Positions 1 through 48,497 of a stretch of 48,497 bases of DNA are shown in pieces. Source of the DNA: Natronohydrobacter sp. Its GTDB lineage: Bacteria; Pseudomonadota; Alphaproteobacteria; Rhodobacterales; Rhodobacteraceae. The notes under the pieces are model-generated. The model was not told the DNA's origin. It saw only the letters and a program-made list of their open reading frames with translations, and made no database searches. The stretch is from positions 1-48,497 of the forward strand of contig JAFIEM010000013.1 of NCBI GenBank assembly GCA_020832555.1, written 5' to 3'. Every line of letters starts with the position of its first letter. Within the stretch, counting starts at the first letter, position 1. Made by a program: the position numbers and the translations under genes.

Positions 1-955
1 TGTAGCCGATGCGCAGGCAGAAATCGACGATCAGCGGCCCGCGCGCATTGGGCAGAATTTCCCAGAGCATGATATACCACGGCCCCTCGCCGCGCGTCTG
101 GGCGGCGGCGACATAATCGCGGGTCTTGATGTCCATGGTGATGCCGCGCACGATACGGAACACAGTGGGCGCATTGACGAAAACCACGGCCACAAAGACA
201 TTCAGCAGATTGGGCGACATGCCCCAGACGCCCAGCGGATCGGCATTGAACGCGAGCCCCGAATAGGCCCAGATCCCCACCACCAGCACTGCGCCGACAT
301 AGAGGCTGCGCTTTGCAGGCTGAGTAAAGAACCGCGCGTTCAGGAGCACTGTGAAGAACAGCACCGGCATGAGAAAGAGGATGCCAGCCATGACGCGCGG
401 GATTGGCGTTTCCTGAATTTCGGGCGCGACCAGCAGGAAGAAGAGCAGGATCACCGGGAAAGCCAGCACGAGATTGGCGACGAAAGTCAGGCCAGTATCC
501 AGCTTGCCGCCGATATAGCCTGCGGGCAGGCCCAGCGAGATGCCGATCATGAAGGAGATCATCGCCGCGAAAGGCGCGATCCGCAGCACTTCGCGTGCGC
601 CGACAATCATGCGCGAGAACACATCGCGCGCGAGCGCGTCGCCGCCCAGCAGGAACACGTCATAGCCCCCCGCGGGGTCGCGCAGCGGCGTACCAGGGGC
701 CGCGTTGCGCATTCCGCTGAATTGCGCCAGCGGGTCATGAGTGATGATCATATTGGCAAAGAGTGCCGCGAACACCCAGAACATGACCAGCGCGAAACCG
801 ATCATTCCGACCGTCGAGTCAAACAACTTGCCGTAAAGCCCAAGCCGGCGCCTGAACGTGATCGAAACGGCGAAAAGGGCGATCAGTGCGACCCAGACGG
901 GCAGAAGTTGTATAAGAAGGCGGCCAAGGATGTCGAGCCAGTTTAACGGGTCCAT
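1..955 (-). CDS. Peptide/nickel-type ABC transporter permease, DppC-like (3' part beyond window edge)
   Basis: The reading frame opens with ATG at 955 and stays open to base 1, giving 318 visible codons without a stop; the carboxyl end lies outside the window. The product is a membrane permease of the dipeptide/oligopeptide family, which would move the cargo of the binding protein at 2155-3792 across the inner membrane. Visible are an N-terminal membrane segment, a periplasmic loop with the DppC-like reading GGDALARDVFSRM, several more hydrophobic segments, and a cytoplasmic loop with TRDYVAAAQTRGEGPW, the EAA-type loop that contacts the ATPase. An AGGGAG ribosome binding site sits 9 nt before the ATG. 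The upstream permease gene ends 15 bp away, so the two are cotranscribed. The ATPase genes are not in the window and probably follow to the left. The substrate cannot be read from sequence. Confidence 0.9.
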   Translation of the reverse strand, partial: MDPLNWLDILGRLLIQLLPVWVALIALFAVSITFRRRLGLYGKLFDSTVGMIGFALVMFWVFAALFANMIITHDPLAQFSGMRNAAPGTPLRDPAGGYDVFLLGGDALARDVFSRMIVGAREVLRIAPFAAMISFMIGISLGLPAGYIGGKLDTGLTFVANLVLAFPVILLFFLLVAPEIQETPIPRVMAGILFLMPVLFFTVLLNARFFTQPAKRSLYVGAVLVVGIWAYSGLAFNADPLGVWGMSPNLLNVFVAVVFVNAPTVFRIVRGITMDIKTRDYVAAAQTRGEGPWYIMLWEILPNARGPLIVDFCLRIGY

Positions 956-969
956 TGTGCCACGCTCCC

Positions 970-2061
970 TTACGTTACGCGGATGCGCGGGTTGAGATAG
1001 ACATAGCCGATATCCGAGATGAGCTGTGTGACCAGCACCACCAGAACGGCAACGACCGAGGCTGCGAGCAGAAGTTCGATATCGTTATTCGCGGCGGCCT
1101 CGAACAGGGTCCAGCCGAAACCGGGATAGCTGAACAGCACTTCGACAATCACCACCCCGTTCAATAACCAAGGGATTTGCAACATGATCACGGTGAAGGG
1201 GGCGATCAGCGCGTTCCTGAGCGCATGTCGCAGCACGATATTGGGGAAGCTCACCCCTTTCAGCCGCGCCGTGCGGATATATTGCTGGGTCATCACCTCG
1301 GTCATCGACGCCCGAGTGATCCGGGCGACATAGCCCATACCGTAAAGCGCGACCGTCATCACCGGCAGCGCGAAGTTCCAGAAGGTGATCCCATCAAGCG
1401 CCGAGCGGGCATTGCCCTGAAACAGCACGGGCCCGTCGATCCAGCCCCAGGAGACCAGAAGGGGCGATAGCCCGACAGTGGAGGAGGCAAGCAGCGCAAT
1501 GAACACCACGCCCGAAACATATTCCGGTGTCGCGGTCGAGGCGATGGCAAAGGTCGAGAGCGTGCGGTCGGTGCGCGAGCCCTCCCGCATGCCCGCGAGC
1601 ACGCCCACGATCAGTGCCATCGGCACCATGACGATCAGCACCCAGAGCATGAGCATGCCGGTCGCGCCAAGCCTTGCGCTGATCACCTCGGAAACAGGCG
1701 CGCGGAAGCGGGTCGAATTGCCCCAATAGCCCTGCGCCAGACCGCAACGCGCAGGCGCTGCGCCGGGTTCGGCTGACCCGGTCAGCATGTAACAGCGCCC
1801 GGTCATGCTGCCGTCTTCATTTTCGCGCGTCCACCCCCGCGCAACGCCCAGCCATTCGCCATAGCGCACCAGCATCGGCTGATTATAGCCATTGCGCTCA
1901 AGCCAGCTTGCGACCTCGGCATCCGAGATGCGCGATCCGGCCTGGGTTTTGGCAAGTGTTTCCAGCTTGGCGGGAATGTTGGTCAAATAGAAGACGACGA
2001 AGGTCAGGCACAGGGCCGTGACCAGCATCACACCGATGCGACGGGCTAGGAAGAAAAGCAT
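970..2061 (-). CDS. Peptide/nickel-type ABC transporter permease, DppB-like
   Basis: This 363-residue inner-membrane protein is the first permease of the dipeptide-type importer. It begins with MLFFLARRIGVML, the usual amphipathic start plus first membrane segment of DppB proteins. A periplasmic stretch of about 100 residues follows (roughly 35-130, with two Cys), then the core segments. The EAA loop, near residues 275-295, reads QYIRTARLKGVSFPNIVLRH and docks the ATPase. The ribosome binding site AGGAGG lies just upstream of the ATG at 2061. The gene stands between the binding-protein gene (94 bp gap holding a hairpin) and the DppC-like gene (14 bp gap), the standard SBP-permease-permease order. 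Substrate class (peptide, opine, sugar oligomer or other) is not determined by the sequence. Confidence 0.93.
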   Translation of the reverse strand: MLFFLARRIGVMLVTALCLTFVVFYLTNIPAKLETLAKTQAGSRISDAEVASWLERNGYNQPMLVRYGEWLGVARGWTRENEDGSMTGRCYMLTGSAEPGAAPARCGLAQGYWGNSTRFRAPVSEVISARLGATGMLMLWVLIVMVPMALIVGVLAGMREGSRTDRTLSTFAIASTATPEYVSGVVFIALLASSTVGLSPLLVSWGWIDGPVLFQGNARSALDGITFWNFALPVMTVALYGMGYVARITRASMTEVMTQQYIRTARLKGVSFPNIVLRHALRNALIAPFTVIMLQIPWLLNGVVIVEVLFSYPGFGWTLFEAAANNDIELLLAASVVAVLVVLVTQLISDIGYVYLNPRIRVT

Positions 2062-2118
2062 CCTGCCTCCTGTCTGCTAGGGCACCTTGGGGCGCGTTGG
2101 CTATAGACGCAAGGAGTG

Positions 2119-2145
2119 GCCACGGCGGGACAGTGCCGCCGTGGC
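2119..2145 (-). terminator. Hairpin between binding-protein and permease genes
   Basis: A perfect 10-bp inverted repeat (GCCACGGCGG and CCGCCGTGGC) with a 7-nt loop lies 9 bp after the binding-protein stop codon and ahead of the DppB-like gene. It has no T run on either side, so it is more likely a partial terminator or a 3'-end stabiliser that lets the binding protein be made in excess than a full stop to transcription. Similar hairpins follow the binding-protein genes at 21898-21926 and 35531-35558. Confidence 0.6.
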
Positions 2146-2154
2146 AGGTGAACC

Positions 2155-3792
2155 TCAGGACAGGGCGTAATGCTGGTAGCGCACTTCGAAGGTCGGGTGC
2201 ATTTCCGCATTCAGGACATTCGGGCGCGCATTGCGATAGAGCGAGCGCCAATAGGGCTGGATCAACACGCCCTCATCCAGCATGATCTGCTGGATTTTCG
2301 CCATCACCTCGCGGCGTGCATCCGCATCGGCGATGCCATTGGCCTCGTCGAGCAACGCGTCGAACTCGGCATTGGCAAAGCCTGCCTCGTTCCAGGCCTC
2401 TCCCGAGCGATAGGCCAGATTGAGCACCTGCACGCCCAGAGGGCGCATGTTCCATTCGGTCGAGGAGAACGGATAGTTGAGCCAGTCATTCCAGAAGGTC
2501 GCACCCGGCAGAATCGTGCGTTTGATGTTGATGCCAGCTGCGCGGATCTGTGCGGCAACACTGTCGCAAGTAGCCGCCTGCCAGTTGTCATCAATCGAGA
2601 TCAGCTCGAATTCATGATCCGCCAGTCCCTCGGCCTCGATCATGGCTTTCGCCTGAGCAGGATCGAAGACCGGGCCGGGGATCTCGGCATATTCGGGGTG
2701 GATCGGGCAGACATGGTGGTTCTCGGCCACGGTGCCAAGATCATTATAGCCCAGTTCCAGAACGATCTCGTTATTGACCGCCATTTGCAACGCGCGACGC
2801 ACATTGACATTGTCATAGGGGGCCTGGGTCTGGTTGAACCGCACAGCAAGAGTGGACGCTGTAATCGCCTCGGACTTTGGCAGGCCGATCATTTCGAACA
2901 GATCGACAAAATCGCCGGTGGTCTGATAGGTCAGATCGATCTCGCCACCTTCAGCCGCAGCCATCCATGCAGCCGGGTCCGTGCCCAGATCGACAAATTC
3001 GATACGATCCAGCCAGGCACCGTTCCCTTCATTCCACCATGTGTGGTCGGGATTGCGTTCGATCACCGCACCGATCCCGGTATTGTGGCTGACCGGACGG
3101 TAAGGGCCAGTCCCGATCGGATTGGCGACCGGATCATCACCGGTAAAGGATGGATGAACCACCGCCGCCGGGTAATCTGCCGTATTGACGATGATCGCAA
3201 TATCAGGGCTCGACAGATGCAGACGAATGGTCAGATCATCGACGATCTCGACTGCGCCATCGCGCAGCTTGCCGTCTTCGGCCAGCGCGCTCATGCGGCC
3301 TGCCATCGAATTGCCTTCGACCGAGGCATCGCACCAGCGCTCGAAATTATGGGCAACGTCCGCCGCGGTGAAGTCGTCGCCATTGTTCCACTTGACGCCC
3401 GGGCGGATGTTCAGCGTGAAGACCGTAGCATCTTCATTGGCTTCCCAGCTTTCCAGAAGCACGGGCTGGATCGAGCCATCGCGCTCATAGCTGACCAGAT
3501 ATTCCAGCCAGCCCCGGCAGACATTGGCCAGTTCCGACCAGTCCCAGGTGCGCGGGTCGCGCTGGGCCTTGATGTCCATCTGCATCCGCAGCGACCCGCC
3601 CATCTGCTCAGTCTGGGCCTTGGCCTGAGGCGCGGCAAGGCCGAGCAGACCATAGGCGGCAGGTGCTGCAACACCCAGCGCCGTGGCGCGCGTCAGGAAC
3701 TCGCGGCGGCTGAGCTTGCCCTCACGGCATTCGCGTGCATAGAGCCTTGCTGCGCGATGCAACTCTGTAGCCTTGCGTTTTGAATGAGTCAT
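2155..3792 (-). CDS. Tat-exported family 5 extracellular solute-binding protein
   Basis: This 545-residue periplasmic binding protein captures substrate for the DppB/DppC-like permeases downstream. The N terminus is unusual for an ABC binding protein. A 28-residue charged region precedes a twin-arginine motif, SRREFLTR (Arg29-Arg30), then a hydrophobic segment and a probable cleavage site after AKA at about residue 59, so export is probably by the Tat pathway in folded form. The rest matches SBP_bac_5 proteins, with an early core reading WEANEDATVFTLNIRPGVKW and later IGTGPYRP. The start at 3792 follows a good GGGAGA ribosome binding site. The gene begins the transporter operon and has a plausible promoter upstream at 3843-3872. 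Peptides are the default cargo of the family, but neighbouring sugar-acid and methylamine genes leave this open. Confidence 0.93.
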   Translation of the reverse strand: MTHSKRKATELHRAARLYARECREGKLSRREFLTRATALGVAAPAAYGLLGLAAPQAKAQTEQMGGSLRMQMDIKAQRDPRTWDWSELANVCRGWLEYLVSYERDGSIQPVLLESWEANEDATVFTLNIRPGVKWNNGDDFTAADVAHNFERWCDASVEGNSMAGRMSALAEDGKLRDGAVEIVDDLTIRLHLSSPDIAIIVNTADYPAAVVHPSFTGDDPVANPIGTGPYRPVSHNTGIGAVIERNPDHTWWNEGNGAWLDRIEFVDLGTDPAAWMAAAEGGEIDLTYQTTGDFVDLFEMIGLPKSEAITASTLAVRFNQTQAPYDNVNVRRALQMAVNNEIVLELGYNDLGTVAENHHVCPIHPEYAEIPGPVFDPAQAKAMIEAEGLADHEFELISIDDNWQAATCDSVAAQIRAAGINIKRTILPGATFWNDWLNYPFSSTEWNMRPLGVQVLNLAYRSGEAWNEAGFANAEFDALLDEANGIADADARREVMAKIQQIMLDEGVLIQPYWRSLYRNARPNVLNAEMHPTFEVRYQHYALS

Positions 3793-3842
3793 GAATCTCT
3801 CCCTGTTTCATGCTGGATCTGGTTGCCAGCTTCGAATTTAGA

Positions 3843-3872
3843 ATTATCGCATTCTGTGCAGGACATGCCCAA
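3843..3872 (-). promoter_or_regulatory. Candidate sigma-70 promoter for the peptide-type transporter operon
   Basis: Read on the minus strand, TTGGGC (3872-3867) and GATAAT (3848-3843) are separated by 18 nt, close to the TTGACA/TATAAT consensus. They lie about 50 bp before the binding-protein ATG, in the only AT-leaning part of the 151-bp gap between the enolase-family gene and the transporter. No clear operator palindrome was seen in the gap. This is a pattern match only. Confidence 0.4.
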
Positions 3873-3943
3873 CTTGCGGCACTGGATGGCCAAAAAACGA
3901 CATCTGGTCGCTTTTACCGCCACACTCCTGCTTGGCTTGGTGG

Positions 3944-5176
3944 TCAGTCGCGCGGGGCACCTCCTTCGAAACTGTTGCCATGAATGTAGTCGCAGGGCGC
4001 TTCCTGCATCTGCAGATGTAGGTCATCGCCAGAGTAAGTCTGGGCCCGAGCCAGGGTTTCGTCAAAAGAAATACCGAGACCGGGCAGATCCGGGGGCGTC
4101 ACGAACCCATCCTCAACGCGCAGGGAATGTCCGATAAGTGGCAGATGGAACGCGCCGCCGGTCTGGATACATTCGATCATCAGCAGATTGGGGATCGAGG
4201 CCGCCAGATGGATATTGGCCGCCCATTCCACCGGACCTGCGTAAAGATGCGGGGCAATTTGGGCGCTGAACACCTCGGCCATCGCCGCGACCTTCTTGAC
4301 CTCCCATATCCCTCCGGCTCGCCCGAGCGCAGGTTGCAGGATACTCGCCCCCCCTGCGCGCAGAACGGCGCCGAACTCGGCCTTGGTGCAGAGCCGTTCA
4401 CCTGTCGCGACCGGGATGCGCAGGGCGCGCGCAACCTCGGCCATGCCGGGAATATCATCGGGGGGGATGGGTTCCTCGAACCAGAGCGGTCGATGACGTT
4501 CTACTGCCGCCCCCAGCCGGATTGCGCCCGCTGGTGTGAATTGCCCATGCGTGCCCAAGAGGATATCAGCGCGATTGCCAATCGCCGCGCGCACCGCCCC
4601 GAGGATACGGTCGGTCACATCAATATCGCGCATCCCCGGCTGGTGCCCGCCGCGCAGCGTATAGGGCCCAGCCGGGTCAAGCTTGATCGCGGTGAAGCCC
4701 TGATCGACCGTCGCAAGCGCGCTTTCGGCCTGCATCTCCGGGCTGGTCCAGAACGCGGCCTTGTCGTGATGATCCAGCGGATAAAGATAGGTATAGGCGC
4801 GTAGCTTCTCGTTCATCCGCCCGCCCAGAAGCGCCCAGACAGGGCGCGTGCGCGCTTTGCCCAGAATGTCCCAACACGCGATTTCCAGCCCAGAGAACGC
4901 GCCGATCACTGTGGGATCAGGTCGCTGGGTGAAGCCCGAGGAATAGGCGCGGCGGAACATCAGTTCGACGTTTTCGGGGTTCTCGCCCCGCATATGGCGC
5001 TTGAATACATCAGCAATCACGGCGCGCATGGCCTGCGCACCGACAGCGGCGGCATAGACCTCGCCATAGCCAACCAGCCCGCATTCAGTTGTCAGCCGGG
5101 TGATGATCCAGTACCGCCCGCCCCAGCCCGGAGGCGGGGTGCCGATCACGAAGATCTCCAGCCCTTCAAGCTTCAT
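3944..5176 (-). CDS. Mandelate racemase/muconate lactonizing enzyme family protein (enolase superfamily)
   Basis: This 410-residue protein has the two-part enolase-superfamily layout: an N-terminal capping domain (about 1-125) and a TIM barrel. Recognisable barrel landmarks are the KxD catalytic base (K165-L-D167), FEEP (metal ligand E234), GER (E260) and APH (H310). Members are mostly sugar-acid dehydratases or racemases using Mg2+. Two expected acidic residues are missing. The first metal ligand, normally Asp in a D-F-H-G type motif, reads G208-T-H-G, and the Asp of the usual QPD motif that partners the catalytic His is Ala283 (QPALGRAGG). It may belong to a divergent subgroup, so I give no substrate. 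It overlaps the upstream alcohol dehydrogenase by 4 bp (ATGA), so the two are translationally coupled and probably share a pathway. Confidence 0.88.
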   Translation of the reverse strand: MKLEGLEIFVIGTPPPGWGGRYWIITRLTTECGLVGYGEVYAAAVGAQAMRAVIADVFKRHMRGENPENVELMFRRAYSSGFTQRPDPTVIGAFSGLEIACWDILGKARTRPVWALLGGRMNEKLRAYTYLYPLDHHDKAAFWTSPEMQAESALATVDQGFTAIKLDPAGPYTLRGGHQPGMRDIDVTDRILGAVRAAIGNRADILLGTHGQFTPAGAIRLGAAVERHRPLWFEEPIPPDDIPGMAEVARALRIPVATGERLCTKAEFGAVLRAGGASILQPALGRAGGIWEVKKVAAMAEVFSAQIAPHLYAGPVEWAANIHLAASIPNLLMIECIQTGGAFHLPLIGHSLRVEDGFVTPPDLPGLGISFDETLARAQTYSGDDLHLQMQEAPCDYIHGNSFEGGAPRD

Positions 5177-6267
5177 GGCAGGCCCTCGAAGGCGTCGAAG
5201 AGGATCACATTGCGCCGCGTCCCGCCTTTTGCCGTGTCGGCGATTGCCTCGTTGATCCGAGCGAGCGGATAGCGGTTCGAAATCAGGTCATCAAGCTTGA
5301 GCCGCCCCTGCCGATAGAGATCGATCAGGCGCGGAATGTCGCGGCGCAGGACAGTGCCGCCCATCTTGGACCCGATCAGCCGCTGTTCGAGGTATGCCAC
5401 CATCATCGGGTTGAGGCGCATGTAATCATCATTGCCTGTCATCCCTGCCATGATGATCGTCCCCCCCGGAGCGGTCAAGCCCAGCGCCTGCTCATAGGCC
5501 ATGACCGCGCCCACGGTGACAAAGACATACTCTGCGCCGCGCCCGCCGGTCAGCGCAAGGACTTGAGCTCGGGCATCCGGATCGGTGGCCAGCACCCCGT
5601 CTGTTGCGCCGAATTCGCGCGCGGCCTCCAGCTTTTCGGGGGCGACATCCAGCGCGATAATGTGCCGCGCGCCTGCGATGCGCGCGCCCTGGATGGTGTT
5701 CAGCCCTACCCCGCCCGTGCCGATCACAACCGCTGTCACACCCGCAGGCATGGCGGCTGTGTTGAACACGGCCCCCACCCCGGTAATCACCCCGCAGGCC
5801 AGCAGGGCTGCCACATCAAGCGGCATGTCGTCAGGGAGCGGCGCAAGCTGGCTCGCATCTACGACGACTTTCTCGGCGAAAGCTCCGGTTTTCATGCCTT
5901 GGGTAACAGGCGTTCCGTCAGGCAGGGACAAGGGCGAATACTCGGTGCCCCCCGCTTCGCACCGCACAGGCCGTCCATCCGCACAGCATTGGCATGTGCC
6001 GCAGGACCGGATCAGTGTGACCAGCACACGCTGCCCGATCCGGTAATCCGTGACCCCCTCGCCCAGCGTGGTGACAAAGCCCGCCGCCTCATGCCCATAG
6101 ACCGCAGGTAAGCTGCCGCCCCATGCGCCTTCGATGAAATGCAGATCGGAATGGCAGATCGCGCAAGCCGCGAGCGTGACCTCGACCTCGCCGCGCATTG
6201 GGGCCGCGAGCGAGAGTTCGGTGATCTCCAGAGGGGCGTTGAAACGGGTGCAGAGGGCGGCTTTCAT
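5173..6267 (-). CDS. Zinc-dependent alcohol dehydrogenase (MDR superfamily, class III-like)
   Basis: This 364-residue medium-chain dehydrogenase would oxidise an alcohol with NAD(P)+. The catalytic zinc site is visible as C38 (CHSDLH), the GHE motif (H59, E60) and the Cys in LLACGVITG. The structural zinc cluster is C89, C92, C95 and C103. A Rossmann fingerprint, GTGGVGLN, follows near residue 193. Overall it resembles AdhC/class III-type enzymes rather than sorbitol or threonine dehydrogenases. The ATG at 6267 follows AGGAAAG. Its stop overlaps the start of the enolase-family gene. The palindromic element at 6297-6314 lies between it and the upstream FAD/GcvT gene, so it may be the distal part of that operon or a separate unit. 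The substrate is not evident; an aldehyde or formaldehyde role would fit a demethylation pathway but is only inference. Confidence 0.9.
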   Translation of the reverse strand: MKAALCTRFNAPLEITELSLAAPMRGEVEVTLAACAICHSDLHFIEGAWGGSLPAVYGHEAAGFVTTLGEGVTDYRIGQRVLVTLIRSCGTCQCCADGRPVRCEAGGTEYSPLSLPDGTPVTQGMKTGAFAEKVVVDASQLAPLPDDMPLDVAALLACGVITGVGAVFNTAAMPAGVTAVVIGTGGVGLNTIQGARIAGARHIIALDVAPEKLEAAREFGATDGVLATDPDARAQVLALTGGRGAEYVFVTVGAVMAYEQALGLTAPGGTIIMAGMTGNDDYMRLNPMMVAYLEQRLIGSKMGGTVLRRDIPRLIDLYRQGRLKLDDLISNRYPLARINEAIADTAKGGTRRNVILFDAFEGLP

Positions 6268-6296
6268 TCGGTCGGGCTTTCCTGGCGGAGGGGGTG

Positions 6297-6314
6297 GCGG
6301 GCCTGAGGGCCCGC
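6297..6314. repeat. Palindromic intergenic element, REP-like
   Basis: The 81-bp gap between the FAD/GcvT gene and the alcohol dehydrogenase holds a perfect 7-bp inverted repeat (GCGGGCC, loop TGAG, GGCCCGC), followed by GGCGAGAGTATTTG at 6322-6335. From memory, a hairpin followed by a GAGAGTATTT-like tail recurs between genes in Rhodobacteraceae genomes. No second copy was found in this window, so the repeat status is an inference. Confidence 0.4.
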
Positions 6315-6348
6315 AGCCTTCGGCGAGAGTATTTGCGGCAAGATGAAA

Positions 6349-8895
6349 TCAGCTTCGCATGCGCGCGCCTTCAGGGTCAAAGGGCGGGTCAAGCGCGATA
6401 CGGGCGGCGCGGCGCTGGCCCATGATCTCGACCTCGAACAGGTCTGTGTCGGGGCGCTCGGCCAGCGCGGCGGGCAGATAGCCCTGTGCCAGTGACAGGC
6501 CGACATGATGACCGTAGCCACCCGATGTGACCCAGCCGACCACGCGCCAGTCGCCGTCCTGAGAGGGATGCGGGGTGGTGAGCCTGTTGCCATGCGCGTC
6601 GAAGCGCGCGGGGCCATAGCTATGGGGCGCGGTGATGGTGCCATGATCTTCCGCGACCCGCGCCCAGATGGGTTCATCGGCGATGGCATCGGCGGTATCT
6701 GCATCAATGATCAGCGAGACACGGCGCAGGCGGGGGCCGGTCTCGCGTTCCCTGAGCGCGGCGTCGCGACCGATGAAACCGGGCTTGTCATAAGCGACGA
6801 AGCGTTCCATCGCGCCTTCCATCGGGCCATAGATCGGCCGGAGTTCGGCAAACCATGTCGGGAAGTTCTTTTCAAACCGCATAGACAGAAGCGCGCGCAT
6901 GCCGAAATCGCGGATGCCATTGGGCGCACCCGCCTCCTTGACCGCCGTGTAGACGCGGCGCTGGTATTCGGGGGTCATCCAGATCTCATAGCCCAGATCG
7001 CCGGTATAGGTGATGCGATTGACCATGCAAGGCGCGCCCGCGACATCCATTTCGCGATAGTCCATAAAGCGGAACGCGCTGCCCGACACATCCTGATCAA
7101 CCAGTGCGGCCAGAACCTCGCGCGACTTCGGCCCGGCGATGGACAGCCCCATCAGCCCCATGCCCAGCGCGCGGATCTGTGCGCTGCCATCCTGCGGCAG
7201 ATGTTGTTCGAACCAGCGCATGTGGTATTTCGTGGCCGCAAGCGATCCCCAGATCATGAAGCGCTCCGGGGCGGCGCGCGCGATGGTGAAATCACCGATC
7301 AGCTTGCCCGCGTCATTGAGCATGGGCGAGAGCACGATACGCCCCAGCTTCGGCAGGCGGTTGGTCATCAGCCGGTCAAGAAACGCCTCGCCCCCCGGCC
7401 CTGTCACTTCATATTTTGCGAAATTGGCGATCTCAGTCACGCCGACACCCTCGCGCACGGCGCGGACTTCGGAGCCGACATGGGCGAAATCGTTGGAGCG
7501 GTGGAAGGATAGCACATCCTGCGCTTCCTCGAATGAGGGGGCGAACCAGAGCGGCGTCTCCAGCCCCCATGTGTCGCCCATCACCGCGTGATTGTCGCGC
7601 AGCATCAGGTCATAAAGCGGCGTCGTCAGATGGGGCCGCGCTGCGGGCAGTTCTTCATTCGGGAAGCGGATCGAGAAACGGCGCGAGTAATTCTCGCGCA
7701 CTTTCGCATTGGTGTAGCGCAGGCTGGCCCAATCGCCGTAGCGCGCGACATCCATGCCAAACACATCATGGCCCGGATCGCCCGTCGTCATCCAGTTCGC
7801 GAGTACCAGCCCGACGCCCCCGCCCTGAGAGAACCCTGCCATCACCGCACAAGCCGACCAGTAATTCGTCAGCCCCTGCACTGGCCCCACCAGCGGGTTA
7901 CCATCAGGCGCGAAAGTGAAGGGGCCGTTGATGATCTGCTTGATGCCTGCATTCTCGTAGGGCGGGAAATGGCGGAAACCGACCTCGAGCGAGGGCGCGA
8001 GGCGGTCAATGTCGGGCTGCAGCAGCTCATGGCCGAAATCCCAGGGTGTGGTGACAGGCGACCACGGCTTGCAGGCTTTCTCATAGGTGCCAAGCAAGAT
8101 GCCCTGACCTTCCTGCCGCGTGTAGATCTCGCCCTTGAAGTCGATCACATGGATCAACTCGCGCCCCATGCTCGCGTTGAACTCGATCACCTCGGGCATG
8201 GGTTCGGTCAAGAGATACATATGCTCCATCGCCAGAACCGGCAGTTCCAGCCCGACCATGCGCCCGAGTTCGCGCGCCCAGAGGCCGCCTGCATTGACCA
8301 CATGTTCACAGCGATAGGTGCCGTTTTCGGTGATGACATTCCATGTGCCGTCCGGGTCTTGCGTCAATTCCTTCACCGGATTGCGCAGCTCGATCTTTGC
8401 GCCCAGCATTTTTGCGGCTTTCGCATAGGCGTGGGTCGTGCCGGAGGGGTCAAGATGCCCTTCAACCGGGTCCCAGAGCGCGCCCACGAAATGTGACTCG
8501 TCCATCAGCGGGAACATAGCCTTGGCTTCCGAGGGCGTGATGATCTCGGTCTCCATGCCCAGATAGCGCCCGCGTGCATGGGCCATGCGCAGCCAGTCCA
8601 GCCGCTCGGGGCTGTCAGCCATCTGCACGCCGCCCACCAGATGCAACCCGCAGGACTGGCCGGTCATCTTCTCCAGCTCTTCATAGAGCGAGATTGTATA
8701 GGCTTGCAGCCGCGCCACATTCGGGTCGCCATTGAGCGTGTGAAACCCGCCCGCCGCGTGCCAGGTCGAGCCGGAGGTGAGTTCAGAGCGCTCAATCAGC
8801 AGCACATCGCTCCAGCCCGCCTTGGCCAGATGATAGAGCACCGAACAGCCGACAACGCCGCCACCGATGACAATGGCACGATAGGTCTGGGTCAT
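6349..8895 (-). CDS. FAD-dependent oxidoreductase fused to GcvT domain (dimethylglycine/sarcosine dehydrogenase-like)
   Basis: This 848-residue two-part enzyme is of the dimethylglycine dehydrogenase type. The N-terminal half is a DAO-family FAD domain with the dinucleotide fingerprint GGGVVG (11-16) and the motif STWHAAGG, whose His46 is the residue that covalently carries FAD in relatives. The C-terminal half, from about 440, is a GcvT/aminomethyltransferase domain and its barrel, which binds tetrahydrofolate and takes up the formaldehyde unit released by N-demethylation. The length is typical for the family. The protein has no signal peptide and should be cytoplasmic. The start overlaps the stop of the PhnD-like gene by 4 bp. 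The exact amine (dimethylglycine, sarcosine or another N-methyl compound) cannot be fixed from sequence, because this family has many paralogs in marine Rhodobacterales. Confidence 0.92.
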   Translation of the reverse strand: MTQTYRAIVIGGGVVGCSVLYHLAKAGWSDVLLIERSELTSGSTWHAAGGFHTLNGDPNVARLQAYTISLYEELEKMTGQSCGLHLVGGVQMADSPERLDWLRMAHARGRYLGMETEIITPSEAKAMFPLMDESHFVGALWDPVEGHLDPSGTTHAYAKAAKMLGAKIELRNPVKELTQDPDGTWNVITENGTYRCEHVVNAGGLWARELGRMVGLELPVLAMEHMYLLTEPMPEVIEFNASMGRELIHVIDFKGEIYTRQEGQGILLGTYEKACKPWSPVTTPWDFGHELLQPDIDRLAPSLEVGFRHFPPYENAGIKQIINGPFTFAPDGNPLVGPVQGLTNYWSACAVMAGFSQGGGVGLVLANWMTTGDPGHDVFGMDVARYGDWASLRYTNAKVRENYSRRFSIRFPNEELPAARPHLTTPLYDLMLRDNHAVMGDTWGLETPLWFAPSFEEAQDVLSFHRSNDFAHVGSEVRAVREGVGVTEIANFAKYEVTGPGGEAFLDRLMTNRLPKLGRIVLSPMLNDAGKLIGDFTIARAAPERFMIWGSLAATKYHMRWFEQHLPQDGSAQIRALGMGLMGLSIAGPKSREVLAALVDQDVSGSAFRFMDYREMDVAGAPCMVNRITYTGDLGYEIWMTPEYQRRVYTAVKEAGAPNGIRDFGMRALLSMRFEKNFPTWFAELRPIYGPMEGAMERFVAYDKPGFIGRDAALRERETGPRLRRVSLIIDADTADAIADEPIWARVAEDHGTITAPHSYGPARFDAHGNRLTTPHPSQDGDWRVVGWVTSGGYGHHVGLSLAQGYLPAALAERPDTDLFEVEIMGQRRAARIALDPPFDPEGARMRS

Positions 8896-9614
8896 GGGAT
8901 TTCCTCAAATTCGGTATGGTTTTCTGCCACAGCGCCTGTCGCGACCAATGCCACCGCCAGACGCAGACGCAATATCCGTGGCGTCGCGCGCGCCGTGATA
9001 TAGGGAAGTCCGGGGCGCAACGCGGTCCAACCCGCAGCGATCAGGTCGCGCGCCAAGGGTTCATGCGCGCGCGCCAGCGCCCAGCTCCGGCAGTCGATTG
9101 CGGCGAAATCGGTCTTGCCTGCGGCGACCGCGCGGATCGAGGCACGATGGCTGCCGGTGACCAGAGCGTCCACGGCCAGATCACGCAGCCCTGCATCCTC
9201 GGAAAGCGCAATACAGCCCGAAAGCGACAGTGGAGAATTGATTGCTGGCCGCAATCGCTCCAGCCCCTCAGGCAGAACAGCACCGGCATGCAGAGGCGGC
9301 TCGATAACGGTGCCACCCCGCATGACAATAACTGACCGGTAATGAACACCCTGCCCACCCGGCACATCGCTGTAATCCGGTTGCGCCAGAACATGCACAT
9401 GCTTTTGCAGACCCGCGCGCATCGGACCCCAGCATGTCTGACCCAGAACAAGCCCCGGATAGCGCCAAAGCGCCTGAAGCGCGGGCTCTGTGGCGGGCCG
9501 GATCAGTTTTGCAGGCAATTCGGGAACGGACGCGCGCAGGGCGGCATAAAAGCCATCGACCTGCGCGCGCAGTTCCGGCCAGTCATACATCGGCAGTGTT
9601 GCAACGCTGGTCAT
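8892..9614 (-). CDS. PhnD/SsuA-like binding-fold protein without signal peptide
   Basis: This 240-residue protein resembles the phosphonate-binding (PhnD/transferrin) fold. It has a LGQTCWGPM stretch in the first half, SVIVMRGG where PhnD-like proteins begin the second lobe, and NSPLSLSGCIAL where family members have the N-S-x-S-G-x loop that grips the ligand. It starts MTSVATLPMYDWPELRAQ, with no hydrophobic signal, so it is probably cytoplasmic and not part of an ABC importer; no permease is adjacent. It overlaps the genes on both sides by 4 bp (ATGA on each side), an arrangement that suggests an obligate partner of the FAD/GcvT enzyme or of the desaturase-like enzyme. Its role is unknown; a cytoplasmic ligand carrier or an unrecognised enzyme are both possible. 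Confidence 0.75.
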   Translation of the reverse strand: MTSVATLPMYDWPELRAQVDGFYAALRASVPELPAKLIRPATEPALQALWRYPGLVLGQTCWGPMRAGLQKHVHVLAQPDYSDVPGGQGVHYRSVIVMRGGTVIEPPLHAGAVLPEGLERLRPAINSPLSLSGCIALSEDAGLRDLAVDALVTGSHRASIRAVAAGKTDFAAIDCRSWALARAHEPLARDLIAAGWTALRPGLPYITARATPRILRLRLAVALVATGAVAENHTEFEEIP

Positions 9615-10561
9615 GCTGCGCGTCCGTCAAGGGGCAATTGCGCGGGTGGCGGTGGCATGCTGTCGGGTTGCGGTGTGATCATCTGGTGCAGGACCGGATG
9701 CACCACCGGTTCTTTCGGGCGCAGCGCATGGTCACGGAACAACTGCCAGTAACTGCGATAGACATAGCCGTGATTAAGCGCCTGCCAATGGTCGCGACGT
9801 TCGGCATAGAGGCGCGGAAGGGCATACCAGGGTGCAGCCGGGATCTGGTGGTGCACGATATGCAGATTGTTGTTCAGGAAAAGCCATGACAGCGGTGAGC
9901 GCTCGACGATGATCGTCCGCCCCTCTGGCGCGTCATGCCAGCGATGTTCGGCATAGGTGCGGATCGAGATCAGCGACAGCGAAGGCCAGACCACCGCGAT
10001 GCCATAAAGCCAGAACGGAATGCCGAAAGCCCAGACCAGCGCGGCGACGGGCACAAGGCTGACGAGATGCAACCCCCATGCCAGACGCACACCCGGCGCA
10101 TTGGCGCGCAGGAGTCGCGCCTCTTGCGCCAGAAACCCGGCCGCGCCCAGAACCGGCCCCAGCAGGATGCGCCCGATCATGGTGTTGTTCACCGCCAGAA
10201 GTCCCTGCAGCCAGCGCGGCATCCGCGCATGCGACCAGGCCGCCTTGTAATAGCTTTCGGGATCTTCGATCGGGTCGGTCAGGCGCGCGTCATGATGGTG
10301 CGCCAGATGGGTCGCGCGGTAGCGGCGATAAGGATAGATCAGCGAGAGAGGCAGAGTGACCAGCGCTTCATTGACCAGCCGGTTGCGGGTTGGGTGGCCA
10401 TGCAGGTTTTCATGCACCAGCGAGGAATGCAGCGCCGACATCAGCGCCATGACCGCCAACGCCACCACCGGAGCACCCGGCCAGAGCAACGCCCCCGCAA
10501 GCGCCCAAAGTCCGTAACAGGCAATAATCAGCGCGACAGTGGGCCATTCTATGCGGCGCAA
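9611..10561 (-). CDS. Fatty acid desaturase-like membrane di-iron enzyme (TTG start)
   Basis: I place the start at TTG 10561 because AGGAG lies 8 nt upstream and no in-frame ATG exists until far upstream, inside the divergent regulator. This gives 316 residues. The three histidine clusters of the membrane di-iron family are present: HENLHGH (50-56), HLAHHH (85-90) and HIVHH (234-238), with an extra EHRWHD near 205-210. Hydrophobic segments lie at about 8-47, 65-77 and 165-200. Such proteins are desaturases, hydroxylases or ketolases using O2 and an electron donor. Cotranscription with a PhnD-like protein and a demethylating FAD/GcvT enzyme makes oxidation of a small N-methyl compound at least as likely as lipid desaturation; this is inference. 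It is divergent from the XRE regulator, which probably controls it. Confidence 0.87.
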   Translation of the reverse strand: MRRIEWPTVALIIACYGLWALAGALLWPGAPVVALAVMALMSALHSSLVHENLHGHPTRNRLVNEALVTLPLSLIYPYRRYRATHLAHHHDARLTDPIEDPESYYKAAWSHARMPRWLQGLLAVNNTMIGRILLGPVLGAAGFLAQEARLLRANAPGVRLAWGLHLVSLVPVAALVWAFGIPFWLYGIAVVWPSLSLISIRTYAEHRWHDAPEGRTIIVERSPLSWLFLNNNLHIVHHQIPAAPWYALPRLYAERRDHWQALNHGYVYRSYWQLFRDHALRPKEPVVHPVLHQMITPQPDSMPPPPAQLPLDGRAA

Positions 10562-10651
10562 GCTCTGCTCTCCTCTGCTGCTTGTCCGCCAAGCCTGTCC
10601 GCAAAGCCACCAAGCCGCAATGCGAGTGTTCTCGTCACTGTTCAAGACGAT

Positions 10652-10707
10652 TGTAGAGTCTGAAAAAATATGTTCACTTAACTCATCAGGTGTAGTGGAG
10701 TCTCTAC
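10652..10707. promoter_or_regulatory. Divergent promoter region with repeated GAGTCT elements
   Basis: The 146-bp gap between the desaturase-like gene and the XRE regulator turns AT-rich at 10645-10690. TGTAGAGTCT (10652-10661) recurs imperfectly as TGTAGTGGAGTCTCTAC (10691-10707), and GTAGAG/CTCTAC form an inverted pair about 48 bp apart. These are candidate operator half-sites for the XRE protein, placed so that binding could affect both genes. The right-hand copy includes the regulator's GGAG ribosome binding site. Confidence 0.35.
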
Positions 10708-11544
10708 ATGCGCAAACGTGAATCCTCGGCGCTTTTCCGAACGCGACTGGTCCATTTGCTGGCGCAATCGGGCCTGACCCAATCGCGCTTTGCCAGCGTG
10801 ATCGGTATTGACCGCTCAGCGCTGTCGCAGCTTCTGACCGGCCCCGACCCGCGCCTTCCGCGCGCGGAAACGCTGCTGTCCATCGCGACGCAGTTTCAGG
10901 TCTCGGTCGACTGGCTGTTGGGTCTGTCGGAAGACAGCGGAACCGTGACCCAGAGCCTGGATGCGGTCGAGACCGAAGCCGCGCTGGATGAGGAAAGCCG
11001 GACCGCAATGGAACGCTGGCACGAGGAAGCCACCGGCCAGAAGATACGCTATGTGCCTGCGCTCCTGCCCGATCTGATGCGCACGCCCGACATCATCAGC
11101 TTTCAGGCGCAAAGCTCCGAGCAGGAAAAACGCCGTCTGCAAGCCCAGACGCAGCGTCGCCTGCGGCTTTCGCAGGCGCCAGAAGCGGATATCGAAATGT
11201 GCATGCCCTTGCAAAGCTTTGAGATTTTCGCAGCCGGTTGCGGGGTCTGGCAGGGGTTGGGGGCAGCGGCCCGCCAGCGCCAGATCGACCATATCGCCCG
11301 CACAGTCGAAGCTCTTTATCCCGCCTTCCGCATGTATCTGTTTGACGGACGCAAGCGCTTTGCACCACCGATGACGCTTTTCGGCTATACCCGCGCGGCG
11401 GTTTATGCGGGGGATGTATATCTGCTGATCCGCTCGAAACGCCTGATCCGCGAACTGGCGCAAGGTTTTGACGGGCATATCCGCGCGGCAGAGGTTCATG
11501 CCCATGAGGCCGCGGAGTGGGTGCGCGGGTTACGGGCGGTCTAG
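10708..11544 (+). CDS. XRE-family transcriptional regulator
   Basis: This 278-residue protein has an N-terminal helix-turn-helix of the Cro/CI type (about residues 8-66), with LTQSRFASVIGIDRSALSQL as the recognition unit and SVDWLLGLS as the typical end of the domain. The long C-terminal part (about 90-278) has no motif I can name and probably senses a ligand. ATG 10708 follows GGAG by 7 nt. It is transcribed away from the desaturase/PhnD-like/FAD-GcvT operon across a shared 146-bp region with repeated GAGTCT elements, which makes it the likely local regulator. The next genes (11594-12399) run toward it on the other strand, so it is a single-gene transcript. Confidence 0.88.
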   Translation: MRKRESSALFRTRLVHLLAQSGLTQSRFASVIGIDRSALSQLLTGPDPRLPRAETLLSIATQFQVSVDWLLGLSEDSGTVTQSLDAVETEAALDEESRTAMERWHEEATGQKIRYVPALLPDLMRTPDIISFQAQSSEQEKRRLQAQTQRRLRLSQAPEADIEMCMPLQSFEIFAAGCGVWQGLGAAARQRQIDHIARTVEALYPAFRMYLFDGRKRFAPPMTLFGYTRAAVYAGDVYLLIRSKRLIRELAQGFDGHIRAAEVHAHEAAEWVRGLRAV

Positions 11545-11593
11545 GTGCTAGGGAGCGGCACGATGCGGATATAAACACAGCCTCCGCGCTCGG

Positions 11594-12061
11594 TCACTTG
11601 AGAGTTTGAGCATATTCTTCAAGCTGCGTCGCGACTGTTCCCCACCCGTCGTAGAAGCCCATGTCTTCATGGCTCTGTCGCGCCGCTGCAGAACGATGCC
11701 GGGCCGTCGCCGTATATGTCGTGCCACCTTTCCCATCATCGGCAAACTCGATGATCGCTGTCATGAAAGGGTCGGCGGCAGGCTTCCATCCTTCGCTATA
11801 GGTGTCTGTGAAAACCAGACGCTCGCCTTCGACAACTTCGAGATAGACACCTTCATTCCGGATCAGATTGCCTTCGACATTCATGATTGTGTTGAATCTG
11901 CCGCCAACCCGGAGATCTATCTCGCAGGCATCGATCCCATGCGGTCTGGGCACAAAGAATTTCCTGATATGCTCTGGCGTGGTCCAGCATTCCCAAAGCA
12001 GATGTCTGGGCGCATTTATCGACCGCGTGAAAGTCAGATCGGTTCTGGGGTCGAGTTTCAT
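11594..12061 (-). CDS. SRPBCC/AHSA1-family protein
   Basis: This 155-residue protein has the START-like fold of AHSA1/CalC/PF08327 proteins. Diagnostic pieces are the N-terminal FTRSINAPRHLLWECWTTPE, the W/F-F pattern before FFVPRPHG, the central VGGRFNTIM, and the C-terminal amphipathic helix with MGFYDGWGTVATQLEEYA. Such proteins bind small hydrophobic ligands; most members have no known reaction. It overlaps the ArsR-type regulator upstream by 4 bp (ATGA). This ArsR-AHSA1 pair is very common in bacteria, and the two are assumed to act together, the regulator repressing both. It ends 49 bp from the convergent XRE gene. Confidence 0.9.
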   Translation of the reverse strand: MKLDPRTDLTFTRSINAPRHLLWECWTTPEHIRKFFVPRPHGIDACEIDLRVGGRFNTIMNVEGNLIRNEGVYLEVVEGERLVFTDTYSEGWKPAADPFMTAIIEFADDGKGGTTYTATARHRSAAARQSHEDMGFYDGWGTVATQLEEYAQTLK

Positions 12062-12399
12062 TTGTTTCGCTCCTCCATGAGAGTTTGGATGTAGTCGTCA
12101 AAGCGATCGAGACGCCCTTCCCAGATTGTGCTTTGTTCGCTCAGCCAATCCCGGGCTGGCACGAAAGCAGTCGGGGACAAGCTGCATATCCGCGTCCGGC
12201 CTTGCTTTTTCGACGTGATGAGCTGGGCCGCTTCAAGCTTTTTCAGATGTTCCATGAATGACGGCAACGCCATGTCATGGGGATCGGCCAGTTCGCTTAC
12301 CGTCGCCTCGCCACGCGCAAGGCGTTCCAGAATCCTGCGTCGCGTCGGATCACCAAGCGCTGAAAAGCAGAGGTCGAGATCAGAATCATACTTAGACAT
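12058..12399 (-). CDS. ArsR-family winged-helix repressor
   Basis: From ATG 12399 the protein has 113 residues and starts MSKYDSDLDLCFSALGDPTR. The family signature ALGDPTRRRILERL is followed by the helix-turn-helix with VSELADPHDMALPSFMEHLKKLE and a wing. No metal-binding ELCVCDL-type Cys pair is present, so it is not a metal sensor of the classical kind. It belongs to the group partnered with AHSA1 proteins. An ATG 18 bp further upstream (12417) is in frame but lacks a ribosome binding site. The chosen ATG has only AGGG at 2 nt, and a -35 TTGACC (12433-12428) placed 17 nt before TACTTA suggests that the message may begin at or very near the ATG (leaderless). Two TTAG...CTAA palindromes flank this promoter. 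Confidence 0.88.
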   Translation of the reverse strand: MSKYDSDLDLCFSALGDPTRRRILERLARGEATVSELADPHDMALPSFMEHLKKLEAAQLITSKKQGRTRICSLSPTAFVPARDWLSEQSTIWEGRLDRFDDYIQTLMEERNK

Positions 12400-12408
12400 A
12401 TCCCTAAG
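12391..12408. promoter_or_regulatory. Proximal ArsR operator candidate
   Basis: CTTAG and CTAAG arms enclose 8 bp, overlapping the start codon and the presumed -10/+1 region of the arsR-type gene. The site has the same length and outer half-sites (TTAG...CTAA) as the core of the distal palindrome at 12433-12462, so both are likely bound by the same repressor. Confidence 0.5.
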
Positions 12409-12432
12409 TAACAACATGGACGTCGCTGGTCA

Positions 12433-12462
12433 ATAAAAGTTAGGATATTTCCTAACTTTTAT
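12433..12462. promoter_or_regulatory. Distal ArsR operator candidate (30-bp perfect palindrome)
   Basis: ATAAAAGTTAGGA and its exact reverse complement TCCTAACTTTTAT are separated by only TATT. The palindrome lies just upstream of the putative -35 box of the ArsR/AHSA1 operon, and about 170 bp before the divergent MttB gene, so it could also affect that gene. The symmetry is far beyond chance for this GC-rich sequence and there is no gene it would terminate, which argues for a protein-binding site. Confidence 0.6.
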
Positions 12463-12632
12463 CCGATCTTGAAACGGTCCTCTGACGGACGCCCGCACAT
12501 ATCCGATTTGGCCACCTTTCGCCCAATGCCATTCGTTCCCGTAACACCACACCCCTGCTGACAACACTCCGCTTGTCGCTTGCCCCCTGCCCTCGTTAGC
12601 GTCAGGCAGGACTGACAGCCACGGAGATCGAC

Positions 12633-14192
12633 ATGGAACCGCACCCCACAGAACGCCGCCGCAGGTCCGGTGGACGTGGGGGCAATGCGCGGCGCACCGA
12701 TGCTTTCCGGCTGGACCAGATGCCGTGGCGCGTACCGGTCAACGTGGACCGCCCGACCGAACCGCTGGGCGAAGACGGCGTCGAGGCGATCCACTGCGCC
12801 GCTTTGCATATCCTGTCGGAAATCGGCGTCGAGTTCCTGAATGACGAGGCGCTCGCGCTGTTCCGGCAGGCAGGCTGCATTGTCGAGGGGCAGAATGTCC
12901 GCATGGACGCCGATTTCGTCGAAGCGATGCTCGCCCGCGCGCCGGGGGCCTTTACCATCACCCCGCGCAATCCGGACCGAGCCGTGCGGATCGGCGACGG
13001 CCATCTGGCTTTCGTCAATGTCTCGTCCCCGCCCTCAAGCTGGGACATGATGCGCGGCAAGCGCACCGGCGATTTCCAGACGTTCCGCGAATTCCTGATG
13101 CTGACGCAGTCCTTCAACTGCATCCATGTCGCGGGCGGCTATCCGGTCGAGCCTGTGGATATTCATCCTGGCATCCGTCATCTGGACTGCATCGCGGAAA
13201 AGCTGATCCTGACCGACAAGGTGGTGCATGCCTACAGCCTCGGGCGCGAGCGGGTCGAGGATGCGATGGAGATGGTGCGGTTGGCCGCGGGGCTGAGCCA
13301 TGCGGAATTTGACGCTGCCCCGTATATGTACACCAACATCAACTCGGTCTCGCCGCTGCGACATGACTTTCCCATGATTGACGGCGCCCTTCGGTTGGCG
13401 CGGCGGGGGCAGCCCGTGGTCGTCACCCCATTCACGCTGGCAGGGGCCATGGCACCGGTCACTCTTGCGGGCGCGGTGGCCCAATCCATTGCGGAAGCGC
13501 TCTGTGCCATCGCGCTGATCCAGTATGCCGCGCCGGGTGCGCCCGTAGCCATCGGCACATTCACCTCGAATGTGGATATGCGCTCGGGCGCACCTGCCTT
13601 TGGCACGCCCGAATATATGCGCGCCACCCAGATGACTGGCCAGCTTGCCCGCCGCTACGGGCTGCCTTTGCGCTCCTCCGGGGTCTGCACTGCGAATATC
13701 CCTGATGCGCAAGCAATGTGGGAGACCTGCAACAGCCTCTGGGCCGCCGTGCAGTCGGGGTCGAACCTTGTCTATCACGCCGCCGGATGGTTGGAGGGCG
13801 GGCTGATCGCATCGCCCGAGAAATTCGTCATGGATTGCGAGATGTTGCAGATGATCCAGCGCTATTGCGAGCCCATCCTGACCGAAACCACGCCGGGGGC
13901 ATTAGCGCTGGACGCGATCCGCGAGGTCGGCTCTGGCGGGCATTTCTTCGGGGTCGAACACACGCGCGAACGTTACGAGACGGCATTCTATGCGCCCTTT
14001 GTGTCAGACTGGCGCAATTTCGAGGCCTGGGAGCGGGATGGCGCAACCGATACCATTGCGCGCGCGCATGGGATTTACCGGAACATCGTCGATAATTTCA
14101 CCCCCCCGCCGATGGCGGATGACCGACGCGAGGCGCTGCTGGATTTTGTGGCCCGCCGCAAGGTCGAGGGGGGCGCGCCGACGGATTTCTGA
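12633..14192 (+). CDS. MttB-family (trimethylamine methyltransferase-like) protein without pyrrolysine
   Basis: This 519-residue protein spans the full length of the MttB/COG5598 superfamily. The N-terminal 20 residues are basic and low in complexity. The body carries family landmarks such as HILSEIGVEFLNDEAL, HVAGGYPVEP and the barrel core ending in SGGHFFGVEHTRERYETAFY. The archaeal trimethylamine enzyme needs an in-frame amber codon for pyrrolysine; here the frame is open throughout, so this is a non-Pyl member. Characterised relatives demethylate glycine betaine, proline betaine or carnitine and pass the methyl group to a corrinoid protein. No corrinoid protein or activase is nearby, so the acceptor is unknown. 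The first ATG with an upstream purine-rich stretch (GGAGATCGAC) is used. It is divergent from the ArsR/AHSA1 pair. The substrate is unassigned. Confidence 0.9.
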   Translation: MEPHPTERRRRSGGRGGNARRTDAFRLDQMPWRVPVNVDRPTEPLGEDGVEAIHCAALHILSEIGVEFLNDEALALFRQAGCIVEGQNVRMDADFVEAMLARAPGAFTITPRNPDRAVRIGDGHLAFVNVSSPPSSWDMMRGKRTGDFQTFREFLMLTQSFNCIHVAGGYPVEPVDIHPGIRHLDCIAEKLILTDKVVHAYSLGRERVEDAMEMVRLAAGLSHAEFDAAPYMYTNINSVSPLRHDFPMIDGALRLARRGQPVVVTPFTLAGAMAPVTLAGAVAQSIAEALCAIALIQYAAPGAPVAIGTFTSNVDMRSGAPAFGTPEYMRATQMTGQLARRYGLPLRSSGVCTANIPDAQAMWETCNSLWAAVQSGSNLVYHAAGWLEGGLIASPEKFVMDCEMLQMIQRYCEPILTETTPGALALDAIREVGSGGHFFGVEHTRERYETAFYAPFVSDWRNFEAWERDGATDTIARAHGIYRNIVDNFTPPPMADDRREALLDFVARRKVEGGAPTDF

Positions 14193-15301
<1,109 letters not shown>

Positions 15302-15316
15302 ACGAAAGGAATGCAC

Positions 15317-16165
15317 ATGAAACTGCTACGCCATGGTCCGCGCGGGGCCGAAAAGCCGGGAATGCTGGATGCCGATGGTACGATCCGCGATCTGTCCGGT
15401 GTCGTCTCTGATATCGGTGGTGAGGTACTGTCCGATACCGGATTGGCGCAGTTGCGCGCGCTCGATCCCTCCCGTCTGCCGGTGGTGGACCCGGCGACCC
15501 GCCTCGGGCCCTGTGTGGCCGGGACCGGCAAATTCATCTGTATCGGGCTGAACTATTCCGACCATGCCGCCGAAACCGGCGCCGCTGTCCCGCCCGAGCC
15601 GATCATCTTCATGAAGGCCACGAGCGCGATCTGTGGCCCGAATGATCCGATCATCCTGCCGCGCGGTTCCGTCAAGACGGATTGGGAAGTCGAACTCGGC
15701 GTGATCATCGGCACGCGCGCGAAATATGTCAGCCCCGAGCAGGCAATGGACCATGTGGCAGGTTATGCCGTGACCAATGATGTGTCGGAACGCGCCTTCC
15801 AGACAGAGCGCGCGGGCCAATGGACCAAGGGCAAGAGCTGCGACAGCTTCGGACCGCTTGGGCCTTGGCTTGTCACCCGTGACGAGGTGGATGACCCGCA
15901 GGATCTGGGCATGTGGCTGACTGTGAACGGGCAAAGCATGCAGAAGGGTTCGACAAGGACGATGGTCTTTGGCGTGGCGCATCTGGTCAGCTATCTGAGC
16001 CAGTTCATGAGCCTGATGCCCGGCGATGTCATCTCGACCGGCACCCCTCCGGGCGTGGGGCTGGGCATGAAACCACCGCGTTATCTGGCAGCAGGCGATG
16101 TGGTGAAACTGGGCATTGCCGGGCTTGGAGAGCAGCGACAGGATGTGATCGCCGACCCGGAGTGA
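15317..16165 (+). CDS. FAH-family hydrolase (probable 2,4-diketo-3-deoxy-sugar-acid hydrolase)
   Basis: This 282-residue cytoplasmic enzyme of the fumarylacetoacetate hydrolase family starts at ATG 15317. An ATG 6 bp earlier would sit directly on the AAAGGA ribosome binding site. The C-terminal fold has the family core: CIGLNYSDHAAE, FMKATSAICGPNDPI, the acidic metal site DWEVELGVIIG, VTNDVSERAFQ, and STGTPPGVGLGMKPP. The acidic residues of DWEVELG bind Mg2+ or Mn2+ in relatives. It lies 15 bp after the SDR. The two together match the diketo-hydrolase branch of non-phosphorylative L-fucose or L-rhamnose breakdown, in which the SDR oxidises a 2-keto-3-deoxy acid and the hydrolase splits the diketo acid into pyruvate and a hydroxy acid. 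The substrate assignment is inference from the pair. Confidence 0.88.
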   Translation: MKLLRHGPRGAEKPGMLDADGTIRDLSGVVSDIGGEVLSDTGLAQLRALDPSRLPVVDPATRLGPCVAGTGKFICIGLNYSDHAAETGAAVPPEPIIFMKATSAICGPNDPIILPRGSVKTDWEVELGVIIGTRAKYVSPEQAMDHVAGYAVTNDVSERAFQTERAGQWTKGKSCDSFGPLGPWLVTRDEVDDPQDLGMWLTVNGQSMQKGSTRTMVFGVAHLVSYLSQFMSLMPGDVISTGTPPGVGLGMKPPRYLAAGDVVKLGIAGLGEQRQDVIADPE

Positions 16166-16192
16166 CCTGCGCCTGTCCCGGTGGCGCGCAGG
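16166..16192. terminator. Possible bidirectional hairpin between convergent genes
   Basis: CCTGCGC (16166-16172) pairs with GCGCAGG (16186-16192) around a 13-nt loop. It sits directly after the FAH stop, in the 58-bp gap shared with the oppositely transcribed kinase gene. No T run follows, so its strength as a terminator is doubtful. Confidence 0.3.
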
Positions 16193-16223
16193 ACATCAAT
16201 CTGCCTTGCGCGCCAAAGCGGGA

Positions 16224-16880
16224 TCACGGGTCGGAGAGCGTCAGATCGGCGCGTAGCCTTGCAGCAATGATCCGGCGCGCATTGGCCAGATCGTTCCCTT
16301 CCGCACGCAGCCGCGCCGCCTCCGGATCATGCCCATGCGTCAGCCAGCGACTGATGCAGCGCTGGCGCACTGTTTCCACCGGAGTATCCAGCCAGATCGC
16401 GTAATCCCACAGCCCCGCCAGTTCCGACCAGGGCTGCTCATCGAAGAGCAGATAATTTCCCTCGATGATGACCATATCACACTCGGGCGCGATCACGCCC
16501 GCCCCGGCGATAGACAGATCGCGCGCGCGATCAAAGAGCGGATAGACAACTTCTTCCTCGCGCTTCAGCCGATGGATCAGGGCGATGAACCCCGCGACAT
16601 CAAAGGTCTCGGGCGCACCCTTGCGTGCACGCAAACCGCGCGCATCAAGAACGGCATTGTCCAGATGAAACCCGTCCATCGGCACCACTTCGACCGCGAT
16701 GCCGTCTTGCTGCAACAAATCGCGCAGCGCTGCAGAAATGACGGATTTCCCGCTTGCAGGCGCGCCCGCAATGGCGATCAGCTTGCGCGTCCCGCCCGGC
16801 AGATTGCGCAGCCGGGTCAGAACATCTCGGCCTGTCACAGATTGCGCGTCGAAAACCGATCCCGATGCCGCCGCACTCAT
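16224..16880 (-). CDS. P-loop sugar/nucleoside kinase family protein (probable fructokinase of the polyol pathway)
   Basis: From ATG 16880, which overlaps the mannitol dehydrogenase stop as ATGA, the product has 218 residues. It belongs to the uridine kinase/pantothenate kinase-like P-loop group: Walker A GAPASGKS (39-46), PMDGFHLDN for substrate and metal contacts, and VIIEGNYLLFDE in the Walker B region. Larger frames upstream lack a ribosome binding site and run into the dehydrogenase gene. In rhizobia a protein of this group (FrcK) accompanies the fructose transporter. Here it is the last gene of an operon whose two dehydrogenases make fructose from sorbitol and mannitol, so phosphorylation of fructose is the most economical guess. 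The ribokinase-type fructokinase found in the R. sphaeroides polyol locus is not present here. Confidence 0.82.
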   Translation of the reverse strand: MSAAASGSVFDAQSVTGRDVLTRLRNLPGGTRKLIAIAGAPASGKSVISAALRDLLQQDGIAVEVVPMDGFHLDNAVLDARGLRARKGAPETFDVAGFIALIHRLKREEEVVYPLFDRARDLSIAGAGVIAPECDMVIIEGNYLLFDEQPWSELAGLWDYAIWLDTPVETVRQRCISRWLTHGHDPEAARLRAEGNDLANARRIIAARLRADLTLSDP

Positions 16881-18364
16881 GCAGCCCGCTCCGCCAGATA
16901 GCGCGAAAGACTCGCCTCGACACCATCCGACAGCAGCGCCCGGTGCCAATCCGCGAAAGCCTGCGCGAAACGCGGGGCGTCTTTCAGATCGCCATAGATA
17001 TGGACGCGTTCCAGCCATGCCTCGGACCGGGTCAGCGCAGCCTGCGCCGCAGCGGTCAAGTCGGGCCAGAGTGGATCGTTTGGCGCAATCTCGCTGCCAT
17101 CGGCACGCCGCCCGGTGCAGTAGAGCGCCCAGAGTGCCGAGACCAGCGCAAGACCGTCGACCGGTGTGCCTTTTCTTAACCCGTCGCGTATCGAAGGCAG
17201 GACAAACCCTGCATGGCGGCTTGAACCGTCAAAGGCGACCCGACGTGTAGTGTCCAGTATTTCTGGGTTCGCGAAACGCGTCTCGATCAGGTCGATATAG
17301 TCGGGAACACTCATTTCAGGCACAGGTGCAACATGGGGGGAAATCTCGTTCAGGCATACGCTGCGAAACAGATCACGAATACCCGAATGCGCCATGGTTG
17401 CGGCGATCGTGTCAAGCCCAAGCAACTCACCCGCGCCACAGATCACCTGATGGCCCCCGTTGAGGATACGGAGCTTCATCGCCTCATAGCTATGGACATC
17501 TGCGGTGAACACCGCGCCCGCACGATCCCAGTCCGGGCGGCCCGCGCAGAAATTATCCTCGATCACCCATTGGCGGAACCGCTCATGCGTGACCGGGGCC
17601 GCGTCGTCAATGCCGAAGCCCCGCGCGAAATCTATCTCGCGTGCGCCGGTGGCCGGAACGATGCAATCCACCATGCTATCGGGGAACCGACATTCCGCGT
17701 CGATCCAGTCCGCCAGCCCCGGATCAGAGAGGCGCGCCAGACCCACAACAGTCTGGCGCAGGATAGCGCCATTGCCCTGCAGATTGTCACAGCACAGCCC
17801 CGTGAATGGCCCTGCCCCCTGCGCAAGTCGCAGCCGCAAGGCCGCGACCATCGCCCCGAAGGCCGTGCGCGGGGTTTCGGGGTTTGCGGCGTCGAACCGG
17901 ATATCAGCGTGGTCTACAGCCAGCGCACCGGTTTGCGGGTCGCGGTAATAGCCGCCTTCGGTCACGGTCAGGGACACGATACGGATATCCTTCGCGGCCA
18001 TGCGCGCGATCAGAGCGCGATTATCCGCCTCGACCGGCAGGAAATCCACCATCGCGCCGGTCACTTCCGCCGATCTGCCCGCCGGATCCAGCGTGATCAG
18101 CGTCGTCAGGCAATCCTGCGCCAGCAATCTCGCACGCATGGCGCTGTCGCCGGGGCGGACACCTGCGCCGATGATACCCCAATTCTGTGCCAACCCCTCC
18201 TGCATCAGCCGGTGCGTATACCATGCCTGATGCGCCCGGTGAAAATTACCCAGCCCGATATGCACGATCCCCGGCAACAGGTCTTCGCGCGCATAGCGAG
18301 GTCTGGCAACCTCTGCCGGAAGCTGGTCCAGCGTGGCCAGTCGAAGCGCGATCAACTCATCCAT
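16877..18364 (-). CDS. mtlK: Mannitol 2-dehydrogenase
   Basis: This 495-residue polyol-specific long-chain dehydrogenase would oxidise D-mannitol to D-fructose with NAD+. The N terminus has the cofactor loop GIVHIGLGNFHRAHQ (32-46). The catalytic set is in KLRILNGGHQ, with Lys297, Asn302 and His305, which line up with Lys295, Asn300 and His303 of the Pseudomonas fluorescens enzyme. The length is normal. It overlaps the sorbitol dehydrogenase gene by 13 bp and the kinase gene by 4 bp, so it lies inside a continuous operon. The order smoS-mtlK directly after the transporter genes is that of the Rhodobacter sphaeroides polyol operon. D-arabinitol is a common second substrate of this family. Confidence 0.95.
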   Translation of the reverse strand: MDELIALRLATLDQLPAEVARPRYAREDLLPGIVHIGLGNFHRAHQAWYTHRLMQEGLAQNWGIIGAGVRPGDSAMRARLLAQDCLTTLITLDPAGRSAEVTGAMVDFLPVEADNRALIARMAAKDIRIVSLTVTEGGYYRDPQTGALAVDHADIRFDAANPETPRTAFGAMVAALRLRLAQGAGPFTGLCCDNLQGNGAILRQTVVGLARLSDPGLADWIDAECRFPDSMVDCIVPATGAREIDFARGFGIDDAAPVTHERFRQWVIEDNFCAGRPDWDRAGAVFTADVHSYEAMKLRILNGGHQVICGAGELLGLDTIAATMAHSGIRDLFRSVCLNEISPHVAPVPEMSVPDYIDLIETRFANPEILDTTRRVAFDGSSRHAGFVLPSIRDGLRKGTPVDGLALVSALWALYCTGRRADGSEIAPNDPLWPDLTAAAQAALTRSEAWLERVHIYGDLKDAPRFAQAFADWHRALLSDGVEASLSRYLAERAA

Positions 18365-19125
18365 TGGCCGCCATCCACATTGTAGGTCTGGGCGACGATG
18401 TAATCAGCCTCAGAGCTCGCCAGAAACACCGCCATGCCGGTCAGGTCACTGGCAACACCCATGCGCCCGAAGGGAACCGCCGCGCCGACTTCGCGTTTCT
18501 TCTGACCGGGTGCCTTGTTCTCGTATTTGGCGAAAAACGCATCCACCCCGTCCCAATGCTCGCCATCGACCACACCGGGTGCGATGGCGTTGACATTGAT
18601 GCGGTGCTGGATCAGGTTCAGCCCCGCCGATTGCGTCAGGCTGATGATCGCAGCCTTGCTTGCGCAATAGACCGCGACCAACGCCTCACCCCGCCGCCCG
18701 GCCTGCGACGCCATGTTGATGATCTTGCCTCCCTGCCCGCGCGCGATCATGTGCTTCGCGACCGCCTGCATGGTAAACAGCGTGCCTGCGACATTGATCT
18801 CGAAACAGCGGGCGTAATCCGCGCGGGAGATCTCGTCGATGGGCGCAGCCGTGAAGATCGCGGCATTGTTGATCAGAATGTCGATCTGGCCGAAACGCGC
18901 CACAGTCGAGGCCACGGCCGCCTCGATACTCTCCTGCCGCGTCACATCCATCTCGACCGCAAAGGCGGATTTCCCCAGCCTTGCGGCTTCGGTCCGTGCC
19001 CGCGCAATGTCGATATCGGCCAGCGCCACCTGCGCGCCTTCGCGCAAGTAGGCTTCGGCGAAAGCAAGACCGATTCCGCGCGCTGCCCCTGTGATCAAGG
19101 CCGTTTTTCCTTGCAGCCGTGTCAT
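18352..19125 (-). CDS. smoS: Sorbitol (L-iditol 2-) dehydrogenase, SDR family
   Basis: This 257-residue short-chain dehydrogenase converts D-sorbitol to D-fructose (and galactitol to tagatose in the known enzyme). It has cofactor loop TGAARGIG (13-20 region), NNAA, and catalytic Ser140, Tyr153 and Lys157 (YCASK). Stretches such as [38 protein letters not shown] and [15 protein letters not shown] are nearly identical to what I recall of Rhodobacter sphaeroides SmoS, so I assign the name with confidence. The gene overlaps the ATPase gene upstream by 4 bp and mtlK downstream by 13 bp. No metal is needed by this family, unlike the zinc sorbitol dehydrogenases. Confidence 0.95.
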
Positions 19126-20126
19126 GCGATCCGCAGCCCCTTGTCATCAAAGCGGTGCATCACGTCATCGCGCGGGGTCAGGAAAATCCGGTCGCCGTGG
19201 CGGAAATTCACCTCACCATCGGCCCGCACCGTCAGCGTCTCGCCCAAACCGGTTTCCTGAACATGGAAGAAGGTGTCGGACCCCAGATGTTCCGAGACCC
19301 CAACGACACCCGACCATCTTCCCTCGGTTGCAGAAATCGAGATGTGCTCGGGGCGGATGCCGATGGTTTTGGCATTGTGCTTTGCGGCCTCTGCCCCTTC
19401 GATCAGGTTCATTTTCGGCGAGCCGATAAAGCCTGCAACGAACAGGTTGCGTGGCGCTTTATACAGTTCCAGCGGACTGCCCACCTGCTCGATATGGCCC
19501 GCGCGCAGCACCACGATTTTGTCGGCCATGGTCATCGCCTCGACCTGATCATGGGTGACGTAGATCATGGTCGTTTTCAGCCGATTGTGGAGTTCCGAGA
19601 TCTCCAGCCGCATGCCAACCCGCAATGCCGCGTCAAGGTTCGAGAGCGGTTCGTCGAAGAGAAACGCTGCCGGTTCACGTACGATGGCGCGGCCAATGGC
19701 GACGCGCTGGCGCTGGCCCCCTGAAAGCTGACCGGGGCGGCGTTCCAGATAGTCGGTCAGGTTCAGCACTGCGGCGGCCTGTTCGACGCGGCGATCCTGT
19801 TCGGCCTTGTCGAGACCCGCCATGCGCAAGGGAAAGGCGATATTCTTGCGCACTGTCATATGCGGATAGAGCGCGTAGGACTGGAACACCATGGCAAGGC
19901 CGCGTTTGGCGGGCGGAATCGAGGCGGATTCCTTGCCGTCGATCCTGATCTCGCCCGACGAAACATCTTCCAGACCCGCGATCAGGCGCAGAAGCGTGGA
20001 TTTGCCGCAGCCCGAGGGACCGACGAATACGGCGAATTCACCATCTTCGATGGTCAGATCCAGAGGAGGTATGACCGTGACATCGCCGAAGCTTTTCGTC
20101 ACCTTTTCCAGAACGATTTGTCCCAT
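19122..20126 (-). CDS. smoK: Polyol ABC transporter ATP-binding protein
   Basis: This 334-residue ATPase of the MalK/UgpC type energises sorbitol/mannitol uptake. Visible are Walker [10 protein letters not shown] (36-44), the signature LSGGQRQR (134-141), Walker B FLFDEP (155-160), and a C-terminal regulatory/TOBE part from about 235 with IGIRPEHI. Such CUT1-class ATPases work as homodimers with two different permeases, here the products of the next two genes upstream. The stop overlaps the smoS start (ATGA), and the gene is 11 bp after the permease gene. The name follows the gene order of the R. sphaeroides polyol operon. Confidence 0.94.
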
Positions 20127-20137
20127 ATCAGTGCTCC

Positions 20138-20968
20138 TTACTTCACGGCGCCAAAGGTCAGACCGCGCACAAGTTGTTTCTGGCTGAACCAGCCAAGGAT
20201 CAGGATCGGCGCGATGGCCATGGTGGAGGCGGCCGAAAGCTTCGCGTAGAACAACCCCTCGGGGCTGGAATAGCTGGCGATGAAGGCCGTCAACGGGGCC
20301 GCGCGGGCTGCGGTCAGATTCAGCGTCCAGAAGGCTTCATTCCAGGCCAGGATGATGTTGAGAAGCACGGTCGAGGCAATGCCGGGGATCGCCATCGGCG
20401 TCAGGACATAAAGGATTTCTTCCTTCAGCCCCGCCCCGTCCATCCGCGCCGCTTCAAGGATCTCGCCGGGGATTTCCTTGAAATAGGTATAGAGCATCCA
20501 GACCATGATCGGCAGGTTGATCAGCATCAGCACGATGGTCAGCCCGATCCGCGTATCCAGAAGCCCAAGCTGGATGAAAATCAGATAGATCGGGTAGAGC
20601 ACACCCACAGCGGGCAGCATCTTGGTCGAGAGCATCCACAGCAGGATATCCTTGGTGCGGTTCGAGGGCACGAAGGCCATCGACCAGGCGGCGGGGATCG
20701 CGATGATCATGCCAAGGATGGTCGAGCCGCCCGCGATGATGATCGAATTCCACAGGAAGCGGCTGTAATTCGAGCGCTCCTGCACCACGCGGTAATTTTC
20801 CAGCGTCCAGTCGAAGAAGAACCACACAGGCGGGTCGGCTATGGCCTGCGCTTCGGTCTTGAAGCTGGTCAGGATCGTCCAGAGGATCGGGAAGAACAGC
20901 AACAGGCCGATGATCCAGGCGATCAGTGTGTTGAGTGACTTGCGTTGTATCGTGACGGAACGTGCCAT
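20138..20968 (-). CDS. smoG: Polyol ABC transporter permease (MalG-like)
   Basis: This 276-residue inner-membrane permease of the CUT1 class has a short cytoplasmic N terminus ([15 protein letters not shown]), a first membrane segment at about 12-32, and five further hydrophobic segments. The EAA loop, near residues 185-205, reads [20 protein letters not shown] and contacts the ATPase. It is the second permease in the SBP-permease-permease-ATPase order of the smo operon, 10 bp after the first. The ribosome binding site GGGAGG lies upstream of the ATG at 20968. The substrate, sorbitol and mannitol, is inferred from context. Confidence 0.93.
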
Positions 20969-20978
20969 GATCGCCTCC

Positions 20979-21845
20979 CTACCGGTCCAGGTTCTTGCCG
21001 ACGATGCGCATCAGGAAAAGCGCAAAGATATTGGCGAGAATGACCGCATAAATTCCCCCGGCAGAACCAAGCCCGACATTCTGGCTTTCCAGCACGCGCT
21101 GGAAGATCAGATAGGTCAGCGTTCGGGTACCGAATGAGCCTTGGGTCGTGACGAAGATCTCGGCGAAGATCGCGAGCAGAAAAATCGTCTGGATCAGAAT
21201 GACGATGGTGATGGCGCGCGACAGATGCGGCAGGATGATATGCCAAAAGCGCGACAGAACTGGTGCGCCATCCATCTCGGCGGCCTCAAGCTGTTCACTG
21301 TCAAGCGACTGGATCGCGGTCAGCAGGATCAGCGTGGCGAAGGGCAGCCATTGCCAGGACACGATCAGGATGATCGACAGCATCGACGCGTCAGACAGCC
21401 AGATGATCGGATCGGCCCCGAAGGATCGCCACAGATGCGACAACAGCCCGTTATTGGGGTCCATGAACATGTTCTTCCACACCAGACCCGAAACGGTCGG
21501 CATGACGAAAAACGGCGCGATGACGAGGATGCGGACCATGCCCTGCCCCCACATCGGCTGATCGAGCAGTATCGCAAGCAGGATGCCCAGCGTGACAGTG
21601 ATCAGAAGCACGCCGCCGACGATGATGACCGTCGCCTGAACTGAGGGCCAGAAGGCGCTCGACGTGACAAAGCGAACGTAGTTTTCAAACCCGACCCAGC
21701 CCTGAAACCCGCCGCGCAGGGGCAGATAGCGCTGGAAGGAGAAGATGAGCGTCAGCGTGAGGGGCACCAGCATCCAGCCCAGAAGCAGGATGACCGCAGG
21801 CGCCAGCATCAACCGCGCCGCAGAGCGCGAAGCCTTGGTGGACAT
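20979..21845 (-). CDS. smoF: Polyol ABC transporter permease (MalF-like)
   Basis: This 288-residue CUT1-class permease has six hydrophobic segments. The EAA loop near residue 190-205 reads EAAEMDGAPVLSRFWHIILP. It begins MSTKASRSAARLMLAPAVILLLGWM, with the usual basic tail and first membrane helix. A 97-bp spacer with two hairpins separates it from the binding-protein gene upstream, consistent with lower expression of the membrane parts than of the binding protein. It forms the channel together with the product of 20138-20968. Confidence 0.93.
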   Translation of the reverse strand: MSTKASRSAARLMLAPAVILLLGWMLVPLTLTLIFSFQRYLPLRGGFQGWVGFENYVRFVTSSAFWPSVQATVIIVGGVLLITVTLGILLAILLDQPMWGQGMVRILVIAPFFVMPTVSGLVWKNMFMDPNNGLLSHLWRSFGADPIIWLSDASMLSIILIVSWQWLPFATLILLTAIQSLDSEQLEAAEMDGAPVLSRFWHIILPHLSRAITIVILIQTIFLLAIFAEIFVTTQGSFGTRTLTYLIFQRVLESQNVGLGSAGGIYAVILANIFALFLMRIVGKNLDR

Positions 21846-21858
21846 GGCACTGGCCTTT

Positions 21859-21885
21859 CATCGGGGCAAGCGGCGCTTGCCGATG
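21859..21885 (-). repeat. Imperfect hairpin at the head of the permease gene
   Basis: GGCAAGC (21865-21871) and GCTTGCC (21875-21881) pair around GGC. CATC and GATG extend the stem past a 2-nt bulge. It begins 13 bp before the permease start codon, so it could hold down translation initiation or block RNA decay coming from the 3' side. Function is inferred from position only. Confidence 0.4.
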
Positions 21886-21897
21886 TGGAGGGAAGTC

Positions 21898-21926
21898 GAG
21901 AGGGGCGCGAGGAGGACGCCCCTCTC
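21898..21926 (-). terminator. Hairpin after the polyol-binding-protein gene
   Basis: A perfect 10-bp inverted repeat (GAGAGGGGCG and CGCCCCTCTC) with a 9-nt loop starts 16 bp beyond the smoE stop codon. No T run follows. It is the second of three hairpins in this window placed directly after an importer binding-protein gene, and probably sets the ratio of binding protein to permease by partial termination or by protecting the upstream message. Confidence 0.6.
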
Positions 21927-21942
21927 CAAAGGCGGCAGGGGC

Positions 21943-23247
21943 TCAGTAGCCTGCCGCTTCCATTTCATCCGTCACCAGCGCCTGTGCTCGGGCAAGGGCC
22001 TGTTCCGGGGTCTGCTGGCCGGCAACCATGGCAGAGAATTCCTGCCCGGCCTGTGTGCCAATACCGGCCCATTCGGGGATCGCGACAAACTGGATGCCGA
22101 CATAGGGCACTGGATCGATGGTCGGATTGTTCGGATCAGCCGCATTGATCGAGCGCAGGGTCATATCTGCAAACGGGATGCTGGCATATTCCGGGTTTTC
22201 ATAGAGCGAAGTGCGCGTGCCCGGAGGAACATTCGCCCAGCCTTCCCGCTCGGCCACAAGCTCCAGATACTCCTTGGATGTGGCCCAGTTGATGAACTGC
22301 ATCGCGGCGTCTTGCTGCTGCGAGCCTGCCGGAATGGCCAGCGCCCAGGCCCAGAGCCAGTTGGCGCGCTTGTCCAGCCCGTCCTTGTTCGGAGCGAGTG
22401 CAAAGCCCACGCTGTCGGCCACGGTCGAGTCGTTGGGGTTGGTCACGAAGCTCGCGGCAACGGTCGCATCAATCCACATGCCGCAACGGCCCTGCTGGAA
22501 CAGCGTCAGGTTTTCGTTGAACCCGTTATTCGCAGCACCCGGAGGGCCGTAATTCTGCAGCAGGTCATTGTAGAATGTGACCGCTTCCAGCCATTCGGGG
22601 CTGTCAAGCTGCGCTTCCCAGTTCTCGTTGAACCAGCGTGCGCCGAAGGAATTGGCGACCGTGGTGATAAAGGCCATGTTTTCGCCCCAACCCGCACGGC
22701 CGCGAATGCAAATGCCGTTGATGTTGTTGTCGCGATCCGTCATCGCCGCCGCGGCGGCAGCAATGTCATCCCAGGTGGGTTCTTCGGGCATTTCCATCCC
22801 GGCAGCTTCCATCAGGTCGGTGCGATACATCACCATAGAGCTTTCGCCGTAGAACGGTGCCGCAAACATGGTGCCGTCATAGGACAGACCGGCCCGCATC
22901 GCAGGCAGGATATCGTCCTTGTCATAATCGGCAGGAAGTCCGTCCAGCGAGACCAGCCAGCCGCGCTCGGCCCAGATCGGCGTTTCATACATGCCGATGG
23001 TCATGATGTCGAACTGACCGCCGCTGGTGGCGATATCCTGCGTGACGCGCTGGCGAAGGATGTTCTCTTCAAGAATGACCCATTCCAGATTGATGCCTGT
23101 CGCCTCGGTGAATTCACCGCTCAACGACTGCATGCGGATCATGTCGCCATTATTGACCGTCGCGATTGTCAATGTCTGGGCATAAGCGCCCGAAGCCGCG
23201 ACCAACGCAAGCGCCGTCGATGCCACAAGTGACTTTCCGAGTCTCAT
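21943..23247 (-). CDS. smoE: Polyol-binding periplasmic protein (family 1 SBP)
   Basis: This 434-residue periplasmic protein has a clear Sec signal peptide (MRLGKSLVASTALALVAASG, cleavage after AYA at about residue 23). The mature part has the MalE-type two-lobe fold. Segments include TGINLEWVILEENILRQRV, ENMAFITTVANSFGARW and QFINWATSKEYLELV, as in the SmoE/MtlE group that binds sorbitol and mannitol. It is the first gene of the polyol operon, with ribosome binding site GGGAGGAA before ATG 23247. The 86-bp gap to the LacI-type regulator upstream holds two candidate operators. A strong hairpin follows the gene. Confidence 0.94.
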   Translation of the reverse strand: MRLGKSLVASTALALVAASGAYAQTLTIATVNNGDMIRMQSLSGEFTEATGINLEWVILEENILRQRVTQDIATSGGQFDIMTIGMYETPIWAERGWLVSLDGLPADYDKDDILPAMRAGLSYDGTMFAAPFYGESSMVMYRTDLMEAAGMEMPEEPTWDDIAAAAAAMTDRDNNINGICIRGRAGWGENMAFITTVANSFGARWFNENWEAQLDSPEWLEAVTFYNDLLQNYGPPGAANNGFNENLTLFQQGRCGMWIDATVAASFVTNPNDSTVADSVGFALAPNKDGLDKRANWLWAWALAIPAGSQQQDAAMQFINWATSKEYLELVAEREGWANVPPGTRTSLYENPEYASIPFADMTLRSINAADPNNPTIDPVPYVGIQFVAIPEWAGIGTQAGQEFSAMVAGQQTPEQALARAQALVTDEMEAAGY

Positions 23248-23291
23248 CTGATTCCTCCCTGAACGATATGAGTAGCACAGACACTAGTAGA

Positions 23292-23338
23292 AATATTACC
23301 GCGCGGTCAACATAAATTTTACTCGCGCAAAATTTATG
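23292..23338. promoter_or_regulatory. Candidate LacI-family operators upstream of the polyol operon
   Basis: Two symmetric elements lie between the regulator and smoE. One has the self-complementary core ACCGCGCGGT inside AATATTACCGCGCGGTCA (23292-23309). The other has 10-bp perfect arms CATAAATTTT (23311-23320) and AAAATTTATG (23329-23338) around ACTCGCGC, and runs over the regulator stop codon. A CG-centred palindrome with AT-rich flanks is typical of LacI-family sites. A related sequence sits before the regulator gene at 24417-24440. The second could alternatively act as an mRNA hairpin. Confidence 0.5.
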
Positions 23339-24365
23339 CCGATTTGCGCAGCACAAGTTTGGTTGGATACAGAAATTCCTCGCGCGCCTCGGGCATGGTC
23401 CCGTCTTCAAGCATGTGAAACAGCACTTCGACCGCCTTGTTGGACACAGAATCGTAGTCATGCGCGACTGTGGTCAGCGGCGGACAGGTGAATCGCGAGA
23501 CCGGGTGATCATCATGTGACATCACGCGCATGTCATGATCAGGGCCATACCCTATCGACAGACCGGCCTCGAAACAGGCCGTCAGCAGTCCCACGGCAAG
23601 CCGGTCATTGCTGCAAAGAATCGTATTCGTGGGAATGGCCTTTTCCCGAATGGCCTTCAGCCCGCCCTCATAGCCGATGCGTTCGAAATCCCACCCCTCG
23701 CCTTCGATCTTGATGACATGCGGCTCCAGCCCAAGGCGTTTCATATTCGCAATATAGGCAATCCGGCGTTTGTTGGCGTTGGGATTTGCGGGATGGCGCA
23801 TTTCGAACAACACAGGCGGCGTTCCGGTCCGAACCAGATATTCCACACTCTGCGTCACGAAATCATTGTTGTCCGAGCCGACAAAGACCTTGCCCACACC
23901 ATCGATATTACTGTCGAACAGGACGGTCGGGACTTCCGCACAGAAGCGCTCGACGGCCATCCGGTCCGACACGCGCCCCAGAGGGGCCAACAGAACACCC
24001 GCTGGTTTGAGCACGCGCAGACTGTCCAGAATTGCATTCTCAAGACGTTGCTCGCCATGCGCAGAGAACAGGATTGGCCAGAAGCCTGCATCAATGCAGC
24101 GCCGTTCGATCTTGCGGGCGATCTCGGCGAAGAACGGGTCCGCAAGATAGGGCACCACCACGCCGACGATCTTGGTCAGCTTGCGGTTCTGGTTCATTGC
24201 AAAGATGTTGGGGCGGAAATCATAGCGCTCCAGCGCGGTTTCGATCCTCTGGCGGGTCGAGGCGCGCACGCTTTCGGGATCCTGAAAATACTTTGAAACC
24301 GTGGGACGCGAAATCCCGCTGACAGCCGCGAATTCCTCCATATTGCGAATCTTCTGCTCACTCAC
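23334..24365 (-). CDS. LacI-family regulator of the polyol operon
   Basis: This LacI-type repressor has a DNA-binding head of about 60 residues (NMEEFAAVSGISRPTVSKYF, then RQRIETALERYDFRPN) and a periplasmic-binding-protein-like sensor domain beginning KIVGVVVPYLADPFFAEI. I favour GTG at 24365 (343 residues, VSEQKIRNMEE), because GGGCGGGA lies just upstream and the length is typical. ATG at 24395 and ATG 24443 are in frame but have no ribosome binding site. The gene is directly upstream of, and on the same strand as, smoE (86-bp gap), so it most likely senses a polyol or fructose derivative. Matching AT-flanked, CG-rich palindromes before it and before smoE suggest that it also represses itself. 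Confidence 0.9.
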   Translation of the reverse strand: MSEQKIRNMEEFAAVSGISRPTVSKYFQDPESVRASTRQRIETALERYDFRPNIFAMNQNRKLTKIVGVVVPYLADPFFAEIARKIERRCIDAGFWPILFSAHGEQRLENAILDSLRVLKPAGVLLAPLGRVSDRMAVERFCAEVPTVLFDSNIDGVGKVFVGSDNNDFVTQSVEYLVRTGTPPVLFEMRHPANPNANKRRIAYIANMKRLGLEPHVIKIEGEGWDFERIGYEGGLKAIREKAIPTNTILCSNDRLAVGLLTACFEAGLSIGYGPDHDMRVMSHDDHPVSRFTCPPLTTVAHDYDSVSNKAVEVLFHMLEDGTMPEAREEFLYPTKLVLRKSA

Positions 24366-24692
24366 CTGATCCCGCCCTTCACTTGTTGTCCGCATGGAGC
24401 TTGCGCTTATACAACAGTAATATTCTCGCGCGCAAAGTTTCAACCTGCTTGTGAAAGTTTACGTGGAGAGATTCAGGATACGATCACTGCTGCTCTCATC
24501 GGTGTCGCATCGAAGGGAGCCGCACCGCCGGGCAGACGAAGGAAAATTCTGCACTCTGTGCGGATGCCGCTATCGCATGGCGTGAAAGACCGTGATGGCG
24601 CACACCATCACAGTCTCACAGCAGTTCGGGTCTTGCATCTGCCCCGCTGCGCCTTCAGCCAGCAGCCCGGCCGAAACAAAGGCGTGGGTCGG
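24366..24692 (-). other. 327-bp gap between the E2 gene and the LacI regulator
   Basis: No gene is supported. The part near the regulator (24400-24470) is AT-rich and holds its promoter and the element GTAATATTCTCGCGCGCAAA (24417-24436), which resembles the smoE operators. On the E2 side, GTGATGG (24592-24598) and CCATCAC (24605-24611) form a 7-bp hairpin about 80 bp after the E2 stop, a weak candidate terminator. The rest shows nothing I can name. Confidence 0.4.
24417..24440. promoter_or_regulatory. Candidate autoregulatory operator of the LacI-type gene
   Basis: AATATTCTCGCGCGCAAAG shares AATATT, a C/G alternating centre and AAA-TTT flanks with the two elements upstream of smoE (TCGCGC then AAAATTT at 23324-23335). 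It lies 50-75 bp before the regulator start codon, the right place for self-repression. Confidence 0.4.
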
Positions 24693-25574
24693 TCAGATCA
24701 TCATAAAGCGGGGCGTTGCAATCAGCGTGACAAGCCGCGCCATGAAGCGCGCGGCATCGGCCCCGTTGATGACCCGATGATCATAGCTCAGATCCAGCGG
24801 CACCATTGGCACCGGACGTGGCGTGTCGCCCTCCCAAAGGGTCACGATCTCGGTGCGGGTGATGCCGAGGATGGCCAGTTCGGGCGGATTCACGATGGGG
24901 GTAAACCCGATGCCCCCGACCCCGCCCAGATTGCTGATCGTCATGGACGCGCCGCCCATCTCATCAGGCGCGATCTTGCGCGCCTGCGCCCGGCCTGCCA
25001 GATCGGAGATCTCGCGCGAGATTTCCCACAGCCCCTTGCGGTCGGCATCGCGGATCACCGGCACCATCAGCCCATGCGGCGTGTCCACGGCAATCCCGAT
25101 ATGAACATAGTCCTTCAGCACCAGCGACTTGCCATCGGCTGAGAGCGAGGCATTGAAGCGTGGAAATTCACGCAAGGTTCGCGCCAGCGCCATGACGTGA
25201 AACGCGAGCGCGGTCAGCCGGACGCCCTGCGCCGGTGCCTCGGCTTTCCATGCCTTGCGCAGCGCCTCTATCGCCGTCATGTCCGCGCGGTCATGATGCG
25301 TGACTTGCGGGATCAGTGTATTCGCCGCGCCGAGATTGCGCGCAGCCACCTGCGCGAAACGGCTCATCGGTTCTTGTGTGACCGACCCATAAGCGCCGTG
25401 ATCCACGTCCCAATAGCTCGTGTCACCCGCAGGGGCAGCGCTGGTGGGTCTGGCCACGACCAGATCCTCTGGACCAAGCGTAGTCCGCCCCAATTCGCGG
25501 GCGCGGGCATCCAGATCGACGCCCTTTTCCAGTGCCTTGCGGCGCGTGGTCGGGCTTGCGATGACGTCTGACAT
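24693..25574 (-). CDS. 2-oxoacid dehydrogenase E2 catalytic protein without lipoyl domain
   Basis: This 293-residue protein is an E2 acyltransferase stripped of its lipoyl domain. Residues 1-40 resemble a peripheral-subunit-binding domain (ARELGRTTLGPEDL). The rest is the trimer-forming catalytic domain, with SNLGGVGGIGFTPIVNPPELAILGI-type core and the active site DHRVINGAD (His266; Asn270 in the position that is Asp in many E2s but Asn in Azotobacter E2p). Without a lipoyl arm it cannot work alone. The protein at 27026-28303 has two lipoyl domains and a catalytic domain that has lost the DHR motif, so the two probably combine into one functional E2. It is the last gene of the cluster, 11 bp after the aldehyde dehydrogenase gene. 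No E3 gene is present in the window. Confidence 0.88.
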   Translation of the reverse strand: MSDVIASPTTRRKALEKGVDLDARARELGRTTLGPEDLVVARPTSAAPAGDTSYWDVDHGAYGSVTQEPMSRFAQVAARNLGAANTLIPQVTHHDRADMTAIEALRKAWKAEAPAQGVRLTALAFHVMALARTLREFPRFNASLSADGKSLVLKDYVHIGIAVDTPHGLMVPVIRDADRKGLWEISREISDLAGRAQARKIAPDEMGGASMTISNLGGVGGIGFTPIVNPPELAILGITRTEIVTLWEGDTPRPVPMVPLDLSYDHRVINGADAARFMARLVTLIATPRFMMI

Positions 25575-25585
25575 GGATAGCCCCC

Positions 25586-27010
25586 TTACCAGCTTGCCGA
25601 GATATATTGCGTTTCCATGAACTCAAGCATCCCTTCATGCCCGCCTTCACGCCCCAGCCCCGATTGCTTGGTGCCGCCGAAGGGCGCGGCAGGATCGCTG
25701 ACCAGCCCGCGATTAAGGCCGACCATCCCGTAATCGAGCCGTTCGCAGACCTGCAACCCGCGCTTGAAATCACCCGAAAAGACATAGGCCACCAGCCCGT
25801 ATTCCGTGTCATTGGCACGGGCGATCACATCCTCGGTGTCGCTGAAGGTCTGCAATGCCGCCACCGGGCCGAAGATTTCATCGCGCACGCAATCGGCAGT
25901 TTCCGGCACGTTCGACAGTACTGTGGGCGGGTAGAAATACCCCTTCCCCTCTGGCACCACACCACCGCATTCGACCTTCGCCCCCTTGGCAACGGCATCG
26001 GCCACGAACTCCGCCACCTTGTCGCGGGTCGCGGCATTGACCAGCGGGCCGACATCCACGCTCGGGTCGGCGCCGTCGCCGACCTTCAAACCCGACATGG
26101 CAGCCGTCAGGCGGCGGGTAAATTCGGGCGCGACCGCCTCATGCACATAGATGCGGTTCGCAGCCGTGCAGGCCTCGCCCAGATTGCGCATCTTGGCCAG
26201 CATCGTGCCCTCGATCGCCACATCCATATCCGCATCGTCGAACACGATCACCGGCGCATTGCCGCCCAGTTCCATCGCGGGTTTAAGCACCTGATCGGCA
26301 GCACCCTTCAGAAGCGTCCGCCCCACCCCGGTCGAGCCAGTGAAGCTGACCACCCGCACGCGCGGATCGTGCAGCATGTGATCGACCAGCGCCCCCGTGC
26401 GTTTCGAGGGCAGCACATTCACCAGCCCCGCCGGCACGCCGGCTTCCTCCAGCAGCGGCATCAGCGCGAGCATCGTCAGCGGCGTCTCTGACGCGGGCTT
26501 GATGATAACCGCGCAGCCCGCCGCGAGCGCAGGCGCGATCTTGCGCGTGCCCATCGCCGCCGGGTAATTCCAGGGCGTGATCAGCACCGCCAGCCCCGCA
26601 GGCTTGTGCTGCACGATGATCCGCGCACCGGAACTCGGCGCATGGGTGATCAGCCCGTCGGCGCGCACCGCTTCCTCGGCAAACCAGCGGAAGAATTCGG
26701 CGGCATAGGTCGCCTCGCCCATGGCATCGGCGCGCGCCTTGCCGTTCTCCAGCGTGATCAGATGCGCGAACTCTTCCAGCCGCGCGGTCATCAATTCCCA
26801 GGCCTTGCGCAGCACTTCCGAGCGCTGGCGCGGCGTGCGCGCGGCCCACTCAGTCATCGCGGCTTCAGCGGCATCGAGCGCTGCATCGGCATCCGCGATT
26901 CCGGCCGAAGCGACCGAGGCCAGAACCTCCTCCGTCGCCGGATTGATCACGTCGAAGCGCTCGGCCGTCTTGTGCCATGCGCCGTTGATGAAAAGATCGG
27001 TATGTTCCAT
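25586..27010 (-). CDS. NAD(P)-dependent aldehyde dehydrogenase (succinate-semialdehyde dehydrogenase-like)
   Basis: This 474-residue enzyme of the aldehyde dehydrogenase superfamily has all catalytic elements: Asn148 (TPWNYP), Lys171 (KPASETP), the FTGSTGVG cofactor loop, the general base Glu247 (ELGGNAP) and the nucleophile Cys281 (GEACTAANR). Sequence details such as FFRWFAEEA and PFGGTKQSGLGREGG resemble succinate-semialdehyde dehydrogenases. In this cluster, acetaldehyde released by an acetoin-type dehydrogenase, or another short aldehyde, is also a reasonable substrate. The gene sits between the two halves of the E2, 15 bp after the lipoyl gene, so it is expressed with the complex. Confidence 0.93.
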   Translation of the reverse strand: MEHTDLFINGAWHKTAERFDVINPATEEVLASVASAGIADADAALDAAEAAMTEWAARTPRQRSEVLRKAWELMTARLEEFAHLITLENGKARADAMGEATYAAEFFRWFAEEAVRADGLITHAPSSGARIIVQHKPAGLAVLITPWNYPAAMGTRKIAPALAAGCAVIIKPASETPLTMLALMPLLEEAGVPAGLVNVLPSKRTGALVDHMLHDPRVRVVSFTGSTGVGRTLLKGAADQVLKPAMELGGNAPVIVFDDADMDVAIEGTMLAKMRNLGEACTAANRIYVHEAVAPEFTRRLTAAMSGLKVGDGADPSVDVGPLVNAATRDKVAEFVADAVAKGAKVECGGVVPEGKGYFYPPTVLSNVPETADCVRDEIFGPVAALQTFSDTEDVIARANDTEYGLVAYVFSGDFKRGLQVCERLDYGMVGLNRGLVSDPAAPFGGTKQSGLGREGGHEGMLEFMETQYISASW

Positions 27011-27025
27011 GAAAACCTCGACGGG

Positions 27026-28303
27026 TTAAAGCAGGTGGCGCAGCGGGTCTTCCATGCGCCCTGCAAATTCGGAAAGAAGGACAATCGCGCGCTCAGGCGG
27101 CATCTGCCCGGCGCTGAATTCCAGCACCAGCGACAACCCCGCGCCGCGTTGCATCACAGTCAGGACCGGCACCTGTTCCACGCCCATGCTGACCGCCTGC
27201 ACGCGTGTCGTGCGCAGATCGCGCAGCACCAGATCCGGGGCGCTCTCGGTCTCGGTCACATCTGACAGCCTGCGCCCGGCAGGCACGCTGAAGACCCGCC
27301 GCGCCGGGATGCGCTCCACGGCAATGCAGCAGGGCGCCCCGAAACTGGCCCCGGCAAGCCCGGCCAGCAGCGCATCGGCATCTGCCAGCCCCGCTGTCTT
27401 TGCTGCCCAATCCGCGAAGGCTGCAAAATCGCTCGTGGCAATCCCGGCCTCCAGCCGCAACGATGCAACCGACGCGACGCCAGTGCTCGCAACAGGGCGT
27501 GCGCCAAGCGCCTTGAGCGTTTCCAGATCCCGCATATGATAGGGTTGCGGATGGCCCGCTGCGACCAACTGGCCCAGATCCAGCCCTTGCTCTAGCGCAA
27601 CCCGGCGCAGCTTGGGCGAGGCGAGGATGCGCCCCCCGACCGGGGCCGCAGCCTTCGGCGCAGGCGCAGGCTGCGCCGCCTTGTCAGTGCGCGCCACAGG
27701 CTCTGGCGCGGGTTTTGGCGCAGGCGCAGATGCTTGCGCCCGCATCCCCTGCGCCACCGGGCTTTCGGGCTTCTCTGCCGAGATCACCGCCACAGCCTGC
27801 CCCACCGGCACTTCATCGCCCTTCCGCGCCAAGGTCGCGGCCAGCCAGCCGCGCGCCCCGGCAGGCACTTCCATCGTGGCCTTGTCGGTTTCGACCTCGA
27901 ACAGCGGATCGTCGGGGCCGACCTGCGCGCCCAGTTCGACCAGCCAGCCGACCAGCACGCCGCTGTCCTGCGCCATGCCCAATTGCGGCATGGTGATCTC
28001 GCGCCCCTCGGGCAGCGCATCCGCAGCCTGCGGGGCGGGCGCCGCAGCAGGCGCGTCCTCCTCGGCACTCTCGGAAATGCGCGCAATAGCCTGCCCGACC
28101 GGCACATCCTCACCGGCCTGCGCTGTCACATGCGTCAGAAACCCGCTCGCCTGCGCCTCGACCTCCATCGTGGCCTTGTCGGTCTCGACCTCGAAGAGCG
28201 CATCGCCCTTGGCTACCTTGTCGCCCGGCGCTTTCAGCCAGGACACGATCTTGCCTGCGTCCTGTGCCATGCCAAGCTGCGGCATCGTCACGTCATGCGG
28301 CAT
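27026..28303 (-). CDS. Double-lipoyl E2-like subunit with degenerate catalytic domain
   Basis: This 425-residue protein has two tandem lipoyl domains, 1-78 and about 102-176. Each has the lipoylation motif ETDKATMEV (Lys43 and Lys141). An Ala/Pro-rich linker follows, then a peripheral-subunit-binding domain (about 226-263, ILASPKLRRVALEQGLDLGQ) and a C-terminal region of E2 catalytic size. The active-site DHRxxxG motif is absent there; the equivalent end reads LVLEFSAGQMPPERA. It therefore looks like a lipoyl carrier and scaffold, with acyl transfer left to the separate catalytic protein at 24693-25574. It overlaps the E1-beta gene by 11 bp. The two lipoyl domains are very alike, pointing to internal duplication. 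Confidence 0.9.
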   Translation of the reverse strand: MPHDVTMPQLGMAQDAGKIVSWLKAPGDKVAKGDALFEVETDKATMEVEAQASGFLTHVTAQAGEDVPVGQAIARISESAEEDAPAAAPAPQAADALPEGREITMPQLGMAQDSGVLVGWLVELGAQVGPDDPLFEVETDKATMEVPAGARGWLAATLARKGDEVPVGQAVAVISAEKPESPVAQGMRAQASAPAPKPAPEPVARTDKAAQPAPAPKAAAPVGGRILASPKLRRVALEQGLDLGQLVAAGHPQPYHMRDLETLKALGARPVASTGVASVASLRLEAGIATSDFAAFADWAAKTAGLADADALLAGLAGASFGAPCCIAVERIPARRVFSVPAGRRLSDVTETESAPDLVLRDLRTTRVQAVSMGVEQVPVLTVMQRGAGLSLVLEFSAGQMPPERAIVLLSEFAGRMEDPLRHLL

Positions 28304-29288
28304 GGATCAGCTCCCCAGCACACAATCGGCGCGCATTGGCGGCCACTTGCTCCGGCGTCGGCACCGTCAGATCCTCCAGCGCAGGCGAGAAGGGCACCGG
28401 CACATCCATCGCCCCCATCCGCAGCACCGGCGCGTCCAGATGATAGAAGGCCTTTTCATTCAGCCGCGAGGCAATCTCCGCCGTCACCCCGTAACTCTGA
28501 TGGCCCTCGTCGATGACAATCGCGCGGCTGGTTTTCTTCACGCTCTCGATCAGTGTTTTCTCATCCAGAGGCACGATCGTGCGCGGGTCGATCACTTCAG
28601 CGCTGATCCCCTCGGCAGCCAGAATCTCCGCCGCCTTCTCCGCCACCTGCACCATCGACGATGTGCCGATCAGGGTAATATCGCGTCCCTCGCGCTTCAC
28701 ATTGGCCACGCCGAAGGGGATCAGATATTCCTCCTCCGGCACGGGCGCCTTGTCCTGATACATCAGCTTGTCTTCAAAGATCACCACCGGGTTGTTGTCG
28801 CGGATGGCGGTCTTCATCAGCCCCTTGGCCTCATAGGAAGAAGAGGGCATCGCGACCTTCAGCCCCGGTATATGCGCGACCAGCGCCTGCAACGACTGGC
28901 TGTGCTGCGCGGCAGACCGGCGAGTGGCCCCCATATTGGTGCGCAGCACCAGCGGCACGGTCAGCTTGCCGCCCGACATGTAATGCGTCTTGGCCGCCTG
29001 GTTGCAAAGCTGGTCCATGATCAGGAAGATGAAATCCCCGAACATCAGATCCACGATGGGCCGCGCCCCGGTCATCGCCGCCCCCACCGCCATGCCCATG
29101 AAACCCGGCTCGGAAATCGGCGTGTCGATCACGCGCTCGGTGCCGAATTCCTCGACCAGCCCCGAGAGCACCTTGAAGGGCGTGCCCGCCTCAGCCACAT
29201 CCTCGCCCATCAGGAACACCGACGGGTCGCGCCGCATTTCCTCGGCGATGGCCTCATTCACGGCCTGCGATAACGTTATCTCGCGCAT
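28293..29288 (-). CDS. 2-oxoacid (acetoin/pyruvate-type) dehydrogenase E1 component, beta subunit
   Basis: This 331-residue subunit pairs with the alpha subunit encoded just upstream to form the thiamine-diphosphate-dependent E1. It begins MREITLSQAVNEAIAEEMRR and has FLMGEDVAEAGTPFKV, the FIFLIMDQLCNQAAK region, and the C-terminal transketolase-like domain with EVIDPRTIVPLDEKTLIESV. This arrangement is shared by acetoin dehydrogenase (AcoB), pyruvate dehydrogenase and branched-chain E1 beta. GAGGAGG precedes the ATG at 29288. Given the neighbouring SDR and aldehyde dehydrogenase, acetoin cleavage is a fair guess, but the substrate is not proven by sequence. Confidence 0.93.
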   Translation of the reverse strand: MREITLSQAVNEAIAEEMRRDPSVFLMGEDVAEAGTPFKVLSGLVEEFGTERVIDTPISEPGFMGMAVGAAMTGARPIVDLMFGDFIFLIMDQLCNQAAKTHYMSGGKLTVPLVLRTNMGATRRSAAQHSQSLQALVAHIPGLKVAMPSSSYEAKGLMKTAIRDNNPVVIFEDKLMYQDKAPVPEEEYLIPFGVANVKREGRDITLIGTSSMVQVAEKAAEILAAEGISAEVIDPRTIVPLDEKTLIESVKKTSRAIVIDEGHQSYGVTAEIASRLNEKAFYHLDAPVLRMGAMDVPVPFSPALEDLTVPTPEQVAANARRLCAGELIHAA

Positions 29289-29300
29289 TCTGGGTCCTCC

Positions 29301-30278
29301 TCAGGCCGCGTAAACATGCATGTCGACTTCCGCCGCATCGGGATAGGCGGCGTCGAGCGCATAGGCGACGGCCTCTGCGGCATCCTTCTCGATCTCCGCG
29401 TTCAGCGCATCGAGGTCCGCTTCCGTCGCGATCCCCTCACGCACCAGATGCGCCCGGAAGCGGATGATCGGATCGCGGTTGTCTTTCCACTCCTTTTCCT
29501 CAGCCTTGGAGCGGTAATATTCGCGGTTGATATCGCCCACATGGTGGCCGTGATAGCGATACGTCATCAACTCGATGAAGAACGGCCCCTCGCCCTTGCG
29601 CGCCCGCGCGACCAGCTTGCGCGCCAGATCGTTGACCTCCAGCACATCCTGGCCATCCACCTGATGCGCTTCGATCCCGAAGGCTTCAGCGCGGGCGGTG
29701 ATCGAACCTGCGGCGATTTCCTCGGTCTTCGTATATTCCGAATAGCCATTGTTCTCGCAGGCATAGATGACCGGCAGCTTCCAGAGCGCGGCCATGTTCA
29801 TCACCTCATACAGCAGCCCCTGCGCAGTCGCGCCATCGCCGAAGAAGCACACGGTCACATCATCCGAGCCCTGCAACTTCGCGCGCAGCGCCGATCCGGT
29901 CGCAATGCCCATCGACCCGCCCACAATGGCATTGGCCCCAAGATTGCCGTGGCTCTGATCCGCAATATGCATCGACCCGCCCTTGCCCCGGCAATAGCCC
30001 TCGGCCTTGCCCAGCAACTCGCAGAACATCGCCTTGAACTCGGCCCCCTTGGCCACGCAATGCCCATGGCCCCGATGGGTCGAGGTGATCCGGTCCGCAT
30101 CTGTCAGCGCCTCGCAGATCCCCACGGCGACCGCTTCCTCGCCGGAATACATATGCGTGAGGCCCGGCATCTTGGCCGACAGGTACAGCTGGTTCGCGTT
30201 GTCCTCAAAAGTACGGATGCGCACCATCTGGGTGTACATGCGCAGGTAATCTTCCGTGTTCGATTTGGCCTTGGCCAT
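29301..30278 (-). CDS. 2-oxoacid (acetoin/pyruvate-type) dehydrogenase E1 component, alpha subunit
   Basis: From ATG 30278, with AAAGGAAA upstream, the product has 325 residues (MAKAKSNTEDYLRMYTQM). Longer frames start within the palindromic repeat and lack a ribosome binding site. The thiamine-diphosphate motif runs from FFGDGATAQG to CENNGYSEYT, and the conserved TYRYHGHHVGD loop follows. It is the partner of the beta subunit 12 bp downstream. The size and the HRGHGHCVAKGA region fit AcoA or PdhA alike. A palindromic repeat pair (30300-30352) separates it from the M24 gene upstream, so it may have its own promoter or rely on read-through. Confidence 0.93.
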   Translation of the reverse strand: MAKAKSNTEDYLRMYTQMVRIRTFEDNANQLYLSAKMPGLTHMYSGEEAVAVGICEALTDADRITSTHRGHGHCVAKGAEFKAMFCELLGKAEGYCRGKGGSMHIADQSHGNLGANAIVGGSMGIATGSALRAKLQGSDDVTVCFFGDGATAQGLLYEVMNMAALWKLPVIYACENNGYSEYTKTEEIAAGSITARAEAFGIEAHQVDGQDVLEVNDLARKLVARARKGEGPFFIELMTYRYHGHHVGDINREYYRSKAEEKEWKDNRDPIIRFRAHLVREGIATEADLDALNAEIEKDAAEAVAYALDAAYPDAAEVDMHVYAA

Positions 30279-30299
30279 GATGGTTTCCTTTGCAGGGAC

Positions 30300-30352
30300 G
30301 GTGCGTGCAAGCACGCACCCTACCGCGCGGTAGGGTGCGTGATTCACGCACC
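30300..30352. repeat. Paired REP-like palindromes (two copies head to head)
   Basis: Two versions of the element GTAGGGTGCGTG-n-CACGCACC lie back to back between the M24 gene and the E1-alpha gene. The first (30300-30325) reads GGTGCGTGCAAGCACGCACC and the second (30331-30352) GGGTGCGTGATTCACGCACC, joined by the palindrome TACCGCGCGGTA. A further copy is at 31664-31689 on the other side of the M24 gene. Dispersed palindromes of this type are common between genes in proteobacteria and may stabilise mRNA ends or bind gyrase or IHF. Confidence 0.7.
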
Positions 30353-30353
30353 C

Positions 30354-31652
30354 TCAGTAACGGTTCGCAATCGGCAGTTCCTCGGCCGGGAACAGGCTGA
30401 TCACCTCGCAGCCCGTCTCGGTCACGACCACCTCTTCCTCGATCCTCGCCGCCGAATAGCCATCCGCCGCCGGGCAATAGGTCTCAAGCGCAAAGACCAT
30501 CCCTGTCTTGATCTCCATCGGATGATCGAGGCTGATCGCGCGGCTGATGATGGGTCGCTCATGCAGCGCCAGCCCCAGACCATGCCCGAATTGCAGACCG
30601 AAGGCCGATTGCTCATCGGGAAAGCCGAATTCCTCGGCCTTGGGCCAGACCTCGGCCACCTTGTCAGTGCTCACGCCGGGTTTGATCATCGCAATCGACG
30701 CATCGATCCATTCGCGCGCCTTCACATAGGCATCGTTCTGCGCAGGTGTCGCGCGGCCGATATTGAAGGTCCGGTAGTAGCATGTCCGATAGCCCTGATA
30801 GCTTTGCAGGATGTCGAAGAACGCCTGATCACCGGGGCGGAAATAGCGGTCGGTGAAATTATGCGGATGCGGGTTGCAGCGCTCGCCCGAAATGGCGTTG
30901 ATCGCCTCCACATCATCCGAGCCCATCTCGTAGAGCATCTTGTTCGACAGCGCCACGATGTCATTCTCGCGGATGCCCGGCTTCAGGTTCTCGTAGATCA
31001 TGTGATAGACGCCATCGACCATCGAGGCCGCCTGCGTCAGAAGCTGGATCTCGTCCCAGTTCTTGATCTCGCGCGCGGCCAGCATGATCTGCTGCCCATC
31101 GACGACATTCAGCCCCTCTTCCTTCAACGCATGGAACATCGCCGTTTCGGCGTAATCCACCCCCACCGGCATGTCCCCCATGCCCGCATCGCGGATCAGA
31201 CCCGCGATTTCCTTCGCGTATTTCCGCATCAATCCGAATTCGGGCGGGATTGTCCCGCGCATCCCCACCACACCGGCGCGGCAATGATCCGGCACCAGCC
31301 AGTCCGAGAATTTCTTGTGATGCATCGCCGCAGAGCCGAAATCCCAGACATAGGGCGCATCATCGCCGGTCAGCAGGCAGAAGCGGCACATCTTGTCGCG
31401 CTCCCACTCGCCGATCTTGGTGGCACTGACATAGCGGATGTTGTTCACATCAAAAAGCAGCAGCGTGCCCGCATCCGAGGCCTGCAAGGCCTGCCGCGTG
31501 CGCGCCAGCCGGTAGCGGCGCAGCCGGTCATGGTCGATCCGGCGCTCGAAATCGACCGAGGTATGGCCCCAGGCGGGCAATCGCCCCTCCCAGCGCCAGT
31601 TGGGTTCCAGATCCTGCGGGCTCAGCAGGTTCGGCATCAAGGCTCGTGACAT
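30354..31652 (-). CDS. M24 (creatinase/prolidase fold) family protein with altered metal site
   Basis: From ATG 31652, with GGAG 8 nt upstream, the product is 432 residues: an N-terminal creatinase-type domain (about 35-180) and a C-terminal pita-bread domain. M24 metallopeptidases use Asp, Asp, His, Glu and Glu. Here the series reads Asp280 (FFDILQ), Cys291 in GYRTCYYRTF where Asp is expected, His357 (FGHGLGLALHERP), Glu390 (ALETYCP) and Glu405 (RIEEEVVV). The metal site is therefore changed or absent, as in creatinase, which works without metal. The fold also includes the DMSP lyase DddP, but that enzyme keeps its Asp ligands, so I do not call DddP. The gene is flanked on both sides by REP-like repeats and lies between an SDR and the E1-alpha gene. 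Confidence 0.85.
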   Translation of the reverse strand: MSRALMPNLLSPQDLEPNWRWEGRLPAWGHTSVDFERRIDHDRLRRYRLARTRQALQASDAGTLLLFDVNNIRYVSATKIGEWERDKMCRFCLLTGDDAPYVWDFGSAAMHHKKFSDWLVPDHCRAGVVGMRGTIPPEFGLMRKYAKEIAGLIRDAGMGDMPVGVDYAETAMFHALKEEGLNVVDGQQIMLAAREIKNWDEIQLLTQAASMVDGVYHMIYENLKPGIRENDIVALSNKMLYEMGSDDVEAINAISGERCNPHPHNFTDRYFRPGDQAFFDILQSYQGYRTCYYRTFNIGRATPAQNDAYVKAREWIDASIAMIKPGVSTDKVAEVWPKAEEFGFPDEQSAFGLQFGHGLGLALHERPIISRAISLDHPMEIKTGMVFALETYCPAADGYSAARIEEEVVVTETGCEVISLFPAEELPIANRY

Positions 31653-31663
31653 GAGAATACTCC

Positions 31664-31689
31664 GTAGGGTGCGTGCTTGCACGCACCGC
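31664..31689. repeat. REP-like palindrome, third copy
   Basis: GTAGGGTGCGTGCTTGCACGCACC matches the element at 30300-30352 in inverted orientation, with the same 9-bp arms GGTGCGTGC/GCACGCACC. It lies in the 73-bp gap before the M24 gene and ends 12 bp from its start codon, so the M24 ribosome binding site is next to the repeat. Confidence 0.7.
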
Positions 31690-31725
31690 TTGTGTGAGGA
31701 TTGAAAAGGGGAAGAAGGCGCGGCG

Positions 31726-32532
31726 TTACTGGATGCACCAGCCGCCATCGATATGGATCATCTGACCCGTCATGTAGTCACTGTCGGAACTGCACAGGAA
31801 GGCGGCTGTGCCCTTCACATCCTCCGGATAGGAGACGCGCTTGATCTGCAACGCATCGCGCACGATGTCGTCATAAGCCTGACCCTCGCGGTCCTTGAAG
31901 CCGATCTCGACCAGATCCTTGTCAAGCTGTTCCCAGAGCGGTGTCACCACCACACCGGGCGCATAGCCGTTCACAGTGATCCCGTGTTCCGCCAGCCCCA
32001 CTGCGCCGCAATGCGTCAGCGCCAGACAGCCGTATTTCGAGGTGCAATAGACCGTCACATCCACCAGCGGCTTGCGCGAGGCAATGGAACCCACATTGAT
32101 CAGCTTGTAGGGATAGTCCTGCTTGCCCTGCGCGATCATCTGGCGCGCGGTTTCCTGCATGCCCAGCCACATCGCCTTGGTGTTGACGGTCATGATCATG
32201 TCCCAGTTGTCTTCATCAATATCCATGAAGAACCGGGGCTTGTTCAGGCCCGCGTTGAACAGGCCGACATTGATCATGCCGAAAGCCTCGACCGTCGCCG
32301 CGACGGCTGCGGCATTGTCCGCGCGCTGCGTGACATCCATACGCACAGCAACCGCGCGGCCATTGCCTCTGGCGTTGATCTTTTCGGCAAGCTCCTGTGC
32401 CGCATCCAGATCCAGATCGCCAAGGCACACATTGGCCCCCAGCGCCGCGAAATGCTCGGCATTGCAAGCTCCCATCCCGCGCGCGGCTCCGGTGATCAGA
32501 ATATTCTTGCCTTTCAGGCGGGTGGTGTCCAT
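31726..32532 (-). CDS. Short-chain dehydrogenase/reductase
   Basis: This 268-residue classical SDR has cofactor loop TGAARGMG (14-21), an acidic residue after strand 2 (GDLDLD) favouring NAD, the NAG motif, Ser in NVGSIAS and catalytic YxxxK in VYCTSKYG. An insertion rich in charged residues (WEQLDKDLVEIGFKDREGQAYDD) sits in the substrate-binding loop, as in acetoin/diacetyl reductases and some polyol dehydrogenases. GGAGGA precedes ATG 32532. It is the first gene of the group that continues with the M24 protein and the E1/E2 complex, and could supply the keto substrate for that complex by oxidising a diol or sugar alcohol; this is inference. Confidence 0.9.
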   Translation of the reverse strand: MDTTRLKGKNILITGAARGMGACNAEHFAALGANVCLGDLDLDAAQELAEKINARGNGRAVAVRMDVTQRADNAAAVAATVEAFGMINVGLFNAGLNKPRFFMDIDEDNWDMIMTVNTKAMWLGMQETARQMIAQGKQDYPYKLINVGSIASRKPLVDVTVYCTSKYGCLALTHCGAVGLAEHGITVNGYAPGVVVTPLWEQLDKDLVEIGFKDREGQAYDDIVRDALQIKRVSYPEDVKGTAAFLCSSDSDYMTGQMIHIDGGWCIQ

Positions 32533-32555
32533 GGCGTCCTCCTCAGCGCTATTGG

Positions 32556-34367
32556 TTATGTCAACGCGGCTTCTGCCCGTGACTGGGCGCGCCGCAGGGC
32601 ATCGCGGGGGGATTGCACCCCGCGCAGCATGTCGTGAATTTCCTGACCGCAGATCTCGAAAATCTGGGTGATCTGCGGGATCGGCGGGCGGGGCCAGTAT
32701 TGCAATTCATCACGCAGCGACATGGCATCCACGGCCTCGAAGATGGGCGAGATGGCGCGCACTTCGGGATCGGCCCCGACCGAGTAGCGCGGTGCCGTGC
32801 GGCTGCCATTCAGCACATAGAGCTTCTGTGCCTGCGGCGATGTGAAAGCGATCAGCGCTTCAGCCGCCGCCGCGCGCCGCTCGGGCGCGAGATTGGCAGG
32901 GATGCCCAGCACATAGCCGCCAACCGGCGCGAGCGGGCTTCCCTCGGGGCCCGCGGGATGAGGCAGATAGCCGGTATTTCCATTCGCCGGAGAATTCGGA
33001 TCGCGCTCGAAATAGGGGGCGAGAAGCGTGTAGCCATAGGCCATCGCGATCTTGCCCGCCGCATAGGGGCGCACGCGCTCATACCAGGACATCGACAGGA
33101 TGTCGGGTGGGGAATATTCCAGCAACTCCAGCAGATAGTCGCAGGCCGCGCGCGCAAGCGGCGTGTCGATGGTCGGAACGATGTCGCGGCGCTTGGCTGT
33201 GTCGGCGGCAAATCCACCCGCAATCGGGTCCAGATTGACGATAGGCTGGCCGAAATCGGCGCAGGTCATCAGAAACTGATGCCCGAGCGCCGTGCCGCGC
33301 GCCGCATTCCAGGCGATGCCGTAGCGCCCGCGCTGCGGATCATGGAAATGGCGCGCGGCCTCGATCAGACGGTCGGTCGTGTCGGGCGGCTCCAGCCCTT
33401 CCTCGGCAAAAAGATCCTTGCGATAGAACAGCAGCTCAGGCGTGGTCTGGCCGGGCACACCATAGGACCGCCCGCCCCAATGCGCCGCCATCCATCCGGC
33501 AGTGTGAAAATCGGGCGGGTCCAGCCGGTCTGTATCCAGACATTCATCCAGCGCCATCAACACACCTTTCTCGGCAAATTCACCGATCCAGGGCAGGTCG
33601 ACCGCAATAATGTCGTATTTGCTGAAACGCCGCTCGGCGTTGCGCAACGCCTCGCTGCGCAACCGGTCAATCGAAAACGCGCGCTGGCTGATATTCGTGC
33701 CGATGATCTGCTCGAATTGCCGCTTGAGGTTTTCCATCACCATGAAGGTCGGATCGCCATGCACCAGAACCCGCAGCCCACCCGCGATCTGCAAGGGTTG
33801 TGGCAGGACTTGAGGCGGGGCAATGGACTGGCTGGCAGGCAGATAGGAAGCGCCGTAGTAATATTCGCGCTCGTTGATCGTGGCGCTGCTCATGGCCTCG
33901 GCCCCGAGACGAATGATCCGGTCCGAAAACTGACGCCAGTTCGCCATCAGCCGATCCGTCGGATGAAGCGAGAAGGATCTTCCCGAGCGGGTTCTCACCC
34001 GCTGTTCGACAAGCCCGCTCTCCAGAAGGCGCTGCAATTTTCGGCGCGCTGTCGCATAGGGCACGTCGGATGCGGAAATCAGCATCGTCGCCGTGACGAC
34101 CTTCCCGCCCAGATGCGCACGCAGAAGCGCGAGGATCATGTTCAGATAGGGATTTGGCTCTGCGATTTCGAGCGCGGTGTCGAGTTCGGTCGTGACAGAT
34201 TCGAGAAAAGCCAGCGCCGCAGGCAATGCCGACTGCTCGGCGAGGCCAGCATGTTGACTGCCTGCTGACACCCGAGAGAAATCTTCCTTTTGGACATTTC
34301 CCATACGCACTTTGCTTTTCTTTCCTTGATTGGCGGGTCTCGACCCGTTCCGGGGTTGCATTGCCAT
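32556..34367 (-). CDS. Winged-helix DNA-binding domain fused to a family 1 solute-binding domain
   Basis: This 603-residue protein starts at ATG 34367 (AGGAGG 7 nt upstream). Residues 1-70 are basic and then partly helical, without a signal peptide or membrane segment. Residues about 72-138 form a winged helix (MLISASDVPYATARRKLQRL, ESGLVEQRVRTRSGRSFSL). From about 196 to 585 the protein is a MalE/UgpB-type solute-binding domain (LRVLVHGDPTFMVMENLKRQ, YGVPGQTTPELLFYRKDLF, PYAAGKIAMAYGYTLLAPYF, AAAEALIAFTSPQAQKLYVL). An ABC binding protein has thus become the cytoplasmic sensor of a one-component regulator. LacI proteins do this with the ribose-binding fold, but the family 1 fold is rarely seen in this role. 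It is transcribed away from a ribose-type ABC transporter over a repeat-rich 208-bp region, and probably controls it. A few bases separate it from the SDR downstream. Confidence 0.88.
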   Translation of the reverse strand: MAMQPRNGSRPANQGKKSKVRMGNVQKEDFSRVSAGSQHAGLAEQSALPAALAFLESVTTELDTALEIAEPNPYLNMILALLRAHLGGKVVTATMLISASDVPYATARRKLQRLLESGLVEQRVRTRSGRSFSLHPTDRLMANWRQFSDRIIRLGAEAMSSATINEREYYYGASYLPASQSIAPPQVLPQPLQIAGGLRVLVHGDPTFMVMENLKRQFEQIIGTNISQRAFSIDRLRSEALRNAERRFSKYDIIAVDLPWIGEFAEKGVLMALDECLDTDRLDPPDFHTAGWMAAHWGGRSYGVPGQTTPELLFYRKDLFAEEGLEPPDTTDRLIEAARHFHDPQRGRYGIAWNAARGTALGHQFLMTCADFGQPIVNLDPIAGGFAADTAKRRDIVPTIDTPLARAACDYLLELLEYSPPDILSMSWYERVRPYAAGKIAMAYGYTLLAPYFERDPNSPANGNTGYLPHPAGPEGSPLAPVGGYVLGIPANLAPERRAAAAEALIAFTSPQAQKLYVLNGSRTAPRYSVGADPEVRAISPIFEAVDAMSLRDELQYWPRPPIPQITQIFEICGQEIHDMLRGVQSPRDALRRAQSRAEAALT

Positions 34368-34383
34368 TGGCCTGCCTCCTGAC

Positions 34384-34462
34384 GATGTTCAAAACTGACA
34401 CCGGATCATACCTGCGAAATATCCATTCTGAACATCCAGATATCCGAAATGAACAAATATCC
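34384..34462. promoter_or_regulatory. Repeat-rich divergent operator region
   Basis: The shared promoter has the direct repeats ATATCCATTCTGAACA (34419-34434) and ATATCCGAAATGAACA (34440-34455), 21 bp apart (two helical turns). A third ATATCC follows at 34457-34462. GATGTTCA (34384-34391) is the exact inverse of TGAACATC (34429-34436). The TGAACA and ATATCC units are the likely recognition elements of the winged-helix/solute-binding regulator; spacing on one face of the helix suits cooperative binding. Confidence 0.55.
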
Positions 34463-34575
34463 GGTATTGTCTCGGTGTCCGGGCGGCAAAGATATACGGG
34501 CTGAGACACATGCCGACGGGACGGATTTCTTCCCGGATGGCAGGGCCTACAGGTTAATCCAACGGGAGGACGACC

Positions 34576-35517
34576 ATGACCAAGACAATGAAACTTCTGC
34601 TTGCCAGTTGCGGCACATTTGCGCTGGTGGGCGCGGCGGCAGCCGACACGGTGCGTATCGGGATCACGCAGAACAATGTCGGCATCGACAGCTATCAGAC
34701 CACCTATGAACAGGCCTTCATCGCGGCTGCCGAGGCCAATCCCGATGTCGAGGTGATCGTTCTGGATGCAGGCGGCGACGTGGCCCGCCAGATCAGCCAG
34801 ATGCAGGATCTGATCCAGCAGCGCGTGGATGCCATCATCATCTGGCCGACCGATGGTCAGGCGCTGGTGCCCGCCGTGCGCAATGCCCATCGCGAGGGGA
34901 TCCCGGTCGTCGTGACCAATTCGAACATCGCCGAAGCCGGGATGGAGTTCATCGCCGCGTTTTCCGGGCCGAACAATATCCAGCAGGGCATCTATTCCGC
35001 CGAGATGATGTGTGATGCACTGGGCGGCGAAGGCCAGATTGTGCAGATCACCGGCATGCCAGGCTATACCACCGCAATTGAGCGCCAACGCGGCTTTGAC
35101 GAGCGGCTGGCCGAACTCTGCCCTGGTGTCACGCAACTGGATATCCAGCCCGGCGACTGGAACCGCGAGCGCGCTCAGCGCACGATGGAAACACTTCTCA
35201 CCCGTTTCGACCAGATCGATGGCGTCTATTCCGGCGATGACAATATGGGTGTCGGCGCGTTGAACGCGGCACTGGCCGCTGGCCGCGCCGAAGGTATGGT
35301 CTTTATTGGGGCGACCAATTTCGCGGTAGGTTACGATGCGATGGGGCGCGGCGAATACTGGGGATCGGTTTACCAGTCCCCGGTCGATGATGCCCGCGCG
35401 GCCCTGCAGACCGCATTGGATGTGCTGGCTGGCGAGGACGTGCCGAAGCTGAACTACTTCGACACGCCCAAGATCACGCAAGAGAACATGCACGAGTTCG
35501 ACCGTCCGGTTTTCTGA
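34576..35517 (+). CDS. Ribose-type (family 2) sugar-binding periplasmic protein
   Basis: This 313-residue binding protein of the RbsB/xylose class has a signal peptide of about 23 residues (MTKTMKLLLASCGTFALVGA, cleavage after AAA). A LASC sequence at 9-12 resembles a lipobox, but the hydrophobic run before it is too short, so ordinary Sec export is more likely. The mature part has the typical fold: VRIGITQNNVGIDSYQTTYE, LDAGGDVARQISQMQDLI, DAIIIWPTDGQALVPAV and VYSGDDNMGVGAL. GGGAGGAC precedes ATG 34576. It feeds the two permeases and the ATPase downstream. The sugar is unknown. A strong hairpin follows the stop codon. Confidence 0.93.
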   Translation: MTKTMKLLLASCGTFALVGAAAADTVRIGITQNNVGIDSYQTTYEQAFIAAAEANPDVEVIVLDAGGDVARQISQMQDLIQQRVDAIIIWPTDGQALVPAVRNAHREGIPVVVTNSNIAEAGMEFIAAFSGPNNIQQGIYSAEMMCDALGGEGQIVQITGMPGYTTAIERQRGFDERLAELCPGVTQLDIQPGDWNRERAQRTMETLLTRFDQIDGVYSGDDNMGVGALNAALAAGRAEGMVFIGATNFAVGYDAMGRGEYWGSVYQSPVDDARAALQTALDVLAGEDVPKLNYFDTPKITQENMHEFDRPVF

Positions 35518-35530
35518 TCCGGCACAGCAT

Positions 35531-35558
35531 CGGGGCGGGCAAGACCCGCCCCGGTTTT
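35531..35558 (+). terminator. Hairpin with T run after the sugar-binding-protein gene
   Basis: A perfect 9-bp GC stem (CGGGGCGGG and CCCGCCCCG, loop CAAGA) is followed by GTTTTG, a rho-independent-like structure 13 bp after the binding-protein stop. As the permease genes follow in the same direction, it probably works as a leaky terminator giving excess binding protein. It is the strongest of the three such hairpins in the window. Confidence 0.7.
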
Positions 35559-35561
35559 GAT

Positions 35562-35578
35562 GATATGTTTGGCATATC
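35562..35578. repeat. Short palindrome upstream of the permease gene
   Basis: GATATG (35562-35567) and CATATC (35573-35578) enclose TTTGG, about 50 bp before the permease start. It could be a small operator or a second mRNA hairpin. The half-sites equal those of the palindrome before modA (44652-44673), but the spacing differs, so no common regulator is claimed. Confidence 0.3.
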
Positions 35579-35628
35579 GTCCTTCGCGCTGAGGAGAGCG
35601 CGGAAATTGACTTTCCGGGAGGAACCAG

Positions 35629-36603
35629 ATGCTGATGACCCGCCTCAAGGCCGGGGGCCCTGCGATTGCCAAGCAGGGCATACTTGTCGCCTTTATCGTT
35701 TTCATGATCGCGTTTTCGCTGATGTCCGACAGGTTCCTCTCGGCTGACAACATCATGTCGGTCTTCCGGCAATCCGCGATCATCGGGGTCATGGCGATTG
35801 GCGCCACCATTGTCGTGATCGGGGGCAATCTGGACCTGTCAGTGGGCTCGATGCTCTCATTCGCAACCGTGCTGGTGGTCGATCTGCATGACAAGATCGG
35901 CCCGGAACTGGCGATCCCGGTGATGGTGCTGGCAACGCTCTGCCTTGGCGCGATCAACGGCTTTCTGATCGGCATCCTGCGGCTCAATTCCCTGATTGTC
36001 ACGCTGGGCATGCTCTCGGCCATTCAGGGGCTTGTGCTGATCTATAGCGGCGGGCAGAATGTCGATATCGTCGACCAGCGCGGCACATGGTTCGCGATCT
36101 TCGGGCGCGGCGCGGTGTTCGGCATCGCTACGCCCATCATCATCTTCGGCACGCTGGCGCTTATCTTCCATATCATCATGACCACCATGCCCTTCGGGCG
36201 GCGCGTCCATGCGGTTGGCGGCAATCCCACAGCCTCGGTCTTTTCCGGCATTCCCCGCTCGCGCGTCGTGTTCATGACCTACCTGATCTCCGCGCTCTGC
36301 GTCGCCATTGCCGCAATCATCCTTGGCAGTCGGGTCATGGGCTCGCAAAACAATGTGGGCCAGGGCTATGAGCTTCAGGTGCTGGCAGCGGTCATCCTCG
36401 GCGGCACCTCGCTTCTGGGCGGTTCGGGCAGCATCCTGCGCACCGTTCTGGGCGTGCTGATGCTGGCCTTCATCCAGAACGGCCTGATCCTGATGGGCCA
36501 GCCCTATTACACGCAATGGCTGGTGACATGGGTCGTGATCATCGTCGCAGTCTGGCTGGACGTGGCCGCCAAGCGTGGCCGCCTGTTCTCGCCCATAGCA
36601 TGA
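35629..36603 (+). CDS. Ribose-type ABC transporter permease (RbsC-like), first copy
   Basis: This 324-residue permease of the CUT2/branched-chain type has about nine hydrophobic segments. Family landmarks are IGATIVVIGGNLDLSVGSML (the substrate-channel motif), LGAINGFLIGILRLNSLIVTLGML, and GYELQVLAAVILGGTSLLGG near residue 245-265. GGGAGGAA lies 7 nt before ATG 35629. With the second permease it presumably forms a heterodimeric channel; most CUT2 systems have a single permease gene used twice, so a two-permease version is a small distinction. Translation of the next gene starts at the stop of this one. Confidence 0.93.
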   Translation: MLMTRLKAGGPAIAKQGILVAFIVFMIAFSLMSDRFLSADNIMSVFRQSAIIGVMAIGATIVVIGGNLDLSVGSMLSFATVLVVDLHDKIGPELAIPVMVLATLCLGAINGFLIGILRLNSLIVTLGMLSAIQGLVLIYSGGQNVDIVDQRGTWFAIFGRGAVFGIATPIIIFGTLALIFHIIMTTMPFGRRVHAVGGNPTASVFSGIPRSRVVFMTYLISALCVAIAAIILGSRVMGSQNNVGQGYELQVLAAVILGGTSLLGGSGSILRTVLGVLMLAFIQNGLILMGQPYYTQWLVTWVVIIVAVWLDVAAKRGRLFSPIA

Positions 36604-36611
36604 GGTCCGCA

Positions 36612-37601
36612 ATGGCATATTTCTATCAGAACCCCGCCCTGCGCTGGCTGATGCGCAACCCGATCTGGGGCTTCGTGCTGATCGTGTTCATCTTCTTCAG
36701 CCTGGCCTCGGACCATTTCTTCGATGCCCGCAATTTCCAGAACATCCTTGTCCAGACCTCGACCATCGGGCTGATCGCTCTCGGCATGACGCTGGTCATG
36801 ATCAACGGCAATATCGACCTCTCGGTGGGGGCGACGCTCGCTCTGGCCGCAGCCTTCGCCGTCGATGTGCAAAGTTGGGCCATGTTCACCACATGGGGCA
36901 ACTGGCAGATTCTGCCTGCGGTCTGCCTGGCGCTCTTGGTGGGCATCGCAATGGGCGCGATCAACGGCTTCATCGTCTGGAAAACCGGCGTCGATGCCTT
37001 CATCGTCACGCTGGGCGCGATGCTGGGCATCCGCGGGCTGGTCTTTGTCTATACCGGCGAGCAATCCTTCTACGCGATGAATTTCGCCTATTCGGATTTC
37101 AGCGCATTGTCCGTAGGCCCTCTGCCCGTTCTTGCCGTGATCTTCCTGCTCTGCGTGCTGGCCGTCCATTGGCTTCTGTCGCGCACCGTGCATGGGCGTA
37201 ACACCTATGCCGTGGGTGGCAATCGCGAGGCGGCGGTCAATGCCGGCATCCGCGTCGGCCCGCATATGATGATCAATTTCATGATCATCGGATTTCTGGC
37301 CGCGCTCTCAGGCGTGCTGCTCTCCACCCAGATGGGGGCCGCCACGCCTAATCTGGGGCGCGACTATGAACTCTGGGTGATCACCGCAGTCGTCCTCGGC
37401 GGCACAAAGCTCACGGGCGGCAAGGGCGATATCATCGGCACGCTGGGTGGCGTTCTGGCCATCGGCATCCTGCGCAATGGCATGAACCTGATGCAGGTGC
37501 CCGCATTCTATGTCTATGTCATCCTTGGCAGCATCCTGATCGCTGTCCTCTTCCTCGACAAACGCTTCAACGCCTCGACTGACGGAGGGCTGCGCCTATG
37601 A
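36612..37601 (+). CDS. Ribose-type ABC transporter permease (RbsC-like), second copy
   Basis: This 329-residue permease is related to the preceding one. Matching motifs include LGMTLVMINGNIDLSVGATL, GAINGFIVWKTGVDAFIVTLGAML and DYELWVITAVVLGGTKLTGG. I take ATG 36612 because GAGG, partly formed by the previous stop codon, is 7 nt upstream. An ATG at 36600 is in frame but overlaps the preceding gene without a ribosome binding site. It overlaps the ATPase gene by 4 bp (ATGA). The pair probably arose by duplication and now forms the two halves of the channel. Confidence 0.93.
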   Translation: MAYFYQNPALRWLMRNPIWGFVLIVFIFFSLASDHFFDARNFQNILVQTSTIGLIALGMTLVMINGNIDLSVGATLALAAAFAVDVQSWAMFTTWGNWQILPAVCLALLVGIAMGAINGFIVWKTGVDAFIVTLGAMLGIRGLVFVYTGEQSFYAMNFAYSDFSALSVGPLPVLAVIFLLCVLAVHWLLSRTVHGRNTYAVGGNREAAVNAGIRVGPHMMINFMIIGFLAALSGVLLSTQMGAATPNLGRDYELWVITAVVLGGTKLTGGKGDIIGTLGGVLAIGILRNGMNLMQVPAFYVYVILGSILIAVLFLDKRFNASTDGGLRL

Positions 37602-39112
37602 ATGACCCACGCGAACCCGCGCTGCGCCTGCAAGGCATCGTCAAGACCTTTCCCGGTGTGCGCGCCCTTGATGGTGTGGATTTCGAGGTCATGCCGGGCG
37701 AAGTCCATGCGCTGCTGGGCGAAAACGGAGCCGGGAAATCCACGCTGATGAAAGTGCTTGCCGGCATGTATCAGCCTGATGAAGGCCAGATCATCATTGC
37801 AGGCCAGCCCGTGCGCATGACCACACCGATCGAGGCCAAGGCGCAGGGCGTCGTCCTGATCCATCAGGAGCTGAGTCTTGTTCCGGAAATGTCGGCTGCC
37901 GAAAATATCTATCTGGGGGAATTGCCGCGCAGATCACTGGGTCGGGTGGACTGGAAAACGCTCGAAGAGCGCTCGAACGCGATCCTGACACGGCTGAAAT
38001 GCAAGTTCCGCGCCGAAGTGACTGTCGCGCATCTGTCCATTGCCAATCAGCAAATGGTCGAAATCGCCCGCGCACTCACGGTCGATGCGCGGGTGGTGGT
38101 GTTCGATGAACCCACCGCCTCGCTGACCGATGCCGAAAAGGTGGTGCTCTTCGACATCATCAATGATCTCAAGGCGCAGGGCGTCGGGATCGTCTATATC
38201 TCGCACCGCATGGACGAGATCTTTACCCTCTCGGACCGGATTACCGTTTTGCGCGATGGCGCCTATCGCGGAACCCTGACCACGGCAGAAACGAACGAGG
38301 ACGAAGTGACCCGACTGATGATCGGGCGCAGTCTGGATCTGTCGCGCAACGAGGCCCCGCGCGACTTCGGCAAGACCATGCTCGAAGTGCAGAAACTGAC
38401 CTGTCCCGGCCTGTTCGAGGATGTCAGCTTCTCCGTGCGGGCCGGAGAGGTCGTGGGCTTTTACGGACTTGTCGGTGCGGGCAGGACCGAGATCGCCGAA
38501 ACCCTCTTCGGGTTGCGCGTGCCGGACTCTGGGGAAATCCGTATCGATGGGGAACCCGTCGCGATTTCATCCCCACGCGACGCCATCGCGCATGGCATCT
38601 CGCTGGTGCCCGAAAACCGCAAGGAACAGGGGCTCGTGCTGCAGATGACCTGCCGGGACAACATGACCCTGCCACAGGTGCAGAACCTGACAACCGGTCC
38701 CTTCGTGTCACAAAGCGCAGAGCTTGCGATTTTCGATCAGTATCGGGACAAGCTGGCCATCAAGACGCCGAGCTGGCGCCAATCCGCAGGGGTTCTGTCG
38801 GGCGGCAATCAGCAGAAGATCGTCATCGGCAAATGGCTGTCCATGCAGCCGCGCGTCCTGATCGTGGATGAGCCCACGCGCGGGATTGATGTCGGCTCGA
38901 AATCCGAGATTCATCAACTGTTGCGGGATCTGGCGGCGCAGGGTTACGCGGTCATCGTCATCAGCTCGGAAATGCCCGAGGTCTTGCGCGTCTCTGACCG
39001 GATCGTGGCCATGTATCACGGGCGGATCATGCGCGAATTCACGATAGACGAAGTGACCGAGGATTCGCTGGTGCAGGCCATTTCCGGCATCAAGACCACC
39101 GAAGCGGCCTGA
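37598..39112 (+). CDS. Ribose-type ABC transporter double ATPase (RbsA-like)
   Basis: This 504-residue ATPase has two fused ABC domains. Domain 1 has Walker A GENGAGKST (41-49), LSIANQQMVEIARAL in place of a strict signature, and Walker B VVVFDEPTASL. Domain 2 (from about 250) has a degenerate Walker A, GLVGAGRTE, as usual for RbsA/MglA proteins, LSGGNQQK, and LIVDEPTRGIDVGSK. The protein powers the two permeases encoded just before it. The transcription unit ends here; the next gene is convergent, 33 bp away, with no obvious terminator between them. Confidence 0.94.
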   Translation: MNDPREPALRLQGIVKTFPGVRALDGVDFEVMPGEVHALLGENGAGKSTLMKVLAGMYQPDEGQIIIAGQPVRMTTPIEAKAQGVVLIHQELSLVPEMSAAENIYLGELPRRSLGRVDWKTLEERSNAILTRLKCKFRAEVTVAHLSIANQQMVEIARALTVDARVVVFDEPTASLTDAEKVVLFDIINDLKAQGVGIVYISHRMDEIFTLSDRITVLRDGAYRGTLTTAETNEDEVTRLMIGRSLDLSRNEAPRDFGKTMLEVQKLTCPGLFEDVSFSVRAGEVVGFYGLVGAGRTEIAETLFGLRVPDSGEIRIDGEPVAISSPRDAIAHGISLVPENRKEQGLVLQMTCRDNMTLPQVQNLTTGPFVSQSAELAIFDQYRDKLAIKTPSWRQSAGVLSGGNQQKIVIGKWLSMQPRVLIVDEPTRGIDVGSKSEIHQLLRDLAAQGYAVIVISSEMPEVLRVSDRIVAMYHGRIMREFTIDEVTEDSLVQAISGIKTTEAA

Positions 39113-39145
39113 TCCGGGTCGCGCACGGACGCAGGCACGCGCGGG

Positions 39146-40834
39146 TCAGAGTTTCGCGTCGTCCTCTTCAGGTTTGGTGAGTTGCCGCACTGCATAATCG
39201 GCAGCATCATCAAAGGGTTTGAGCACCACGCTTGCGCCCTGTTGCAGCAATTCCTCGGCTTCGATGGCCTTTTGCACCGACAGGAAAACGCGCCCACGAT
39301 AGTTGGCCGAATGAAGCCCGTGCAGCAATGCAAGCTGCGGGTCGGATTCGGTCAGCGCGCCCCGGTCACGCGGCACCGCAGAGACGACAGCCTGCACGCC
39401 TGCAAGGTCGAGATGCGCCACGAATTCAGGGTCAGTGGCATCTCCATAGATGGCATCCATGCCCATGCGCCGCCAATTCGCCAGCGCTTCCGGGTCGAAG
39501 TCAATGCCAAGGACGCGATGACCTTTTTCCTGAAGCCGCGCACCGATGCGGCAGCCGTAGCGGCCCAGACCGAAAATGAGAAAGTCATGCCCGCGCGCCG
39601 CGGTTGCGCCTTCGGTATCTTCGGTTTCGCGATGGGCATAGCGCCGCTCGAACAGCCCCAGCCAGGGCTCGAAAATCTCGAAAAGCTTGTGCGACCAGGT
39701 AATCATATAAACCGAAAGCGCAATCGTCACCAGACCGACCAGCGTGACCAGCCCCATGGCTTCGCCGCCGACATGGCCGATGGTTATGCCCATCGCCATG
39801 AAAATCAGCGAAAACTCTGAAATCTGCGCAACGGTCAACCCGGCCAGAAAGCCGGTGCGCTTGCGGTAGCCCATATATCCCATGATCGCCAGAACGATCA
39901 GCGGGTTGCCGATCAGCACGAACAGGGACAGCACGATCGCAGGCCCGATCTGATCGCCCAGTGTGGAAAGTTGCAGCGCCGCACCCAGATTGATGAAGAA
40001 AAACAAGAGCAGGAAATCGCGCAAGCTGGCCAGACGCGAACTGATCGCCTCGCGAAACTCGGTCGAGGCCAGCGACACCCCGGCCAGCAGTCCGCCCAAT
40101 TCCTTGCCAAAGCCCAGAAAATCGCCAAGCGCCGCGAGTGACGCGGCCCAACCGACTGCGAAAATCACCATCAATTCGGGCGAACGCGCAATGCGCGCCA
40201 AGAGCGGATCAGCCACATAGCGGATGAACAGCACCACCGAGCCCACCATCGCCGCCCCGCCGATAAAGACCTGCGCGACCTCCCAGACACCGCCCGTTTC
40301 CTCGCCCAGCCCCACGCCGATGGCCGAAAGCGTGACCATGGCCAGCACCACGAAAATATCCTGCACAATCAGGAAGCCCAGCGCGATCTTGCCATGCAGC
40401 GCGCCGATTTCCTGCTTGTCAGACAGAAGTTTGACGATGATGATTGTAGAAGAGAAGGTCAGCGCAATCGAGATATAGAGCGATGTGACCGCATCCAGCC
40501 CAAGAGCAAGGCAGATCAGGAAGCCGAAGAACGCGGTGAATGTGACCTGACCAAGCCCGGTTGCGACAGCAACCCTGCCAAGATTGCGCACAAGGCTCAC
40601 ATCCAGCTTCAGACCGACCAGAAACAGCAGCACCGCAATCGAAATCTGGCTGAGTGTCTCGATGAAATCCACAGAAGAGACCAGACCCAGCGCATCCGGT
40701 CCCGCTAGAACCCCCACCGCGATGAAGGCCACGACCAATGGCTGACGCAGCAAAAGACCCACAAAGCCGACCCCCGCCGCCAAAAGCACCAGAAGCGCGA
40801 TCTCGTAGAAAATCGAAGCGAAATTTGCGTCCAA
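39146..40834 (-). CDS. Kef-type monovalent cation:proton antiporter (CPA2 family) with TrkA-N domain
   Basis: This 562-residue membrane protein has about 12 hydrophobic segments in the first 385 residues, the Na+/H+ exchanger fold. These include VLLFLVGLKLDVSLV, ALTFSSTIIIVKLLSDKQE, GFLIVQDIFVVLAMV and FLLLFFFINLGAAL. A cytoplasmic TrkA-N (RCK) nucleotide-binding domain follows from about 415, with FLIFGLGRYGCRIGARL and GIDFDPEALANW. The C-terminal RCK-C part is missing, as in KefB-like variants. It should exchange K+ or Na+ for H+ under control of NAD(H) or a thiol conjugate. It appears to be a single gene, unrelated to its neighbours, with a 209-bp gap upstream. Confidence 0.9.
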   Translation of the reverse strand: MDANFASIFYEIALLVLLAAGVGFVGLLLRQPLVVAFIAVGVLAGPDALGLVSSVDFIETLSQISIAVLLFLVGLKLDVSLVRNLGRVAVATGLGQVTFTAFFGFLICLALGLDAVTSLYISIALTFSSTIIIVKLLSDKQEIGALHGKIALGFLIVQDIFVVLAMVTLSAIGVGLGEETGGVWEVAQVFIGGAAMVGSVVLFIRYVADPLLARIARSPELMVIFAVGWAASLAALGDFLGFGKELGGLLAGVSLASTEFREAISSRLASLRDFLLLFFFINLGAALQLSTLGDQIGPAIVLSLFVLIGNPLIVLAIMGYMGYRKRTGFLAGLTVAQISEFSLIFMAMGITIGHVGGEAMGLVTLVGLVTIALSVYMITWSHKLFEIFEPWLGLFERRYAHRETEDTEGATAARGHDFLIFGLGRYGCRIGARLQEKGHRVLGIDFDPEALANWRRMGMDAIYGDATDPEFVAHLDLAGVQAVVSAVPRDRGALTESDPQLALLHGLHSANYRGRVFLSVQKAIEAEELLQQGASVVLKPFDDAADYAVRQLTKPEEDDAKL

Positions 40835-41043
40835 GCCTGTCTCCTTCAGCGCGCGGGTCCTGCCCTGTGATAAGCCCTCCGGACGCGCATGGCCAGAGCG
40901 ACGCAGGCAGCAAGGCCGAGATCATTACCTGCCGCCAGACAGAGACAGCGGCACTTCGCCCGGTGCTCAGCAGGTTTGCCACGCGAAAAGGAGAGCCATG
41001 GCTACGGCAACGAGCATCCGCCCTGCCCCTCAAGCTTGGGGAG

Positions 41044-41922
41044 TCATCCTGCGCTGAATGCCGCATCGGACAATTCGAGCCACAGTCGCGCCAGTGCCGC
41101 CTCAGGCGTCTCGGTCCCGCCATTTTCCACCCCGGCCCGCCAAAGCGCCGCGCCCGCAGCATAGGCACCGGGCATCAGACCACCCCTCTCGCATTGGCTT
41201 ACCGCACGGATACGACACCCCCGCGATACGGCATGTGCCAGAACCTCCGCCATGGCCGGATCGGACATGATCGTGCCTGCACCGAAAACACGCAGCACGG
41301 CACCGTCCAGTTCGGCCAGCGCCGCCGCGATGGCCGCGGCAGGCATTCCGGGCGACAGGGTCAGGATCGCCAGCCGAACCTGTGCGAAGCGGCGCAGGCG
41401 AAACTGGTCAGGCAAGGCGGCTTGCGGTATCGACCGAAACGCATCCATAGCTTGTGAATCGTGTTTCACCAGCCCGGCGGCTGGCAGCAACTGCCCCGCA
41501 AAGGCCAGCCAGACGCCGGGCGTGGCCTGCTGAACTGCACGCAACGCCAGCGCCAGATTGTCCTCGGCATCACCGCCCGTGTTCAAGGGCTGCATCGCAC
41601 CGCACAGAATGACCGGAAGGTGTATCCCCGCAAGCGCCTGTGCCAGAGCCGCGCCGGTAAAGGACATCGTGTCGGTGCCATGCGTGATCACAACCCCGGC
41701 CCCCTGAAACCCGGTGATCCGGTCGATAATCCGGTTCCAATGGGCAGGGCCCATTTCTGCGCTGTCCACAAGCGGATCGAAAGCCTCTACCAAGATCGCG
41801 GCACCCTCGCCCGCGATGCGCATCAAGGCCTGCTCCAGCAACCCATCAGAGGGGGTCAGGCCGTCGGGGCCAGCCACCATGCCAATCGTGCCGCCGCTAT
41901 GCAAAATCAGGATTTCGCGCAT
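41044..41922 (-). CDS. Asparaginase-family amidohydrolase
   Basis: From ATG 41922 the product has 292 residues and begins MREILILHSGGTIGM, a standard type I/II asparaginase start with the first catalytic Thr in GGTIG. The second catalytic pair is in VITHGTDTMSFTG. A helical C-terminal half follows, with CERGGLMPGAYAAG. It should hydrolyse L-asparagine, or another amide, to the acid and ammonia; there is no signal peptide, so it is cytoplasmic. The ATG is preceded by ten consecutive G (minus strand), which replaces a normal ribosome binding site. The frame stays open for 27 more codons upstream to an ATG at 42003 with no family similarity. It ends 209 bp before the antiporter start and may be monocistronic. 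Confidence 0.88.
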   Translation of the reverse strand: MREILILHSGGTIGMVAGPDGLTPSDGLLEQALMRIAGEGAAILVEAFDPLVDSAEMGPAHWNRIIDRITGFQGAGVVITHGTDTMSFTGAALAQALAGIHLPVILCGAMQPLNTGGDAEDNLALALRAVQQATPGVWLAFAGQLLPAAGLVKHDSQAMDAFRSIPQAALPDQFRLRRFAQVRLAILTLSPGMPAAAIAAALAELDGAVLRVFGAGTIMSDPAMAEVLAHAVSRGCRIRAVSQCERGGLMPGAYAAGAALWRAGVENGGTETPEAALARLWLELSDAAFSAG

Positions 41923-41924
41923 AT

Positions 41925-41934
41925 CCCCCCCCCC
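41925..41934 (-). repeat. G10 homopolymer tract at the asparaginase start
   Basis: Ten C on the plus strand (ten G in the mRNA) lie 2 nt before the asparaginase ATG, in the Shine-Dalgarno position. Such tracts slip during replication. A change in length would shift ribosome spacing, or the frame if translation begins upstream at 42003. Confidence 0.6.
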
Positions 41935-42093
41935 GGTCAGCGACCGGGCCACCGGTTCGGTCACATCGGTCAGGGTCTTGCCAGTTTCGATCTGCGCAAT
42001 CAACCGGTCTTTGCCAGCGGCAACAACCGTTGGTGCATTACCCCTGTCTCGCAGTCGTGAAACCTGCGACCAGACTGCGCAGGCGCCTTGACA

Positions 42094-43182
42094 TCAGCCT
42101 TGGTCCGGAAAGCGGGCAACGTGGTCGCGGGCGACCGACATGGATTTCAGGATCGCATGGATTGGCTCGCCCGGCTGCAAGCCCATCTGTTCAGCCGCAC
42201 GGCGCGTGATGCGGGCCAGGATTTCGTCCTCTCCGATGGTGATATGGACTGTGACGGCTGGTCCTTTGCCTTCGACGATCTGCGCGATCCTGCCCGCAAT
42301 GATATTCTGCGCCGATAACCCTTCTGGCCGCAGCTTTGAGAGGATGACCTCATGCGCAATGATGCGCACCCGCAGCCTTGTGCCGGGCGGGCTTGCGACT
42401 CCGGGCAGAAACAACGCCCCGGTCGCCACATCAAGCCGGGTCAGGCCGGTGGGAAGATGCTCTGCCACGACGGCGGGCAGCATGGCGGCAACTTCGCGGA
42501 TGCCCAGGGCGCGCAACGCTTCCCTATCGGCCATGACGTCAGCCGTCAGGCCCTCGTGCACGATATGCCCTTTTTCCATCACCGCCATGCGATCTGCCAG
42601 CAACTGCGCCTCGTTCATGTCATGCGTGACCAGAATCACCGGCATGGCCAGATGACGGCGCAGCCCGATAATCTCGCCATAGAGCTTTTCGCGGGTCGCG
42701 CGGTCGACCGCTGAAAACGGCTCGTCGAGAAGCAGCGCTTGCGGACGGCGCGCAAGGGCGCGTGCCACAGCCACACGTTGCTGCTGCCCACCTGAAAGCT
42801 GCGCGGGTTTGCGATCCGCCAGACCGTGCAGATTGACCAGATCAAGGATGCGCTCCGCCTCGATCCGGTCTGGCCTGTCCATCGCCGCCAGGACGTTCTG
42901 CGCGGCGGTCATGTGTGGGAACAGAGCATAGTTCTGAAATACCATTCCGACCCTTCGGCGATGCGTGGGCAGATCGAGCCGCGCGACCGTATCCAGCCAG
43001 ATCTTCCCGGCCACCGAAATGCGCGCTGTCTCCGGACGCCACAACCCGGCAATGCTGCGCAACAACGTGGTCTTGCCCGAACCGGAATGGCCGACCAGCG
43101 CCAGCAACTCGCCCGGTTCAACCCGGAATGCCACATCCAGCGGGATCGGCGCGCGCGCCCGTGCCATCACCTCCAGCGCCAT
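42094..43182 (-). CDS. modC: Molybdate ABC transporter ATP-binding protein
   Basis: This 362-residue ATPase has Walker [10 protein letters not shown] (31-39), signature LSGGQQQR, Walker [12 protein letters not shown], and a C-terminal molybdate-binding MOP domain (about 290-355, with [17 protein letters not shown]). The MOP domain is what distinguishes ModC from other import ATPases. It serves uptake of molybdate for molybdenum-cofactor enzymes. It overlaps modB by one nucleotide (TGATG), and gene order modABC is preserved on the minus strand. Confidence 0.95.
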
Positions 43183-43850
43183 CAGGACAACCTCCGGCCC
43201 ACGCGGGCAGACAGCCAGAAGGTGACGGCGATGGTGAACAGGCTGATTGCGACAAGGGTCGCCGACATAATTGCAGCCCCGTGATCGTCAAAGCTCTGAA
43301 CACGGTCGTAGATTGCAATCGCAATCGTCTTGGTCTCGCCCGGGATCGACCCGCCCACCATCAGCACGATGCCGAATTCCCCCAGAGTATGCGCAAAGGT
43401 CAGAACCATCGCGGTCATCAATCCCGGCCAGGCCAGCGGCAACTCGACCTTCCAGAGCGCGGCCAGCGGCGACATCCCGCAGCACCGCGCGGCTTCGCGC
43501 ACTTCAGGCGCAATCGCTTCAAACCCCCGCTGGGCAGGCTGGATCGCAAAGGGCAGGTTGAAGATCACGCTTGCGACCACCAACCCCTCGAAACTGAACA
43601 CAAGCTGGCTGCCAAAGACGGATTGCCACCACTGGCCAATCGGCGAGCTCCGCCCGAACGCCACCAGCAGGTAGAAGCCGAAGACCGTGGGCGGCAAGAC
43701 CAGCGGCAGCATCACCAGCGCCTCGACCAACGCCTTGCCGCGGAACTGGCGGAAGGCCAGGGTCCGGCCCAGCAGGATCGACACTGGCAGCAGGATCGCC
43801 ACGGTCCAGGCGGCAAGCCGCAGCGAGAGTTCCAGCGCGGTCCAGTCCAT
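43182..43850 (-). CDS. modB: Molybdate ABC transporter permease
   Basis: This 222-residue permease has five hydrophobic segments. Motifs typical of ModB are LPLVLPPTVFGFYLL, GLVVASVIFNLPFAIQPAQRGFEAI, the EAA loop EAARCCGMSPLAALWKVELP, and FAHTLGEFGIVLMVGGSIPGETKT. It is an inner-membrane channel for molybdate or tungstate, working as a homodimer with ModC. It starts 3 bp after modA stops, so no differential-expression hairpin separates the binding protein from the permease here. Confidence 0.95.
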   Translation of the reverse strand: MDWTALELSLRLAAWTVAILLPVSILLGRTLAFRQFRGKALVEALVMLPLVLPPTVFGFYLLVAFGRSSPIGQWWQSVFGSQLVFSFEGLVVASVIFNLPFAIQPAQRGFEAIAPEVREAARCCGMSPLAALWKVELPLAWPGLMTAMVLTFAHTLGEFGIVLMVGGSIPGETKTIAIAIYDRVQSFDDHGAAIMSATLVAISLFTIAVTFWLSARVGRRLS

Positions 43851-43853
43851 GCC

Positions 43854-44636
43854 TCACTCCTCCGGCAAGACGAAGCCGTAGCGTTCCATGATCTCCCGCG
43901 CGGCGGGCGCCATCATATAAGCGTAAAAGGCTTCCGCGACCGGACCTGCAGTGTTCAGAAGCGCCATGCGCTGGCGCAGCGGCTCGTGCCAGTCCTCGGG
44001 GATCAACGCATAGCTGCCCTGAGAGGCAACTTGCGGCGCCAGCGCCAGCGAATAGGCAATGATACCGCCCTCGGCATTGCCCGAGAGCGCGAATTGTGCA
44101 GCCTGGCTGACATTCTCACCCAGCACCATGAAGGGTTGCAGATCATCCCAGATGCCCTTGAGCATCAACGCTTCACGCGCGCGCATCCCATAGGGCGCGT
44201 GCTCCGGGTTGGCGATGGCAAAGCGGGTGATCTGTCCCGAGGCCAGCATCCGGGCCAGATTTTCCAACTCAGGATCCGGCGTCAGGGCCGATTCATGGGG
44301 CACCATGACCACGATCCGCCCGAGCGCATAAAGATCGCCCGCATCTCGGGTCAGCCCCTCGGAATGCAGATCGGTGATGAACTGCTCGTCTGCAGCCATG
44401 AAGATCTGGAACGGCGCACCCTGGCGTATCTGCCGGGCGAAATTGCCGGTCGAACCGACCGACAGCCGCACAGCCATGCCTGTTTCGGCCTTGAATGCGG
44501 CGACAATCTCCTCAACCGCGAATTGCAGGTCTGACGCCGCCGCCACGACCGGGACATCGCCCTGCGCCCATGCCGGACCCAAGGCAAGACCAAAGGCCAG
44601 CGCGGCAGCAAGAATAGGCCGGCGCTCGAAATACAT
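43854..44636 (-). CDS. modA: Molybdate-binding periplasmic protein
   Basis: This 260-residue binding protein has a Sec signal peptide (MYFERRPILAAALAFGLALG, cleavage after AWA) and the ModA core: VVAAASDLQFAVEEIVAAF, VGSTGNFARQIRQGAPFQIF, ARFAIANPEHAPYG-like FAIANPEHAPYG, and NVSQAAQFALSGNAEGGIIA. The serines and the Asn/Ala loops in these stretches bind the oxyanion. I use ATG 44636 because AGGA is 8 nt upstream; an in-frame ATG 6 bp earlier is too close to it. A perfect palindrome immediately upstream (44652-44673) is a probable operator for the ModE-like protein encoded next. Confidence 0.93.
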   Translation of the reverse strand: MYFERRPILAAALAFGLALGPAWAQGDVPVVAAASDLQFAVEEIVAAFKAETGMAVRLSVGSTGNFARQIRQGAPFQIFMAADEQFITDLHSEGLTRDAGDLYALGRIVVMVPHESALTPDPELENLARMLASGQITRFAIANPEHAPYGMRAREALMLKGIWDDLQPFMVLGENVSQAAQFALSGNAEGGIIAYSLALAPQVASQGSYALIPEDWHEPLRQRMALLNTAGPVAEAFYAYMMAPAAREIMERYGFVLPEE

Positions 44637-44651
44637 TGGCATCTTCCTGTT

Positions 44652-44673
44652 GATATGTTTTCAAAAACATATC
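44652..44673. promoter_or_regulatory. Probable ModE-type operator before modABC
   Basis: GATATGTTTT and AAAACATATC are perfect 10-bp arms around CA, 15 bp before the modA start codon and inside the 64-bp gap after the ModE-like gene. ModE boxes are palindromes with TAT-rich outer half-sites, and the position would let a molybdate-bound regulator block transcription. The TATG/CATA halves fit, while the spacing differs from the E. coli site. Confidence 0.55.
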
Positions 44674-44700
44674 GTCAGAAGAGCGCCTTTCGGTCAACCG

Positions 44701-45072
44701 TTATTTTCCTTCGGGAATATCCCGAAGCAGCGCCTGCATCGCCGAAATCCGGGCCGCACCTGCAGTATGTGCATCACTCTCGAAGGCACGATAGAGATCC
44801 AGAACTTCGCGCCCGAGATCCGTAAGAACCGCCCCACCGCCACCCGGTCCGCCGCGCGTGCTGTCAACAAGGGGGGCCTTGAACATGGCATTCAGCGTGC
44901 CGATCAATTGCCAGGCGCGCTTGTAGCTCATGCCCATGGCACGCCCTGCTGCAGCAATAGACCCACAGTGATCAATCCGCTCAAGCAGCTCGGCCTTGCC
45001 GGGACCGATCATCTCTTCATCTGCGAAGATGATGCGAATACGCAGCCGTGGGCGATAGGTTTCCTTTTCCAT
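44701..45072 (-). CDS. modE: ModE-like molybdate-responsive regulator (HTH domain only)
   Basis: This 123-residue protein has a LysR/ModE-type winged helix: FADEEMIGPGKAELLERIDHCGSIAAAGRAMGMSYKRAWQLI, then a wing with TRGGPGGGGAVLTDLG, which is the ModE signature. The C-terminal MOP domains of E. coli ModE are absent, as in many short alphaproteobacterial versions, so molybdate sensing must come from elsewhere or be lost. ATG 45072 is chosen because the frame further upstream runs into hisG. It lies just before modA on the same strand, with the palindrome 44652-44673 in between, and very likely controls modABC. Confidence 0.87.
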   Translation of the reverse strand: MEKETYRPRLRIRIIFADEEMIGPGKAELLERIDHCGSIAAAGRAMGMSYKRAWQLIGTLNAMFKAPLVDSTRGGPGGGGAVLTDLGREVLDLYRAFESDAHTAGAARISAMQALLRDIPEGK

Positions 45073-45128
45073 ATCGCCACATTCTGCCCAAGATTCCTGA
45101 TTTGCAAGTGGGTCGTGAAGCGCGGCCA

Positions 45129-45836
45129 CTATCCCAGATCTGCAGGCAGGCTCAGCCCGAGTTTGTCCGCAAGACCATGCACGGCCCGCGCCTGTGTCCA
45201 ATCTGCCCCACGCGCCGCGAACAGCGTCGCCTGCGAGCAATGCACCGGCGCATCACGCAGGATTTTCAGGTGGTTCGCGCGCAGCGTCTCACCGGTCGAG
45301 GTGATATCGGCCACCGCCTCGGCGGTCAGGTTGCGGATCGTGCCTTCGGTCGCGCCCTGGCTGTCCACAAGCTGATAATCCGCCACCCCATGCGCGCGCA
45401 GATAGTCGCGCACCAGCCGGTGATATTTGGTCGCAATGCGCAGCCGGAAGCCGTGCTCAGTGCGGAACGCCGCCGCCACCGCGTCCAGATCATCGAGGGT
45501 TTCGACGTCAACCCAGGATTTCGGCACGGCGATGATCAGATCGGCATGGCCGAACCCCATCGGCGCCAGTTCCCAGACCTGCGCCTGCCAATCGGCCAGT
45601 GTCTCGCGCACCAGATCGGACCCGGTGACCCCAAGATGGATACGCCCTGCTGCCAGTTCGCGCGGGATTTCACTGGCCGAGAGCAGCACCAGTTCGACGC
45701 CTGAAACCCCGTCCACAGCGCCCGCATATTCGCGCGCCTCGCCTGTCCGCGCCATCTGCACGCCGCGCGCCGCGAACCACTCGAAGGTCTTTTCCATAAG
45801 CCGCCCCTTGGACGGCACGCCGAGTTTCAGGCTCAT
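45129..45836 (-). CDS. hisG: ATP phosphoribosyltransferase, short form
   Basis: This 235-residue enzyme performs the first step of histidine synthesis (ATP + PRPP to phosphoribosyl-ATP). It begins [21 protein letters not shown] and contains GVTGSDLVRETL, LRIATKYHRLVRDYL and the PRPP loop DSQGATEGTIRNLTAEAVAD. It lacks the C-terminal regulatory domain of the long form and therefore needs HisZ, encoded just upstream with a 4-bp overlap, for activity and feedback control by histidine. Confidence 0.96.
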   Translation of the reverse strand: MSLKLGVPSKGRLMEKTFEWFAARGVQMARTGEAREYAGAVDGVSGVELVLLSASEIPRELAAGRIHLGVTGSDLVRETLADWQAQVWELAPMGFGHADLIIAVPKSWVDVETLDDLDAVAAAFRTEHGFRLRIATKYHRLVRDYLRAHGVADYQLVDSQGATEGTIRNLTAEAVADITSTGETLRANHLKILRDAPVHCSQATLFAARGADWTQARAVHGLADKLGLSLPADLG

Positions 45837-46903
45837 GCCAGCGCCTCCAGCAATTCGGGGCGGATCACGCCGCCCACGGCCGGGATCGCCTGCCCCTGCC
45901 CCAGCACGGCGGTCAGCGCATCGTAGCGCCCGCCCGTGGCCACGGGCGGAAGATCGTCGCGCGCGGGCAGGAAGCCGAACACGAACCCGTCGTAATATTC
46001 CATCGTGGTGCGCCCGAAACTGGCCTCGAACGGCAAGGTGGCAGGGTCAATCCCGGCACTTGCGAGCGCGTCAAGCCGCGCTTCCAGCCGGTCCAGCGCC
46101 GGGGCGAGCGCGTCCCAGCCCATCGCGCGCATCTGTGCAAGCGCGTCCGAGGCCGGGGATTTCAGCGCCAGCAACCCCTCCAGCGCCGCGACTTCCGCCT
46201 GCGGAATCGGCGGGGTTTCAGCATCTGCAATCAGACGCTCCACCCGCGCGGCGATTTCGGCTTCCGAGCGCAGGCCGACCAATTGCCCGGCCTCTGCAAT
46301 CTGCGCCGCGACAGGCGTTGCGCGCAGCCGCGCGATAAGATCCGCCCGCGCCTCGGCCAATGGCCCCTTCCCGCCCATGCGTTCCAGAAGCGCGCGAAAC
46401 CGCTTCGGGTGCCAGATATGGCGCAAAAGTGCTGTTTTGCGCAGGTCACTGGTCGAAAGCCCCGCGACCGCCGCTTTCAGGATGCCAATGTCACCTGTGA
46501 CCGGGCGCAGGGCGTAAGGCGCAAGCAACCGCGCAAAGAGCGCGAACACTTCCGCATCCGCGCGCGCCGGATCATCGCGCGCGAAAATCTCATAACCCAC
46601 CTGCAGATATTCCCGCGCCCGCCCGCCGGTCTGCTTGCGAAACACCGGGCCCGCATAGCAATAGCGCGCGGGTTCCGCACCGATCCGCATATGCGCCTGC
46701 ACCACGGGCACCGTGAAATCCGGGCGCAGCATCATCTCGCCCAGATCCGGGTCATGGGTGACATAGGCGCGGGCGCGGATATCCTCGCCATAGAGATCAA
46801 GCAGCGTCTCTGCCGGTTGCAGGATATCGGCTGCGACCGGCACAGCGCCCGCGCTTTGCATTTCCGCCAGAAGTGTTGCGGCCAGCGCGTCCGCCCCTGT
46901 CAT
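45833..46903 (-). CDS. hisZ: ATP phosphoribosyltransferase regulatory subunit
   Basis: From ATG 46903, overlapping the hisS stop (ATGA), the product has 356 residues. It is a histidyl-tRNA synthetase paralog that has lost aminoacylation. Class II remnants are visible ([58 protein letters not shown]), but the anticodon-binding domain is missing. It assembles with the short HisG into a hetero-octamer and carries the histidine-sensing sites. Longer frames upstream would overlap hisS and lack a ribosome binding site. Confidence 0.95.
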
Positions 46904-48497
46904 CCGTGCCGCCCCATGATCTCGCGCACGGTCGTCACCAGATCGGCGCGCGGCACTTCCACCTGCGCGGGCTGGGATTTCCATTCTTCCAGCGTCGCCT
47001 CTTGCGCCAGTTTCGCGCCAAGGATCAGGTCTTTGACCTGCACCACTTCGCGCGCGGCCTCATCCTCGCCTTGGATGATCGCCACCGGGCTTTGGCGTTT
47101 GTCCGCATATTTGAGCTGGTTGCCGAAATTCTTCGGGTTGCCCAGATACATCTCGGCGCGGATGCCAGCGGCGCGCAACTCGCCCACCATGCGCATGTAA
47201 TCGGCCATGCGCGTGCGATCCATCACGGTCACCACCACCGGACCCTGCGCAGAGTTGTCCAGCCGCCCCTTGGCGGCAAGGGCGGCCAGCAGCCGGTCCA
47301 CCCCGATGCTGACACCGGTCGCGGGCACGGCCTGGCCCGTGAAGCGCTTGACCAGATCATCATAGCGCCCGCCGCCTGCCACGCTGCCAAACTGGCGCGG
47401 GCGGCCTTTTTCGTCCTTGATCTCGAAGGTCAGTTCGGCCTCATAGACCGGGCCGGTGTAGTAGCCGAGACCGCGGACAACAGACGGGTCGATGATGATC
47501 CGGTCGGGGCCGTAGTCTTGGGCATGAAGCAAGTTTGCAATTTCAGCGAGTTCCTTAACTCCCTCTGCACCAATTTCTGACTGGCCAGAGATGTCCATAA
47601 GGACGCTTAGAACTTGCCTGTTCCAGATTTTGCTTGTTACTTCATCGCGCCATCCAGCATCGACGTGCTTGTTGCTATCGTATGCCGCAACGCGTAGTTG
47701 ACTTCCCGTTTCTTCAGGGACTGATCGGCTAAGCCTAACAAGTTGCTTTTGTGCGGTTTCATTTACTTGCACGAAACTCATTATAATGCTGGCCTGCGCG
47801 TCGCCTAACCCCGCCCCCTTCGTGAAATCCCCGCTCTCATCCTTGCGCCCCTCGCCCAGCAGCGCACGCACGCCCTCAACCCCAAGCCGATCCAGCTTGT
47901 CAATCGCGCGCAGCACGATCCCGCGCTCGGCCTCGAACTTCGACGGATCGCTAGGGTCCAAAATCCCCGCAACCTCCATCACCCCGTTCAGCACCTTGCG
48001 GTTGTTCACCCGGATCACATAATCCCCGCGCGGGATGCCCACTTCCTCCAACGCATCCGCCAGCATCGCACAGATCTCGGCATCTGCCGCGACCGAGGCC
48101 GCGCCCACCGTATCCGCATCGCATTGATAGAACTGCCGGAACCGCCCCGGACCGGGCTTTTCATTGCGCCAGACCGGCCCCATCGCATAGCGCCGGTAAG
48201 GCGTCGGCAGATCGTTGCGATACTGCGCTGCCACGCGGGCCAAGGGCGCGGTCAGATCATAGCGCAGCGCCAGCCAGTCGCCGTCTTCCTCCCAGGCGAA
48301 GACGCCTTCATTCGGGCGGTCCACATCGGGCAGGAACTTCCCCAGCGCCTCGACGGTCTCGACGCCCGAGGTTTCCAGCGCATCGAACCCGTAGCGGTGA
48401 TAGACGCCCGCGATCTTGTCCAGCATGGCCTTGCGCGCGGTCACTTCCGCGCCGAAATAGTCGCGAAACCCCTTGGGCGTCTCTGCCTTGGGGCGTC
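46900..48497 (-). CDS. hisS: Histidyl-tRNA synthetase (5' end beyond window edge)
   Basis: The frame continues past the right edge. The first visible codons read [22 protein letters not shown], the usual beginning of alphaproteobacterial HisS, so only a few N-terminal residues are missing; an internal GTG at 48444 is not the real start. It charges tRNA-His. Class II motif 2 is [20 protein letters not shown] followed by [12 protein letters not shown]. Motif 3 is [13 protein letters not shown], and a C-terminal anticodon-binding domain follows ([18 protein letters not shown]). With over 530 codons it is longer than E. coli HisS (424). Bases about 47520-47790 have only about 48% GC against about 65% on either side, although the frame is intact. 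hisS, hisZ and hisG are overlapping and cotranscribed. Confidence 0.95.

Follow-up and report, generated by a model that had tools for sequence, protein, structure and literature searches.

In a 48,497-nucleotide stretch of Natronohydrobacter sp. DNA, the whole of which is termed the window here, we identify the gene of what is most probably (we put the probability at about 0.8) a cytoplasmic one-component regulator, in which a MarR-type winged helix is joined to a MalE-type domain that stems from the capture of an exported CUT1 binding protein. The architecture of the regulator, the conservation of that architecture, the conserved gene neighbourhood and the tandem operators were computed directly; the tandem 15-bp palindromes, lying 21 bp apart in the divergent intergenic region, are new here. 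On balance, we favour the view that such regulators form an undescribed, widespread alphaproteobacterial family, which arose when a MarR-type winged helix and a CUT1 binding protein were fused in one event and then spread, controlling a variety of catabolic clusters, and uptake that is mostly of the ribose type (CUT2), through tandem, 21-bp-spaced operators bound as a pair of dimers, and whose members have been filed as exported binding proteins.

Architecture of the regulator

The regulator gene and its two halves occupy the following positions.

32556–34367, minus strand: regulator gene, with a MarR-type winged helix (residues ~73–158) and an SBP_bac_1 sensor (~198–602), and with no apparent signal peptide
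33894–34151, minus strand: winged-helix domain and long helix, residues 73–158 (AlphaFold; Foldseek matches to MarR proteins; conserved recognition helix and wing)
32559–33776, minus strand: MalE-type (SBP_bac_1) sensor, residues ~198–603 (Pfam, PDB sequence matches, Foldseek)

The frame begins with ATG and encodes 603 residues without interruption. A first-pass annotation of this DNA had described a single frame with a winged helix followed by a binding domain, and the reading frame, Pfam, AlphaFold and Foldseek all agree with that description. AlphaFold modelling of the full-length protein, with an alignment of 54 members as input (the window protein and 53 full-length orthologues, 60–84% identical to it), gave a mean pLDDT of 78.5 and a pTM of 0.71; residues 1–47 are disordered in this model, and a weak linker lies between the helix at 138–158 and the SBP fold, which starts at 198. 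Structure prediction of both halves, proposed earlier as a check, returned a winged helix and a complete MalE-type fold. The binding domain, previously placed at residues 196–585, is present, but its C-terminal limit lies at about 602 and not at 585. All structure models of the regulator are of monomers only. In many relatives, similarity to the regulator begins at about residue 46–52. The source genome holds a single copy of the regulator, together with two weak matches elsewhere (E 4.4e-11 and 3.1e-8), both to the sensor half only.

In the full-length AlphaFold model, the winged-helix half consists of helices at residues 73–86, 93–99 and 104–116, a wing formed by strands 120–124 and 132–136, and a helix at 138–158, with a conserved recognition helix (consensus GVPYATA) and a conserved wing (consensus RPRTxSGKSF). 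Residues 46–165 modelled alone reached a pLDDT of 88.4, and the best Foldseek matches to the winged-helix model in the PDB were MarR proteins, namely MexR (E 1.1e-4), PcaV, HcaR and MarR, with moderate TM scores by query of 0.42–0.67 among the 50 PDB chains listed. The modelled half appears to be of MarR type, being a winged-helix fold with flanking helices. The expectation that a profile search would detect a winged helix within residues 72–138 was borne out in part: matches were found at residues 78–130 of the window protein alone (HTH_IclR, E 0.0011; MarR_2, E 0.0048), but all were weak and under the Pfam curated cut-offs, MarR_2 scoring 17.5 bits against a cut-off of 27, which leaves the protein outside Pfam MarR/MarR_2. 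Among the 54 aligned members, MarR_2 was matched in 38 (E ≤ 0.1; best E 3e-5), and a winged-helix profile searched against PDB sequences retrieved no chain below E 0.16.

Origin of the sensor half

The C-terminal half matches SBP_bac_1 (PF01547) in Pfam at residues 250–515, with E 2.9e-24 and 87.1 bits (cut-off 26), which places it in that family, and the domain was matched in all 54 aligned members (E ≤ 0.1). Its best Foldseek match in the PDB is 5iai (Arad_9887; E 4.5e-27, TM 0.89 on the target, 24% identity in the structure alignment), a structure reportedly determined with ribitol. Among exported proteins, the nearest to the sensor is encoded at locus L113 (genome G014); it is 41% identical, has a signal peptide by eye and is adjoined by CUT1 permease and ATPase genes.

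A tree built from 59 domains of sensors and binding proteins placed all 49 regulators to one side of a single branch (88/76; 90% of 200 bootstrap trees), with L113 beside the regulator group (97/98); at 88/76, the branch separating the regulators from L113 is not fully supported, and the placement of the root is tentative because several outgroup rows are very long. Used as a query against 295 genomes (E ≤ 1e-40, with the best five candidates at most scored per genome), L113 retrieved, besides itself, regulators at 30–43% identity and two exported proteins at 28–29%. Across the 49 regulators and L113, 44 columns are at least 90% conserved, and L113 carries the common residue in 39 of them. The tree and this nearest exported relative, encoded beside CUT1 genes, support the earlier proposal that an exported family-1 binding protein had been captured; for the accompanying guess at the ligand, an oligosaccharide or a glycerol-phosphate-like compound, nothing was found in support.

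A conserved uptake and breakdown cluster

Searches returned 118 relatives of the regulator, the best 80 of which, at 60–89% identity, were retained; they belong to Rhodobacterales and to several genera of Hyphomicrobiales. The genes around the regulator, with their occurrence in these 80 loci where counted, are as follows.

31726–32532, minus strand: SDR dehydrogenase, next gene in the regulator operon (Pfam; 80/80 loci)
30354–31748, minus strand: M24 family (creatinase/DddP-like) protein (77/80 loci)
29301–30347, minus strand: E1-alpha of a 2-oxoacid/acetoin-type dehydrogenase (64/80 loci)
28293–29288, minus strand: E1-beta (61/80 loci)
27026–28303, minus strand: lipoyl part of a split E2, carrying two lipoyl domains
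25586–27010, minus strand: aldehyde dehydrogenase (57/80 loci)
24693–25574, minus strand: E2 catalytic domain, 2-oxoacid_dh (52/80 loci)
34576–35517, plus strand: ribose-type periplasmic binding protein (RbsB), divergent (79/80 loci)
35629–36603, plus strand: ribose-type permease 1
36516–37601, plus strand: ribose-type permease 2
37598–39112, plus strand: ribose-type ATPase

At L060, the one locus without the divergent RbsB gene, the sequence begins 432 bp ahead of the match to the regulator. Judged by distance in a crude way, the contig leaves room for RbsB in 80 loci, SDR in 80, M24 in 74, E1-alpha in 70, E1-beta in 67, aldehyde dehydrogenase in 62 and E2 in 60, and contig ends account for some of the missing cluster genes. 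The regulator probably controls a nutrient-uptake and breakdown cluster that is common to many marine bacteria.

Several features of the cluster were observed in passing. The E2 is split between the lipoyl protein (27026–28303, minus strand), which has no catalytic domain match, and the catalytic gene (24693–25574, minus strand), with the aldehyde dehydrogenase gene between them, an arrangement that recurs in many loci. The M24 protein (30354–31748), strongly conserved alongside the regulator (median 88%), matches the DMSP lyase DddP only weakly, scoring 121.9 bits where the cut-off is 600. By eye, one of the aspartates that bind metal in M24 peptidases looks replaced in it, given which the protein may not be a peptidase. 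Many relatives (among L021–L080 listed) carry an extra SDR gene between the RbsB and RbsC genes, which the window lacks.

Tandem operators in the divergent intergenic region

Predicted regulatory elements between the regulator and RbsB genes are listed below.

34420–34434, no strand: operator 2 (predicted), 15-bp palindrome TGTTCAGAATGGATA (regulator orientation), overlapping the predicted −35 of the regulator promoter
34441–34455, no strand: operator 1 (predicted), 15-bp palindrome TGTTCATTTCGGATA, 21 bp from operator 2
34386–34400, no strand: third, weaker putative site TGTCAGTTTTGAACA, 34 bp from operator 2
34405–34432, minus strand: regulator-operon promoter (predicted, sigma-70 type), TTCAGA-16-TATGAT, with the −10 position conserved across an alignment of 95 regions
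34488–34493, plus strand: putative −10 of the transporter promoter, AAAGAT, with A2 and T6 conserved in 81–82% of 95 regions

The palindrome was spotted by inspection of divergent regions, and its matrix was refined on the 104 distinct regions that were left of 115 once exact duplicates had been removed, yielding the motif TNTYCAnnnTGRANA; the two best sites lie exactly 21 bp apart in 91 of the 104 regions, which come from related species, so that these counts are not independent. Because this first motif had been seeded by eye and trained on the very regions that were counted, we ran a de novo control, in which the training of a matrix began at random, used no more than 17 close regions, and was followed by a test on 87 held-out regions. 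The control recovered the motif TGTTCAAAATGAACA; of the 87 held-out regions, 81 contain a site and 62 a 21-bp pair, and the rest of the DNA of these held-out loci, 992,796 bp, contains 136 single sites and not one 21-bp pair. An independent repeat search of the window returned a 16-nt direct repeat at a spacing of 21. The third site (score of at least 3, offset 34) was present in 42 of 77 regions. The palindromic form of the sites suggests that the regulator binds as dimers.

The alignment of 95 regions shows conserved positions resembling a −10 on both sides: T (93%) and A (74%) towards the regulator, and the equivalents of T6 (81%) and A2 (82%) towards the transporter. The predicted −35 of the regulator promoter lies inside operator 2, which suggests autorepression, the regulator repressing its own operon; the sites lie upstream of the transporter core promoter, so that either sign of regulation is possible there. 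Judged from the DNA, the tandem operators and the conserved neighbourhood together support the earlier claim that the regulator controls the divergent ribose-type transporter.

Additionally, we scanned the DNA upstream of 39 of 41 distant members, leaving out an orthologue and a member with too short a stretch. A score of at least 12 was reached in 13 of the 39, where shuffles lead one to expect 0.22, and a score of at least 8 in 20 (2.42 expected); near-perfect palindromes stand upstream of the regulators in three 1.4-Mb genomes (L191–L193). A strong site, scoring at least 12, is absent upstream of 26 of the 39. All 11 members of a hydroxyquinol-type subfamily, in which the recognition helix differs, score below 8, as do eight other distant members, certain of which lie inside an operon and not behind a promoter.

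Gene neighbourhoods of distant members

At 37 distant regulator loci (25–53% identical), we used separate queries for the regulator-side SDR and for the extra SDR beside RbsB. The window-type SDR (55–68%) is kept in eight of the 37 (L120–L123 and L191–L194), accompanied in six of these by M24 (55–88%), and all eight have a different ribose-type transporter (RbsA 35–38%, RbsC 25–29%). The reverse case, a window-type transporter (64–76%) without the window-type SDR, was found in two of the 37, L119 (with M24) and L140; another M24 (51%) occurs at L138. The remaining distant subfamilies adjoin ribose-type transporters, Gfo/Idh, isomerase or hydroxyquinol-pathway genes, with L124 and L143 beside CUT1 genes and L141 beside both CUT1 and ribose-type genes. 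As to whether the sensor follows the transporter across distant loci, the picture is mixed; with eight loci against two, the regulator follows the catabolic core more often than it follows one transporter. The ligand of the sensor is likely to be a substrate or an early intermediate of that catabolic core.

In L191–L193, which are 1.4-Mb low-GC alphaproteobacterial genomes, the regulator lies between two ribose-type transporter clusters, one of which is followed by SDR and M24.

Proposed mechanism

One regulator dimer would sit on each 15-bp palindrome, and the two dimers, spaced by 21 bp (two turns), would share one side of the double helix between the divergent promoters. Operator 2 would cover the −35 of the regulator promoter and the weaker third site its expected start, the regulator repressing its own operon of SDR, M24, E1, E2 and aldehyde dehydrogenase genes. 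Both operators would stand upstream of the putative −10 of the transporter, at about −52 and about −73 from the expected start, where their effect may be activation or repression. Substrate would enter via the ribose-type transporter, the binding domain would close on the small substrate or an early pathway intermediate, and this closure would alter DNA binding, inducing the cluster.

Cellular location and alternative explanations

Public annotation implies a protein of another kind, since among 10 annotated regulator records nine are named 'extracellular solute-binding protein' and one 'hypothetical protein'; the nearest solved relatives are also exported proteins, as would suit a binding protein that is exported or held in the membrane and merely has an atypical N-terminus. 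However, no signal-like stretch or membrane helix was seen in the regulator, either in the AlphaFold N-terminus or in a hydropathy scan, and the model shows neither the export signal nor the lipoprotein anchor of an ABC extracellular solute-binding protein; the most hydrophobic 19-residue stretch (79–97) lies inside the winged helix. As the scan discriminates poorly between exported and cytoplasmic proteins, certain true signal peptides scoring no higher, the argument relies on the N-terminal fold, which is predicted to be disordered over residues 1–47 and then to form the MarR-type winged helix, in keeping with the earlier claim that the protein has no signal peptide. Exported relatives from the same searches do show N-terminal signal-like stretches by eye, and we regard export of the regulator as scarcely credible.

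The SBP half could also have ceased to be a ligand sensor and now serve only for dimerisation or for docking to another protein, such as the transporter ATPase, so that the regulator would respond to transport activity. The action of MalK on MalT is a precedent for an ATPase of a transporter controlling a regulator, and the strong conservation of the SBP half is compatible with any strong constraint; yet the sharing of 39 of the 44 conserved columns with exported L113, together with the eight of 37 distant loci that keep the window-type SDR beside a different ribose-type transporter (two of 37 for the reverse), makes such a role unlikely. Alternatively, the tandem palindromes might belong to another regulator, this protein controlling something else, as the assignment of the operators draws on position and conservation only. 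The motif, however, also precedes distant homologues whose neighbourhoods are different and is missing from the 11 members with a different recognition helix, and at the one annotated orthologous locus examined, on a Phaeobacter plasmid, no further regulator is annotated between the bounding ThuA and lpdA genes, which together render this quite improbable. A cytoplasmic, ligand-sensing regulator acting at the tandem sites is the reading that we prefer.

Comparison with known systems

The closest precedent for the design is SgrR/DsvR of enterobacteria and Vibrio, for which PMC13060122 describes an N-terminal HTH with an SBP_bac_5 domain, similar to the regulator in joining an N-terminal HTH to a large ABC solute-binding domain, and reports negative autoregulation for SgrR. 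The two differ in their binding domains, SBP_bac_5 there and SBP_bac_1 here, as well as in their neighbourhoods, and neither SgrR_N nor SBP_bac_5 matched the regulator in Pfam at E ≤ 1, which sets it outside the SgrR family.

MarR proteins are small, sense within the dimer and use palindromic operators between divergent genes; the regulator resembles them in its predicted winged-helix fold with flanking helices and in the palindromic sites between divergent genes, but carries a 400-residue binding-protein sensor, and its sequence scores under the curated cut-off. LacI/GalR proteins likewise employ a binding-protein fold as a cytoplasmic ligand sensor, although theirs is the smaller ribose-type fold with a different HTH, whereas the regulator has a MalE-type fold and a MarR-type winged helix; no LacI HTH or Peripla_BP match was found in Pfam at E ≤ 1, so it does not belong to LacI/GalR. 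The sensor fold is common to the regulator, L113 and 5iai, but the latter two lack a DNA-binding domain, and L113 has, by eye, its signal peptide. A literature search, mostly outside subscription journals, found no paper on a regulator that combines an HTH with SBP_bac_1; there may be other fusions of this kind, such as those with GntR domains in Firmicutes.

Distribution of the family and its implications

A survey of genome neighbourhoods for the same architecture, suggested in the first-pass annotation, revealed a large family and not a one-off, comprising the 80 loci and the distant members. At E ≤ 1e-30, the regulator was matched in 53 of 295 genomes of the same taxonomic family and in 9 of 385 genomes of a class-wide sample, the source genome counted, figures that take in a few exported relatives matching the sensor half only. 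In 36 plasmid records, one place covers at least 80% of the query, at identities down to 25% and less; not all of these are regulators, that of Rhizobium NXC24 (24.5%) resembling an exported binding protein that adjoins CUT1 genes. Records of Skermanella, Agrobacterium, Sinorhizobium, Aminobacter, Rhizobium, Shinella, Loktanella and Paraburkholderia yielded distant members of full length, as did the three 1.4-Mb genomes.

If these readings are true, many genes of marine and plant-associated bacteria now named 'extracellular solute-binding protein' encode intracellular regulators, and transporter inventories would have to be recounted. The family would be a clear example of how a large binding protein, normally exported, can be recruited for sensing in the cytoplasm, as well as a possible framework for metabolite biosensors, and its conserved operator a direct route to reading its regulons. 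Through the link to the SDR/M24/E1 pathway, ligand screening on the sensor would be a route to the substrate of that pathway.

Other features of the window

The CUT1 transporter at 19122–23247 was considered as a partner of the sensor and rejected, as it has its own, separate LacI gene (23334–24443) and is not conserved with the cluster. Within ~18 kb downstream of 12 orthologues, SDR and M24 were each found in 12 of 12, and the CUT1 binding protein and first permease of the window in none of 12; a 32% match to the second CUT1 permease lies at the far end of the ~18-kb stretch in L199. The CUT1 permease was found in none of the 80 loci, which end ~8 kb downstream, short of the CUT1 genes. Matches to UgpC (66/80) and SBP1 (10/80) were left out of the comparison because these queries can also match RbsA and the regulator's own sensor. 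The CUT1 genes form part of a separate polyol-type operon (16224–24443, minus strand), with the LacI regulator, the CUT1 transporter, an SDR, a mannitol dehydrogenase and a kinase-like gene, and this operon is not conserved with the cluster in the 12 orthologous stretches.

A 777-codon open frame at 29316–31649 (plus strand), antisense to the E1 and M24 genes, is probably a high-GC artefact. A gene of the trimethylamine methyltransferase (MTTB) family lies at 12633–14192 (plus strand).
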